This document shows positions 1 through 42,613 of a DNA stretch of 42,613 bases, in pieces. Both the position numbers and the translations under genes were made by a program. The notes beneath the pieces are model-generated. The model saw only the letters and a program-made list of their open reading frames with translations. It did no database searches and was not told the DNA's origin. This DNA comes from Bacteroidota bacterium. Its GTDB lineage: Bacteria > Bacteroidota > Bacteroidia > Chitinophagales > Chitinophagaceae. Within the stretch, counting starts at the first letter, position 1, and every line of letters starts with the position of its first letter. Where the stretch lies: the NCBI GenBank assembly GCA_018267545.1, contig JAFDYG010000331.1:1-42613 (forward strand), given 5' to 3'.

Positions 1-182
1 GAGATAACGATAAATTCCTGCCCGCCCAGGTCGAGAATATTATTCAAAAAAAGCACCTGCACGAGAATAAGAAAGATAGAAAATGCAACAATGACAATCC
101 TGCGCATTGCCCGCTTGGACTTTCCTTTAAGTAATCCCAAAACAGAAATAATAGAGAAGAAGATACCGACAAACGTTGTCAT
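1..182 (-). CDS. Small membrane protein, 3'-truncated by window edge
   Basis: An open frame starts at an ATG (182-180) and stays open to the window edge, giving 60 codons. An in-frame TGA lies just upstream, so 182 is the only sensible start. The fragment has two hydrophobic stretches, about residues 3-19 and 28-48, separated by a basic loop containing KGKSKRAMRR, which is the pattern of a membrane protein with a short cytoplasmic loop. There is no recognisable domain and no clear ribosome binding site. It could be a DoxX-like or other small integral membrane protein, but the fragment is too short to assign. Confidence 0.4.
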   Translation of the reverse strand, partial: MTTFVGIFFSIISVLGLLKGKSKRAMRRIVIVAFSIFLILVQVLFLNNILDLGGQEFIVI

Positions 183-269
183 AGAGTAGTCGTTTTTTCA
201 TAGAACGGATTAAGATACCATCCTTAAAATACGACTCACCCCCAGATTCCGCAATAGGAAACTTACTAG

Positions 270-491
270 CTATCCGCCGAACAAATCCCGCGGCCGCACC
301 CCCAAACCCTCCACCAACGAGAAAATCACGGTGATCTCGAAATCGACCTGTCCTGCTTCAATCCGTTCTATCAATTGGGAATCAATGCCCGATCGGGCGC
401 CGAGCTCTGCAACACTCAGACTTTGCTGCTGCCGTAATTCAGCCAGCCTTCGACCGACCTCCTTTAATGTTTTTTCTACACCCTTATCCAT
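270..491 (-). CDS. XRE-family HTH transcriptional regulator (short)
   Basis: A 73-residue protein that is almost entirely one Cro/C1-type helix-turn-helix, about residues 10-68. The family pattern is visible: a basic first helix (VGRRLAELRQQQ), the turn-recognition segment (SVAELGARSGIDSQLIERIEAG), and the closing helix with the usual Leu-Gly-Asp/Arg-Leu-like tail (GLGVRPRDLF). It has no effector or dimerisation domain, so it is probably a small DNA-binding regulator. ATG start at 491. A 7-bp inverted repeat (501-507 / 527-533) surrounding an AT-rich palindrome lies just upstream and could be its own operator. A second XRE gene of the same size class lies on the same strand at 627-860. Confidence 0.85.
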   Translation of the reverse strand: MDKGVEKTLKEVGRRLAELRQQQSLSVAELGARSGIDSQLIERIEAGQVDFEITVIFSLVEGLGVRPRDLFGG

Positions 492-500
492 AAAAAACCT

Positions 501-533
501 AATTCAGTATAAATAAATATTTATTCCTGAATT
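501..533. promoter_or_regulatory. Inverted repeat upstream of XRE gene, candidate operator
   Basis: AATTCAG at 501-507 is matched by CTGAATT at 527-533, and a perfect 14-nt AT palindrome (AATAAATATTTATT, 512-525) lies between the arms. The element sits 10-42 nt upstream of the ATG of the short XRE regulator at 491, where an autoregulatory operator or the core promoter would be expected. The symmetry is seen directly; the regulatory role is inferred. Confidence 0.4.
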
Positions 534-626
534 CGGATGGACAGCAAAGACGACGTGAAAATGACCTCTCGAATGAGAGATACAACCCTCTACGAAGAAA
601 AGAGGGCGATAACCAAGACCGGAAGA

Positions 627-860
627 TTATTCAGGCTCGTACTCCAGCAACATAGAAGGATGAGCTTCGAGCGCGACAGCCAGCTGCAGCAGAGTAGTGA
701 AGGTAATGTTGATCATTCCCTTTTCAATCTTTGCGATCTTGCTGTTATCGATGCTACAGGCATACGACATCTCACGAAGACTGAGTCCTTTGTCCTTGCG
801 GAGCTTTCTTAAATTTTCTCCGAATCTTTTTAATACCTTCTTATCAGTTGGGGTAATCAT
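627..860 (-). CDS. XRE-family HTH transcriptional regulator (short)
   Basis: A 77-residue single-domain Cro/C1-type helix-turn-helix protein. Helix 1 is FGENLRKLRKDKGLS. The turn and recognition region is LREMSYACSIDNSKIAKIEKG, followed by the typical closing segment (TTLLQLAVALEAHPSMLL). ATG at 860. It is diverged from the neighbouring XRE protein at 270-491 but has the same size and orientation. The 135 nt between them hold no gene, only two short hairpins (about 566-579 and 586-606). Target genes are unknown; autoregulation or control of the adjacent receiver gene is possible but not shown by the sequence. Confidence 0.85.
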   Translation of the reverse strand: MITPTDKKVLKRFGENLRKLRKDKGLSLREMSYACSIDNSKIAKIEKGMINITFTTLLQLAVALEAHPSMLLEYEPE

Positions 861-1035
861 TTGCTTTATTCTAAGGAAAGCCTAAGGTGGAAGAATTTTT
901 CAACAGAATTGAGGTCTTATAAGGCCGCAATTTAAACTTAATAATTTGTTCATGGCACGCGATTTGTTCTTAGCGGTCAACCCTACCTGAAATAGTCCCT
1001 GTTGTGCTGACCATACTCTATACCTAAACTATTTT

Positions 1036-1455
1036 ATGACGCACAAGCACATCTCCATTGTGTTAGCAGACGAACACGCGCTATACCGCGAAGCACTCGC
1101 AACAAGCCTCGAACAATCCCATTTGATTACGATTGTAGGTCAAAGCGGAACGGACGAACAAGCAGAACACTTGTTTCGGGAGCTACAGCCCGACATCCTG
1201 CTCATCGATATCACCATGCATACGAGCAAAGGCATCGAAACATCTACCCGCATCCTCGCCAACTACCCAAACGCCCGGATCATCTGGCTCTCTACCTTTA
1301 TACGCGAAGCCTACTACCTCCGCGCCAAAGCCAGTGGCATTCGGGGTTATCTGGCCAAGTCCATGCCCTACCCGCAAATTATGGAAGCAATCCAAACCGT
1401 TTATTCAGGGAGGAAGTACTTACGCATCACGCCACCACCGGCGTCATCTCAGTAA
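1036..1455 (+). CDS. Receiver-only response regulator (NarL-type REC, no HTH)
   Basis: A 139-residue CheY-like receiver domain. The acidic pair is D12/E13 (LADEH), the probable phosphoacceptor is D58 (DILLIDITM), the switch Ser/Thr is S86-T87 (WLSTF), and the conserved Lys is K108 (YLAKS). The end of the domain (MEAIQTVYSGRKYL) matches the linker that normally leads into the LuxR/NarL helix-turn-helix. Here the protein stops after a short Pro/Ser tail with no DNA-binding domain; full-length relatives are about 210 residues. The stop overlaps the convergent GH127 gene by 7 nt. It may be a phosphate-sink or protein-interaction regulator, or a truncated NarL protein. No histidine kinase is in the window. 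Confidence 0.85.
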   Translation: MTHKHISIVLADEHALYREALATSLEQSHLITIVGQSGTDEQAEHLFRELQPDILLIDITMHTSKGIETSTRILANYPNARIIWLSTFIREAYYLRAKASGIRGYLAKSMPYPQIMEAIQTVYSGRKYLRITPPPASSQ

Positions 1456-3440
1456 TTGATCTTTATATCCGTAATCTTACGCGGCAGCCAAACCTGCATC
1501 GCATCACTCCCCCTATTACACCAGGTATAGTAAGGGATGGCCGTGACGAGCCTGGACTCCGTCTTTACATTATATCCATCCGCAGACGCCTCCACCACCG
1601 GCAATTGCGCCTGCAAAGTCGTCACCGGCTCATTGAGAATATTTATATGGGAAAGCGAAAAGCTGGCATGATCGGGAAGGACTATATTCCAGGCCTGCCC
1701 TTCATTATCCGCCCCCTCGATGCAATAGATCAGCGGCCCCCGCTGCAAAGCCACCCGCCCCTGGTCCGCCTTGACGGGCTGTATGGCGCTCACCCGACGC
1801 ACCGGCATCGGCAGTTCCAATTCCACTTTATCCCCCTTTTTCCAGTCTCTGTCAATCACAGCATAGCCTTTATCCAGTCGATAAGGGGCCGGCCGCCCAT
1901 TGATCAGTAAGGTGAAAGGAGGCACCGCATCGTCGGTAAATTGATACAAAGCTCCAGGAGAAGCAAGCCCGCTCGCCCATCCCGGAATACGCAAATGAAG
2001 CGCATAACGCATCTTTCGTGAAGGCGTAGCCGTAAGCGTCACGTTCCCGTCCCAGGGATAGTTCGTCTTCATCTCGAGCGATACCGTATTACCCTTGACC
2101 GGTACGGTCACACTACTGCCGATAAATAGATTGACCCAAATATCCGAAGAGGACCGGGCATAGATATAATTACCCAAAGAAGCCACCAATCTGGCAATAT
2201 TGGCCGGACAGCAAGCCGTCCCGAACCATTCCCGGCGGCTATTCTTCCCCGTAGACGCAAGCGGATTGCCATAGAAGAACCGGTCCCCGCTCAAAGAAAG
2301 ACCATCCAGTGCGCCATTGTATAAGCTCTTTTCAAGCACATCGATATACTTGCTTTCCCCCGTCAGCAAATTCATCCGCTGATTCCAAAAAACCATCCCC
2401 ACCGAAGCGCAGGTCTCACAATATGCCTGCTCGTTCGGCAGGTCGTAGTCCGTACTAAACCCCTCATTATGACCCGAAGACCCGATTCCCCCCGTTATAT
2501 ACATATTGCGCGTAACCACATCCATCCAAACCGTCTTCATCGCATCCAGGTAGCCCGCGTCACCCGTATACGTCGCCACATCGGCCGCCCCCGTATACAT
2601 ATACATCGCCCGCACCGCATGCCCCGTAATCTTCTTCTGATCCTTCACCGGCACCAGGTCCTGCGCATACGCCGTATCCTTCCAGTCCGTCCAGGTATAG
2701 CCTTTGGCCAGCCGGTGCCCCCGCTCGTCCAGGAGCCAGTGCGCCAGCTTCAGATATTTCTCGTTATTCGTCGTCCGGTACAGCTTCACCAACGCCAGCT
2801 CCAATTCCTGGTGTCCGGTTACCCAATCCCGTTTCCCCGGACCGAACAAGCTATCGAAGTGATCGGCCCACCGGATCGCCGCATCCAGCAGCTTCCGCTT
2901 CCCCGTCGCATCATAGTAAGCTACCGCCGCCTCGATCAAATGCCCCCCATTATAATCTTCGTGCATGCTCATATCCGTCCACCGCTTGTCCAACCCCTGC
3001 AACGTAAAATAAGTATTGAGATAGCCATCCGGCTGCTGCGCCGCCACGATCTTGTCAATCCAGCCATCGGCCTTCGCTTCCATTCCCGCATTCGGATGTG
3101 TCTTCAGCGAATACGCAATAGCCTCCAGCGCCTTGAAGACGTCCGAGTCGTCGTAAAAAATCCCCTCGTGCTTCTCCCCCTTCTTACGGTCCACCTTCTC
3201 GAAATTCCGAATCCGCGCCGTCTTCACCTCGGTCTGATAGATACACGCATCCAACGTCACCGTAGAGACCTTGTCCATCTTCGGACGCCAAAAAGAATCG
3301 GTAATATGAACGTGTGAGAAATTGACCGGCTCCGGATGCGGCTGCGCAAACGCGCCGAAAGCAGAAAAAGCCGCAACAGCGGCCAAAAATATGGCGATTG
3401 GGCTCCGCCCAATTAAAGCAGATTGTCTTAAGGTTTCCAT
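1449..3440 (-). CDS. GH127 family beta-L-arabinofuranosidase-like enzyme, exported
   Basis: A glycoside hydrolase of family 127 (formerly DUF1680), whose characterised members release L-arabinose from beta-L-arabinofuranosides. Counting from the ATG at 3440, an N-terminal signal peptide ends near FGAFAQ. The (alpha/alpha)6 barrel carries the family motifs: a Glu in GHNEGF (about E326) at the acid/base position, the zinc ligands E342 and C344 (AYCETCASVG), and the CCPAN motif (C410/C411), where the first Cys is the nucleophile in HypBA1. A beta-rich C-terminal part follows. The 663-residue length is normal. An in-frame TTG nine bases upstream is a less likely start. GH130 lies 44 nt upstream on the same strand, so the two probably act on one glycan. 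Confidence 0.92.
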   Translation of the reverse strand: METLRQSALIGRSPIAIFLAAVAAFSAFGAFAQPHPEPVNFSHVHITDSFWRPKMDKVSTVTLDACIYQTEVKTARIRNFEKVDRKKGEKHEGIFYDDSDVFKALEAIAYSLKTHPNAGMEAKADGWIDKIVAAQQPDGYLNTYFTLQGLDKRWTDMSMHEDYNGGHLIEAAVAYYDATGKRKLLDAAIRWADHFDSLFGPGKRDWVTGHQELELALVKLYRTTNNEKYLKLAHWLLDERGHRLAKGYTWTDWKDTAYAQDLVPVKDQKKITGHAVRAMYMYTGAADVATYTGDAGYLDAMKTVWMDVVTRNMYITGGIGSSGHNEGFSTDYDLPNEQAYCETCASVGMVFWNQRMNLLTGESKYIDVLEKSLYNGALDGLSLSGDRFFYGNPLASTGKNSRREWFGTACCPANIARLVASLGNYIYARSSSDIWVNLFIGSSVTVPVKGNTVSLEMKTNYPWDGNVTLTATPSRKMRYALHLRIPGWASGLASPGALYQFTDDAVPPFTLLINGRPAPYRLDKGYAVIDRDWKKGDKVELELPMPVRRVSAIQPVKADQGRVALQRGPLIYCIEGADNEGQAWNIVLPDHASFSLSHINILNEPVTTLQAQLPVVEASADGYNVKTESRLVTAIPYYTWCNRGSDAMQVWLPRKITDIKINY

Positions 3441-3455
3441 CACAAGCAATTATAT

Positions 3456-3482
3456 AATGTAAGCAGAGCTAAATGTAAGCAG
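3456..3482. repeat. Direct repeat of AATGTAAGCAG between GH130 and GH127
   Basis: AATGTAAGCAG occurs at 3456-3466 and again at 3472-3482, a 16-nt period, in the 44-nt gap between the GH130 stop and the GH127 ATG. On the minus strand it reads CTGCTTACATT twice, directly upstream of GH127. It could be a regulator half-site pair or a slippage product. Confidence 0.5.
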
Positions 3483-3484
3483 TA

Positions 3485-4615
3485 CTATTTATGAACAGCC
3501 ACGGCTATCTTCGAATCGGCCGTGCCATAGTACAAGAACCACTGACCCCGTAAAAAAGCCAGCCCCTCCAAAAAACACACCTGGTTCACCTGGCCGCTAA
3601 ACTCATAGGGCTTGTCCGGCTTGATAAAATAATTCTCCATCCTGTCCACTAACCGCGTCGGATCATTCTTGTCGAACAAAGCCTGCGCCCCGGCATACGT
3701 CCCCTCCGGCAAAGCCAGATCCCCCTTCGACCGTACATTCCGCCCATTGTAAATTAGCACAATCCCCTGCTCCGTCAGCATCGCCGGCGGCCCCGACTCC
3801 ACCAGATCACTGTCGAATTTCTTCGCCCGCGGAGACAACACCGGCTTTTCGACAGGCGTCCAATCGATCAGATTGTCCGACACCGCCGCCCAGATATGCG
3901 TGTCCCCCCAATACATCCAATATTTTCCCTTAATCCGGGCCGCGACCACCCTTCCCCCGACATATCTCGAAACGATCGAACCCGACTTCGACCACTTGTC
4001 CACCCAATTAACGGCTTCTCTTCCCGGTCTACCTACTCCCTTCCCTGCTCCCGCAGCCCCCCTTCCCGGCGCCGCCAAATCCGCCCGGGCAAAAACCGGC
4101 CCCCTCTTCACCCAATGCACCAAATCCCTCGACGTAGCCACCATCAACCTCGCCAGCTTTCCATCAAACGCCGTATACGTCATGTAATAAGTTCCCTTCT
4201 CATCCTCCACCACCCTCGGGTCCTCACACCCCCCAGGCCACTCATACTTCTTCTGCGCGTCATGATCAGGATACAGCACCGGCATCGGATATCTCTTAAA
4301 ATGCACCCCATCCGTACTCTCCGCCAGCCCAATCCGCGATGTACCCACTCTGTCCTGCGCCCGATATAACAAAAACAACTTCCCCTCCCTTACCACCGTG
4401 GCAGGGTTGTAAACATCCCTCTCCTCCCAATAAATTTTCTTTTTGGAAACCGGATCGTCAAAAGAAGCATTTCCCGGCCCTAAAACGGGATTGACCGCAT
4501 CCACCTTGACAAAGGGCAACATCGCCCAGCTCGTAGAACGACGCGGCGCCTGCGCTTCCGCAGTCGCCACCATCAACAAAAAAATAACAAGACACCACCT
4601 ATTCGTACCTATCAT
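3485..4615 (-). CDS. GH130-family glycoside phosphorylase/hydrolase, exported
   Basis: A five-bladed beta-propeller enzyme of the GH130 type, a family of mannoside phosphorylases and hydrolases. The ATG at 4615 gives a clean signal peptide (WCLVIFLLMVATAEAQA), so the protein is exported; a TTG 15 nt upstream is less likely. The family motif GGCEDPRVV places the catalytic Asp at about D132. Repeated blade motifs (LFLLYRAQD, YYMTYTAFD, YWMYWGDTH, WFLYYGTAD) follow. Exported members are more often hydrolases than phosphorylases, but I cannot check the phosphate-binding residues here. A Gly/Ala/Arg-rich insertion of about 25 residues (around 178-203) is unusual. The gene overlaps a small upstream gene by 17 nt and precedes GH127. 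Confidence 0.82.
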   Translation of the reverse strand: MIGTNRWCLVIFLLMVATAEAQAPRRSTSWAMLPFVKVDAVNPVLGPGNASFDDPVSKKKIYWEERDVYNPATVVREGKLFLLYRAQDRVGTSRIGLAESTDGVHFKRYPMPVLYPDHDAQKKYEWPGGCEDPRVVEDEKGTYYMTYTAFDGKLARLMVATSRDLVHWVKRGPVFARADLAAPGRGAAGAGKGVGRPGREAVNWVDKWSKSGSIVSRYVGGRVVAARIKGKYWMYWGDTHIWAAVSDNLIDWTPVEKPVLSPRAKKFDSDLVESGPPAMLTEQGIVLIYNGRNVRSKGDLALPEGTYAGAQALFDKNDPTRLVDRMENYFIKPDKPYEFSGQVNQVCFLEGLAFLRGQWFLYYGTADSKIAVAVHK

Positions 4616-4832
4616 AAATGTGATTACCAATAACGTTTACCATGATCGCACATTTTGGGGAATCGGTTTCCCAGTCCTCCCCCCTCCTCTTCACCAAACC
4701 ACAATATACGTTATTTAGAAACACCTGGAAAATAGTAGGAATCCGGTGCTGAAGGCTGCTGTGCATGGGTTTGACCTCACCGCGATAGTCGACGCCGTCG
4801 AATGTAAAACGAATAGGGAATCTGTTAAACAT
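4599..4832 (-). CDS. Small hypothetical protein (77 aa)
   Basis: An ATG at 4832 opens 77 codons ending 17 nt inside the start of the GH130 gene on the same strand. The protein has alternating hydrophobic residues (RFPIRFTFDGVDYRGEVKPM) and a conserved-looking end (DSPKCAIMVNVIGNHIYDRYE), suggesting a small beta-rich folded domain. There is no signal peptide or membrane segment. Codon use matches its neighbours. I do not recognise a named family. The overlap with GH130 suggests translational coupling, but the two need not share a function. Confidence 0.6.
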   Translation of the reverse strand: MFNRFPIRFTFDGVDYRGEVKPMHSSLQHRIPTIFQVFLNNVYCGLVKRRGEDWETDSPKCAIMVNVIGNHIYDRYE

Positions 4833-4871
4833 AAAATAAGTTTTTTGATACTGATTGTAATCATATAATCA

Positions 4872-4903
4872 TGCCAAAGAAAAAGCCCACCGTTAGGTGG
4901 GCT
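4872..4903 (-). terminator. Rho-independent terminator
   Basis: On the minus strand AAGCCCACC and GGTGGGCTT form a 9-bp stem (4882-4890 with 4895-4903) around a 4-nt loop, followed by TTTTTCTTT. It starts 9 nt after the stop codon of the small minus-strand gene at 4913-5134 and should end that transcript. Confidence 0.82.
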
Positions 4904-4912
4904 TCTATCCTT

Positions 4913-5134
4913 TTAGAGCGACGATCGGTGATTGGGTTTATTCCGATCCTTATCTTTATTTTTTCCCTTGGCCGCTATCTGCGCCTGCAAGTCCGAATCA
5001 TAAGGTGCACCCACCCCATGCTTGTTGTCCGGCTGGCCCATACCCGTGGTCGGACCACCCTTAGCGCCCATATCCCGCTCCTCATCCGCATTGCTGGTTG
5101 AAAACCCGCTCGTATCTGTTTTTGGATTTGGCAT
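4913..5134 (-). CDS. Small hydrophilic, probably disordered protein (73 aa)
   Basis: ATG at 5134 (an upstream TTG at 5143 is less likely). The 73-residue product is highly polar, rich in Gly, Asp, Lys and Asn, with no hydrophobic core: it begins MPNPKTDTSGFSTSN and ends in a basic KGKNKDKDRNKPNH tail. It should be largely disordered, like small stress-related or nucleic-acid-associated proteins, but no family is recognised. It is a single-gene unit: a strong terminator sits right after its stop, and dgt lies 112 nt upstream on the same strand. Confidence 0.6.
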   Translation of the reverse strand: MPNPKTDTSGFSTSNADEERDMGAKGGPTTGMGQPDNKHGVGAPYDSDLQAQIAAKGKNKDKDRNKPNHRSSL

Positions 5135-5246
5135 AAACTTCAATTTAAAAGTGAAACAATACTACACCAAACCAAATAATCATGCCAACAGCCCCACGTC
5201 CAAACCCGCATCCAGCCGCCGAAACCACCCGGCCCAGCCGTCCCGC

Positions 5247-6671
5247 CTACCGAATCTGCGGGAACGCCATACCCGTTATTTTCCTATATAAATCAACAGC
5301 ATAGAGGTCCGTCATCCCTGATATAAAGTCCACTACCGACTGAATATCGCTGTACAGCCCTCCCGGCTTTCCCGTAATAACAAATTGTTTGGAAATCAGC
5401 TGCAGCAGCTTCTCCGACTTGACGGATTTCGGATTCAACACCGCCCCAAAAAACTCCTTCAACATACCCCCGATCACATTGTAACCCGCAATCTCGATCT
5501 CCACCACCGACCGGTGATTATAGATATGCTGCACCGAAAAAGCATCGATCTTCTTCATCAATGCCAATTCCCTGGCCGGCAAATAATCGATCAGCGACTT
5601 CTCCACCTTCCCCTCCAGCAACAGCTCCTCCTTCTCCATAAAGATATCCTTCACCCGGAAGATCAAATGATTGATCAGCATCGCCCGCAGATATGAAACC
5701 TTCTGGTTATCATCGACAATCCCATTCAAAGTGCTCTCCACCTTCTCCCTCGAACCATATCCCTGCACATCATCGAAAAAGGCTAAAAATAACTCCCGTA
5801 TCGTATCGATTGAAATGATATTGAGCCGGTGCGCATCCTCAAAATCGATGACCCGGTAACAGATATCGTCCGCCGCCTCCACCAGATAGACAAACGGATG
5901 CCTCGCATAAACCTGCTTCCCCTCCTCCAGCTGCGGAATCCCGAGCTCCCGGGCCACCGCCTGATAAGTCCCTGCCTCCGAATCGAAGAACCCGGACTTT
6001 TTCGTCACCAGCCTGCTTCTGTCAAAACCATTTAAAGAATCCGACGGATATTTGACGATCGAAGCCAGCGTAGCATACGTCAGCTTAAATCCCCCCAGAT
6101 TCTGTTCATTGAAATTATGCGTGAGCGTCCTGAACGCATTGGCATTCCCCTCGAAATACAAAAAATCCCGCCGCTGATTCTCCGACAGCTCCTCCTCGAA
6201 ACGACGCTTCCCCTCCCCATCCAGCTCCCTGAAAAAATTACGGATAGCATCCTCCCCGGAATGCCCAAAAGGCGGGTTCCCAATATCATGCGCCAGACAA
6301 CCCGCGGCAATCACCGAAGGCAGCTCATACTTATAAAATTCTGAAAAATCTTCTCCCAACCCCTCACCGCCGCTAGCCCCTGCCGCCGCATACTTCGCCC
6401 CGATATCATCCCCCACCGCCTTCCCAAGCGACCTCCCCACCGACGCCACCTCTAAGCTATGCGTAAGCCGGTTATGGACAAATACCGGCCCCGGCAAAGG
6501 AAACACCTGTGTCTTATTCTGCAATCGCCGAAAAGCGGACGAAAAAATGATGCGGTCGTAATCCCGCAAAAAGGAAGTGCGGACATTCAAATCCCGCTCC
6601 TGCGCCGGGGCCTTCGCCGCCGCGCCCGTCCTCAAAGGACTATAAAGCCGCTGCCAGTTCATTTTTTCCAT
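5247..6671 (-). CDS. dgt: Deoxyguanosinetriphosphate triphosphohydrolase (dGTPase)
   Basis: An HD-superfamily dNTP triphosphohydrolase that converts dGTP to deoxyguanosine and tripolyphosphate in the cytoplasm. From the ATG at 6671 the protein has 474 residues, normal for bacterial dGTPases. It shows the signatures SSAFRRLQNKTQVFP, HNRLTHSLEVASVGRSLG (metal ligand H71) and the HD pair H128-D129 in CLAHDIGNPPFGHSG. ATGs at 6671 (MEKMNW) and 6662 (MNWQRLYSP) both fit; the one at 6701 lies upstream of the -7 promoter box and is rejected. A Gly/Ala-rich loop (about residues 91-106) precedes the HD segment. The gene probably has its own transcript, as a promoter sits directly upstream. Confidence 0.95.
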   Translation of the reverse strand: MEKMNWQRLYSPLRTGAAAKAPAQERDLNVRTSFLRDYDRIIFSSAFRRLQNKTQVFPLPGPVFVHNRLTHSLEVASVGRSLGKAVGDDIGAKYAAAGASGGEGLGEDFSEFYKYELPSVIAAGCLAHDIGNPPFGHSGEDAIRNFFRELDGEGKRRFEEELSENQRRDFLYFEGNANAFRTLTHNFNEQNLGGFKLTYATLASIVKYPSDSLNGFDRSRLVTKKSGFFDSEAGTYQAVARELGIPQLEEGKQVYARHPFVYLVEAADDICYRVIDFEDAHRLNIISIDTIRELFLAFFDDVQGYGSREKVESTLNGIVDDNQKVSYLRAMLINHLIFRVKDIFMEKEELLLEGKVEKSLIDYLPARELALMKKIDAFSVQHIYNHRSVVEIEIAGYNVIGGMLKEFFGAVLNPKSVKSEKLLQLISKQFVITGKPGGLYSDIQSVVDFISGMTDLYAVDLYRKITGMAFPQIR

Positions 6672-6677
6672 GGGACG

Positions 6678-6709
6678 CAAATATAAGGTAGTCGCGGCCA
6701 TCGCCCAAC
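6678..6709 (-). promoter_or_regulatory. Bacteroidota-type promoter of dgt
   Basis: On the minus strand a perfect -7 box TATATTTG (6685-6678) lies 20 nt downstream of a -33 box GTTG (6709-6706), matching the Bacteroidota primary sigma consensus TTTG/TTG-N19-21-TAnnTTTG. The G of the -7 box is only 6 nt before the ATG at 6671 and 15 nt before the ATG at 6662, so the leader is very short or absent. Confidence 0.75.
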
Positions 6710-6756
6710 TACCGCCAAGCCCGGGGCCCCGCCAACCGCTACCCCAAAGACGCCGC

Positions 6757-7620
6757 TTACGGCTTATACCTCACCACATTCACCAACGTCCCAATCCCAT
6801 CAATCCCAATCTCCACCCTGTCCCCCGGCTGCAGCGTAAACTCACTCCCCGGAACCAAACAAGTCCCCGTCATCAAAAACGCCCCATAGATAAAATCCAT
6901 CTCCTTGAACAGCCACTCCGCCAGCTCCGGAAGCTTCCGCTTGATCTGGCTGATCGCCACTTCGCCTTTATAAACGGACGAATTACTCCGGTAGATAGAC
7001 ATCCTGATCATAGTCGACAAAGGAATCGGCCCAGCCAGCACATACAAACCCGGCCCCAACGCCGCACTCCGCTCATAAACCTTCGCCTGCGGCAAATACA
7101 GCGGATTCTCCCCCTCGATATCCCTCGAGCTCATATCATTCCCGATCGTATACCCCGCAATCTGCCCCTGGCTATTGATAAACAAAGCCAGCTCCGGCTC
7201 CGGCACATTCCATTTCGAATCCTTTCGGATATACACATCCTCGCCATACGCCGCCACCCGGTGCGCCTGAGACTTGAAAAACAGCTCCGGCCGATCCGCC
7301 TCATAGACCTTATCATAAAAATCCGCCCCGCCCGAATCTTTCGATTCCTCCATCCTCGCGTCCCGGCTACGTAAATAAGTGACTCCAGCCGCCCAAACTT
7401 CCTGCGACCCCACCGGCGCCAGCAGCTCCCCCTTCAGCCACTCCGCCGCCTCACTCGCCGCAAGCGAAGTCGTAACACCCGACCCGCTCGTAGCCGCCAG
7501 CCCCTCCAAATACCCGTACAAACCCTCATGGTTAATCAATTGATCCCAGCCTTGATCGATAAGGTAGTAGCCATTGGCCGTTTCCAAAACATTCCCTTTC
7601 CTGGTCTTGTATAATTTCAT
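6757..7620 (-). CDS. FAH-family enzyme, 2-keto-3-deoxy-sugar-acid dehydratase-like
   Basis: A fumarylacetoacetate hydrolase (FAH) fold protein of 287 residues from the ATG at 7620; an upstream in-frame TTG at 7653 would overlap the previous gene. The metal site is visible as E141 and E143 ([10 protein letters not shown]) and D162 ([11 protein letters not shown]), followed by [13 protein letters not shown]. That last motif and the length resemble 2-keto-3-deoxy-D-arabonate dehydratases of this superfamily, so I infer dehydration of a keto-deoxy sugar acid. Isomerase or hydrolase activity remains possible. It follows the GH123-like gene by 11 nt on the same strand, which suggests a role after extracellular glycan breakdown. 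Cytoplasmic; no signal peptide. Confidence 0.8.
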
Positions 7621-7631
7621 TGGTAAAAGTT

Positions 7632-10619
7632 TTATTGCATTACGAGTAACCAACCCTTTCCTTTCTGTACCGGAATTCCCTCACTTAAAGAAAACTCCCG
7701 CCCACCCTGAAAATTCTTCACCTCCGGCGCCACCACCTTCACCTTCGTAGAATCCAACCCCAATCCCTTCCAATCGACAACCAGCTTCACCGTCGTATCC
7801 GAAGGCGCCCAGCTCGCCACCGCCACCAATACCTTCCCCTCCTTCTTATATACCGTCGCCAGCACATCCGCCCTATCCGTCTTCACCGGACAAGAAGGAC
7901 TCCAATAACCAATCATCTTAGTTCCCTGCAGACCGAACTCATCCCATAGCTTCCAGATCGGCCTCGGATCCGCATTCGCCGTCCAGGGCATCCGGTTCGT
8001 CATCCCATAGATCATCCCCCTCCACGGATTCCCTCCCCCCTCCAGCATCTCCCCCATCAGACCAAACGGAATCCCGCTCACCTCCGTCAAAAAGAACCCG
8101 GGGTCCCCCTTCTCATAGTCGAAGTACTCCCCGAACCAGAGGCGGTTAAGATAAGGAAAATGCTCCATGTAAAGATTGGCACTATTATTAAACCCATCAT
8201 TCTTATTATACTGATTCGCCGAGTGCAGATCAATAATACCAGGATGCCCATCACTGGTCAGCACCCGCTTGACCCGTTTCATCGTCGTCCGGTCGAACGC
8301 CACGTCATCCAAATAGATCCCATCGATACCCACATTCTGCACCAGCCAGTTCATCCCTTCCACATAGTAATTGTGCCAGCGGCTCAATCCGCTGTTGATC
8401 AGCGCCGCATCCTTGATCTCAGGGACGAACCACGCCGGAATATAATTATCCCCCACATGCTCCTGTAGCCAGCTAAAGCCCCCGCCCTTCCCGGGAGAAT
8501 AAATTTCATCGCCCAAACTCCGCAGCGCAAATAATTCATACGCCCGGTCAGACAATTCCCTCACGGTATTGTAAATCTTAACCTTCAATCCCTTCTCATG
8601 CGCAGAATCGATATACCCCTTCATCCTCTTCCATTCTATAAACGGATAATTGATCCAGGGGTTGATCGGCGTAGCATGATGGATATTGACCACCGTGGCG
8701 CCCGTAGCCCGGATGCTATCGATACTATTATATCGGTGATAAAAACGCGTCGCCCACTGCGCGTCCGTATTCAACGTATGAAAAGGCGTAATCAGCAGCG
8801 TAAAGTTATAGTACAGCGTATCCCCCTTCTTCATCGACCGGGGACCGCTATAGTTGTTGGCCAGCATCGACCTCCCCTTGATCCCGATGTCCATTCCTCC
8901 CTTCCCCCCATTCGCCCAGGACAATGGCTCCACCAGCGGCTTCTGTAAATAAAAGTTGGTGTTCAGCGGACGCACATATCGCTCGTCTCTGAGCGAATAC
9001 TGCAAACCCGCATTCACCGCCCCAATCCAACCCCCATCCTGATTCTTATGCGCTACATCCCATTTCCAATGATACATACTGTCCGGCCGCTCTCCCCCTT
9101 TCTGCCCAAAACCCATCCAATAGCGCGCTGCCTCCTTCTGAAAAGGGATATGCATGACAATATCTTTAAAATCCAGGTCCTGCAAAGCCACCACCGCCAC
9201 CGTAAATTTCAGGAATCCATCGAACTCCAACCTCCCCGTCACATCCATCTGCAGCTCCGCCGCCGTACTACTCGCCTTCCAGCTAACAGTCCCGGCTGAC
9301 CGCTCTGTATAAACCACCCCTCCATTTTTCAGCCGGATATCCTTCCCATCCGACAGCTTCGTAAAATGAAAGTGAATATTTTCTGCTAATAAATTATTCG
9401 GCTGCGTCCCCACCTCCGTCATCTCCGGCGTAAAGAAGGTCGTAATCTGCTCCGGGAACCCCTGCCCATTCAGCTGCACCCGCCTCCCTAGCAAATAAAC
9501 CATCGTATCGCCTTCTATCCTCAGCGGCGTATACGGCGCAACCACCGTATTCTCCTGCGCCAGCGTAGAGTTCAACCACTTGAGCCGCCCCATCTTCTCC
9601 GGCGCATCCCCAACAGCCACCCTACTCCCCACTGTAATCGCCACCTGCACCCTCCTCTCAATCCCTCCAGCCTTCACGCTCGCCACCCCACTATACATCC
9701 CCGGTACCGCATCTTTTGGAACATCCACTCCACACCACAAAGCCTGCACCTTCCCCTGACGAACCCCCACTTTCTTCTCAAACACCCTCCCATCATATCC
9801 CACGCCTCCCGTATTAAAACAAACACCCGTAATTACCTTCCCCCTCTCGCTATTCAAAGGCCCAACCGTCACCCGCACATCTTCCAGATCACGCAGCGCA
9901 TACACCCCCAATTGATACGTAAAAAACTCCCCCCTGTCCGCCGAACCCTGCAGCACAGACCTCAGCCCCCTCGCCACCCACCGGTACGGCAGCTCATCTT
10001 CCATCCTTATCGAATGTTCCCGGTCCTCCGGAAACAACAAAAAAGCTTCTCCCTTATGCTTCTCCCTTAGCGCCCCCACCTCCTTTTCCGTCGCCGCCAC
10101 CTCCATCGGATACCTCGTATTGAACGTATCCACCGCCTCGAACCTCACCACCGAAGCATTCACCGCCACCCCCTTCCCATACCCCGCCACCGTATCCGCC
10201 CCCCAATACATCCCCTTCGGATAATTACTCCTCCCCTCGTTATGATACGGTAAATAGTAAACATAATACTCCCCCTTCCCCGAAACCGCCTCCCAATACA
10301 ACTCCCCCACCTCCTTATCCAACCTTCCCCTCCCAACCTTCTCCACCTTCCTCCCCGTCTGCCCATCCTGCACAATAATCCGCTTCGCATCCACACCCCC
10401 ATCCCTCCTCCGCCACGGCGCCACCACATGCGCCACCGCCCCCGGCCCATTAAACCGCACCACCATCCGCTGATTCCCCAGCGAATCCGCATTCCAACAA
10501 TTCGTACAAGAAGTATAAGGTATTTCCTGGGCGCCCACGCCCTTCAAAGATTTTTCCTGGGCCTCAGCGCCCATTACCAACAAAGAGAGAGTAATAAATA
10601 AGCAGTAAAATCTAAGCAT
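7632..10619 (-). CDS. Large exported GH123-like (DUF6067/DUF4091-type) protein
   Basis: A 995-residue protein from the ATG at 10619, which gives a signal peptide ([21 protein letters not shown]); the TTG at 10640 is rejected. The N-terminal half is beta-rich. The second half looks like a (beta/alpha)8 glycosidase: [14 protein letters not shown] near residue 770 has the strand-end Asp pair expected at an active site, followed by a conserved segment around [23 protein letters not shown] associate this with the DUF6067/DUF4091 families related to GH123 (beta-N-acetylgalactosaminidase), but the substrate cannot be read from sequence. The FAH enzyme lies 11 nt downstream. The minus strand is very G-rich here. 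Confidence 0.7.
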
Positions 10620-10636
10620 GCCTGAAGATAAGAAAA

Positions 10637-10849
10637 TCAATCCTTATCAATCAAGCCCAATTCCTTTAGAGATTTTATAACACTAGGCTGCCGAAACAGC
10701 TCTTTTGCCTTCTCCAATTTGTCATAAGGAGCATTATTAGGATCGATATGACTGTGCACCTCCACCCATTGCCTTTCAAGCTCCCTAATTTCGCTCTTAG
10801 GCGCTTTCTTATTTTTCTTAATTCTGATATTTTTTTTCCTTACAATCAC
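10637..10849 (-). CDS. Small basic hypothetical protein (70 aa), partner of DUF6934-like gene
   Basis: A 70-codon frame starting at GTG (10849), 9 nt after the stop of the DUF6934-like gene; it has no internal ATG. A GAGGAG run overlaps the GTG, too close for a classic ribosome binding site, so coupling to the upstream gene is likely. The N-terminus is strongly basic (RKKNIRIKKNKKAPK). The rest is charged helix (EIRELERQWVEVHSHIDPNN, then YDKLEKAKELF) ending LGLIDKD. It could be an antitoxin-like or accessory protein. No family is recognised. It is read in the same direction as the large exported protein that follows 17 nt later. Confidence 0.55.
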   Translation of the reverse strand: MIVRKKNIRIKKNKKAPKSEIRELERQWVEVHSHIDPNNAPYDKLEKAKELFRQPSVIKSLKELGLIDKD

Positions 10850-10858
10850 TCCTCGAAA

Positions 10859-11308
10859 TTACTTTCTTTTTACCAGAAATCCTAAATATCCCCCACTCAT
10901 CGTCACATCAAACGGCACGAACTTCACTCCATCTTCTTCTTCCATAGCACCATACACCCAAAACGATTCGCTAAAGCTTGAATAGTAATTCTTTAAAACT
11001 CTTCCATATAATTTTGTACGCTCATTGGTACTCCCCTGAAAATAAATAAAAGCTTCAGGATGAAGCCAGGTATAGTGCTTTACTATATCAACAACTGTTG
11101 CCAAAACTTTAATAATATCGCCATTATCCGAAACCCTTCCATAATCTATTGAGCCATCCGGCAATAAATCTCCTAAACCTAGATTCATTGCACCAAAGTC
11201 CTCTATCAGTGTAAACACCACTACTTTCTCGACTCTCGTCTTACCTACACTAACGAAATCATACCGGGTGGCAGCAACTTGATTATATTCATAAGGATTA
11301 CGAGACAT
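10859..11308 (-). CDS. DUF6934-like protein
   Basis: The ATG at 11308 gives 149 residues (MSRNPYEYNQVAATRYDF...). ATGs further upstream (11326 and beyond) would add a hydrophobic segment and run towards the M14 gene's terminator. The core has a beta-strand start (YDFVSVGKTRVEKVVVFTLI), then MNLGLGDLLPDGSIDYGRVSDNGDIIKVLATV, then an IYFQGST-ERTKLYGR segment and a terminal strand (GGYLGFLVKRK). This matches my memory of small Bacteroidota proteins classed as DUF6934, whose function is unknown. A 70-codon gene follows after 9 nt, the layout of a two-gene module such as toxin-antitoxin. That role is inferred from arrangement only. Confidence 0.68.
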   Translation of the reverse strand: MSRNPYEYNQVAATRYDFVSVGKTRVEKVVVFTLIEDFGAMNLGLGDLLPDGSIDYGRVSDNGDIIKVLATVVDIVKHYTWLHPEAFIYFQGSTNERTKLYGRVLKNYYSSFSESFWVYGAMEEEDGVKFVPFDVTMSGGYLGFLVKRK

Positions 11309-11360
11309 CACTAAATTAATGAGCATAAAAATAGCCAAATAAATTAGCAACACAGGTCGC

Positions 11361-11387
11361 AAAAAAGGCCATGCAAAACGCATGACC
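11361..11387 (-). terminator. Rho-independent terminator after M14 peptidase gene
   Basis: On the minus strand GGTCATGC and GCATGGCC (11387-11380 with 11374-11367) form an 8-bp stem with one G-U pair and a 5-nt loop, followed by TTTTTT (11366-11361). It lies 26 nt beyond the stop of the M14 peptidase gene and closes the SusC-SusD-M14 transcript. Confidence 0.78.
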
Positions 11388-11412
11388 CTTTCCCAAAAAA
11401 GAAAAGAAAAAT

Positions 11413-14121
11413 CTATTCCCCCCCTCCACCAAATCCTCCCCCCAGCAAATTCCCAAAAAACACCGCATTCAAAAACAATCGATTCGTCCCCAACCAATAA
11501 CTCCGATACGTCGGATCATCCGCAAACAACACCACCGTCCCAGCACCCTCCGCCGACGTCACGATCGCCGCCGAATTATTCACCCGCGCAATATTCTCCT
11601 TCGACGCATATCCATTGATAAACGAATTCCCCGTATACCTCGCCACCGTCGCATACTTATTCCTCGACGGCACCAAAATCGTCGGCCCATTCTTATTGAT
11701 AAAAAGCCTCCTATCATTCACCCCAAACCCAATCGGACTCGTAATATCCAAATCCGAAACAAAGATCGCCCCATTGATCCGCTTCGCTCCCTCCACATCC
11801 TGCTGCCTCGCAAAATCAAACCGCTCGACCCCGCCATCACCCCGGCGCACCCGCGCCGTATCCGCCCCCACACGCGGCGCCTCCACTCCAGCCCGGCCAC
11901 CCGCCGAAGCCTCCACACGCCCCCCAGCCCCAGCCGGCCCACTCACACCACCCCCTCCCGCAGAAACCTCCCCCCTACCCGCAAACGGCAACCCCTCCAA
12001 CAACCCCGCATGAGCAATCTCCTGCCTCACTGCCCAGGCCGTAGCCCCCTGAAACGTAATCAACGTCCCCCCATCATTCACCCACTCCTTGATCTTCCCC
12101 ACCACCGCCTTATCCCAATCCGCATAATTTCCCCCCACGAGCACCAGCGTATTATATTTACGAAGCGAAGCCCTTCCCCATGCCCCCACATCGATCTTCA
12201 CCAGCGGCAGCCCCAAGTGCTGATTCAACAAGAACCAAACCTGCCCCGCCTCTTCCGAATTCACTCCCTGACCAAAAGCAATCGCCACCTCCGGTTTCCT
12301 CACCGACCGTATATTGCTGCTCCCCAAATCGATCCCCGCCGCATTAAAACCCGTCCCCACACCCGCAATCTCAATCCCAAAGCGACCCGATACCCCCTGC
12401 AGCACCTTATACAGCGAGTCCGCACCAATCGACTGACCCGCCACCGGAATCACCAAACTCCCATAGCTATACGCCCGCGTCCCGCCCCCGCTCAAATTAG
12501 CGGTAAATGGCTTAAACGAAGTCTTCACCAATACCCCCTGCCGAAGCAATTCATACAACAACCCCGACGCATTATACTCCGACCACGAAGCCAGGTAAGC
12601 ATACGAAGACACTCCGCCAACCACACGGCCAGAAGCCGCCCGCACCGCCGTCACCAGCTCCCCCTTCCCAAATCCAGGCGTAACCACCTTCGCATACTGC
12701 AACCCATACGCATGTATCACCGACCAACCCGTATTATCGTAAAAAATGCTATCCTTCAAAAGGTTCTCCTCAAATAAAGAATGGATAATCCGAAAGTTCG
12801 CCTGCTCCGACGGAACCACAAAAGCTTTACCCTTCTCGAACCGCTTCCCATCTACCGTCACCGACTCCGGCAGCTCATACACCTTCACCCGATGCCGAAG
12901 CAACAGATCCAGAAACCGCGCCGTCAACGTTTCATCACGAGAATCCCCAAAAACAAAAGCCTTCGCCGCATTGGCATGCGCCTGCTCCAACGCCGATTTG
13001 AAGAAATCTTTCTGCAGCTTGAATAGCCCCGCCTTCTCGGCAACGGCGCCACGCACCGTAGCCAGCCCCGTCACCAGGTGATTCCTGATCGTAAACGAAA
13101 ACGTAAGAATCCCATTCGTCGTCTCGCGGGCAATCCCCCCCGAGCTGGCCTCCTCGAAAGTCGCCCCTACCCCGCCATAAAATTTCGGATAGGTACTCCC
13201 ATAGATCGGAGAAAGATTATCATAGTTTTCCTTTGTAAAATAAAGCGACCCGATATCGTCCAACGCCTTCGCCTGGTACTTCGCCAACACCGCATTGAAG
13301 TCGTACATCTCCTGCGGAATGATCGGGCTCTGATGACTCTTCGGCGTCGGCTCGAAGTAATAGGTCGCATTCGCGCCCTGCTCGTGAAAGTCGATCTGAA
13401 CATTGGGATACCACTGATGAAACCACTCCAATCGATTCTTACTCTCCACCTGCGTCACACTCAGCCAATCCCGGTTCAGATTGTTCAGATAGTGATTGCT
13501 CCTTCCACCCGGCCAGATCTCCAGGTGCTCCTTGTCATTCCCATCCGCTACCGGAGGCCAGCTCTTATAAGAGTTGTACCAATTCGCCGCCCGGTCCCTT
13601 CCATCCGGGTTCAACGACGGATCGATAAATACAACCGCCTCATTCAACCATTTACGGGTTTCTTCACTCTGACTCGCCACCAGATAATAGGCCGTCAGCA
13701 TGCTTACCTCCCCGCTCGACGTCTCGTTCCCATGCACGCTATACCCCAATAGCACCACTACCGGCGCCCCCGAAGAAACCAACGGCTTCGATGGATCCAC
13801 AAGCGTCGCATGTTCCTGCCGGATAGCCTCCAGGTGACTGTAATTCTCCGTAGAAGTAATCGTCGCAATCAGCTGCGGCCGCTCCTCATACGTCTTCCCG
13901 ATGATCTGCACATGGATCTTCGGCGAAACCCTCGCCAGCTCCTTGAAATAAGCGATGATCTCGTCATGCCGCGTATAATGCGACCCAACCGGGTATCCCA
14001 AAAACTGTTCAGGCGTCGGAATAGCAGGGTCGAAAGTCCCCTTTCCGGCAAAGTAATAATCGGTTTGAGCGCTCGCCGTCCCAAACGCCAATAAAACAAA
14101 AAACAAAAATCTGTATTGCAT
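11413..14121 (-). CDS. M14-family zinc carboxypeptidase, exported, with C-terminal GATase-like domain
   Basis: A 902-residue metallopeptidase from the ATG at 14121 (MQYRFLFFVLLAFGTASAQ signal peptide); a longer frame from 14184 would run into SusD. The M14 zinc site is H130 and E133 (YSVHGNETSSGE) with H246 (QIDFHEQGA). A Glu in GATFEEASSGG is a candidate for the catalytic base. The second half contains a class-I glutamine-amidotransferase-like fold (TLVLVGGNYADWD..., WVNDGGTLITFQGATAW), usual in large Bacteroidota M14 proteins. A Gly/Ala/Arg-rich insertion of about 55 residues (around 11824-11988) is atypical. It follows SusD by 13 nt, so its products are probably the importer's cargo. Confidence 0.88.
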   Translation of the reverse strand: MQYRFLFFVLLAFGTASAQTDYYFAGKGTFDPAIPTPEQFLGYPVGSHYTRHDEIIAYFKELARVSPKIHVQIIGKTYEERPQLIATITSTENYSHLEAIRQEHATLVDPSKPLVSSGAPVVVLLGYSVHGNETSSGEVSMLTAYYLVASQSEETRKWLNEAVVFIDPSLNPDGRDRAANWYNSYKSWPPVADGNDKEHLEIWPGGRSNHYLNNLNRDWLSVTQVESKNRLEWFHQWYPNVQIDFHEQGANATYYFEPTPKSHQSPIIPQEMYDFNAVLAKYQAKALDDIGSLYFTKENYDNLSPIYGSTYPKFYGGVGATFEEASSGGIARETTNGILTFSFTIRNHLVTGLATVRGAVAEKAGLFKLQKDFFKSALEQAHANAAKAFVFGDSRDETLTARFLDLLLRHRVKVYELPESVTVDGKRFEKGKAFVVPSEQANFRIIHSLFEENLLKDSIFYDNTGWSVIHAYGLQYAKVVTPGFGKGELVTAVRAASGRVVGGVSSYAYLASWSEYNASGLLYELLRQGVLVKTSFKPFTANLSGGGTRAYSYGSLVIPVAGQSIGADSLYKVLQGVSGRFGIEIAGVGTGFNAAGIDLGSSNIRSVRKPEVAIAFGQGVNSEEAGQVWFLLNQHLGLPLVKIDVGAWGRASLRKYNTLVLVGGNYADWDKAVVGKIKEWVNDGGTLITFQGATAWAVRQEIAHAGLLEGLPFAGRGEVSAGGGGVSGPAGAGGRVEASAGGRAGVEAPRVGADTARVRRGDGGVERFDFARQQDVEGAKRINGAIFVSDLDITSPIGFGVNDRRLFINKNGPTILVPSRNKYATVARYTGNSFINGYASKENIARVNNSAAIVTSAEGAGTVVLFADDPTYRSYWLGTNRLFLNAVFFGNLLGGGFGGGGE

Positions 14122-14134
14122 GTAGTAGGTATTA

Positions 14135-15466
14135 TTAATATCCAGGATTATTTTTTCCTTCCAGATCAGGGTCGGACAGCACATCCGACAATGGCAACGG
14201 AAACAGCCACGCGTTGCTATTCGTCAGCCCCAGCACCACCCCCGCCCGCTTCGTCCGCACCAGGTCGAACCATCGATGCGCCTCGAAAGCAAACTCCACG
14301 CTGTTCTCATCTTCTATCGCCTGCAGCACATCCGAAGCGCTCACCGCCGCCGAAGGTCCCACATCCGCCCGCGCACGTACCGCATTCAGATCACCAAGCG
14401 CCAGGGCCAGCTTACCCTGCTGTGCCCGGGCCTCCGCCCGTATCAAATACAATTCCGCAATCCGGATCACATACGACGGGTCCGTACTCGTAGCGCTCGT
14501 ATTATACAACACGCCATACACCGAAGAACCCGAACCCGCAATCAACGCCTTCCGGCTCCCACCCACCGCAGGGTCGTTCAGCCGTGAAACAATCGACGCC
14601 GAAGGCTTCAACGTATACTGCCCGCCCGCCGAGCTCGGATACCATAGATTCCAGTAGCTGTTCCGGTCATTGGCCGAAAATGTCAATTCAAAGACCGACT
14701 CCGCACTCAAAAACGGCGAAGTAAAAAACGAAGAATAAGGCCGGACCAGGCTGTACTTCGCATTCGCAATAACAGCAGAAGCATAAATTTCCGCCGAGTC
14801 CCAATTCCCCCGGTACAAATCCAGCCGCGCATGCAGCGCCCTTGCAGCGCTCTTCTGCGCCCTGTTCCGCGTCGATGCGTCCTCCGGCAACAGCCCCTCC
14901 GCAATATTCAAATCCGCCTGCACCTGCTTATACGTATCCTCCAGCGAGCTCCGCTTTACCCCCTTCAACCCGCTCAAATCCTTCGTCGGAGCCAGCTGTA
15001 GCTGCACGCCGCCCCAGCCCCGGCCCAGGTCGAAATATCCCAAAGCCCTGATAAAATAAGCTTCCCCCAGTATTGTACTCTTCTCCGCAGCAGTCAGCTG
15101 CGGGTCATTCACCCCCGGCACATAAGCGATTACCGAGTTAGCCGCATTGATGGCCTTATAGATTCCCTGATAGGCCGCCACCGTCGTCACATTATCCGCC
15201 GGTATCGCATTTTGGTCCAGCTGTAAATACTGACTCAGCGTTCCGTTAAAGATCACATTGTCCGCCGGCATCACACCCAGCGTCGGGTAATTCCCTGCAT
15301 AATAGTTCTGCACCCCGTCATAAGCGCCCAGGATCGCCGCCCGCGCCGTCCCCACATCCGTGATCGACTGTCCCGCCGGCAGCGCATTATTCGGCGTCTC
15401 GGTTAAAAACTTCTTGCACGATGAAAGCAACACTCCTAACAACAAAAACTGATATATCGGTTTCAT
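14135..15466 (-). CDS. SusD/RagB-family nutrient-binding outer-membrane lipoprotein
   Basis: A 443-residue surface lipoprotein that acts as the lid of a TonB-dependent SusC pore. A lipobox (LLGVLLSSCKKF) gives lipidation at about C17. The TPR-like SusD fold is evident from AARALHARLDLYRGNWDSAEIYA, the RIAELYLIRAEARAQQGKLA region and the C-terminal DENSVEFAFEAHRWFDLVRT motif, which is very characteristic. The gene starts 11 nt after SusC stops, and the M14 peptidase follows 13 nt later. The pair looks like a RagAB-type importer; the neighbouring peptidase favours peptides over glycans as cargo. Confidence 0.95.
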   Translation of the reverse strand: MKPIYQFLLLGVLLSSCKKFLTETPNNALPAGQSITDVGTARAAILGAYDGVQNYYAGNYPTLGVMPADNVIFNGTLSQYLQLDQNAIPADNVTTVAAYQGIYKAINAANSVIAYVPGVNDPQLTAAEKSTILGEAYFIRALGYFDLGRGWGGVQLQLAPTKDLSGLKGVKRSSLEDTYKQVQADLNIAEGLLPEDASTRNRAQKSAARALHARLDLYRGNWDSAEIYASAVIANAKYSLVRPYSSFFTSPFLSAESVFELTFSANDRNSYWNLWYPSSAGGQYTLKPSASIVSRLNDPAVGGSRKALIAGSGSSVYGVLYNTSATSTDPSYVIRIAELYLIRAEARAQQGKLALALGDLNAVRARADVGPSAAVSASDVLQAIEDENSVEFAFEAHRWFDLVRTKRAGVVLGLTNSNAWLFPLPLSDVLSDPDLEGKNNPGY

Positions 15467-15477
15467 AATTTCAAAAT

Positions 15478-18400
15478 TTAAAAGCTAACATTCAACCCGG
15501 CTTGTATCGTACGCGGCTGCGGCACAGTCGCCCAGTCATATCCCGCCGTATTCTGGTTATTCCCCTGCGAGCTGACCTCGGGATCCAATCCCCGGTAGCT
15601 GGTGATCGTCCATAGATTGGTCGCCTGCACATACGCCCTCACCCCGGAAAGCCGCCACCGCCGTACCAGCGAAGAAGGAATCGTATACCCAAGCGTAATC
15701 GTCTTCAGCCGGAGAAAGGAACCATCGTCCAGGTACCGGCTGCTCAAACTCGCTACATTCCCGCCGTAGTTGTTGGCCGCCCCATCATTCTGCGTAGGAT
15801 TACTGCTGAAAGTCGTTATACGAGGCACGTCAGTCTTATCTCCCGGCTTCTGCCAGCGCTCCAGCTGACGAGGTACAAACCCAATGTTAGCCTGCGTCCC
15901 ACCATGCACCATGAAGAATTCATTCATGTTCATGATCTTGTTCCCCTGCTGGAAATAAAAGAAGAACCCAAAGTCGAAAGCACGGTACGAAAGCGTATTC
16001 GTCAGCCCACCCGTATACTTCGGCAAGGCATTCCCCACGATCTGCCGATCCGCCGCCGTGATCGTTCCGCTCTTGTCCACATCCTCATAAACCGCATTCC
16101 CGGTTTGGTCGTCGACGTATAGCTGGCGGTACAACCAGAACGAATTCACCGCGTATCCCTTCCTGAGTATCGAGATATTCCTCCCCGACGCACCCTGCGC
16201 AATATCCGAAGCCAGCTTCACGATCTTGTTCCGGTTGAAGGAGATATTGAAGTCCGACGTCCAGCGAAAATCCGCGCCGTCAAAGTTCACCGAGTGCAGC
16301 GCAACCTCCACTCCTTTGTTGCTCACCGCCCCATAGTTCTGCAAATAGGTGGTAAAGCCGGAGCGCGAAGGCACCGGTACATTCAGCAACAGGTCATAGG
16401 TATGCTTGTCATAGTAATCGACCGTTACGCTCAGCCTGCGCTTCAGGATCGTAAACTCCGTCCCCACATCCACCTGACGCGTCGTCTCCCAGGTCAGGTC
16501 CGCATTGGCCAGCTGACTCGGCGAAGTCCCCGGACTGTTCAGATAGTTCGCCCCTCCGGCGGAAAGCCCAAGCGCCGCATACGACCCAATCCCATTTTGA
16601 TTGCCGGACAAACCCGCACTCACCCGAAATTTCAGCTCATCGAAGAACCCCCACCGCTGAATAAACTCCTCCTGCCCCGCTCTCCACGTCAATCCCCCCG
16701 ACGGAAAATATCCCCACCGGTTGTTCGCACCGAACTTCGAAGAGCCATCCGCCCTCAAGCTCGCATCCAGGGTGTATTTATTGTCGTAGGTATAGCTGGC
16801 CTTTCCAAAGAAAGACACCAGCTTGGATACCGCAGAAGAGGACGAACCCGTCGTCGTCGCAGCGGCAGAAATAGCCTTGATGCTATTGGCGGGAAATCCC
16901 TGCCCCGTCGCAGTAGTAAGCTTGTTCACCACGGAATTTAGTGTATTGCCCACCAGCGCATTGATCGAGTGCTTACCCGAAGATTTGACATAAGTCAATA
17001 CCTGCTCGTTCGTATACACGATATTCTTCGTCACATACGAAGCCGCCGACCCATTCGTCGCAATCCCCGCACTGATCAGCGTGTTATTATAGTTGTTCTC
17101 ATACTCGTCATTGTTGTCCACGCTCCAGCTGCTCCGAAGTTTCAAACCCGGCAGGAACGTATATTCCCCAAAGACATTCCCGATGGTCCGCCAGCCTACC
17201 GCGTTATTATCTAAATTCTTGATAAGCGCAATATGATTGTCGAAGCTGCCATACCTGGCGTAAGTACCGTTAGGATTGAAAATCGGCAGATACGACCGGA
17301 CAAACAACGCCGAATTGATCACCCCCTGCGGGTTATTGTCATTGCTCGAAAGATTCCGGTACGACCGCGAAATATTGATGCTCGTCCCCACCTTCAGCTG
17401 CGAGCTGATGTAATTGTCATAGTTGAACCGGACCGTATATCGCTCATAGTTCGAAGGCCGCACTACCGACTCCTGCTTGAAGTAACCCACTCCCGTATAA
17501 TACGTGCTCTTGTCCGTCCCCCCTTGCACCGCCAGCTCATAGTTGGACGTAGCCCCCGTCCGGAACAAATCCTTGAACCGGTCATAAGTCGGCAGCGTGT
17601 CCGGATTGGCAAACGGCAGCGTCACCAACGAAGGGTCCTGCCCACGATCGATCGCCGAATTCCGGACCGATTCATTAGCCAGCAACCCCGTCTGCGGCCC
17701 ATTGGTGACCTTGAATTGACGAATCGCATTCGACCAACCGTGATACGCATTCAGCGTCACCCTTGGATGCGCATTCAACCGGCCCCGCTTGGTCGTAATC
17801 AGGATCACCCCATTGGCCCCCAGCGAGCCGTAAATAGCCGTCGCATTCGCATCCTTCAGGATCGTAATATTCTCGATATCCGAAGGATTGATATCCGCCA
17901 GCGGGTTCGAAGGCTGCTGCTGGCCGATAGAAGTCTGTATCGGATCAGCGCTGCTCACAAATACCCCATCGACCACATATAAAGGATCCACCGAAGCATT
18001 GATAGAGTTGTTGCCCCGCACACGAAACGTTATACCTCCGCCCGGCACGCCCGAATTCGCCAGCACCTGTACCCCCGTAGCCTTGCCTTGCAGCAATTGA
18101 TTGAAACCCGCAGCCGGCGTGCTCTTGATCGCATCCCCGCTCACACTCGTGATCGAACCCGCGACAAATTTCCGGTTCTGCGTGCTATACCCCGTAACGA
18201 TCACATCCTCCAGCTGACGGTTCTCCTTCTTCAATAATACGGAAGCCGCTTCGCGAGCCCCCACATACTGCGTCTCATAACCGGCGTAGCTGATCACAAG
18301 TATCTTTTCACCCGGTCGCAGCACTATCTTAAAAGACCCGTCCGAAGCCGTCGTCGTCCCACGCAAGCCCCCCTTTACAGCGACGCTCACTCCGCCAAGA

Positions 18401-18549
18401 CCGCCTTCGTCGGTGTAAACTTTTCCACTAACGGGCGTTTCCTGCGAAAACACCGGTAAACAATAGATAAATAAGACAAAAAGAGTAAGTATAATTCGCA
18501 GTCTCCCACGCATGCGGGCCCCTACCCGCCACAAATTAGCAGTGTCCAT
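15478..18549 (-). CDS. SusC/RagA-family TonB-dependent outer-membrane transporter
   Basis: A 1023-residue TonB-linked receptor. After a signal peptide ([18 protein letters not shown]) there is a carboxypeptidase-like regulatory domain (about residues 40-115, [21 protein letters not shown]) and then the SusC plug signature ([73 protein letters not shown]). The 22-strand barrel ends in a terminal Phe (LNVSF), as expected for BAM insertion. There is no N-terminal STN domain, so no FecIR-type sigma control is expected. ATG at 18549; an ATG at 18513 is possible. A good promoter with a dyad sits about 47 nt upstream. Confidence 0.96.
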   Translation of the reverse strand: [1023 protein letters not shown]

Positions 18550-18577
18550 AAATCAGCGATTTGGTTGTTTTGTATTA

Positions 18578-18596
18578 GTCCACTAAATTAGTAGAC
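18578..18596. promoter_or_regulatory. Dyad at the susC transcription start, candidate operator
   Basis: A 19-nt near-perfect palindrome GTCCACTAAATTAGTAGAC with a single mismatched pair. Its core ACTAA-A-TTAGT is perfect (18582-18592). It begins at the last base of the susC -7 box and covers the expected start of transcription, a position typical for a repressor operator. The symmetry is seen; the regulator is unknown. Confidence 0.45.
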
Positions 18597-18627
18597 AAAT
18601 ATATTAACTAACCATTGACACTACAAA
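18596..18627 (-). promoter_or_regulatory. Bacteroidota-type promoter of the susC operon
   Basis: On the minus strand -33 TTTG (18627-18624), a 20-nt spacer, then -7 TATATTTG (18603-18596): an exact match to the Bacteroidota consensus. The -7 box ends 47 nt before the susC ATG at 18549, which fits a leader of roughly 40 nt. Confidence 0.82.
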
Positions 18628-18656
18628 AAAATACTTACAAAATCTTCGTTTTCGAG

Positions 18657-18674
18657 TATATTTGTAGTTACTAC
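18657..18674 (+). promoter_or_regulatory. -7 promoter box and adjoining dyad for the ATP-grasp operon
   Basis: The plus strand has a perfect -7 box TATATTTG (18657-18664) 46 nt before the ATP-grasp ATG. No TTTG is found about 20 nt upstream, so the -33 element is weak. The dyad GTAGT-T-ACTAC (18664-18674) starts at the last base of the box, mirroring the dyad on the susC side. Confidence 0.6.
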
Positions 18675-18710
18675 ACCCATCTTACATAGTAAATAACAAT
18701 AGCAAACAAA

Positions 18711-19691
18711 ATGTCACCCATCGCCATTTATCACGAACACCCTGATTGGTTCAAACCCCTCTTCGAAGAGCTCAACAACAGAGGTATTCCGTTTACCCGT
18801 TTCAATCCTGCTCAACATCAATTTGCAATCGAAGAGCCGAAGCCTAACTTCTCCCTCTTCTTCAACCGAATGAGCCCCTCCGCCTATCTCCGTGATGGCA
18901 TCCAGGGTATGTTCTATACACTATATTATTTGAAACACCTCGAGACCCTCGGCGTACCCGTCGTCAACGGCTACAAAGCCTGGACCTTCGAAACCTCCAA
19001 GGCGCTCCAGCTGCAGCTGCTGCAATCTCTCGGCATCAAATATCCAAAGGCGCACGTCGTCAACCACCCTTCGCAGCTCATCGCAGCCGCAGAAGGACTC
19101 CGCTTCCCCGTCGTCGTAAAGGCTAACATCGGAGGCAGTGGAGCAGGCATCACCAAATACCACAGCATCGAAGACCTGAAAGCCGCAATCGCAGAAGGCA
19201 ACCTCGACTTCGGAGTAGACCATACCGCCCTCCTTCAGGAATTTATCCCTGCACGCGATGGCTATATCACCCGCGTGGAAACCCTCGGCGGCAAATATCT
19301 CTACGCCATCCGCGTCTACCTCACCGGCGAAACCTTCAACCTCTGCCCGGCCGATATCTGCCAGACCAATACCGGCGTAGAGCTCGTCCGCAACGCCTGC
19401 GCCCTCGACGCCCCCAAAAACGGTCTCAAAGTAGAAGGCTACACGCCCCCTCCCGCCGTCATCAAGGCCATCGAAACCATCGTCCAGCAGTCCGGCATCG
19501 ACGTCGGCGGCATCGAATACATCGTAGACGACCGCGACGGCGAGATTTACTACTATGACGTAAACGCCCTCTCCAACTTCGTCGCCGACGCCGTCAACGT
19601 CATCGGCTTCAACCCCCATCACAAGCTCGTGGACTACCTGGAACAAAGAGCCGGCATAAAAGCCGCAAGCTCCAGGCTCGTCCACGCGTAA
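18711..19691 (+). CDS. ATP-grasp ligase (RimK-like)
   Basis: A 326-residue ATP-grasp enzyme. Such enzymes activate a carboxylate as acyl-phosphate and join it to an amine or other nucleophile. The N-terminal pre-ATP-grasp domain is followed by ATP-binding lysines K97 (FETSKALQ) and K137 (FPVVVKANIGGSGAG). The C-terminal metal site has E269 (VGGIEY) with D283 and N285 (YYYDVNALSNFV). No carrier-protein or other fused domain. It is first in a tight three-gene set: a luciferase-like monooxygenase starts 60 nt later, then the tandem cyanophycinase-like gene. Substrates cannot be named; an amino-acid or peptide ligation is the simplest inference. Confidence 0.85.
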   Translation: MSPIAIYHEHPDWFKPLFEELNNRGIPFTRFNPAQHQFAIEEPKPNFSLFFNRMSPSAYLRDGIQGMFYTLYYLKHLETLGVPVVNGYKAWTFETSKALQLQLLQSLGIKYPKAHVVNHPSQLIAAAEGLRFPVVVKANIGGSGAGITKYHSIEDLKAAIAEGNLDFGVDHTALLQEFIPARDGYITRVETLGGKYLYAIRVYLTGETFNLCPADICQTNTGVELVRNACALDAPKNGLKVEGYTPPPAVIKAIETIVQQSGIDVGGIEYIVDDRDGEIYYYDVNALSNFVADAVNVIGFNPHHKLVDYLEQRAGIKAASSRLVHA

Positions 19692-19704
19692 ACAACCCAA
19701 ACAC

Positions 19705-19724
19705 CCCCGGGGGCGGCCCCGGGG
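19705..19724 (+). other. Strong GC hairpin between ATP-grasp and LLM genes
   Basis: CCCCGGGG (19705-19712), a 4-nt GCGG loop, then CCCCGGGG (19717-19724) make a perfect 8-bp all-GC stem, 13 nt after the ATP-grasp stop and 27 nt before the next ATG. There is no U-tract, so it is not a standard terminator. It could protect a processed mRNA end or tune expression between the genes. Confidence 0.6.
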
Positions 19725-19751
19725 CCACCATAAACACCCAATAACAGCATT

Positions 19752-20783
19752 ATGAGATACGGATACTGGATGCCCGTCTTCGGCGGCTGGCTTCGCAACG
19801 TAGAAGATGAAAACATGCCCACCTCCTGGGACTACGTAAAAAAACTCGCCATCCGCAGCGAAGAGCTCGGCTTCGACCTCTCCCTCATCGCCGAACTTTA
19901 TCTAAACGACATCAAAGGCATCGAAGCCCCATCCCTCGACGCCTGGTCCACAGCCGCCGCCCTGGCCGCCGTCACCCACAAACAGGAGCTGATGGTAGCC
20001 GTCCGGCCCACCTTCCATAATCCCGCCCAGCTCGCCAAACAAGCCGCCAACATCGACCACATCAGCGGAGGCCGCCTGTCCCTCAACGTCGTCTCCTCCT
20101 GGTGGCGCGACGAGGCCACCAAATACGGCATCGGCTTCGAACAGCACGACGACCGCTACGCCCGCACCGCAGAGTGGCTCACCGTCCTCAACGGCGTATG
20201 GAACGAAAACGGCTTTAACTTCGACGGTAAATACTATAAAGTCTCCAACAACACGCTCCAGCCCAAACCTATCTCCAAACCCCGCCCGGCCATTTACGCC
20301 GGCGGCGAATCCGATGCAGCCAAAGACCTCATTTCCTCTACCTGCGACGGATACGTCATGCACGGCGACACCCCCGAAACCATCGGGAAACGTATCCGCG
20401 ACATGAAAGAAAGAAGAGAAAAGAAAGGACTCCCCCCCATGACATACGGAGTAGCCGCATACAGCATCATCCGCAGCAGCGACGCCGAAACAAAAAAAGA
20501 GCTCGAGCGCATCACCAACGTCCAGCCCGGAAGCCCCGGCTATAACAACTACCAGCAATGGCTCTCCGGCACCCAGCTCGAACAAAAAGTCTCCCTCGAA
20601 GACTACTCCGTCTCCAACCGCGGCCTCCGCAGCGGCCTCATCGGCAGTCCCGCACAGGTAGAAGACCGTATCGCCCAGTTCGAAGCCGCCGGCGTCGACT
20701 TCTTCCTCCTGCAATGCAGCCCCCAGCTCGAAGAAATGGAACGCTTCGCAGAAACGATCATAAAAAAAGAAACATACGCCTAA
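19752..20783 (+). CDS. LLM-class flavin-dependent monooxygenase
   Basis: A 343-residue bacterial luciferase-like (LLM) TIM-barrel protein using reduced flavin and oxygen. It begins MRYGYWMPVFGGWLRN and contains family segments HISGGRLSLNVVSSWWRDEA, RTAEWLTVLNGVWNE, and the PAIYAGGESDAAKDLISSTCDGYV strand. The C-terminal IGSPAQVEDRIAQFEAAGVDFFLLQ segment is also typical. It most resembles SsuD/SfnG-type sulfonate/sulfone monooxygenases, but LLM substrates are very varied. No flavin reductase is adjacent. The next gene begins 4 nt after its stop, so the two are co-translated. Its link with an ATP-grasp ligase suggests oxidation of a conjugated or amino-acid-derived substrate (inference). Confidence 0.88.
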   Translation: MRYGYWMPVFGGWLRNVEDENMPTSWDYVKKLAIRSEELGFDLSLIAELYLNDIKGIEAPSLDAWSTAAALAAVTHKQELMVAVRPTFHNPAQLAKQAANIDHISGGRLSLNVVSSWWRDEATKYGIGFEQHDDRYARTAEWLTVLNGVWNENGFNFDGKYYKVSNNTLQPKPISKPRPAIYAGGESDAAKDLISSTCDGYVMHGDTPETIGKRIRDMKERREKKGLPPMTYGVAAYSIIRSSDAETKKELERITNVQPGSPGYNNYQQWLSGTQLEQKVSLEDYSVSNRGLRSGLIGSPAQVEDRIAQFEAAGVDFFLLQCSPQLEEMERFAETIIKKETYA

Positions 20784-20787
20784 GAGC

Positions 20788-22680
20788 ATGAGAAAACATA
20801 TCCTCCCCCGCATAGCCCTTGCAAGCATAACCTTTGGTTATGCTTTTCTTCTTTTAATGCCTGCTTCTTCATTTGCACAACGCACCCCCATCACCATCAC
20901 CCCCTCCCCCACCCGCCACGGCCCCGAACACGGCTCCCTCATCATCATCGGAGGCGGCGGCAGCACCCCCGAAATCTGGCAGAAATTCACCGAGCTCGCC
21001 GGCGGCAAGGACAAAGCCCGTATCGTCTTCGTCACCAACGGCACCCCCGGCGACGACACCAGCAGCCACAGCTACGCAAACACCATCAAACGCCAGACAG
21101 GCATCCAGCACATCACCATCCTCAACGCCCACAGCCTCGCCGAAGCCAACAGCGAGAAATTCATCGAACCCCTCAAAACCGCTACCGGCGTCTTCTTCGA
21201 CGGCGGCCGCCAATGGCGCATCGCCGACGCTTACCTCAATACTCTTACCCACAAAGCCTTTCAGGACGTCCTGAACCGCGGCGGCGTCATCATCGGCAGT
21301 TCCGCCGGCGCCACCATCCAGGGCTCCTTCCTCTGGCGCGGCGACACCCGTAACAATAATATTCTCGTCGGCGACCACACCCAGGGCCTCGCCTTCCTCC
21401 GCAACTCCGTCATCGACCAGCACCTCCTGGCCCGCAATCGCCAGTTCGACATGGTGGAGTTTATAAAAAATACCCCCGAGCTCATCGGCATCGGCCTCGA
21501 CCAGGCCACCGCCATCCTCGTTCAAAAAGATACCCTCCAGGTCATCGGTAAAGCCTACGTCCTCATCTACGACTACAAAAACATAAAAACCGACAGCCCC
21601 TTCTTTATGCTAAGCGAAGGCCAGCGCTATGACCTGAAAGAAAGAAAAATGCTATCCCCCGTAAAAATCACACCCGCAACCGCACAAAACCCAGCAACCC
21701 CGCAAAACCCCGCCAACGCAACCGCACAAACCACAACCCCACCAGCACAAACACAAAACTCCGAATCAGGCCCTCAACCAAAGGCCTACGTCAACACCCC
21801 CATCGAAGTCCACCCCTCCACCACCCTCCACGGCCCCGAACACGGCTCCCTCCTCATCATCGGAGGCAACGTCGGCTCCACCGCCTCCGTCTGGAACAAG
21901 TTCACCGAGCTCGCCGGAGGCAAGGATAAAGCCAAAATCGTCGTCGTCACCGCCGCATCCGGCGACTCCGCAGCCTTCGACCAAAAAGACGTGGAAGAAA
22001 TAAAGAAACAAACCGGCATCTCCAACGTCACCCTCCTCCACACAAACGACCTAAAAGAAGCCAACAGCGAAACCTTCATAGCCCCGATAAAACAAGCTAC
22101 CGGCGTCTATTTCATCGGCGGCCGCCAATGGCGCATCGCCGACTCCTACCTCAACACCCTCACCCACCAGGCCTTCCAGGACGTCCTCAACCGCGGAGGC
22201 GTCATCGCCGGCAGCTCCGCCGGCGCCTCCATCCAGGGCTCCTTCCTCTGGCGCGGTGACACCAAAGGCGCAGAAACCCTCGTCGGCGACCATACCCAAG
22301 GCCTCGCCTTCCTCAAAAATTCAGTAATAGACCAGCACCTGCTAAAAAGAAACCGCCAATTCGACCTCGCCCGCTTCATCCACGCCGCCCCCGACCTCAT
22401 CGGCATCGGTCTCGACGAAGCCACCGCCATCCTCGTACAAGGCGATACCCTTCAGGTCATCGGCAAATCCTACGTCGCCATCTACGACCACAAGAATGAC
22501 CAACCCTTCTTCTTCCTAAGCGAAGGCCAGAAATACGATCTAAAAAACTATAAAACTATCCAGCCGCCCCGACGCAACGCGGCCGACGGCGATTTCACCC
22601 CGCCATCCCCGCTGAACGCGGCTGGGCCCCATGTCACCCCGCCATCCCCGCTGAACGCGGCCGATAAAGAAAGAGAGTAA
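20788..22680 (+). CDS. Exported tandem cyanophycinase-like (peptidase S51) protein
   Basis: A 630-residue protein with a signal peptide (FLLLMPASSFAQ) and two homologous S51 domains, about 45-290 and 345-590, joined by a Pro/Thr/Gln linker. Cyanophycinase cleaves beta-Asp-Arg polymer. Each domain has the nucleophile elbow GSSAGA (S172, S477) and a His 40 residues later (H212, H517). The Glu expected 27 residues after the His is present in domain 2 (E544, LDEATA) but is Gln in domain 1 (Q239, LDQATA), so domain 1 may be inactive. GGRQ replaces the usual GGDQ, and an Arg expected after DQH..R.R is Asp, so cyanophycin itself is an uncertain substrate. The C-terminus carries a duplicated TPPSPLNAA motif. 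Confidence 0.85.
   Translation: MRKHILPRIALASITFGYAFLLLMPASSFAQRTPITITPSPTRHGPEHGSLIIIGGGGSTPEIWQKFTELAGGKDKARIVFVTNGTPGDDTSSHSYANTIKRQTGIQHITILNAHSLAEANSEKFIEPLKTATGVFFDGGRQWRIADAYLNTLTHKAFQDVLNRGGVIIGSSAGATIQGSFLWRGDTRNNNILVGDHTQGLAFLRNSVIDQHLLARNRQFDMVEFIKNTPELIGIGLDQATAILVQKDTLQVIGKAYVLIYDYKNIKTDSPFFMLSEGQRYDLKERKMLSPVKITPATAQNPATPQNPANATAQTTTPPAQTQNSESGPQPKAYVNTPIEVHPSTTLHGPEHGSLLIIGGNVGSTASVWNKFTELAGGKDKAKIVVVTAASGDSAAFDQKDVEEIKKQTGISNVTLLHTNDLKEANSETFIAPIKQATGVYFIGGRQWRIADSYLNTLTHQAFQDVLNRGGVIAGSSAGASIQGSFLWRGDTKGAETLVGDHTQGLAFLKNSVIDQHLLKRNRQFDLARFIHAAPDLIGIGLDEATAILVQGDTLQVIGKSYVAIYDHKNDQPFFFLSEGQKYDLKNYKTIQPPRRNAADGDFTPPSPLNAAGPHVTPPSPLNAADKERE
22595..22661. repeat. 28-nt perfect direct repeat at the convergent gene ends
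   Basis: An identical 28-nt unit, beginning TCACCCCGCCATCCCC, occurs at 22595-22622 and 22634-22661 (39-nt period). It encodes TPPSPLNAA twice in the tandem S51 protein. The second copy supplies the stop codon and the last residues of the convergent O-antigen-ligase-like gene. Confidence 0.85.
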
Positions 22681-23884
22681 AAAAGCAGCTAAAAAAGAAG
22701 ATTCCCTTATTCGTATCTAATACATTCTCCGAAAAAGAAACAAAAGCCACCACCACCACCACCGTACCCAAAAAAATATCCCTGCGCCTCACCGCAGCCC
22801 CCGCACCCGCACCCAAAACCGCCAGGTACCACAAACCCGCAGCCACCCCTCCATTGAGCACATAGCTCAAATATTGATTGTGCGCATTCAGCTCGTGCTT
22901 ATACGAGATCGTCAAATCATGCGCATAGTATTCTTCCTTCAGCTTCGGAACCTCCGCCCCTACCCCATACCCCGTCAACGGCCTCGCCCGTATTAGCTCC
23001 CATGCACACCCCCACCGAACCATCCTCGGCTCCGCATCGCCTTCTCCCCCCCTTACACGCTGCATATCGTACTTCAGCTGCACCAGGTAACGCGTGTTCA
23101 AATTATCGTTCATCGTCACCAGCGTCACCGCCATCACGCTCACCAGCAAAAAGCCCCCCAACGCCAGCCAGCGAGTCCTCCCTTTCAACAGCATCCACGG
23201 AACCAGCACATTCAACACCACCAGAAACGCCAGAAAAACCGCCCTCGAAGCCAGCTGCAACATGGCCGCCATCAGCACCAGCACAATCAGCCAATACCCC
23301 CACCGCGCCGCGGACCCGCCGCCATCCTTCACAGCCATCGAAATAAAAACTACCATTGCAACCGCCACATACATCGAAAGATACGTAGCATGCAAATCGA
23401 GCGGGGCGCTAAAGGCATGATTCAAATATTCCGGCGCAAACAAAGCCCCGAACCCCAACCCATTCTCATATATCGAAACAAATGCGCAGCCGTACAAATA
23501 CACCACCGTCCCAAAACAAGACCACGCAAACGCCTTCAACAAACGCTCCCGAACCGTCGTCCAATCCAATTGAGAAAACCAGGCGATCAACGGAAATAAT
23601 AAAATGGCCAGCTGCTTTTCCAGCTGCTTACCCGCATCCCCAAAATTCGGCGCATAAATCGCCGACACCGCCATCAGCAAAAATAAACCCGCCACCAGCC
23701 AGCCAGCCCAACGCAAAGACCAGGGCCGGCCCTTTCCCAAATGCAGCAAGGTATGCAGCAATAACCCGATCAACGATAGCTCGCTATAAATCCGGTCCAA
23801 AGGCAGCGTAACGAGAAAAACCAAAAGCAGGTAATAGCTGATCTTACCCGCGGAAGTATCTTCTATATAAAATATTTCTTTCAT
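22634..23884 (-). CDS. O-antigen ligase / polymerase-like membrane protein (Wzy_C type)
   Basis: A 416-residue polytopic membrane protein with about ten hydrophobic segments. The large periplasmic loop contains the family signature W-IRARPLTGYGVGAEVPKLKEEYY followed by HELNAHNQYLSYVLNGG, where the Arg and His residues are functionally important in WaaL/Wzy proteins. It ligates or polymerises polyprenol-linked sugar repeats. It is last in a four-gene operon with a sugar-phosphate transferase and two glycosyltransferases, and its start overlaps the previous gene by 41 nt. Its 3' end overlaps the convergent S51 gene by 47 nt inside a direct repeat. Confidence 0.85.
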   Translation of the reverse strand: MKEIFYIEDTSAGKISYYLLLVFLVTLPLDRIYSELSLIGLLLHTLLHLGKGRPWSLRWAGWLVAGLFLLMAVSAIYAPNFGDAGKQLEKQLAILLFPLIAWFSQLDWTTVRERLLKAFAWSCFGTVVYLYGCAFVSIYENGLGFGALFAPEYLNHAFSAPLDLHATYLSMYVAVAMVVFISMAVKDGGGSAARWGYWLIVLVLMAAMLQLASRAVFLAFLVVLNVLVPWMLLKGRTRWLALGGFLLVSVMAVTLVTMNDNLNTRYLVQLKYDMQRVRGGEGDAEPRMVRWGCAWELIRARPLTGYGVGAEVPKLKEEYYAHDLTISYKHELNAHNQYLSYVLNGGVAAGLWYLAVLGAGAGAAVRRRDIFLGTVVVVVAFVSFSENVLDTNKGIFFFSCFFTLFLYRPRSAGMAG

Positions 23885-24995
23885 TCTTATTCTTGAATAG
23901 AAATAAGCATTGCATCATAAATCGCTCATATTGCGTAATGATCGAAGGCCAATTGAAATACGCGACAATCTTCTCAGAATTGCGCTGGCGCATCTCGTCT
24001 TCCTTCATCCCACCGTCAAAACCCTCGATAAATAAGGTAATATCCCCCGCGGAACTGAAATAATACGCATCGTCTCCCAGCACATTCCGGTTAAAAGCAT
24101 TGTCATGCGCAAATATCAAAGCCTTGCTCGCCATCGCTTCCAATAGGGACGGATTCGTCCCCCCCGTACTATGCCCATGAAAGTACAATCGTGAATAATA
24201 CTTGAGAGCATGTACCTTCTCCTTCTCGAAGATGGCCCCCGTAAAAATGATCCGTTCATCCGAACCATATCGCTCTTTCAAATAACGGCCAAACCGGTTG
24301 GCGACATTGCCGATGATCAGGATCTTTTTATCAGTCCCGCTATCCGTAAATCCCCTCAGGATCATCTCGATATTATTCTCCTCTTCCATCCTCGCCATCA
24401 GCAGCAGATATTCCCCCGGCTCTACCCCATAGCTCACCGGCACGTTGACATCCGCCTGACTAAAGACCTCCGCACCATAGGCGATATATTCCGTCTCGAT
24501 GCCATACTTGTCCTGGTAATAGCGCTGTATCACCGGACTGTCCGAAATCCGGTATTGACTGTATTTCACCGCCAGCCGCTCGGCAAAAAGCAGGAACCGA
24601 CGCGTCAGCTTCGAATACTTCGCCCGCTGCCATTCCAGCCCATCCATATTGTAAAGAACCACCACACCCGGCGGGAACAAAGAGCCCCAAACCGAGCTGC
24701 TCGTATAACCCAGCTGTAGGATCACGTCGAAATTCTTCTTCCGTACATCCATGATACAATTCAGATCATAGATAAATTGTCCCGCGCTCCCCATCCAATA
24801 TTCCGGGTCATAACAATGCACGATCTTCACCCCCTTCCATTCCTTTACCTGGCAGGGATGATTGTGAGAGCTATATACTGTCACCTCATGCCCCATGCTA
24901 ACCAGTCCCGGCGCCAAATGCTCCGCCAGCTGTTCGAAACCCCCATAGTGATTGGGAATTCCCCTTGTACCCATAATGGCAATCCGAAGACTCAT
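23844..24995 (-). CDS. Glycosyltransferase, DUF1972/GT4 (rhamnosyltransferase-like)
   Basis: A 383-residue GT-B glycosyltransferase. The N-terminal domain is of the DUF1972 type (IMGTRGIPNHYGGFEQLAEHLAPGL), seen in enzymes adding an early sugar to lipid-linked repeat units. The C-terminal half is GT4-like: KILIIGN in the nucleotide-binding fold and GTNPSLLEAMASKALIFAHD containing the E-x7-E-like donor site. It starts in a 4-nt ATGA overlap with the upstream GT4 gene, so the genes are coupled. It is a soluble or peripheral membrane enzyme. The acceptor is probably the sugar-diphospho-polyprenol made by the sugar transferase of this operon; donor identity is not visible. Confidence 0.88.
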   Translation of the reverse strand: MSLRIAIMGTRGIPNHYGGFEQLAEHLAPGLVSMGHEVTVYSSHNHPCQVKEWKGVKIVHCYDPEYWMGSAGQFIYDLNCIMDVRKKNFDVILQLGYTSSSVWGSLFPPGVVVLYNMDGLEWQRAKYSKLTRRFLLFAERLAVKYSQYRISDSPVIQRYYQDKYGIETEYIAYGAEVFSQADVNVPVSYGVEPGEYLLLMARMEEENNIEMILRGFTDSGTDKKILIIGNVANRFGRYLKERYGSDERIIFTGAIFEKEKVHALKYYSRLYFHGHSTGGTNPSLLEAMASKALIFAHDNAFNRNVLGDDAYYFSSAGDITLFIEGFDGGMKEDEMRQRNSEKIVAYFNWPSIITQYERFMMQCLFLFKNKNERNILYRRYFRG

Positions 24996-26071
24996 ATTGA
25001 ACGTAATATTTTTTTATACCCACGGGCAATCGAAGCGGCAGCCCTGTCCCAGGTATAGTTAGTTAATATCTGCTCCCTCAGATCGGCGCGAAAGACCGAC
25101 TGCGCAGCGTGCTCCACCGCGTCCAATATCGAAGACGGATTCCCCGGGTCACAATAAAACGCATAGTCGCCATAATATTCCCGGGTGTATCCCTTATCGG
25201 TAATAACAATATTACAACCCATCGCCCCCGCCTCCAATGAAGAGAGTCCACAGGTCTCGAACCAGCTGGGCAGGATATGCACCTTGGCCCGCTGATAATA
25301 GTGGACCAGCTCCGTCTGCGGGATATGCTCGATAAACTCCACATTCGCACTCGCCACCCGACGGCACTCCTGGTAATAATCCGCATGCCCCGGCGCATGA
25401 TCGCCGATGATCAGCAGCCGGTACGGCGTATCGTTCAAAGCCTTGATCAGGTTCAGCTGATTCTTGATTCCCTCTATCCTCGCCACACAAAGCACCAGCC
25501 GTTCATCCTTCTTCAAAGCCTCGTCAAAGGAGAATAGCTCCGCGTCCAACCCATTGGGAACCGATATACAATCCGTCTTCAGCTGATACTGCGTAGCCAA
25601 TTCATGACTTTCCATGCTCGAATTGGAAAAGACCAGCGAAGTCTTGTCCAGTATCTCCTGTACCGAACCCTGTTGCCCCTTCCAGAGATAGCTCTTCGTC
25701 ATCAGCTTGTCTTTCCCCAACAAATACCGCGCGATGGTCTTACAATATTCGATCGCACCCGGCGATAGAAAGCGGGCAATCCTGCCCGTAATACCCTTCC
25801 GGTGATGTTTGTCGTAACCGCTATAATCGACCAGCAACGACGAAACGACAAATGGCTTGTCCGGTCGGATATGACAAAGAATATCCGCAGGCCGGATAAT
25901 ATTGAAGAAATGCAGCAGGTCGTAACGATCATAGTCGATCGCCTCATCCGTGAGCAAAATATCCACCTCGATCCCCAGCTGCTCCAGGTGCCGCGCCGTC
26001 TGGGCCACCTGGAAGGTGTCCCCGCCTCTGACGGTATACAAAGTGGACCTGGTGATAAAAGCTACTCTCAT
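24992..26071 (-). CDS. Family 4 glycosyltransferase
   Basis: A 359-residue GT-B enzyme. The N-terminal acceptor domain begins MRVAFITRSTLYTVRGGDTFQVAQTARHL. The hinge SVPNGLDAELF, the donor domain RLVLCVARIEGIKNQLNLIKAL and the donor-site segment PSWFETCGLSSLEAGAMGCNIVITDKG, with its E-x7-E pattern, define GT4. It lies between the sugar-phosphate transferase (4-nt overlap) and the DUF1972 glycosyltransferase (4-nt overlap), so it should add a sugar to the same growing lipid-linked repeat unit. Cytoplasmic face of the inner membrane. Donor sugar not determinable. Confidence 0.9.
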   Translation of the reverse strand: MRVAFITRSTLYTVRGGDTFQVAQTARHLEQLGIEVDILLTDEAIDYDRYDLLHFFNIIRPADILCHIRPDKPFVVSSLLVDYSGYDKHHRKGITGRIARFLSPGAIEYCKTIARYLLGKDKLMTKSYLWKGQQGSVQEILDKTSLVFSNSSMESHELATQYQLKTDCISVPNGLDAELFSFDEALKKDERLVLCVARIEGIKNQLNLIKALNDTPYRLLIIGDHAPGHADYYQECRRVASANVEFIEHIPQTELVHYYQRAKVHILPSWFETCGLSSLEAGAMGCNIVITDKGYTREYYGDYAFYCDPGNPSSILDAVEHAAQSVFRADLREQILTNYTWDRAAASIARGYKKILRSI

Positions 26072-26697
26072 GCTGCAGGAATCTGTTGGGTAAATAAAAG
26101 CTGGATCGACTGCCGGATGATGCGGATGTCCAACAGAAAGCTCGCATTGCGTATATAAAAGACATCCCAGTGATAACGGGAGAAAAGGGTGGCCCGGTCG
26201 ATCAAAGGACCATGCAGCCCCTTCACCTGCGCCATTCCCGTTATACCGGGTTTTACAAAATTCCTTACCGGATGATTGGGAACCAGTCTCGAAAATTCCT
26301 GGCTGTCCGCCAGCATATAAGGCCTCGGCCCCACCAGGCTCATCGAACCCAGCAAAACATTAAAAAATTGAGGTAATTCGTCCAAATGAGTCTTGCGCAG
26401 CCAACGCCCCATTCTCGTAACCCGCTTGTCGTTCCAGCTGGCCGGCACCCGATCGGCCTGCGCATTCAAAACCATCGTCCGAAGCTTGACACACGTAAAA
26501 TGCCTTCCTCCCTTCCCTACCCTCTTCTGTAAAAAGAAAACCGGCCCCGGTGTGTCCATCCGGATCAGCAAGGCCAATAGCGGCAGCACCCAGCTAAGTA
26601 CTCCCACGATAACCAGAGCGGAGAATAGTAGATCGAAAGCCCGCTTAAAGAAAAAATAATTCTTCAGCCGCGTATTTTCCAGTTTTACGTCCATCAT
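26068..26697 (-). CDS. Initiating sugar-phosphate transferase (polyprenyl-phosphate glycosyl-1-phosphate transferase)
   Basis: A 209-residue PglC/WcaJ-core-type enzyme that transfers a sugar-1-phosphate to undecaprenyl phosphate, the committed first step of repeat-unit synthesis. One N-terminal membrane helix (FDLLFSALVIVGVLSWVLPLL) is followed by PGPVFFLQKRVGKGG, KLRTM, the catalytic D106-E107 pair (THLDELPQFFNVLLGSMSLVGPRP) and the late KPGITGMAQVKG motif. ATG at 26697 (a TTG at 26709 is rejected). First gene of the four-gene leftward operon. No flippase or export (Wza/Wzc) gene is seen in the window. Confidence 0.93.
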   Translation of the reverse strand: MMDVKLENTRLKNYFFFKRAFDLLFSALVIVGVLSWVLPLLALLIRMDTPGPVFFLQKRVGKGGRHFTCVKLRTMVLNAQADRVPASWNDKRVTRMGRWLRKTHLDELPQFFNVLLGSMSLVGPRPYMLADSQEFSRLVPNHPVRNFVKPGITGMAQVKGLHGPLIDRATLFSRYHWDVFYIRNASFLLDIRIIRQSIQLLFTQQIPAA

Positions 26698-26810
26698 CCT
26701 AAAGATCAAACGCAGCTAAAAATGCAGCGGTTGCCCCTACCCCGACAATCCACGTTTCCCCTTACCCTCCCCCAAGCAACCACTGCGAAAAATTTACCGT
26801 TTTACCTTTC

Positions 26811-27809
26811 ATGCCCATGCGACTAAGCATATTAAAGGTTTTAGCTTATTTCGACCTTTTCGATTATCCTGTAACCGCCGACGAGATTCTCTTTTTTCTG
26901 GACAAAGAGGCCCCCGCCATCGACCTGCAAACAGAGCTCGACACGCTGACCCGGGAAGGCCTTCTATTCCAGTTAGATACAACCCAGCTAAACACACCTG
27001 ACGCACCAGAAGCAGCCCACACAAATCCCCACGCAAATCCCCAAACAAATACCCCCTTCTATTCCCTCCGCAACGACCCCGCCCTCACCACCCGCCGCCT
27101 CCGCGGCAACCGCCACGCGGATGACCTTCTAAAGATCGCCGCCCGCATTTCCCGCCAGCTCTACCGCTTCCCCTACGTCCGCGGCATAGGCATCTCCGGC
27201 TCCCTCTCCAAGCACTTCGCCGACGAATCCGCCGATATCGATTATTTCATCATCACCCGGCGCAATCGCCTCTGGATCGCCCGTACCCTCATGCACGGCT
27301 TTAAAAAGCTCAACTACCTCCGCAATCGTCAGAACTGGTATTGCATGAACTACTACGTCGATGAAGAAGCCCTCGAGATCAAAGAAAAGAACATCTTCAC
27401 CGCCACCGAAATGATTACCCTCCTCCCCGCTAGCGGCAACGGTGGCCTCGTCAAATTTTTCGACGCCAATAACTGGACGTCTCGCTACTTCCCCCAATAC
27501 AATAACCGGACAAAGGCCGCCGAAGGCCCCGTCCCCTCTTCAATCGTAAAAAATTTCCTGGAGAAAATACTGGATGGCCGCTGGGGCGACCGCCTCGACG
27601 ACCTCTTCCAACGCTGGACCACCCAACGCTGGCAAAAAAAGGAACAACGCGGAGACCGCAACAAAAAAGGAAACCGGATGGCCCTTCAAAACGAGAAACA
27701 CTTCTCCCGCCCCAACCCCGAAAACTTTCAACAAAAAGTCCTCGACCGATATGCCCGCCGCCTCCACGAGCTGGAGCACAGTTGGGGCCTCATAGAAGCT
27801 TCCGTCTAA
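26811..27809 (+). CDS. Winged-helix plus nucleotidyltransferase-fold protein
   Basis: A 332-residue protein. The N-terminus (ILKVLAYFDLFDYPVTADEI) looks like a winged-helix segment, followed by a His/Asn/Pro-rich low-complexity stretch (about residues 62-82). The middle holds a minimal nucleotidyltransferase motif, GISGSLSKHFADESADIDYF, with G130-S131 and D142/D144. That is the Gly-Ser...Asp-x-Asp signature of the polymerase-beta-type superfamily. A charged C-terminal region follows. Similar proteins appear beside polysaccharide clusters, but their reaction is not known to me. It is divergent from the sugar transferase operon (113-nt gap with no recognisable promoter) and overlaps the convergent methyltransferase by 20 nt. 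Confidence 0.68.
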   Translation: MPMRLSILKVLAYFDLFDYPVTADEILFFLDKEAPAIDLQTELDTLTREGLLFQLDTTQLNTPDAPEAAHTNPHANPQTNTPFYSLRNDPALTTRRLRGNRHADDLLKIAARISRQLYRFPYVRGIGISGSLSKHFADESADIDYFIITRRNRLWIARTLMHGFKKLNYLRNRQNWYCMNYYVDEEALEIKEKNIFTATEMITLLPASGNGGLVKFFDANNWTSRYFPQYNNRTKAAEGPVPSSIVKNFLEKILDGRWGDRLDDLFQRWTTQRWQKKEQRGDRNKKGNRMALQNEKHFSRPNPENFQQKVLDRYARRLHELEHSWGLIEASV

Positions 27810-28614
27810 AGCTTATAATATAATAATCCCCTATGGCCCGCCAGGGCCATAAATTCTTCCACCTCTCCTCCAAACTACAAAGCCTCTCATACAACCTCGG
27901 CCTCTTCTCCGCAAACCCCTCTATATACGAAGGCGGCACCACCGTACACAAACCCTCCAACCCCAACAGCTCAAAATCCTTCCCCATCTCCCGCCGCACA
28001 AAACCCGGTGAATAATACCATGATTTGAAATAAACGCCCTCGACCCTCGATCGGGCACCCCTACCACTAAACCACCTCCGCACCGCCGTCCGGAACTTCC
28101 CCTTGAACACCAACAAACTCTCCCACAAACAAAACCCTGGCAAGATAACCAGCGTAACCTGCCCCCCCGGCTTCACCAGCGGCGTCAAAGAATGCAACAC
28201 CTCATCCAACTTATCCGTACAATTCAATCCGGCGAAATTCGAAAAGACCAAATCATAAGGCCCTCTCGCCTTCAGCTCATCCAACGAATTGAACGAACAC
28301 AGCTCCGCCGTCACCCGATCCTCCAACCCCAGCCGGTACACCTTCTCCTTCAACCGCTCCTGCATCCCTTCGGCAATATCCGTCGCATGCACCCGGTATC
28401 CCTCTCTGGCGAAAAACACCGCGTCCTCCCCCGTCCCCGAATTCAACTCCAAAATAGAACCCGTCCCTCCCATAAAACTCAGCACATGCTCCCTCACACG
28501 ACGACGCTTATAATGAATAATAGTATTCCCCCTATCATACTCATCAAACCCCGCCGACTGCTTGCTAAAAGCCGCCGCCGCTAAACCCTCATTTACCCTG
28601 TCCGCTGAATTCAT
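27790..28614 (-). CDS. Class I SAM-dependent methyltransferase
   Basis: A 274-residue Rossmann methyltransferase from the ATG at 28614; a longer frame to 28665 would overlap the upstream radical SAM gene more. Motif I is ILELNSGTGEDAVFFA, with Asn where Gly is usual. The acidic end of strand 2 is VHATDIAEGM, and the post-motif strand is YDLVFSNFAGLNC. It overlaps the upstream radical SAM gene by 26 nt and the convergent nucleotidyltransferase-like gene by 20 nt, and is last of the six-gene leftward operon. The methyl acceptor is unknown; a sugar or lipid precursor would fit the context. Confidence 0.82.
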   Translation of the reverse strand: MNSADRVNEGLAAAAFSKQSAGFDEYDRGNTIIHYKRRRVREHVLSFMGGTGSILELNSGTGEDAVFFAREGYRVHATDIAEGMQERLKEKVYRLGLEDRVTAELCSFNSLDELKARGPYDLVFSNFAGLNCTDKLDEVLHSLTPLVKPGGQVTLVILPGFCLWESLLVFKGKFRTAVRRWFSGRGARSRVEGVYFKSWYYSPGFVRREMGKDFELLGLEGLCTVVPPSYIEGFAEKRPRLYERLCSLEERWKNLWPWRAIGDYYIISFRRKLL

Positions 28615-30061
28615 ATCGAGCCAGTTTAATTCTATCGATGACCGAAGCCGGTCCATACCAAACAAGCGAAGCCGCCTTCTGCAGCCCCGATCGGGTTATC
28701 GCCGCCGGATGCTTAAACAAATCCCCAAGCTGCCGCAGCGCCATATGCCAGCGATAGCTCTTATGCACATACCGATGCAGCTGCTTATAAAAGGCCGGCG
28801 GATACGTATTCTTAAACATCAGCTGCAGCTCATCCGAATCCGTCCAGTTCGTCTTCTCCTTCATATCCGCCCTGACCCTCTCATAAAATACCGTCCCCGG
28901 CAAAGGATAAGAAACCGAAATCCCCAGACTGTCCGGCAGCAGCTTATTGATCATACGTATCGTCTTATCGATATCCTCCTTCGTCTCACCCGGATAACCA
29001 AATTGTATAAAGAAAGAAGGCCGAATCCCATACCGGCGCAAAAGCTCCGTCGCCTCCGCGATCTGACCTACCGTCGTTCCCTTGTCCATCGCATCCAATA
29101 TCTTCTGAGAACCGCTCTCCGCCCCCATCCAGGTATTCTCACAACCCGCCCTGGCCAGGGCCTGCACATAGTTCTCCTGCAACAGCAAATCCGCCCTCGA
29201 CTGTATCTTGAAACGGAAAGACAATCCCTCCTCCTCCACCAGGTCGGCAAACTCATTCACCCAACCCGGCTTCAATCCAAATATATCGTCACAGAACCAG
29301 ATATGGTCGAAGCCATACGCCTCCTTCAGCATCTTCAATTCACTCACCACATGCCGGGGCGACCGGGCATTATAGCGGTTCCCATAGATCGGCTTCGCAC
29401 ACCAGTTACACTTGAACGGACAGCCCCGCGTCGTCCCGATATTCAAAGAAAAATACCCGCTCGACTGTTTCCAGATCAACCGGTAGCTCTCGATATCGAC
29501 CAGGTCCCAGGCCGGCAACGGCAGACCATCCAGCTCCCGCAATACCGGTCGCGCCGGTGTACGAAAAGGCTGCCCATTTTTCATATAGGCCAGCCCCTGG
29601 ATCGAAGTAAAATCATCTCCTCCCTCCCGAATCGTCTGCACCAGCTCCAGCAACGTCTGCTCCCCTTCTCCCAACAGCACAAAATCCGCTCCCTTCCCCA
29701 GGTACTCGCGGTAGTGGTCCGTCGAGTCCGAGCTCGACAGGATAACGATACAGCCCCGCTCCCGCGCCAGCCGGATCATCCGATAAGCCGCCTCCCGCAT
29801 ATTAGTCAGACACATCTTGGTCAGATAGTTGAACCCATCGTCATACACGACGAAAAAATCCGGTCGCTGGTCATCCAGCCGCGAAACCACCTCATCCGGA
29901 TCCTCGACGAACATCGTGTCGAAAAGGGCGACTCGGAAGCCCTCCCGCCGCAAAATGGCGGCAGCTCCAATCGTCGCCAGCGGAGGATAGGGCTGTCCGG
30001 TCGCCCACTGTTTGGGATCAAACCGCATGAAATAAGAATGTGAAAAAAGAACCTTCTCCAT
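28589..30061 (-). CDS. B12-binding-type radical SAM protein
   Basis: A 490-residue enzyme. The N-terminal B12-binding-like Rossmann domain includes FVLLGEGEQTLLEL (about 127-140). The radical SAM core has the [4Fe-4S] motif CPFKCNWC (C214, C218, C221) in TTRGCPFKCNWCAKP, then GAESGSQKILDAMDKG and FIQFGYPGETKEDID, all typical of the class. Such enzymes methylate or rearrange unactivated carbons, but many members are uncharacterised. The start overlaps the GT-C gene's stop by one base (TAATG). With two other radical SAM genes and methyltransferases in the same operon it probably modifies a glycan or lipid precursor (inference). Confidence 0.86.
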   Translation of the reverse strand: MEKVLFSHSYFMRFDPKQWATGQPYPPLATIGAAAILRREGFRVALFDTMFVEDPDEVVSRLDDQRPDFFVVYDDGFNYLTKMCLTNMREAAYRMIRLARERGCIVILSSSDSTDHYREYLGKGADFVLLGEGEQTLLELVQTIREGGDDFTSIQGLAYMKNGQPFRTPARPVLRELDGLPLPAWDLVDIESYRLIWKQSSGYFSLNIGTTRGCPFKCNWCAKPIYGNRYNARSPRHVVSELKMLKEAYGFDHIWFCDDIFGLKPGWVNEFADLVEEEGLSFRFKIQSRADLLLQENYVQALARAGCENTWMGAESGSQKILDAMDKGTTVGQIAEATELLRRYGIRPSFFIQFGYPGETKEDIDKTIRMINKLLPDSLGISVSYPLPGTVFYERVRADMKEKTNWTDSDELQLMFKNTYPPAFYKQLHRYVHKSYRWHMALRQLGDLFKHPAAITRSGLQKAASLVWYGPASVIDRIKLARYEFSGQGK

Positions 30062-31548
30062 TATTGAGCCTTCCGGAAATTTGATAGTTGATAAATAAAA
30101 AAGTTCTCTCCGATAATACTATTCGTAAATGACTTCAAAAGCATCAGCCTAAATGCTCCTCCATCCTCCCCCAATTCTCTATTCGTCACAAGGACAAAAC
30201 TCTCCGGCAACCCCGAACAACCCGCCAGCTCCTGCGCAATCGAAGGACGAGGCCTCGGAAAATACTCCTTCTTCCACACACAAAAGCTCCCCTCCGCACC
30301 CGTCGCCAGATAATACACCTTCCCCTCCGTATACGCACACAACATCGGCCCGATATTATATCCATCTACAACCACAACCCCATCACGCTCCTTCAAAAAA
30401 GTAACCGCATTCCTCGACTCCGAAAAAGGCAGCCGGAAATCCTGCACCCACGCAAACACCCCCACGACCGCCTGTATCCCCAGAATCCCATAAAAACACC
30501 CGCGAACCCACACCGGCGCCGTCTTCATCCCAAACGCCCCCGCCATCCACAACGCCGCCAGAAAAAATACAAACACCATCCCGAAATACCGGGATGCCGT
30601 CATCATCGTCACCGAGAAGAAAAGTAACAACAGCGATACGGTCGTATAATAAAAGACGAGCGCCCGCCAGCTCCTCCGTAACACCAAATAAGGAAACCCT
30701 AAGAAAAACACAAACAGCACAGTCCGGATAAGCCCTCCCCAAAAACTTTCGTATAACCAATACCTGTTCCAGAAATGCCCATCGAAATGCTGCGGTATCG
30801 GCAGCCATCCCCGGACCAAACCAAAGCTGGCAAAAGAAAGCCCCGTCGACGATAAAAATCCCCTCGCATTCACTGGCCCCATATTGACATTGTCCTCGAC
30901 TGGCGTATGCGCCTGTATCAAAGCAAACACAAACCCAACCCAAAACAGCCCGCTAAGCACCAGGAAAGAACGCCGGAACACCTGCCCCACCCGCCCATAC
31001 TCGATCAATAAACCCAGGTAGATCCCCATCGCCGCAAACGTATAGAACACGTGCGTGCTGCACATAAAGAATAAGAGCACCCCCAACCCCACCAACGGCC
31101 GCACAGGACGAGCGAGCAGCACACAACAACAAAAAAGCAAACAAATCCCCAAAGAATAATTCCGGCTGATCAGGTTATACTCGAAAAGAAAATAATAGCC
31201 CATCAGAACCAGCAGCTTCACCGCCAACGAAAACGGCGCGTGCCGCAAAAAGACAAATGCCGCCCCCACCACGATCAGCCAGTGAAATACCTGCATGCCA
31301 TAAGGACTCCGCGTAATATAATGCGTGATGAAGTATAGCAAGCTGTGCCAAAGCCTCGGATGCCCGTCATATCTGGCATTCCAATATAGCTCCGACAGAC
31401 TGTGACTATCCCTGGCTAGCAGGAAATGATGCGCTTCATCCAGGAACAATTCGTGATGGGACAAACCCACCGCACTAATCACGCCATATATCACTAACAC
31501 GGGGAGCACTACCTTCCAGGGCAAAGGGGTTGTGTCCTGCCTAATCAT
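30061..31548 (-). CDS. GT-C-fold membrane glycosyltransferase-like protein
   Basis: A 495-residue integral membrane protein with roughly ten transmembrane segments. The first periplasmic loop carries an acidic pair (FLDEAHHFLLARD, D37-E38) followed by GHPRLWHSLLYFITH, the arrangement of GT-C enzymes (ArnT/PMT-like) that use polyprenyl-phosphate sugars. A soluble C-terminal part of about 110 residues follows. It would transfer a sugar outside the inner membrane, for instance as a side-branch of the polysaccharide. It overlaps the upstream SPASM-type radical SAM gene by 8 nt. Assignment rests on topology and the acidic loop, not on a full motif. Confidence 0.7.
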   Translation of the reverse strand: MIRQDTTPLPWKVVLPVLVIYGVISAVGLSHHELFLDEAHHFLLARDSHSLSELYWNARYDGHPRLWHSLLYFITHYITRSPYGMQVFHWLIVVGAAFVFLRHAPFSLAVKLLVLMGYYFLFEYNLISRNYSLGICLLFCCCVLLARPVRPLVGLGVLLFFMCSTHVFYTFAAMGIYLGLLIEYGRVGQVFRRSFLVLSGLFWVGFVFALIQAHTPVEDNVNMGPVNARGFLSSTGLSFASFGLVRGWLPIPQHFDGHFWNRYWLYESFWGGLIRTVLFVFFLGFPYLVLRRSWRALVFYYTTVSLLLLFFSVTMMTASRYFGMVFVFFLAALWMAGAFGMKTAPVWVRGCFYGILGIQAVVGVFAWVQDFRLPFSESRNAVTFLKERDGVVVVDGYNIGPMLCAYTEGKVYYLATGAEGSFCVWKKEYFPRPRPSIAQELAGCSGLPESFVLVTNRELGEDGGAFRLMLLKSFTNSIIGENFFIYQLSNFRKAQ

Positions 31549-32593
31549 TCAGGTTATTTCGGGGTTGAAGATTCAGATAGCAAACACAACGCACACAAGC
31601 ATCGTTCTTGTCCATATCCAACCCCTTCCGGAAAGCGATCGCCTCGGGCGAATTCAAGATCTCCTCCAGCGGCTTTTCATGAATATTCCCAAGCGAAGGC
31701 AAAAAGAAACAAGGACGCACCGTCCCATCCGCCTCCACCACCGTAGACACCCAGGGCGCATTGCACTTCTTGTAGGGATAGGGATTCAGCCCATACGCGG
31801 CCGAATAGTATTCGCCAATCTTGGACAGCTTCGCCGGAGATTCCGCGATAAATCCATTATCGAACAACGGTTTAAATTCTTTAATGACCGTCTGGATCAT
31901 CACCTGCAGCTCCGGCAGCTCCTCCCGTGACGGCAATATCTCATGCTGCCTCGGCTGATCCCAGGGCTCCGCCCGGTTAAAAGCCTCGCTCGTCACATCC
32001 GCCGGCAGGAAGCTGATCTGCTGCAAACCCAACGCAGCCGCCGAACGGATAATGGCCGGCCAGCTCCGAAAATTAAGCCGGTGTATAACCGTCCGGCACG
32101 TGATCCGGAAATCCGGTTTCCGGTGATGAATCAATTGCACGCCCTCACTAAGCCGGCGATAGGCCCCCCGGATATTCCGTATCGAGTCGTGCAAAGCCTC
32201 GTCCCCATCCAGCGAAACGATGATATCGTCCACCCAGAGGATTAGGTTGTCCGCATGCCGCGCCAGCGACATTCCCGTAGACAATAACGTAATGCGGATG
32301 TCCTCCCGCTTCAGAATCGCACAAAGCTGGAAGAAATTCGGATTCAATAAGGCCTCTCCACCCGACATCAACACCTGCTGCGTTCCCAGCCGGCGTAAAG
32401 TCCCCATCAACCCCTCGATATCGGACGCCTTCAGCTGCTTCAGATTGTGATTACCCTTCCAGATATCACACATCACACACCGGCAATTGCACGCGCTGTG
32501 CGGCATGAGAATAACGATCGGCAGGGCCTTGATCCTGTCCGTCTGTAAAGTGCGGTAACGCTGAATAGTATGAATCAATGATGCTGCGCTCAT
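31541..32593 (-). CDS. Radical SAM protein with SPASM-like cysteine-rich C-terminus
   Basis: A 350-residue radical SAM enzyme. The cluster motif is C35-x3-C39-x2-C42 (SACNCRCVMCDIW), followed by MSGGEALLNP (the GGE motif binding SAM) and DDIIVSLDGD. The C-terminus has further cysteines (KKCNAPW, VRPCFFLP, CVRCVCYL) consistent with a SPASM or twitch domain holding an auxiliary iron-sulfur cluster. SPASM enzymes usually modify peptides or act as dehydrogenases/epimerases. No small precursor-peptide gene is seen nearby. It sits 2 nt after a methyltransferase and overlaps the GT-C gene. Confidence 0.86.
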   Translation of the reverse strand: MSAASLIHTIQRYRTLQTDRIKALPIVILMPHSACNCRCVMCDIWKGNHNLKQLKASDIEGLMGTLRRLGTQQVLMSGGEALLNPNFFQLCAILKREDIRITLLSTGMSLARHADNLILWVDDIIVSLDGDEALHDSIRNIRGAYRRLSEGVQLIHHRKPDFRITCRTVIHRLNFRSWPAIIRSAAALGLQQISFLPADVTSEAFNRAEPWDQPRQHEILPSREELPELQVMIQTVIKEFKPLFDNGFIAESPAKLSKIGEYYSAAYGLNPYPYKKCNAPWVSTVVEADGTVRPCFFLPSLGNIHEKPLEEILNSPEAIAFRKGLDMDKNDACVRCVCYLNLQPRNNLND

Positions 32594-32595
32594 AG

Positions 32596-33363
32596 TTAAT
32601 TATCCTTTATCCTAATCCACGGGAACGGGCTCTTGTTCCGCATGAGCTTATTCTTGACGGAACCGGGGTTATGCAGCAATACATGGTGAAAAGGACGCAG
32701 GTCATCGATCGGATGATGGAAATAATAATCCGCCATCTCAGGATAACCAAAGGAAGTATAATAAGCTAAGGTTTGACGCTTGGCCTTCTCCAGCTGGTCA
32801 GGCTTGTAAAAAGGCGTATCAAGGACATGAATCTCACCGCCGGGTTTTAAACAGGACAGTGTTTTATACAGTACCTTCTTCAACGAAGGAAAATATTGAA
32901 TCGACGCTGCAAAAACAATGCAGTCGAACTGACGGTTATCCAAAATACCCGAATCGATATCCCCGTGGATAAATCTCAAATTCGGATCATTGCTGAACAC
33001 CCTCGCCGCCTGCTGCAGCTCCGTAAAGTTGATATCCATCCCCGTTACCTTCGTGCCGGGAATCTGCGCCAGCTGGTGACTAAGCCAGCCATTCCCGCAT
33101 CCGATCTCCAGTATCTGCGGGGACCGCTTCCAGGAAGACAGATATCGGATCAGCCGCTTGCAGGATCCCTTCCGTACCGCCCATTCCTTATAGTGCGTAT
33201 GCTCTGCAGGTATCTCGGGTAGCTTGGCCAGCTCTTCATCCGTATAAAGCCGGTTTTCAAGGGTTCGGATGAGAATGTACTTTTTCTCGAAAAGGATCTC
33301 CTTGAGCCGGGGGTGGCCTTGAACTTCAATGTTTGTCAGTATTGAGGAATCAGGGAGGTACAT
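32596..33363 (-). CDS. Class I SAM-dependent methyltransferase
   Basis: A 255-residue protein. The SAM-binding motif is ILEIGCGNGWLSHQLAQ, the strand-2 acid is VTGMDINF, followed by the HGDID and FDCIVFAASIQYFPSL segments and a LKPGGEIHVLDTPFY post-core. The C-terminal part (FHHVLLHNPGSVKNKLM) looks like a substrate domain. It lies between two radical SAM genes: 55 nt after the stop of the B12-binding-type enzyme and 2 nt before the SPASM-type enzyme. The acceptor is unknown. Confidence 0.85.
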   Translation of the reverse strand: MYLPDSSILTNIEVQGHPRLKEILFEKKYILIRTLENRLYTDEELAKLPEIPAEHTHYKEWAVRKGSCKRLIRYLSSWKRSPQILEIGCGNGWLSHQLAQIPGTKVTGMDINFTELQQAARVFSNDPNLRFIHGDIDSGILDNRQFDCIVFAASIQYFPSLKKVLYKTLSCLKPGGEIHVLDTPFYKPDQLEKAKRQTLAYYTSFGYPEMADYYFHHPIDDLRPFHHVLLHNPGSVKNKLMRNKSPFPWIRIKDN

Positions 33364-33418
33364 TTTTACGGTTTGTCCTATTAAACGATCTTTTTTGATT
33401 AAAGGATGCCAATCCCAT

Positions 33419-34918
33419 CTAAAAACCCTGTATTTCCGGCTGACGGTAGCTCCATAGTTTGTGCATCAGCTTGATCTCATAGGGATATTTATAAAAGCTG
33501 GCCCGGTAACGAAGCCCCGAAACAGCATGCAGCAACTTCCTTTTCAATCCATTAAGCCGGATATCCGAAACGGTCGGGTAATACCCGTTCAAGACCGTCT
33601 CGAAATTCCTGATCTTGTCGATCATCTCCGCCGTCAGCCAGGGTGTCAACGGATTCTTCCGCAAATCGAAGTTCTCCCACTGCGGACTAATCCAGTCCTC
33701 CAGTGTCTCGGGAAACTTGAACCCCGACTCCTGGCTCTTCTTGAACAGCTCCGACCCCTCCGTAGGCACCGGACTATAGGTGTAAATGACGATCTCCGTA
33801 TCCGGATTGATTTCCTTGATTTCTTTTATAAAAGCAATATCCTGATCGATATACTGCATCACCTTCTCCGGCGTCTCGGCCGGCGTCCCCAGCACAAACG
33901 AATACTCCGGAATGATATCGAACTTCTTCATCCGCGCCGCAAACTCCCGTATCTGCTTCCCCGACTGAGTCCCCCCTTTGTCCATCTTTTTAAGGATTTC
34001 ATCATTCCCCGTCTCGGCTCCGAAGAAGATCATCTTACAACCCGACTCCCGCATCAGCGCCAGCGTCTCATCCTTATACTTGTCGATCGTATCGATACGC
34101 CCCTCTCCCCACCAAACCATATTATCCCCGCGAGTCAAATTCGAGAATTCCACCGTCCGCTTCTCCGAAACAAAGAAATTATTGTCGTGGAACTCGATGG
34201 AATCGGCCCCCCACTTATCCCGGATATAACGCACGTCCTCATAAACCTGTATCGCCGGCTTGGCCTTCCAGCGAGCTTCGAAGATGGGAACGACCGCACA
34301 AAACGAACACGTAAACGGACAACCCATACTCGAATGATACGCCAGCGTCCGGTTCCCCAAATAAGTCTTGCCCAGATAATTCACCATCGGATACAAGGCA
34401 TCCAGCTTATCGTATGGCAGCTTTGGCAAGGTCGACTGGTCGATCAGATCCTCCTTTGGCGTCTTGACGATCTTCTCCCCGTTATGATAGATGAGATTTT
34501 TTATCAATTCATAGGGCGCTCCCTGTTCCAACGCGTCCACCAAAGCAGGAAAAGCCTTATCTCCAGGGCCATTGATCACGAAGTCCACACAACCCGAATT
34601 CAACACCACCTTCTGCTGGTTCGAAGCAAAGTACCCGCCCCAGATCATCACCGTCCCCGGAAACTCTTCCCTGATCCGGCGGGCATAAGGAATGGCCTGC
34701 TTGAGCTGCGGGCCGGGCATCACCGTAAAGCCGATATATTTGAATTCCCCGGTTTCTAAATAAGCCTTGATCTTGACGTAAGGATCACGTTCCCGATTCC
34801 CATCCACGATTACCCACTCATATTTGTGATCGATGGAAGCCGCAATCTGTAAGATTGAATTAGGGACACGGAATTTGTACGTAGCGCTCCTCGGATTAAA
34901 CAGTAGTATCTTCGCCAT
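33419..34918 (-). CDS. B12-binding-type radical SAM protein
   Basis: A 499-residue enzyme from the ATG at 34918 (MAKILLFNPRS); frames extending to 34990 would overlap the divergent gene. The N-terminal B12-binding-like domain includes GFTVMPGPQLKQAIPYARRI and MIWGGYFASNQQKVVL. The radical SAM core has CPFTCSFC (C200, C204, C207), then FHDNNFFVSEKR and FFGAETGNDEILKKMDKGG, and FVLGTPAETPEKV. It heads the six-gene operon. It shares architecture with the protein at 28589-30061 but is clearly diverged. Reaction unknown; methyl transfer or ring rearrangement is possible. Confidence 0.86.
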   Translation of the reverse strand: MAKILLFNPRSATYKFRVPNSILQIAASIDHKYEWVIVDGNRERDPYVKIKAYLETGEFKYIGFTVMPGPQLKQAIPYARRIREEFPGTVMIWGGYFASNQQKVVLNSGCVDFVINGPGDKAFPALVDALEQGAPYELIKNLIYHNGEKIVKTPKEDLIDQSTLPKLPYDKLDALYPMVNYLGKTYLGNRTLAYHSSMGCPFTCSFCAVVPIFEARWKAKPAIQVYEDVRYIRDKWGADSIEFHDNNFFVSEKRTVEFSNLTRGDNMVWWGEGRIDTIDKYKDETLALMRESGCKMIFFGAETGNDEILKKMDKGGTQSGKQIREFAARMKKFDIIPEYSFVLGTPAETPEKVMQYIDQDIAFIKEIKEINPDTEIVIYTYSPVPTEGSELFKKSQESGFKFPETLEDWISPQWENFDLRKNPLTPWLTAEMIDKIRNFETVLNGYYPTVSDIRLNGLKRKLLHAVSGLRYRASFYKYPYEIKLMHKLWSYRQPEIQGF

Positions 34919-34973
34919 ATTTGTCGATTCTTTAGGCATCCGAAAAGAGTAAACGTCCGTTTTATACGAAAGG

Positions 34974-35774
34974 ATGCCTCTATTACACAAACTCAGACAG
35001 TATTTTGGCCCTTCGCGCCTACCCGAATCCGAGCCCGCAGCGGCCTACGACATTTGGGCTTTAAACTATGATAATCAACCGGATAACCTGATGCTTGCGC
35101 TCGACGGGCAGCTCCTTTCCGACCTCCTGGCCGGCCTCCCCATCATCAGCCCGGCCAGCACCTTCCCTTCCCTCCCAGCCGGCACCATCCCTTCCCTCAC
35201 CGGCTATACCATCGCCGACGTCGGATGCGGAACAGGCCGTCACTGGGCCCGTCTCTACGCGGAAAACCCCGCCCGCCTCATCGGCTTCGACGTCTCCCAG
35301 GGCATGCTCGAAATGCTAAAGGCTAAACACCCCCAGGCCGAAACCCACCTGCTCGAAGGCCCCATCCTGCATCAGCTCCCCAACGCCAGCTGCGACCTCG
35401 TCCTATCCACCCTGACCATCGCCCACATACCCGATATCACCGCCGCCCTCCTCGAATGGAAAAGAGCGCTAAAACCCGGCGGCCACATCATCATAACCGA
35501 CTATCACCCCGAAGCCCTCGCCCAGGGCGGACAACGCACCTTCCGGGACAAGGACCGCACCATCGCCATTAAAAACCACGTTCATCCTATCCACGAGCTA
35601 AAAGAAATTGGCCGCCACCTCGGCCTCGAAACCACACTGCTCATCGAAAAGAAGATCGACTCCTCCATGCGGCCCTACTACGAAAAACAAAACGCACTTT
35701 CTATCTACGAACGCTACCTCGGCGTTCCTATCATCTACGGTCTACAACTAAAAAAATCCGATGTGGCTCACTAA
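34974..35774 (+). CDS. Class I SAM-dependent methyltransferase
   Basis: A 266-residue methyltransferase of the UbiE/Methyltransf_11 type. The glycine motif is IADVGCGTGRHWARLY, strand 2 is LIGFDVSQGMLEMLKAKHP, then CDLVLSTLTIAHIPD and LKPGGHIIITDYHPEAL. A Pro/Ser-rich stretch (around residues 55-75) precedes the core. It is divergent from the radical SAM operon (55-nt gap) and overlaps the downstream amidohydrolase gene by 14 nt, so they are translated together. The pair suggests methylation and hydrolysis of related small molecules; the acceptor is unknown. Confidence 0.85.
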   Translation: MPLLHKLRQYFGPSRLPESEPAAAYDIWALNYDNQPDNLMLALDGQLLSDLLAGLPIISPASTFPSLPAGTIPSLTGYTIADVGCGTGRHWARLYAENPARLIGFDVSQGMLEMLKAKHPQAETHLLEGPILHQLPNASCDLVLSTLTIAHIPDITAALLEWKRALKPGGHIIITDYHPEALAQGGQRTFRDKDRTIAIKNHVHPIHELKEIGRHLGLETTLLIEKKIDSSMRPYYEKQNALSIYERYLGVPIIYGLQLKKSDVAH

Positions 35775-36882
35775 CCTCAATACCCCCGGCGACCCCAGGA
35801 CCCGCTCTATCAGACTCTCCCCCTGCAACCCCGCAGGAATTGCACCGGAACCCGCCCTTTCCCTCGACGGCGCCCTCGCCTTCCCTGGCCTGATCAATTC
35901 CCACGACCACCTCGATTTCAACCTATTCCCTTCGTTGGCTAATACCCGTTATACCAACTACCGCGACTGGGGCTGGGATATCCATTCCCAAAACACCCGC
36001 GAAATCGAATCCGTACTTAAAATTCCCCTGCCCCTCCGCATCAAATGGGGCATTTATAAAAACCTATTCAACGGCTTTACTACCGTAATCAACCACGGCG
36101 AACACCTCGACACCGAAGGCGCCCCCATCAACGTATTTCAGAACTGTCACAACCTTCACTCCATCGGCTTCGAACGCAACTGGCGCTGGCGCCTCAACCG
36201 GCCATCCAAAAACGAATGGCCCTATGTCATCCACGTCGGCGAAGGCACCGACCCCCTCGCCCAGCGCGAAATAAACCAGCTCCTTCGATGGAACCTCTTC
36301 CACCGCCCCCTCATCGGCGTACACGGCGTCGCCATGACCGAAGAACAAGCCCGCGGCTTCAAAGCCCTCGTCTGGTGCCCCGCATCCAATTACTTCCTTC
36401 TCAATAAGACCGCGCCCATCGACCAGCTAAAGACACAGGTACCCATCCTCTTCGGCACCGACAGCACCCTCACCGCCCCCTGGGACGCCTGGTCCCAGAT
36501 CAGGCTCGCCCGTCAGCAAAACACCGCTACCGACGAAGAGCTATTCGAGATGCTGACCGTCAACCCCGCCACCGCCTGGGAACTTCCCAACTACGATACC
36601 ATCATCGCCCAACCCAAAGAAAGGTCGAACAGCTGGGACGCCTTCTATACAATAGGCCCCGACGACATCCTGCTCATCTTGAAAAAAGGAGAAATAAAAT
36701 TATTCGACGCCAGCCTGAAACCCGCGCTCAAACAAGCCGGCTTCGATACCTCCGCCTTCTACCAGGCCGGCCCCAACGGAAAATACGTTCCCGATGACAT
36801 CACGACCCTGATGGAACAGATTCGCGCCTGGCATCCAAACGTCCGATTCCCCAACCTACCCAAAAGCTATACTAAAGGATAA
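35761..36882 (+). CDS. Amidohydrolase-family metal-dependent hydrolase
   Basis: A 373-residue TIM-barrel amidohydrolase. The metal ligands are visible in order: H48-x-H50 (GLINSHDHLDFN), a His in YVIHVGEG, a His in GVHGVAMTEE, and the terminal Asp in FGTDSTLTAPW. It resembles the TRZ/ATZ-like deaminase/chlorohydrolase branch (the VPILFGTDST...PWDAWSQIR and NPATAWELP segments). The N-terminal beta-sandwich is short. Substrate unknown; deamination or amide hydrolysis is expected. It overlaps the upstream methyltransferase by 14 nt. A 16-nt gap separates it from the convergent orphan at 36899. Confidence 0.82.
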   Translation: MWLTNLNTPGDPRTRSIRLSPCNPAGIAPEPALSLDGALAFPGLINSHDHLDFNLFPSLANTRYTNYRDWGWDIHSQNTREIESVLKIPLPLRIKWGIYKNLFNGFTTVINHGEHLDTEGAPINVFQNCHNLHSIGFERNWRWRLNRPSKNEWPYVIHVGEGTDPLAQREINQLLRWNLFHRPLIGVHGVAMTEEQARGFKALVWCPASNYFLLNKTAPIDQLKTQVPILFGTDSTLTAPWDAWSQIRLARQQNTATDEELFEMLTVNPATAWELPNYDTIIAQPKERSNSWDAFYTIGPDDILLILKKGEIKLFDASLKPALKQAGFDTSAFYQAGPNGKYVPDDITTLMEQIRAWHPNVRFPNLPKSYTKG

Positions 36883-36898
36883 GCCTGGCCACGACCCC

Positions 36899-37867
36899 CT
36901 ACACCAACGGGTAAGCCTGACCTCGTCTTTTTTGCTGTAAAAAATGTAAGAAATGAATATGATGCAACCGCGGCGTAGAAGGCTTCAAAACCCGGTCCTC
37001 TGGCCATTCTCCGAACATAAGCATATGACTGCCCAGGTCCATCGTCTTAAGAATCCTCACCTCCTTATAACTCTCCACCCACTCCGGGACGAAAAAACCA
37101 AAGTCCTTCGTTGCCTGCACCCCAAACGGAAGCTCCGCAACCAGAGGCGGACTCGCACTGTGATTCCGCCCCAGCTTATAGATCGCCGGCTTATACTCCG
37201 CAGGAAATTCCGAAACCACAATCTTCCTGACATCCACGATCTTCTTCAAAACCGTATTCGAATGCCGCATACCCAACAAATAACGCCCCGACTGCTTGAT
37301 ATCCCCCAGCAAATCCATCGGAAAAATATAATTGTAGTCGGCTCCCTCCTGGAAAGAAATAACTCTCACCCTCCTGGGGTAACTATAGGCAGTAGCCACC
37401 GCCTTCAACTTATCGAAGCTGACATTCGGCTTCTTGTAAAACCGTTCATAGATCAGCCTCGCCTTTACCCCGCTCACATGATGTATCGAGCTATGCACCA
37501 CCTGCAGCAAAAACAACGTCCCCCTCGAATCCTCGATTCGATTGAAATATTTCAGCTCCGCAATCGCCACCGCCCCACGAGCCACCACCTCGGGACTCGA
37601 CGGCTCATCACGACGAAAGTAGATAACGTATTTCTTCTTATCGGCCAACGCCTGCCGGTCCTTACCCTCCTCGATCCATATCCCGAAAGTCAGCGGCTCC
37701 AATCCCAGCATCCACTGATTCGACGTCACATCGAGCAGTTGGTCCTCCGTCTGCAAGTACACTTTTTCACCCACTACGTCTCCGACACCCACTGTCGAAA
37801 ACTCCCTGATCTCCGACTTTCCGACCAGCATTTGACGAAACCAGCTACTCAAAACTTTCTTTATCAT
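36899..37867 (-). CDS. Unknown protein, possibly flavin-reductase-like fold
   Basis: A 322-residue soluble protein with no signal peptide, ATG at 37867. The first part (residues 1-150) is not recognised. The second half has a pattern like the FMN-binding split-barrel of flavin-reductase-like proteins: SYPRRVRVISFQEGADYNYIF, then a strand-helix-strand part with RYLLGMRHSNTVLKKI, and later FGFFVPEWVESYKEVRILKTMDLGSHMLMFGEW. That would suit a flavin-dependent enzyme or reductase. It is an orphan between convergent (amidohydrolase) and divergent (deacetylase) genes. Low certainty on fold; the gene itself looks real from length and codon use. Confidence 0.55.
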   Translation of the reverse strand: MIKKVLSSWFRQMLVGKSEIREFSTVGVGDVVGEKVYLQTEDQLLDVTSNQWMLGLEPLTFGIWIEEGKDRQALADKKKYVIYFRRDEPSSPEVVARGAVAIAELKYFNRIEDSRGTLFLLQVVHSSIHHVSGVKARLIYERFYKKPNVSFDKLKAVATAYSYPRRVRVISFQEGADYNYIFPMDLLGDIKQSGRYLLGMRHSNTVLKKIVDVRKIVVSEFPAEYKPAIYKLGRNHSASPPLVAELPFGVQATKDFGFFVPEWVESYKEVRILKTMDLGSHMLMFGEWPEDRVLKPSTPRLHHIHFLHFLQQKRRGQAYPLV

Positions 37868-37878
37868 ATATCAGCTTG

Positions 37879-38913
37879 ATGTATAAAATTACTACTTTCA
37901 TCATGAATATGCTCTCAACAATTCTTAAAAAAATACGTCGAAAAATTGTTTACGCGGGCAACGACTTAGGCAACCTTTTGGGTCGGACACCTCGTTTACT
38001 CAGTGAGGCGCAAGGCGCCCGGATCGTCGTGTACCACGGCATCTGCGAGGAAGACCCGCTCCGGTACAACAACAGCTTCATCACCCGGAAAGTCTTCGAG
38101 CAGCACCTGCAGTATTATAAAAAATACTTCCAGGTCCTGTCACTGGACGACTATTTCAACGGCCGCCTCAACCCGGATCGTTTCAATATATGTATAACCT
38201 TCGACGACGGATATGAAAATAATTACAAATATGCATTCCCGTTATTGAAACAATACGACACTCCCGCCGCCTTCTTCATCACCGGCATCCGTGAAACAGG
38301 CCGCGACATCCTATGGAACGACTTCCTCGGTATCGTAAGCAAACACGGTCCCGAACGGCTACACTATAAAGGAACAGAATATAAAAAGAACCAATACGGA
38401 CAATATACATCCGAACCCGGCGGACAACGCTTCGCCAACCTCCTCCGGGAAGGTAACTTCGGAAACAAAGCAGCCATGATCGAAGAATTATCGAAACTAT
38501 ACGTCTTCCGGTCGCAGCCCTCCGAAACAGATTTCTGGGGCCAAATGACAGAAGATCAAATGTACGAGATGGGCGCAAGTCCCCTCGTAACCATCGGCTG
38601 CCACGGCTACTATCATACCGACCTCGCACGCCTCACCCTCGCCGAAGCCTCCGCCGAAATGCAGCGCAGCCGGTCCTATTTACAACGCATCACCGGCCAA
38701 CCCATCCAGGCCCTGGCCTTCCCCTATGGCTCCTATACCCGCGACACCATCACCTCCGCCAAAAAGATCGGCTTCCAACAGCTGCTCGCCCTCGACTTCT
38801 CCTTCGCCGAAGACCACAACGACTCCTCCCTGCGCGAACGCTTTGTCGTCAACCCCTATATCTCCCCCACCAATCAAATGATCGCCACCATAAAAAGAAC
38901 TTATGCATTCTGA
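37879..38913 (+). CDS. Polysaccharide deacetylase (NodB homology domain)
   Basis: A 344-residue carbohydrate esterase family 4-like protein. The NodB motif 1 TFDDGY (D109-D110) follows VYHGICEED. Motif 2 is GCHGYYHTDLARLT, and AFPYGSYTRDT is motif 3. Such enzymes remove N-acetyl groups from polymeric or lipid-linked amino sugars. There is no classical signal peptide, so it may act on the cytoplasmic side or be anchored by its basic N-terminus. The start at 37879 is only 11 nt from the divergent gene; an ATG at 37903 is possible. The next gene, a GNAT acetyltransferase, overlaps its end by 11 nt. Confidence 0.87.
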   Translation: MYKITTFIMNMLSTILKKIRRKIVYAGNDLGNLLGRTPRLLSEAQGARIVVYHGICEEDPLRYNNSFITRKVFEQHLQYYKKYFQVLSLDDYFNGRLNPDRFNICITFDDGYENNYKYAFPLLKQYDTPAAFFITGIRETGRDILWNDFLGIVSKHGPERLHYKGTEYKKNQYGQYTSEPGGQRFANLLREGNFGNKAAMIEELSKLYVFRSQPSETDFWGQMTEDQMYEMGASPLVTIGCHGYYHTDLARLTLAEASAEMQRSRSYLQRITGQPIQALAFPYGSYTRDTITSAKKIGFQQLLALDFSFAEDHNDSSLRERFVVNPYISPTNQMIATIKRTYAF

Positions 38914-39874
38914 ATCAACCGCCACATCACCCATGCCGCCCCAAACCAGCGAATACCACATCGAGAGACTGAGCGAAAACAATCTCCCCGACCTCACCCG
39001 ACTTTTCTTCGCCGTTTACGGCGAAGAAGCCACGCCTCCACGCTTTGCCCAAAAATATGCCACCGCCTGGGCCGGCGCCGCCTACATCGGCTACTTCGCC
39101 TACGCCGCCGACGGCACACCCGCCGCCTACTACGGCGTCATGCCCTGCCTCCTCCAATACACCAACAACACACTGCTCGCCGCCCAATCCGGCGACACCA
39201 TGACACACCCCGAACATAGAAATAAAGGTCTCTTCGTTCAACTATGCCGGATGACGATCGACCTCTGCCGCCACACAGGCATCCGCCTGCTCTTCGGCTT
39301 CCCCAACCAAAATTCTTATCCCGGCGCCATCAAAGCAGGCTGGACCGTTACCGAAAGCCTCGACTACTTTACCATCCCCGTCAAAACAATACCCCTCGTA
39401 GGCCTCGTCCGAAAATTTCCCTTTCTTGCCGGCGCCTATAATAGCTATACAAAAAATCTGCTGACCAACCATACAAGCACCGGACAAGGTCTCTCCAGCT
39501 CCGTCATCACCCCCACAACCGGCGGCGTCTATCGCAACGACGACTACCTGAACTATAAAACTTATAGCGATACCCACGTCCTCCAACTAAAAAACGCCCG
39601 GGCCTGGGTCAAAATCACCGATACATTCGTCATCGGCGACCTGGAGCTCAACGACACAACCTTCGACGAAGCCCTCGACCGTCTAAAAAAATTCGCATCC
39701 CGTCTTGGTCACCGCCGCCTTTTCTTTCATACCAGTCCCGGCACACCCCTGCACCATCTCTTTGCCAAACAATATACCCCCACCCCCGGCTTCGCCACCG
39801 CCTTCATAGACCTCGGAGCAGGCATCCCTCTTCAACAACTAAAATTCACCTTCGCCGATATCGACACTTTTTAA
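38903..39874 (+). CDS. GNAT-family N-acetyltransferase
   Basis: A 323-residue acetyltransferase with a GNAT core near residues 20-160. The CoA-binding motif A is visible as GDTMTHPEHRNKGLFVQLCRMTI, followed by LFGFPNQNSYPGAIKAGW (motif B region). The C-terminal half (about 200-323) may be a second GNAT-like domain for substrate binding. GNAT proteins of this size occur in polysaccharide clusters, where they acetylate sugar amines. It overlaps the deacetylase gene by 11 nt: opposite reactions encoded side by side. The glycosyltransferase gene follows after 40 nt. Confidence 0.82.
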   Translation: MHSESTATSPMPPQTSEYHIERLSENNLPDLTRLFFAVYGEEATPPRFAQKYATAWAGAAYIGYFAYAADGTPAAYYGVMPCLLQYTNNTLLAAQSGDTMTHPEHRNKGLFVQLCRMTIDLCRHTGIRLLFGFPNQNSYPGAIKAGWTVTESLDYFTIPVKTIPLVGLVRKFPFLAGAYNSYTKNLLTNHTSTGQGLSSSVITPTTGGVYRNDDYLNYKTYSDTHVLQLKNARAWVKITDTFVIGDLELNDTTFDEALDRLKKFASRLGHRRLFFHTSPGTPLHHLFAKQYTPTPGFATAFIDLGAGIPLQQLKFTFADIDTF

Positions 39875-39911
39875 GTCGCCATTCATCAGAAGTCGCCCAT
39901 CATAAGTCGCC
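39873..39911. repeat. Three direct copies of AAGTCGCC between GNAT and glycosyltransferase genes
   Basis: AAGTCGCC occurs at 39873-39880, 39890-39897 and 39904-39911, separated by short ATTCATCAG-like spacers. The array fills almost the whole gap between the GNAT stop and the glycosyltransferase ATG at 39915. Confidence 0.65.
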
Positions 39912-39914
39912 AAC

Positions 39915-41015
39915 ATGAAAATCGTCTGCATCACCTACACCCGCAAAGCTCAATTCAACGAACCCAAAGCCTGGCTCCACCGCGTACGCGGCTATATCGG
40001 CATCCTCGAAGCCCTCAGTCAAAAACACGAAGTCGTCAGCATCGACCGCATCAACTATACCGGCAATATCCGCCTGAACGGCGTCGACCACGTCTTCCCC
40101 GAAGCCGGCGCCAGCCGCCTCTCCGCCGCATGGCGCCTCAATCGATACGCCGCAGCATTTCACCCCGACATCGTTCTTATCCAGGGCATGATCTTTCCCC
40201 TTCAAACCATCCTCCTCCGCCTACAGCTCGGTCACAAAGTCCGCATCATCCTGCAAAACCACGCCGAAAAACCCGGCCGCCGCCGCCGCAAGCTCTTCCA
40301 ACAGCTCGCCGACCCCGTCGTCGACGCCTACCTCTTCGCCGCAAAAGAAATGGGAAACGACTTGGTAAACGAACGCATCATCCGCCACCCCGCCAAGATC
40401 CACCAGGTCATGGAACCCTCCTCCGTCTTCCAACCACAAGACCAGCCCTCAGCCCGCGCCCACCTGAATCTCGATCCCGACACCACTACCTTCCTTTGGG
40501 TCGGACGCCTCGACACAAACAAAGACCCCCTCACCGTCGTCAAAGCCTTCCTCCAATTCATACAAACGCACCCCGCCCGACTCTATATGATCTTTCACAC
40601 CAACGAACTCCAGCCCCAAATAGAAAAGCTCCTCGACGAAAACCCCGCCGGAAAAAACCACGTCTTCCTCATCGGCGAAAAACCCCACGACGACATGCAG
40701 GACTGGTACTCCGCCTCCGACTACGTCATCTCCGGCTCCCACTACGAAGGCAGCGGCGTAGCCATCTGCGAAGCCATGTCCTGCGGCTGCATCCCCATCC
40801 TCACCGACATCCTCTCCTTCCGCATGATGACAGACAACGGCAACTGCGGCATCCTCTACCCAGCCGGCGATAGCAACGCCCTCACATCAGCCCTAAAAAA
40901 AATAATGGAACGAAACAAACAGGAACAGAGACAAAAAGTACTAAACCGATACAACAAGGAACTCTCCTTTCAAGCCATCGCCGACGCCATTCACGAAATC
41001 GCCTCCGGCTTATAA
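39915..41015 (+). CDS. Family 4 glycosyltransferase
   Basis: A 366-residue GT-B enzyme. The N-terminal acceptor domain starts MKIVCITYTRKAQFNEPKAW. The donor domain has FLWVGRLDTNKDPLTVVKAF and the donor-site segment SGSHYEGSGVAICEAMSCGCIPILTD with the E-x7-E pattern (EGSGVAICE). No membrane segment. It is the third gene of the deacetylase-GNAT-glycosyltransferase set, so it may transfer or act near an amino sugar that the set edits. Its 3' end overlaps the convergent GT4 gene by 25 nt. Confidence 0.9.
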   Translation: MKIVCITYTRKAQFNEPKAWLHRVRGYIGILEALSQKHEVVSIDRINYTGNIRLNGVDHVFPEAGASRLSAAWRLNRYAAAFHPDIVLIQGMIFPLQTILLRLQLGHKVRIILQNHAEKPGRRRRKLFQQLADPVVDAYLFAAKEMGNDLVNERIIRHPAKIHQVMEPSSVFQPQDQPSARAHLNLDPDTTTFLWVGRLDTNKDPLTVVKAFLQFIQTHPARLYMIFHTNELQPQIEKLLDENPAGKNHVFLIGEKPHDDMQDWYSASDYVISGSHYEGSGVAICEAMSCGCIPILTDILSFRMMTDNGNCGILYPAGDSNALTSALKKIMERNKQEQRQKVLNRYNKELSFQAIADAIHEIASGL

Positions 41016-42073
41016 CCATACAACCCCATCATCGCCCGAACACTCTCCTCCATCGTATACAACCGAACCGGCGTATAATCCGTCGCCGGATCACTCAACA
41101 ACGCCAAAGCCTTCTCCAACATCTCCTCTTCACTCCCCACCACATGCCAATGTTCTATCTTCACCCCCATCGGGTCGCAAAAACTAATCACATGCGCCCC
41201 CGCATACAACGCCTCTAAACAAACCGTACTAAATCCCTCATAAGAAGAGGTATGCAAAAACACCTTCGTCCGCTGCATATATCCCAACGCTTCCACATGC
41301 GGCATTTCCCCTAACAGCTTCAACCGCTCTCCCAACCCCGCCTCATCAATCATCCCTTGCAAACGATCTCGCTCCGGACCCTTCCCCACAATCCCGCCCC
41401 GAACCCCGGAGAACCGCTCGCCCAAACCCGCCGGCAAACCCGCCACCACTCTCACAAACAAATCATATCTTTTCAACTCCGTCAGATTCCCCACTCCCAA
41501 AATATCCAAATCACGCTCGACCGCCATAGGACCAAACAGCCCCGTATCCACCCCATTCGGCACCACAAACGCAGGCCTCACCCGATAGTTCCGACTAAAC
41601 TCCTCCGACAAAAACCGCGACATCGCCACCAGCTCATCCGCACCCGGCCTGATCCACCGAACCCACTGATTCCCCTCCCTCGCATCCTGCCCCAATATCC
41701 ACGCAAAATGCCGCAATCCCTTCATCCGGCTGAAATACTTCCCCACCAACGCACAAGGCCCACACCACCAGCTCAAAAGTCCCACTACCTCCCCCTCCTC
41801 ACTCAACTTTCTCAATCGAAACCAAACCGCCGCAAAAGTCAACAGCTTCTGAATCCTCCCCCTCTTCCATCCATTATAGCTGATCACCGTATTCCCAAAC
41901 CAGGTATACTTACCCGCATAATGCGGATACTCCAGCGCCAGCACAACCACCTTCAGCTCCGGAAACACCTTATTCAAAGTCCGCACAAAGACCTGCTGCG
42001 CCGGCAAACACGCCGTATCGCCCTCATCCGCCGGAAACCCCGGCGTCAGAATCACCAATGTTTTAGACTTCAT
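40991..42073 (-). CDS. Family 4 glycosyltransferase
   Basis: A 360-residue GT-B enzyme beginning TLVILTPGFPADEGDTACLPAQQVFV, a common N-terminus among polysaccharide glycosyltransferases. The hinge is VVPNGVDTGLF, the donor domain starts DILGVGNLTELKRYDLFVRVVAG, and the donor-site segment is HTSSYEGFSTVCLEALYAGAHVISFCDP with E-x7-E (EGFSTVCLE). It lies 3 nt after the family 2 glycosyltransferase stop. Convergent with the GT4 gene at 39915-41015. Sugar donor and acceptor unknown. Confidence 0.9.
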   Translation of the reverse strand: MKSKTLVILTPGFPADEGDTACLPAQQVFVRTLNKVFPELKVVVLALEYPHYAGKYTWFGNTVISYNGWKRGRIQKLLTFAAVWFRLRKLSEEGEVVGLLSWWCGPCALVGKYFSRMKGLRHFAWILGQDAREGNQWVRWIRPGADELVAMSRFLSEEFSRNYRVRPAFVVPNGVDTGLFGPMAVERDLDILGVGNLTELKRYDLFVRVVAGLPAGLGERFSGVRGGIVGKGPERDRLQGMIDEAGLGERLKLLGEMPHVEALGYMQRTKVFLHTSSYEGFSTVCLEALYAGAHVISFCDPMGVKIEHWHVVGSEEEMLEKALALLSDPATDYTPVRLYTMEESVRAMMGLYGYKPEAIS

Positions 42074-42076
42074 AAA

Positions 42077-42613
42077 TTATATCCATCTTCGATGTAACCA
42101 ACGGATTAGCCCTGGCGGCAAAAAGCTCACCGCATACATAGCGTAATTGTCCAGCCGCAGCGGATGCGCATAGATAGCCCTCGTCACATGCCACCGCGCC
42201 CTGGCCGGCCGGTAGTTTTCATGTAGAAACTTCTTCCCGCATAACGCATGATACGCTCCCTCCTTCACCCTCCTCGTCTCCTGACTCTGTATGATCGCCA
42301 GCAGCTCGTCCCCCTCCCCCTCCGTAATCGTCCCCCGCCGGATTACCTGCTGCTTTAATGAATTGAATCGCCGCCCCCTCCACTTCTCGTCGATCGTAGC
42401 CGAAGCCGGATTAATCCGCACCTGGATCAAGGCTTCCTCCAGGTTATGACAACGCCCCGACGCCAGCACCCTCACCCACAAAAAATAGTCTTCGAAATTA
42501 TGCGCCAGCAGCGAATACCCCCCCGCAGCAACAATCGCCTCCTTCCGGTACAACACGGCCGAATGTATAAACGGACAATGTTGATAAAGCCGCCCCACGA
42601 TCTCCTCATGCCC
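42077..42613 (-). CDS. Family 2 glycosyltransferase, 5'-truncated by window edge
   Basis: The frame is open from the window edge to the stop at 42077, giving 178 visible codons of the C-terminal part. The start seen at 42598 is only a GTG inside the gene; the frame reads GHEEI further upstream. The segment CPFIHSAVLYRKEAIVAAGGY, then HNFEDYFLWVRVLASG, matches the acceptor-side motif (ED near the catalytic base) of GT2 enzymes. A helical tail and LRLDNYAMYAVSFLPPGLIRWLHRR follow. It is upstream of and coupled to the GT4 gene. Confidence 0.85.
   Translation of the reverse strand, partial: GHEEIVGRLYQHCPFIHSAVLYRKEAIVAAGGYSLLAHNFEDYFLWVRVLASGRCHNLEEALIQVRINPASATIDEKWRGRRFNSLKQQVIRRGTITEGEGDELLAIIQSQETRRVKEGAYHALCGKKFLHENYRPARARWHVTRAIYAHPLRLDNYAMYAVSFLPPGLIRWLHRRWI

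Follow-up and report, generated by a model that had tools for sequence, protein, structure and literature searches.

In the portions of the reports available, cysteine salvage by YxeK and CmoJ in Bacillus subtilis combines an amino-acid-modifying enzyme with a monooxygenase of the luciferase-like (LLM) family that breaks a C-S bond (PMC9706529, PMC10863075). According to the same portions, masking is by N-acetylation and unmasking by deacetylation, both YxeK and CmoJ are related in sequence to DszA, and uptake is by an ABC transporter (YxeMNO). SfnG is described, in the part of the source available, as a dimethylsulfone monooxygenase with a sulfur-assimilation role in pseudomonads, and the sulfonate motif of SsuD/MsuD is given there as W195, R225, R296, and A/S299 (PMC8234197). 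The locus studied here shares with YxeK/CmoJ the logic of an amino-acid-modifying enzyme plus an LLM, a likeness by analogy of logic only. Its modifying enzyme is an ATP-grasp ligase, its LLM is nearest to SfnG rather than to DszA, no deacetylase recurs among the neighbors of the pair, and its importer is of the SusCD type, with a MetQIN-type ABC cassette in four other genomes. Neither an ATP-grasp/SfnG-like LLM pair nor the palindrome described below was the subject of any paper among the matches listed in a literature search; the one paper followed up from that search on the pair concerned, in its available part, RiPP classes, and in the available part of a paper on DMS the term ATP-grasp was absent, as judged by term counts.

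Organization of the locus

The window (the whole stretch of DNA analyzed, 42,613 nucleotides from a member of the Chitinophagaceae) contains two divergent arms, whose gene set, coordinates, and gaps, as given in a first-pass annotation, were confirmed by the ORF listing. The plus strand carries the gene for an ATP-grasp amide ligase with the LysX/ArgX/RimK fold (18711 to 19691), followed after 60 nt by that for a group C luciferase-like flavin monooxygenase (19752 to 20783) and, after a further 4 nt, by that for an exported tandem S51 cyanophycinase-like protein (20788 to 22680). The minus strand carries the genes for a SusC/RagA TonB-dependent receptor, an outer-membrane importer (15478 to 18549; TIGR04056, 790 bits, cut-off of 368), a SusD-like surface lipoprotein (14135 to 15466; PF07980 and PF14322), and an M14 zinc carboxypeptidase ORF with a signal-peptide-like N terminus (11413 to 14184; PF00246, 63.6 bits). 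Profile searches thus identified a SusCD importer, a TonB receptor with an adjacent SusD. The M14 ORF as listed overlaps the SusD gene; by eye, its start is probably at about 14121, at the internal Met22 that precedes the signal-peptide-like stretch, 13 nt past the SusD stop. The M14 protein contains the motifs HGNE at 151, DFHE at 265, and FEEAS at 343, which we take to be the zinc and catalytic positions.

The control region between the SusC and ATP-grasp genes is 161 nt long and contains the best palindrome site of the window, CCACTAAATTAGTAG (18580 to 18594), an operator-like site of the kind seen at cys genes, which scored 22.6 in a matrix scan of the whole window, where the runner-up scored 10.1. 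By sequence reading, a SusC promoter -7 box (18596 to 18603, minus strand) lies 1 base from the palindrome, and the ATP-grasp promoter -7 box (18657 to 18664, plus strand) is an inverted copy of it. Both are of the TAnnTTTG type, presumably the Bacteroidota -7 promoter consensus; the SusC-side box was also seen, by eye, in the other six SusC-ATP-grasp intergenic regions. The claim that the arms diverge from a common regulatory region was therefore borne out, and the palindrome found there leads us to read the operon pair as one sulfur-limitation locus.

Features of the ATP-grasp and LLM enzymes

Structural alignment to LysX, ArgX, and RimK revealed an ATP-grasp fold with the residues that we assume to have Mg/ATP roles. 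The enzyme differs from these ligases in its low identity (17 to 22% in the structural alignments) and in an N-terminal motif of its own, HEHPDWF, and it is weakly RimK-like by profile; with 64.7 bits against TIGR00768 (cut-off of 143.4), it falls outside the RimK family of alpha-L-glutamate ligases.

For its part, the LLM belongs to the group C luciferase-like family (PF00296, 191 bits, cut-off of 27.9), with predicted FMNH2-dependent oxygenase activity. SfnG (TIGR04021; PDB 8t0u) is its nearest characterized family: the homology extends over the full length, a similar N-x-G-[LF]-[RK] loop is present, and identity to plasmid genes annotated sfnG is 36%. The score against TIGR04021 (237 bits) lies below the equivalog cut-off of 382.95, and the ATP-grasp partner is a feature of the LLM described here, not of SfnG. 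The loop YSVSNRGLR was found in 70 of 71 sequences, the sole exception being the SsuD-type protein of locus L114. SsuD/MsuD belong to the same family and the same FMN-dependent class, and a classical alkanesulfonate monooxygenase was rejected as the identity of the LLM, given the absence of the SsuD/MsuD residues and a TIGR03565 score of 174 bits against a cut-off of 518. All four sulfonate-motif residues are replaced, by H204, A235, N289, and L292 (the last two placed by alignment to the L114 protein), each present in 68 to 70 of 71 aligned sequences; we counted this against the sulfur-scavenging reading given below. Counted in its favor was the fact that the characterized LLMs nearest to this one break C-S bonds. 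The closest solved sequences are PDB 3rao, a putative luciferase-like monooxygenase (E value of 7e-122), and 8vw6, named an alkanesulfonate monooxygenase (4e-101); a literature search found no functional paper on either, and the word "monooxygenase" is absent from the Bacillus cereus paper checked for the 3rao gene.

The ATP-grasp and LLM genes form a two-gene unit

Among 80 loci surveyed, out of 126 ATP-grasp relatives, the LLM gene lies downstream of the ATP-grasp gene on the same strand in 70, in 68 of them within 400 nt, and the two genes overlap by -1/-4 in 18. By record title, five phyla are represented (Bacteroidota, Planctomycetota, Gemmatimonadota, Acidobacteriota, and Armatimonadota). 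A blind search for the LLM in 199 Acidobacteriota genomes found 14, with an adjoining ATP-grasp gene in 14/14; the same search in Planctomycetota found it in 1 of 246, namely the centre itself. Within the class, the pair occurs in 2 others among 295 genomes, and both of those are paired. Judged by gene order, the ATP-grasp and LLM genes are an old, real two-gene unit. An ATP-grasp subfamily about 30% identical (L117, L120, and L121), with other neighbors, was kept out of these counts; in L121 the neighbors are a Cys/Met PLP enzyme and an acyltransferase-homoserine dehydrogenase fusion.

No third gene conserved across phyla was found by ORF clustering in 81 loci, in the hand-listed neighbors, or among the Pfam matches of 90 neighbors (best 25 of 76 families). 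Among the larger clusters other than the pair, an ORF cluster spanning 27 loci consisted of out-of-frame or mixed ORFs, and one spanning 11 loci consisted mostly of ABC ATPases, three or four of these in a MetQIN-type cassette. Neither neighbor clustering nor Pfam counts revealed a recurrent N-acyl hydrolase, N-acetyltransferase, deacetylase, or flavin reductase, and the Acidobacteriota neighbors tested were not informative.

The S51 gene lies outside the conserved unit

The S51 protein matches PF03575 in two stretches and the cyanophycinase profile TIGR02069 with 248 bits for both repeats together (cut-off of 126.6). Repeat 2 retains the Ser, His, and Glu residues, presumably the cyanophycinase catalytic triad, with the Glu in GLDEAT; repeat 1 has GLDQAT, with Gln for Glu. 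No S51 match was found near the pair in the 80 ATP-grasp loci. By synteny, the LLM gene of four congeners is joined directly to the gene at window position 26068, which here lies beyond an insertion made up of S51 and polysaccharide genes, and the S51 homologues of two genomes (G004 and G032) are on other contigs. S51 was therefore rejected as a member of the pair, and it looks like a local, lineage-specific insertion. Its proposed participation in a shared system thus failed on the observation that was to decide it.

Conservation of the SusCD-M14 arm

Seven Chitinophagaceae loci, the window included, have SusC-SusD in divergent orientation to the pair, with SusC orthologues 64 to 72% identical in the six others. 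M14 is present in five of these six (L040, L049, L050, L051, and L054), and the sixth (L034/L177) stops at a contig edge before M14. G004 encodes a SusC orthologue (71% over the 463 amino acids available) on a separate contig, and the palindrome precedes this ORF by 20 nt. The exceptions are G561, which contains SusCD-M14 without the pair and scores 8.2 for the palindrome there, and the other phyla and several congeners, which contain the pair without SusCD-M14. The association with SusCD, on which the first-pass annotation had staked the idea of a shared system, thus held in the seven loci, and this conservation supports the view that the two arms go together in Chitinophagaceae.

The palindrome is shared with sulfate assimilation genes

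The palindrome CYACTAAWTTRGTAG occurs in the control regions of all seven SusCD-divergent Chitinophagaceae loci (7/7), the regions from which the scoring matrix was built. Of 12 genomes, 11 contained a site scoring at least 10 no more than 450 bp from a cysH-type gene, compared with 53 of 1,184 background windows, with a cut-off that was chosen once the first cysH scores were known and two weak sites (10.2 and 10.3) among the 11. This test covered 12 of 14 loci, leaving out L254 (an additional location in G358) and L264 (the window's own genome, where the contig ends at the gene). The one miss was G561, where a site of 13.2 instead lies in front of the next gene upstream, which is peroxiredoxin-like. 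The window's own genome contains a site of 15.0 between a sulfite reductase gene and a TonB receptor gene. A putative Chitinophagaceae sulfur regulon, defined here by a palindrome common to cysH-type genes, was thus found, and we regard the palindrome as a candidate sulfur operator of this family. This signal, which was not visible in the first pass, decides the field of function.

In the genus, the exact palindrome occurs at 62 sites in 33 genomes, compared with 1 site for the reversed control; sulfate-assimilation operons are among the places where exact copies lie, as are the genes of many TonB receptors. Two of the genomes surveyed, G009 and G361, agree in all coordinates shown and probably represent a single genome. 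For 44 of the 62 sites, 83 of 84 genes (those of L288 to L327) were analyzed, a 120-amino-acid ORF of L296 having been dropped. Among the best 25 of 75 Pfam families there were 4 matches to PAPS reductase (two cysH-cysD loci), 11 to the TonB plug, 3 to Porin_O_P, and 2 each to TauE, a siroheme-synthase domain, and the Na/sulfate-symporter family; most genes at these sites have no sulfur annotation. With one mismatch allowed, five genomes yielded 30 matches compared with 8 in the control (3 versus 3 in G360), and some of these sites lie beside genes without a link to sulfur.

Upstream of the pair itself, 20 Bacteroidota loci plus the window were tested. A site of at least 15 was present at the ATP-grasp gene in 3 of 14 further loci without an orthologous SusCD (Mucilaginibacter, Pedobacter, and CW02), compared with 29 of 1,737 windows, and was missing in 11 of the 21; the ten positives include all seven training loci, so that control may be tied more closely to SusCD than to the pair. 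Niastella, which has all parts of the locus, and strain DXS keep the palindrome upstream of the pair. Left out were L037 (2.0), L010 of G004 (6.5), a remnant in G014 (12.2), L114, L118, and L119 (all below 4), the 30% subfamily, and duplicate loci. At this cut-off the pair also lacks the palindrome in the Spirosoma locus L114, in L118/L119, and in all loci scored from the other phyla. The L037 record, 78% identical, is titled Beijerinckiaceae and may be misbinned.

Sulfur links independent of the palindrome

In Deinococcus deserti, an LLM 57% identical lies in a row with a CuyA cysteate sulfo-lyase (535 bits, cut-off of 450), a CuyB cysteate racemase (271 bits, cut-off of 190), and a ligase that carries an ATP-grasp-type annotation but is unrelated; of the two Deinococcus plasmids, one has CuyAB beside the LLM. 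A MetQIN-type lipoprotein-permease-ATPase cassette lies near the pair in 4 of 102 loci (L044, L049, L122, and L107; four genomes, two phyla), directly upstream and on the same strand in the acidobacterial L107, and NlpA was found in 2 of 90 neighbors. In Spirosoma, the ATP-grasp gene is clustered with an SsuD-type LLM that keeps W/R/R. The association of a ligase with an LLM therefore occurs in three combinations: the pair itself, an unrelated ATP-grasp with this LLM in Deinococcus, and, in Spirosoma, this ATP-grasp next to an LLM of the SsuD type.

Discussion

Since the pair lies beside importer and peptidase genes and the control site recurs at sulfate-assimilation genes, scavenging of organic sulfur is the most likely function, and the two operons probably serve, under sulfur limitation, to recover an amino-acid- or peptide-type organosulfur compound. 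In such a system, a regulator would bind the palindrome, 1 base from the SusC -7 box, and let go when sulfur is scarce; SusCD would import the compound, and the exported M14 carboxypeptidase would trim it. Entry into the cell may be through a MetQIN-type ABC importer, which is found near the pair in four other genomes but not in the window, or through a different permease; the ATP-grasp enzyme would then mask the compound by joining it to an amino acid, much as N-acetylation does in YxeK/CmoJ. The FMNH2-dependent LLM would then oxygenate the carbon next to sulfur and break the C-S bond, giving sulfite or a thiol for CysIJ/CysK. The substrate, the order of the steps, and the chemistry are inferred. 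The earlier suggestion of import, trimming, oxidation, and ligation fits the two arms with their operator-like palindrome in Chitinophagaceae, and its S51 part found no support. A more specific proposal is tentative: the pair may represent a widespread, undescribed sulfur-salvage route in which a Met- or Cys-like sulfur amino acid (or peptide), once conjugated to an amino acid by the ATP-grasp, has its C-S bond broken by a dedicated LLM, coupled in Chitinophagaceae to a TonB-dependent SusCD importer under a sulfur-responsive operator.

Membership in the regulon would also be expected if the pair made or recycled a low-molecular-weight thiol or sulfur metabolite instead of breaking down a sulfur source. 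We find this rather unlikely: the pair is rare in the class, unlike core thiol enzymes, it is divergent from importer and peptidase genes, the CuyAB row of D. deserti points to breakdown, and neither PIG-L gene was matched (E value of 1e-15) in any other of 102 loci. Alternatively, the substrate of the LLM might, like that of RutA, be an amide or amine without sulfur, with regulon membership belonging to SusCD only, in line with the lack of the sulfonate motif and with the 11 of 21 Bacteroidota loci that have no palindrome at the pair; the three loci that have the palindrome at the ATP-grasp gene without an orthologous SusCD, the CuyAB row, the MetQIN-type genes in four genomes, and the Spirosoma cluster with its W/R/R-bearing LLM make this improbable.

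ATP-grasp and LLM enzymes are both known from natural-product pathways, and this would suit a ligase and a flavoenzyme making a modified peptide that is then exported and trimmed. No support for this earlier reading was found, as no recurrent third biosynthetic gene of at least 90 amino acids appeared in 80 loci, SusCD is an importer, and the palindrome is common to sulfate assimilation; we consider it very improbable. Least credible is the cleavage of a cyanophycin or beta-aspartyl compound outside the cell by S51, followed by import, oxidation, and ligation: the second repeat has its Ser/His/Glu in place and S51, starting 4 nt past the LLM gene, may now be cotranscribed, but its absence from the 80 loci, the congener synteny, and the location of the G004 and G032 homologues on other contigs argue against it, and with S51 rejected as a member the cyanophycin and beta-aspartyl readings are not supported.

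The salvage system is best read as an uncharacterized variant of known sulfur-salvage systems. Organic sulfur is a major soil sulfur pool, and the candidate operator lets further organosulfur genes of the Chitinophagaceae be listed, such as those for SusCD, PhyH-type dioxygenases, and TlpA-like proteins. A two-gene unit of unknown function is thereby turned into a testable sulfur-salvage hypothesis.

Gene organization and conservation of the ATP-grasp/LLM pair

The locus comprises two arms of three intact genes each, transcribed divergently: SusC (15478-18549), SusD (14135-15466), and an M14 peptidase (11413-14184) on the minus strand and ATP-grasp (18711-19691), luciferase-like flavin monooxygenase (LLM; 19752-20783), and S51 (20788-22680) on the plus strand. 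SusC is separated from the ATP-grasp gene by 161 nt, and the plus-arm gaps are 60 and 4 nt. ORF and family analysis of the window thus bore out the layout described in the first-pass annotation. The M14 protein retains HxxE, DFHE, and FEEAS, which we take to be functional motifs of the family. The listed start of a DUF6934 ORF (10859-11497) overlaps the 3' end of the M14 gene. Beyond that arm lies a gene for a large GH123-type protein (7632-10640; PF19543, 1420 bits), whose orthologue adjoins ATP-grasp in congeners (genomes of the same genus) without SusCD-M14.

The best 80 of 126 ATP-grasp relatives found in a scan of genome contigs (57 to 84% identical) were analyzed. According to record titles, these loci belong to Bacteroidota, Planctomycetota, Gemmatimonadota, Acidobacteriota, and Armatimonadota; a few records are untyped or of doubtful assignment. 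A same-strand LLM homologue was found in 70 of the 80, at no more than 400 nt in 68 of those 70, and 18 loci showed a stop/start overlap of -1 or -4 nt. Among the 10 loci without LLM, 4 stop at a contig edge, L096 has an LLM fragment, and 5 have room yet contain none; whole-genome searches for these five and L096 located LLM elsewhere in two (L073 and L075) and nowhere in the other four of the six genomes (some are MAGs). In the reverse test, an LLM search of 199 Acidobacteriota genomes blind to ATP-grasp, LLM was present in 14, and ATP-grasp adjoined it in 14/14, including the search center, T. roseus, known beforehand, and L144, with a gap of ∼550 nt. In the window's class, ATP-grasp (E 1e-40) occurred in 2 of 295 genomes besides its own, with LLM adjoining in both. 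Judged from these sequence comparisons, ATP-grasp and LLM together form the conserved unit of the locus. L121 (1298-5417) carries an ATP-grasp gene from a 31%-identical subfamily; upstream of it are genes for a Cys/Met PLP enzyme and for a fused acyltransferase-homoserine dehydrogenase.

SusCD-M14 and S51 beside the pair

SusCD and the pair were divergently oriented in the window, L034/L177, L040, L049, L050, L051, and L054, together with M14 except in L034/L177, where the contig ends first. The pair was present in 7 of 33 genus genomes (an eighth, G014, carries a decayed remnant at L122 10057-11106), and M14 orthologues (E 1e-180) were present in 3 of 33, all with the pair. Counter to strict linkage, G561 has SusCD-M14 without ATP-grasp, and G009, G012, G021, and G029 have the pair without M14 (E 1e-180). 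By gene order, SusCD-M14 is a partner of the pair in Chitinophagaceae.

The S51 protein contains two repeats; the cyanophycinase Ser/His/Glu positions, presumably its catalytic triad, are kept in repeat 2, with Gln for Glu in repeat 1. No S51 match (E 1e-5) was found in any of the 80 ATP-grasp loci (3 to 21 kb long). The simplest reading is that 20788-26071, comprising S51, a Wzy-type ligase, and two glycosyltransferases, would be an insertion in the window's lineage, because in four congeners (L177/G032, L123/G009, L090, and L173/G004) LLM directly joins the orthologue of the sugar transferase gene 26068-26709, whereas the window holds these extra genes there. S51 homologues in G004 and G032 lie on other contigs than the pair. 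The first-pass annotation had proposed one shared system for both arms; its observation stood, and so did the SusCD link in seven Chitinophagaceae loci, but S51 membership did not, the 0/80 loci and congener synteny ruling it out. S51 is therefore excluded from the conserved unit as defined by gene order; it may be cotranscribed with LLM in the window's strain.

A shared palindrome and sulfur genes

An operator-like 15-bp palindrome (18580-18594 in the window), CYACTAAWTTRGTAG followed by ACAAA, was present in 7/7 SusC/ATP-grasp intergenic regions; ACAAA forms part of a TAnnTTTG-type box on the SusC strand, which we take to be a -7 box. Scored with a matrix built from these seven sites only, the window contained no second strong site (22.6 versus 10.1 for the next). 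With a cutoff of at least 10, chosen after scores were seen, a site lay within 450 bp upstream of a PAPS-reductase domain in 11 of 12 genomes (at least 12.5 in 9), against 53 of 1,184 background windows from the same loci.

There were 62 exact matches to the degenerate palindrome, spread over 23 of the 33 genus genomes, versus one for the reversed control; with one mismatch the excess was smaller (30 versus 8 in five genomes), with none in G360. Among the Pfam families listed for 83 genes at 44 of the 62 sites were CarboxypepD_reg_2 (15), TonB plug (11), PhyH (6), PAPS reductase (4; two cysH-cysD loci), Porin_O_P, sigma-70, and FecR (3 each), and TauE, siroheme synthase, and Na/sulfate symporter (2 each). 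The sulfate assimilation cluster of Puia dinghuensis contains an exact site ahead of genes for a porin and a siroheme-synthase/TauE fusion; another sulfite reductase gene in this species has a site with one mismatch upstream. Strain DXS has a site ahead of a hexapeptide-transferase gene, CysE-like judging by its context, and a PLP gene resembling cysteine synthase. In G004, the SusC orthologue is apart from the pair and nonetheless has the palindrome upstream.

Of 21 Bacteroidota loci, 10 had a site of at least 15 at ATP-grasp itself, but 7 of these had been used for training; the untrained ones, 3 of 14 (L038 Mucilaginibacter, L044 Pedobacter, and L055) versus 29 of 1,737 windows, lack orthologous SusCD and are therefore independent of the training loci. 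No scored ATP-grasp locus outside Bacteroidota exceeded 10.7. P. dinghuensis, Segetibacter, and Rufibacter have no palindrome at the pair, and the pair is therefore not always under it. As read from sequence, the control region names sulfur as the field of function of the locus.

Other genes also accompany the palindrome. In the window's own genome, a palindrome-like site separates a TonB-dependent receptor gene from a sulfite reductase gene (L264, 2977-7741). PhyH-family dioxygenase genes recur at the palindrome (L055, L122, L302, L306, L309, L315, L317, and L326), with TlpA-like thiol oxidoreductases near some, and are a candidate second organosulfur system; at the remnant locus L122, such a gene starts 19 nt from the site. 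A partial LLM-like gene (L303 3485-4099 in G029; PF00296, 26% identity) lies ∼390 nt from an exact palindrome.

Sulfur links without the palindrome

A Deinococcus deserti plasmid (L115, 5876-10023) carries a row of CuyA (cysteate sulfo-lyase), CuyB (cysteate racemase), a ligase, and an LLM of the same clade as the window's (57%). The ligase has no detectable similarity to the window ATP-grasp; its D. peraridilitoris relative (79%) is annotated as ATP-grasp and also precedes LLM, without CuyAB. A three-gene ABC cassette (lipoprotein, permease, and ATPase), typed as MetQIN by PF03180 and visual inspection, is located close to the pair in four genomes of two phyla: Pedobacter (L044, 12073-14580), Niastella (L049, 13363-15908), G014 (L122, 13132-15366), and an acidobacterium (L107, 7257-9784), where it sits immediately upstream in the same orientation; the lipoprotein was found near the pair in 4 of 102 loci. 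In Spirosoma, an ATP-grasp 54% identical to the window's clusters with two amino acid permeases, SusCD, and an SsuD-type LLM retaining W, R, and R of the sulfonate motif. In L118, there is a dicarboxylate symporter upstream. A PIG-L deacetylase gene stands beside LLM in two lineages, L050 (12149-14409; weakly BshB2-like, accompanied by a cupin_8 gene and a palindrome of its own) and L118 (12336-13052).

Proposed chemistry

The predicted ATP-grasp structure (pLDDT 86.9) was closest to ArgX, LysX, and RimK, followed by DcsG, Ddl, and GshB, most of which ligate amino acids via an acyl phosphate. The nearest curated family of LLM was SfnG, which converts dimethylsulfone to methanesulfinate, at 237 bits versus a cutoff of 383. 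The sulfonate motif given for MsuD in PMC8234197 (W195, R225, R296, and A/S299) is absent from LLM, which has H204, A235, N289, and L292 at these positions; its own loop YSVSNRGLR is kept in 70 of 71 aligned sequences. YxeK and CmoJ are known to break C-S bonds oxygenolytically once the sulfur amino acid has been N-masked (PMC9706529; PMC10863075); here, by analogy, it is ATP-grasp that would add the mask preceding C-S cleavage by LLM, the weakest part of the proposal. The locus is strongly indicated to serve salvage under sulfur limitation, with a methionine- or cysteine-like amino acid as a first guess for the substrate.
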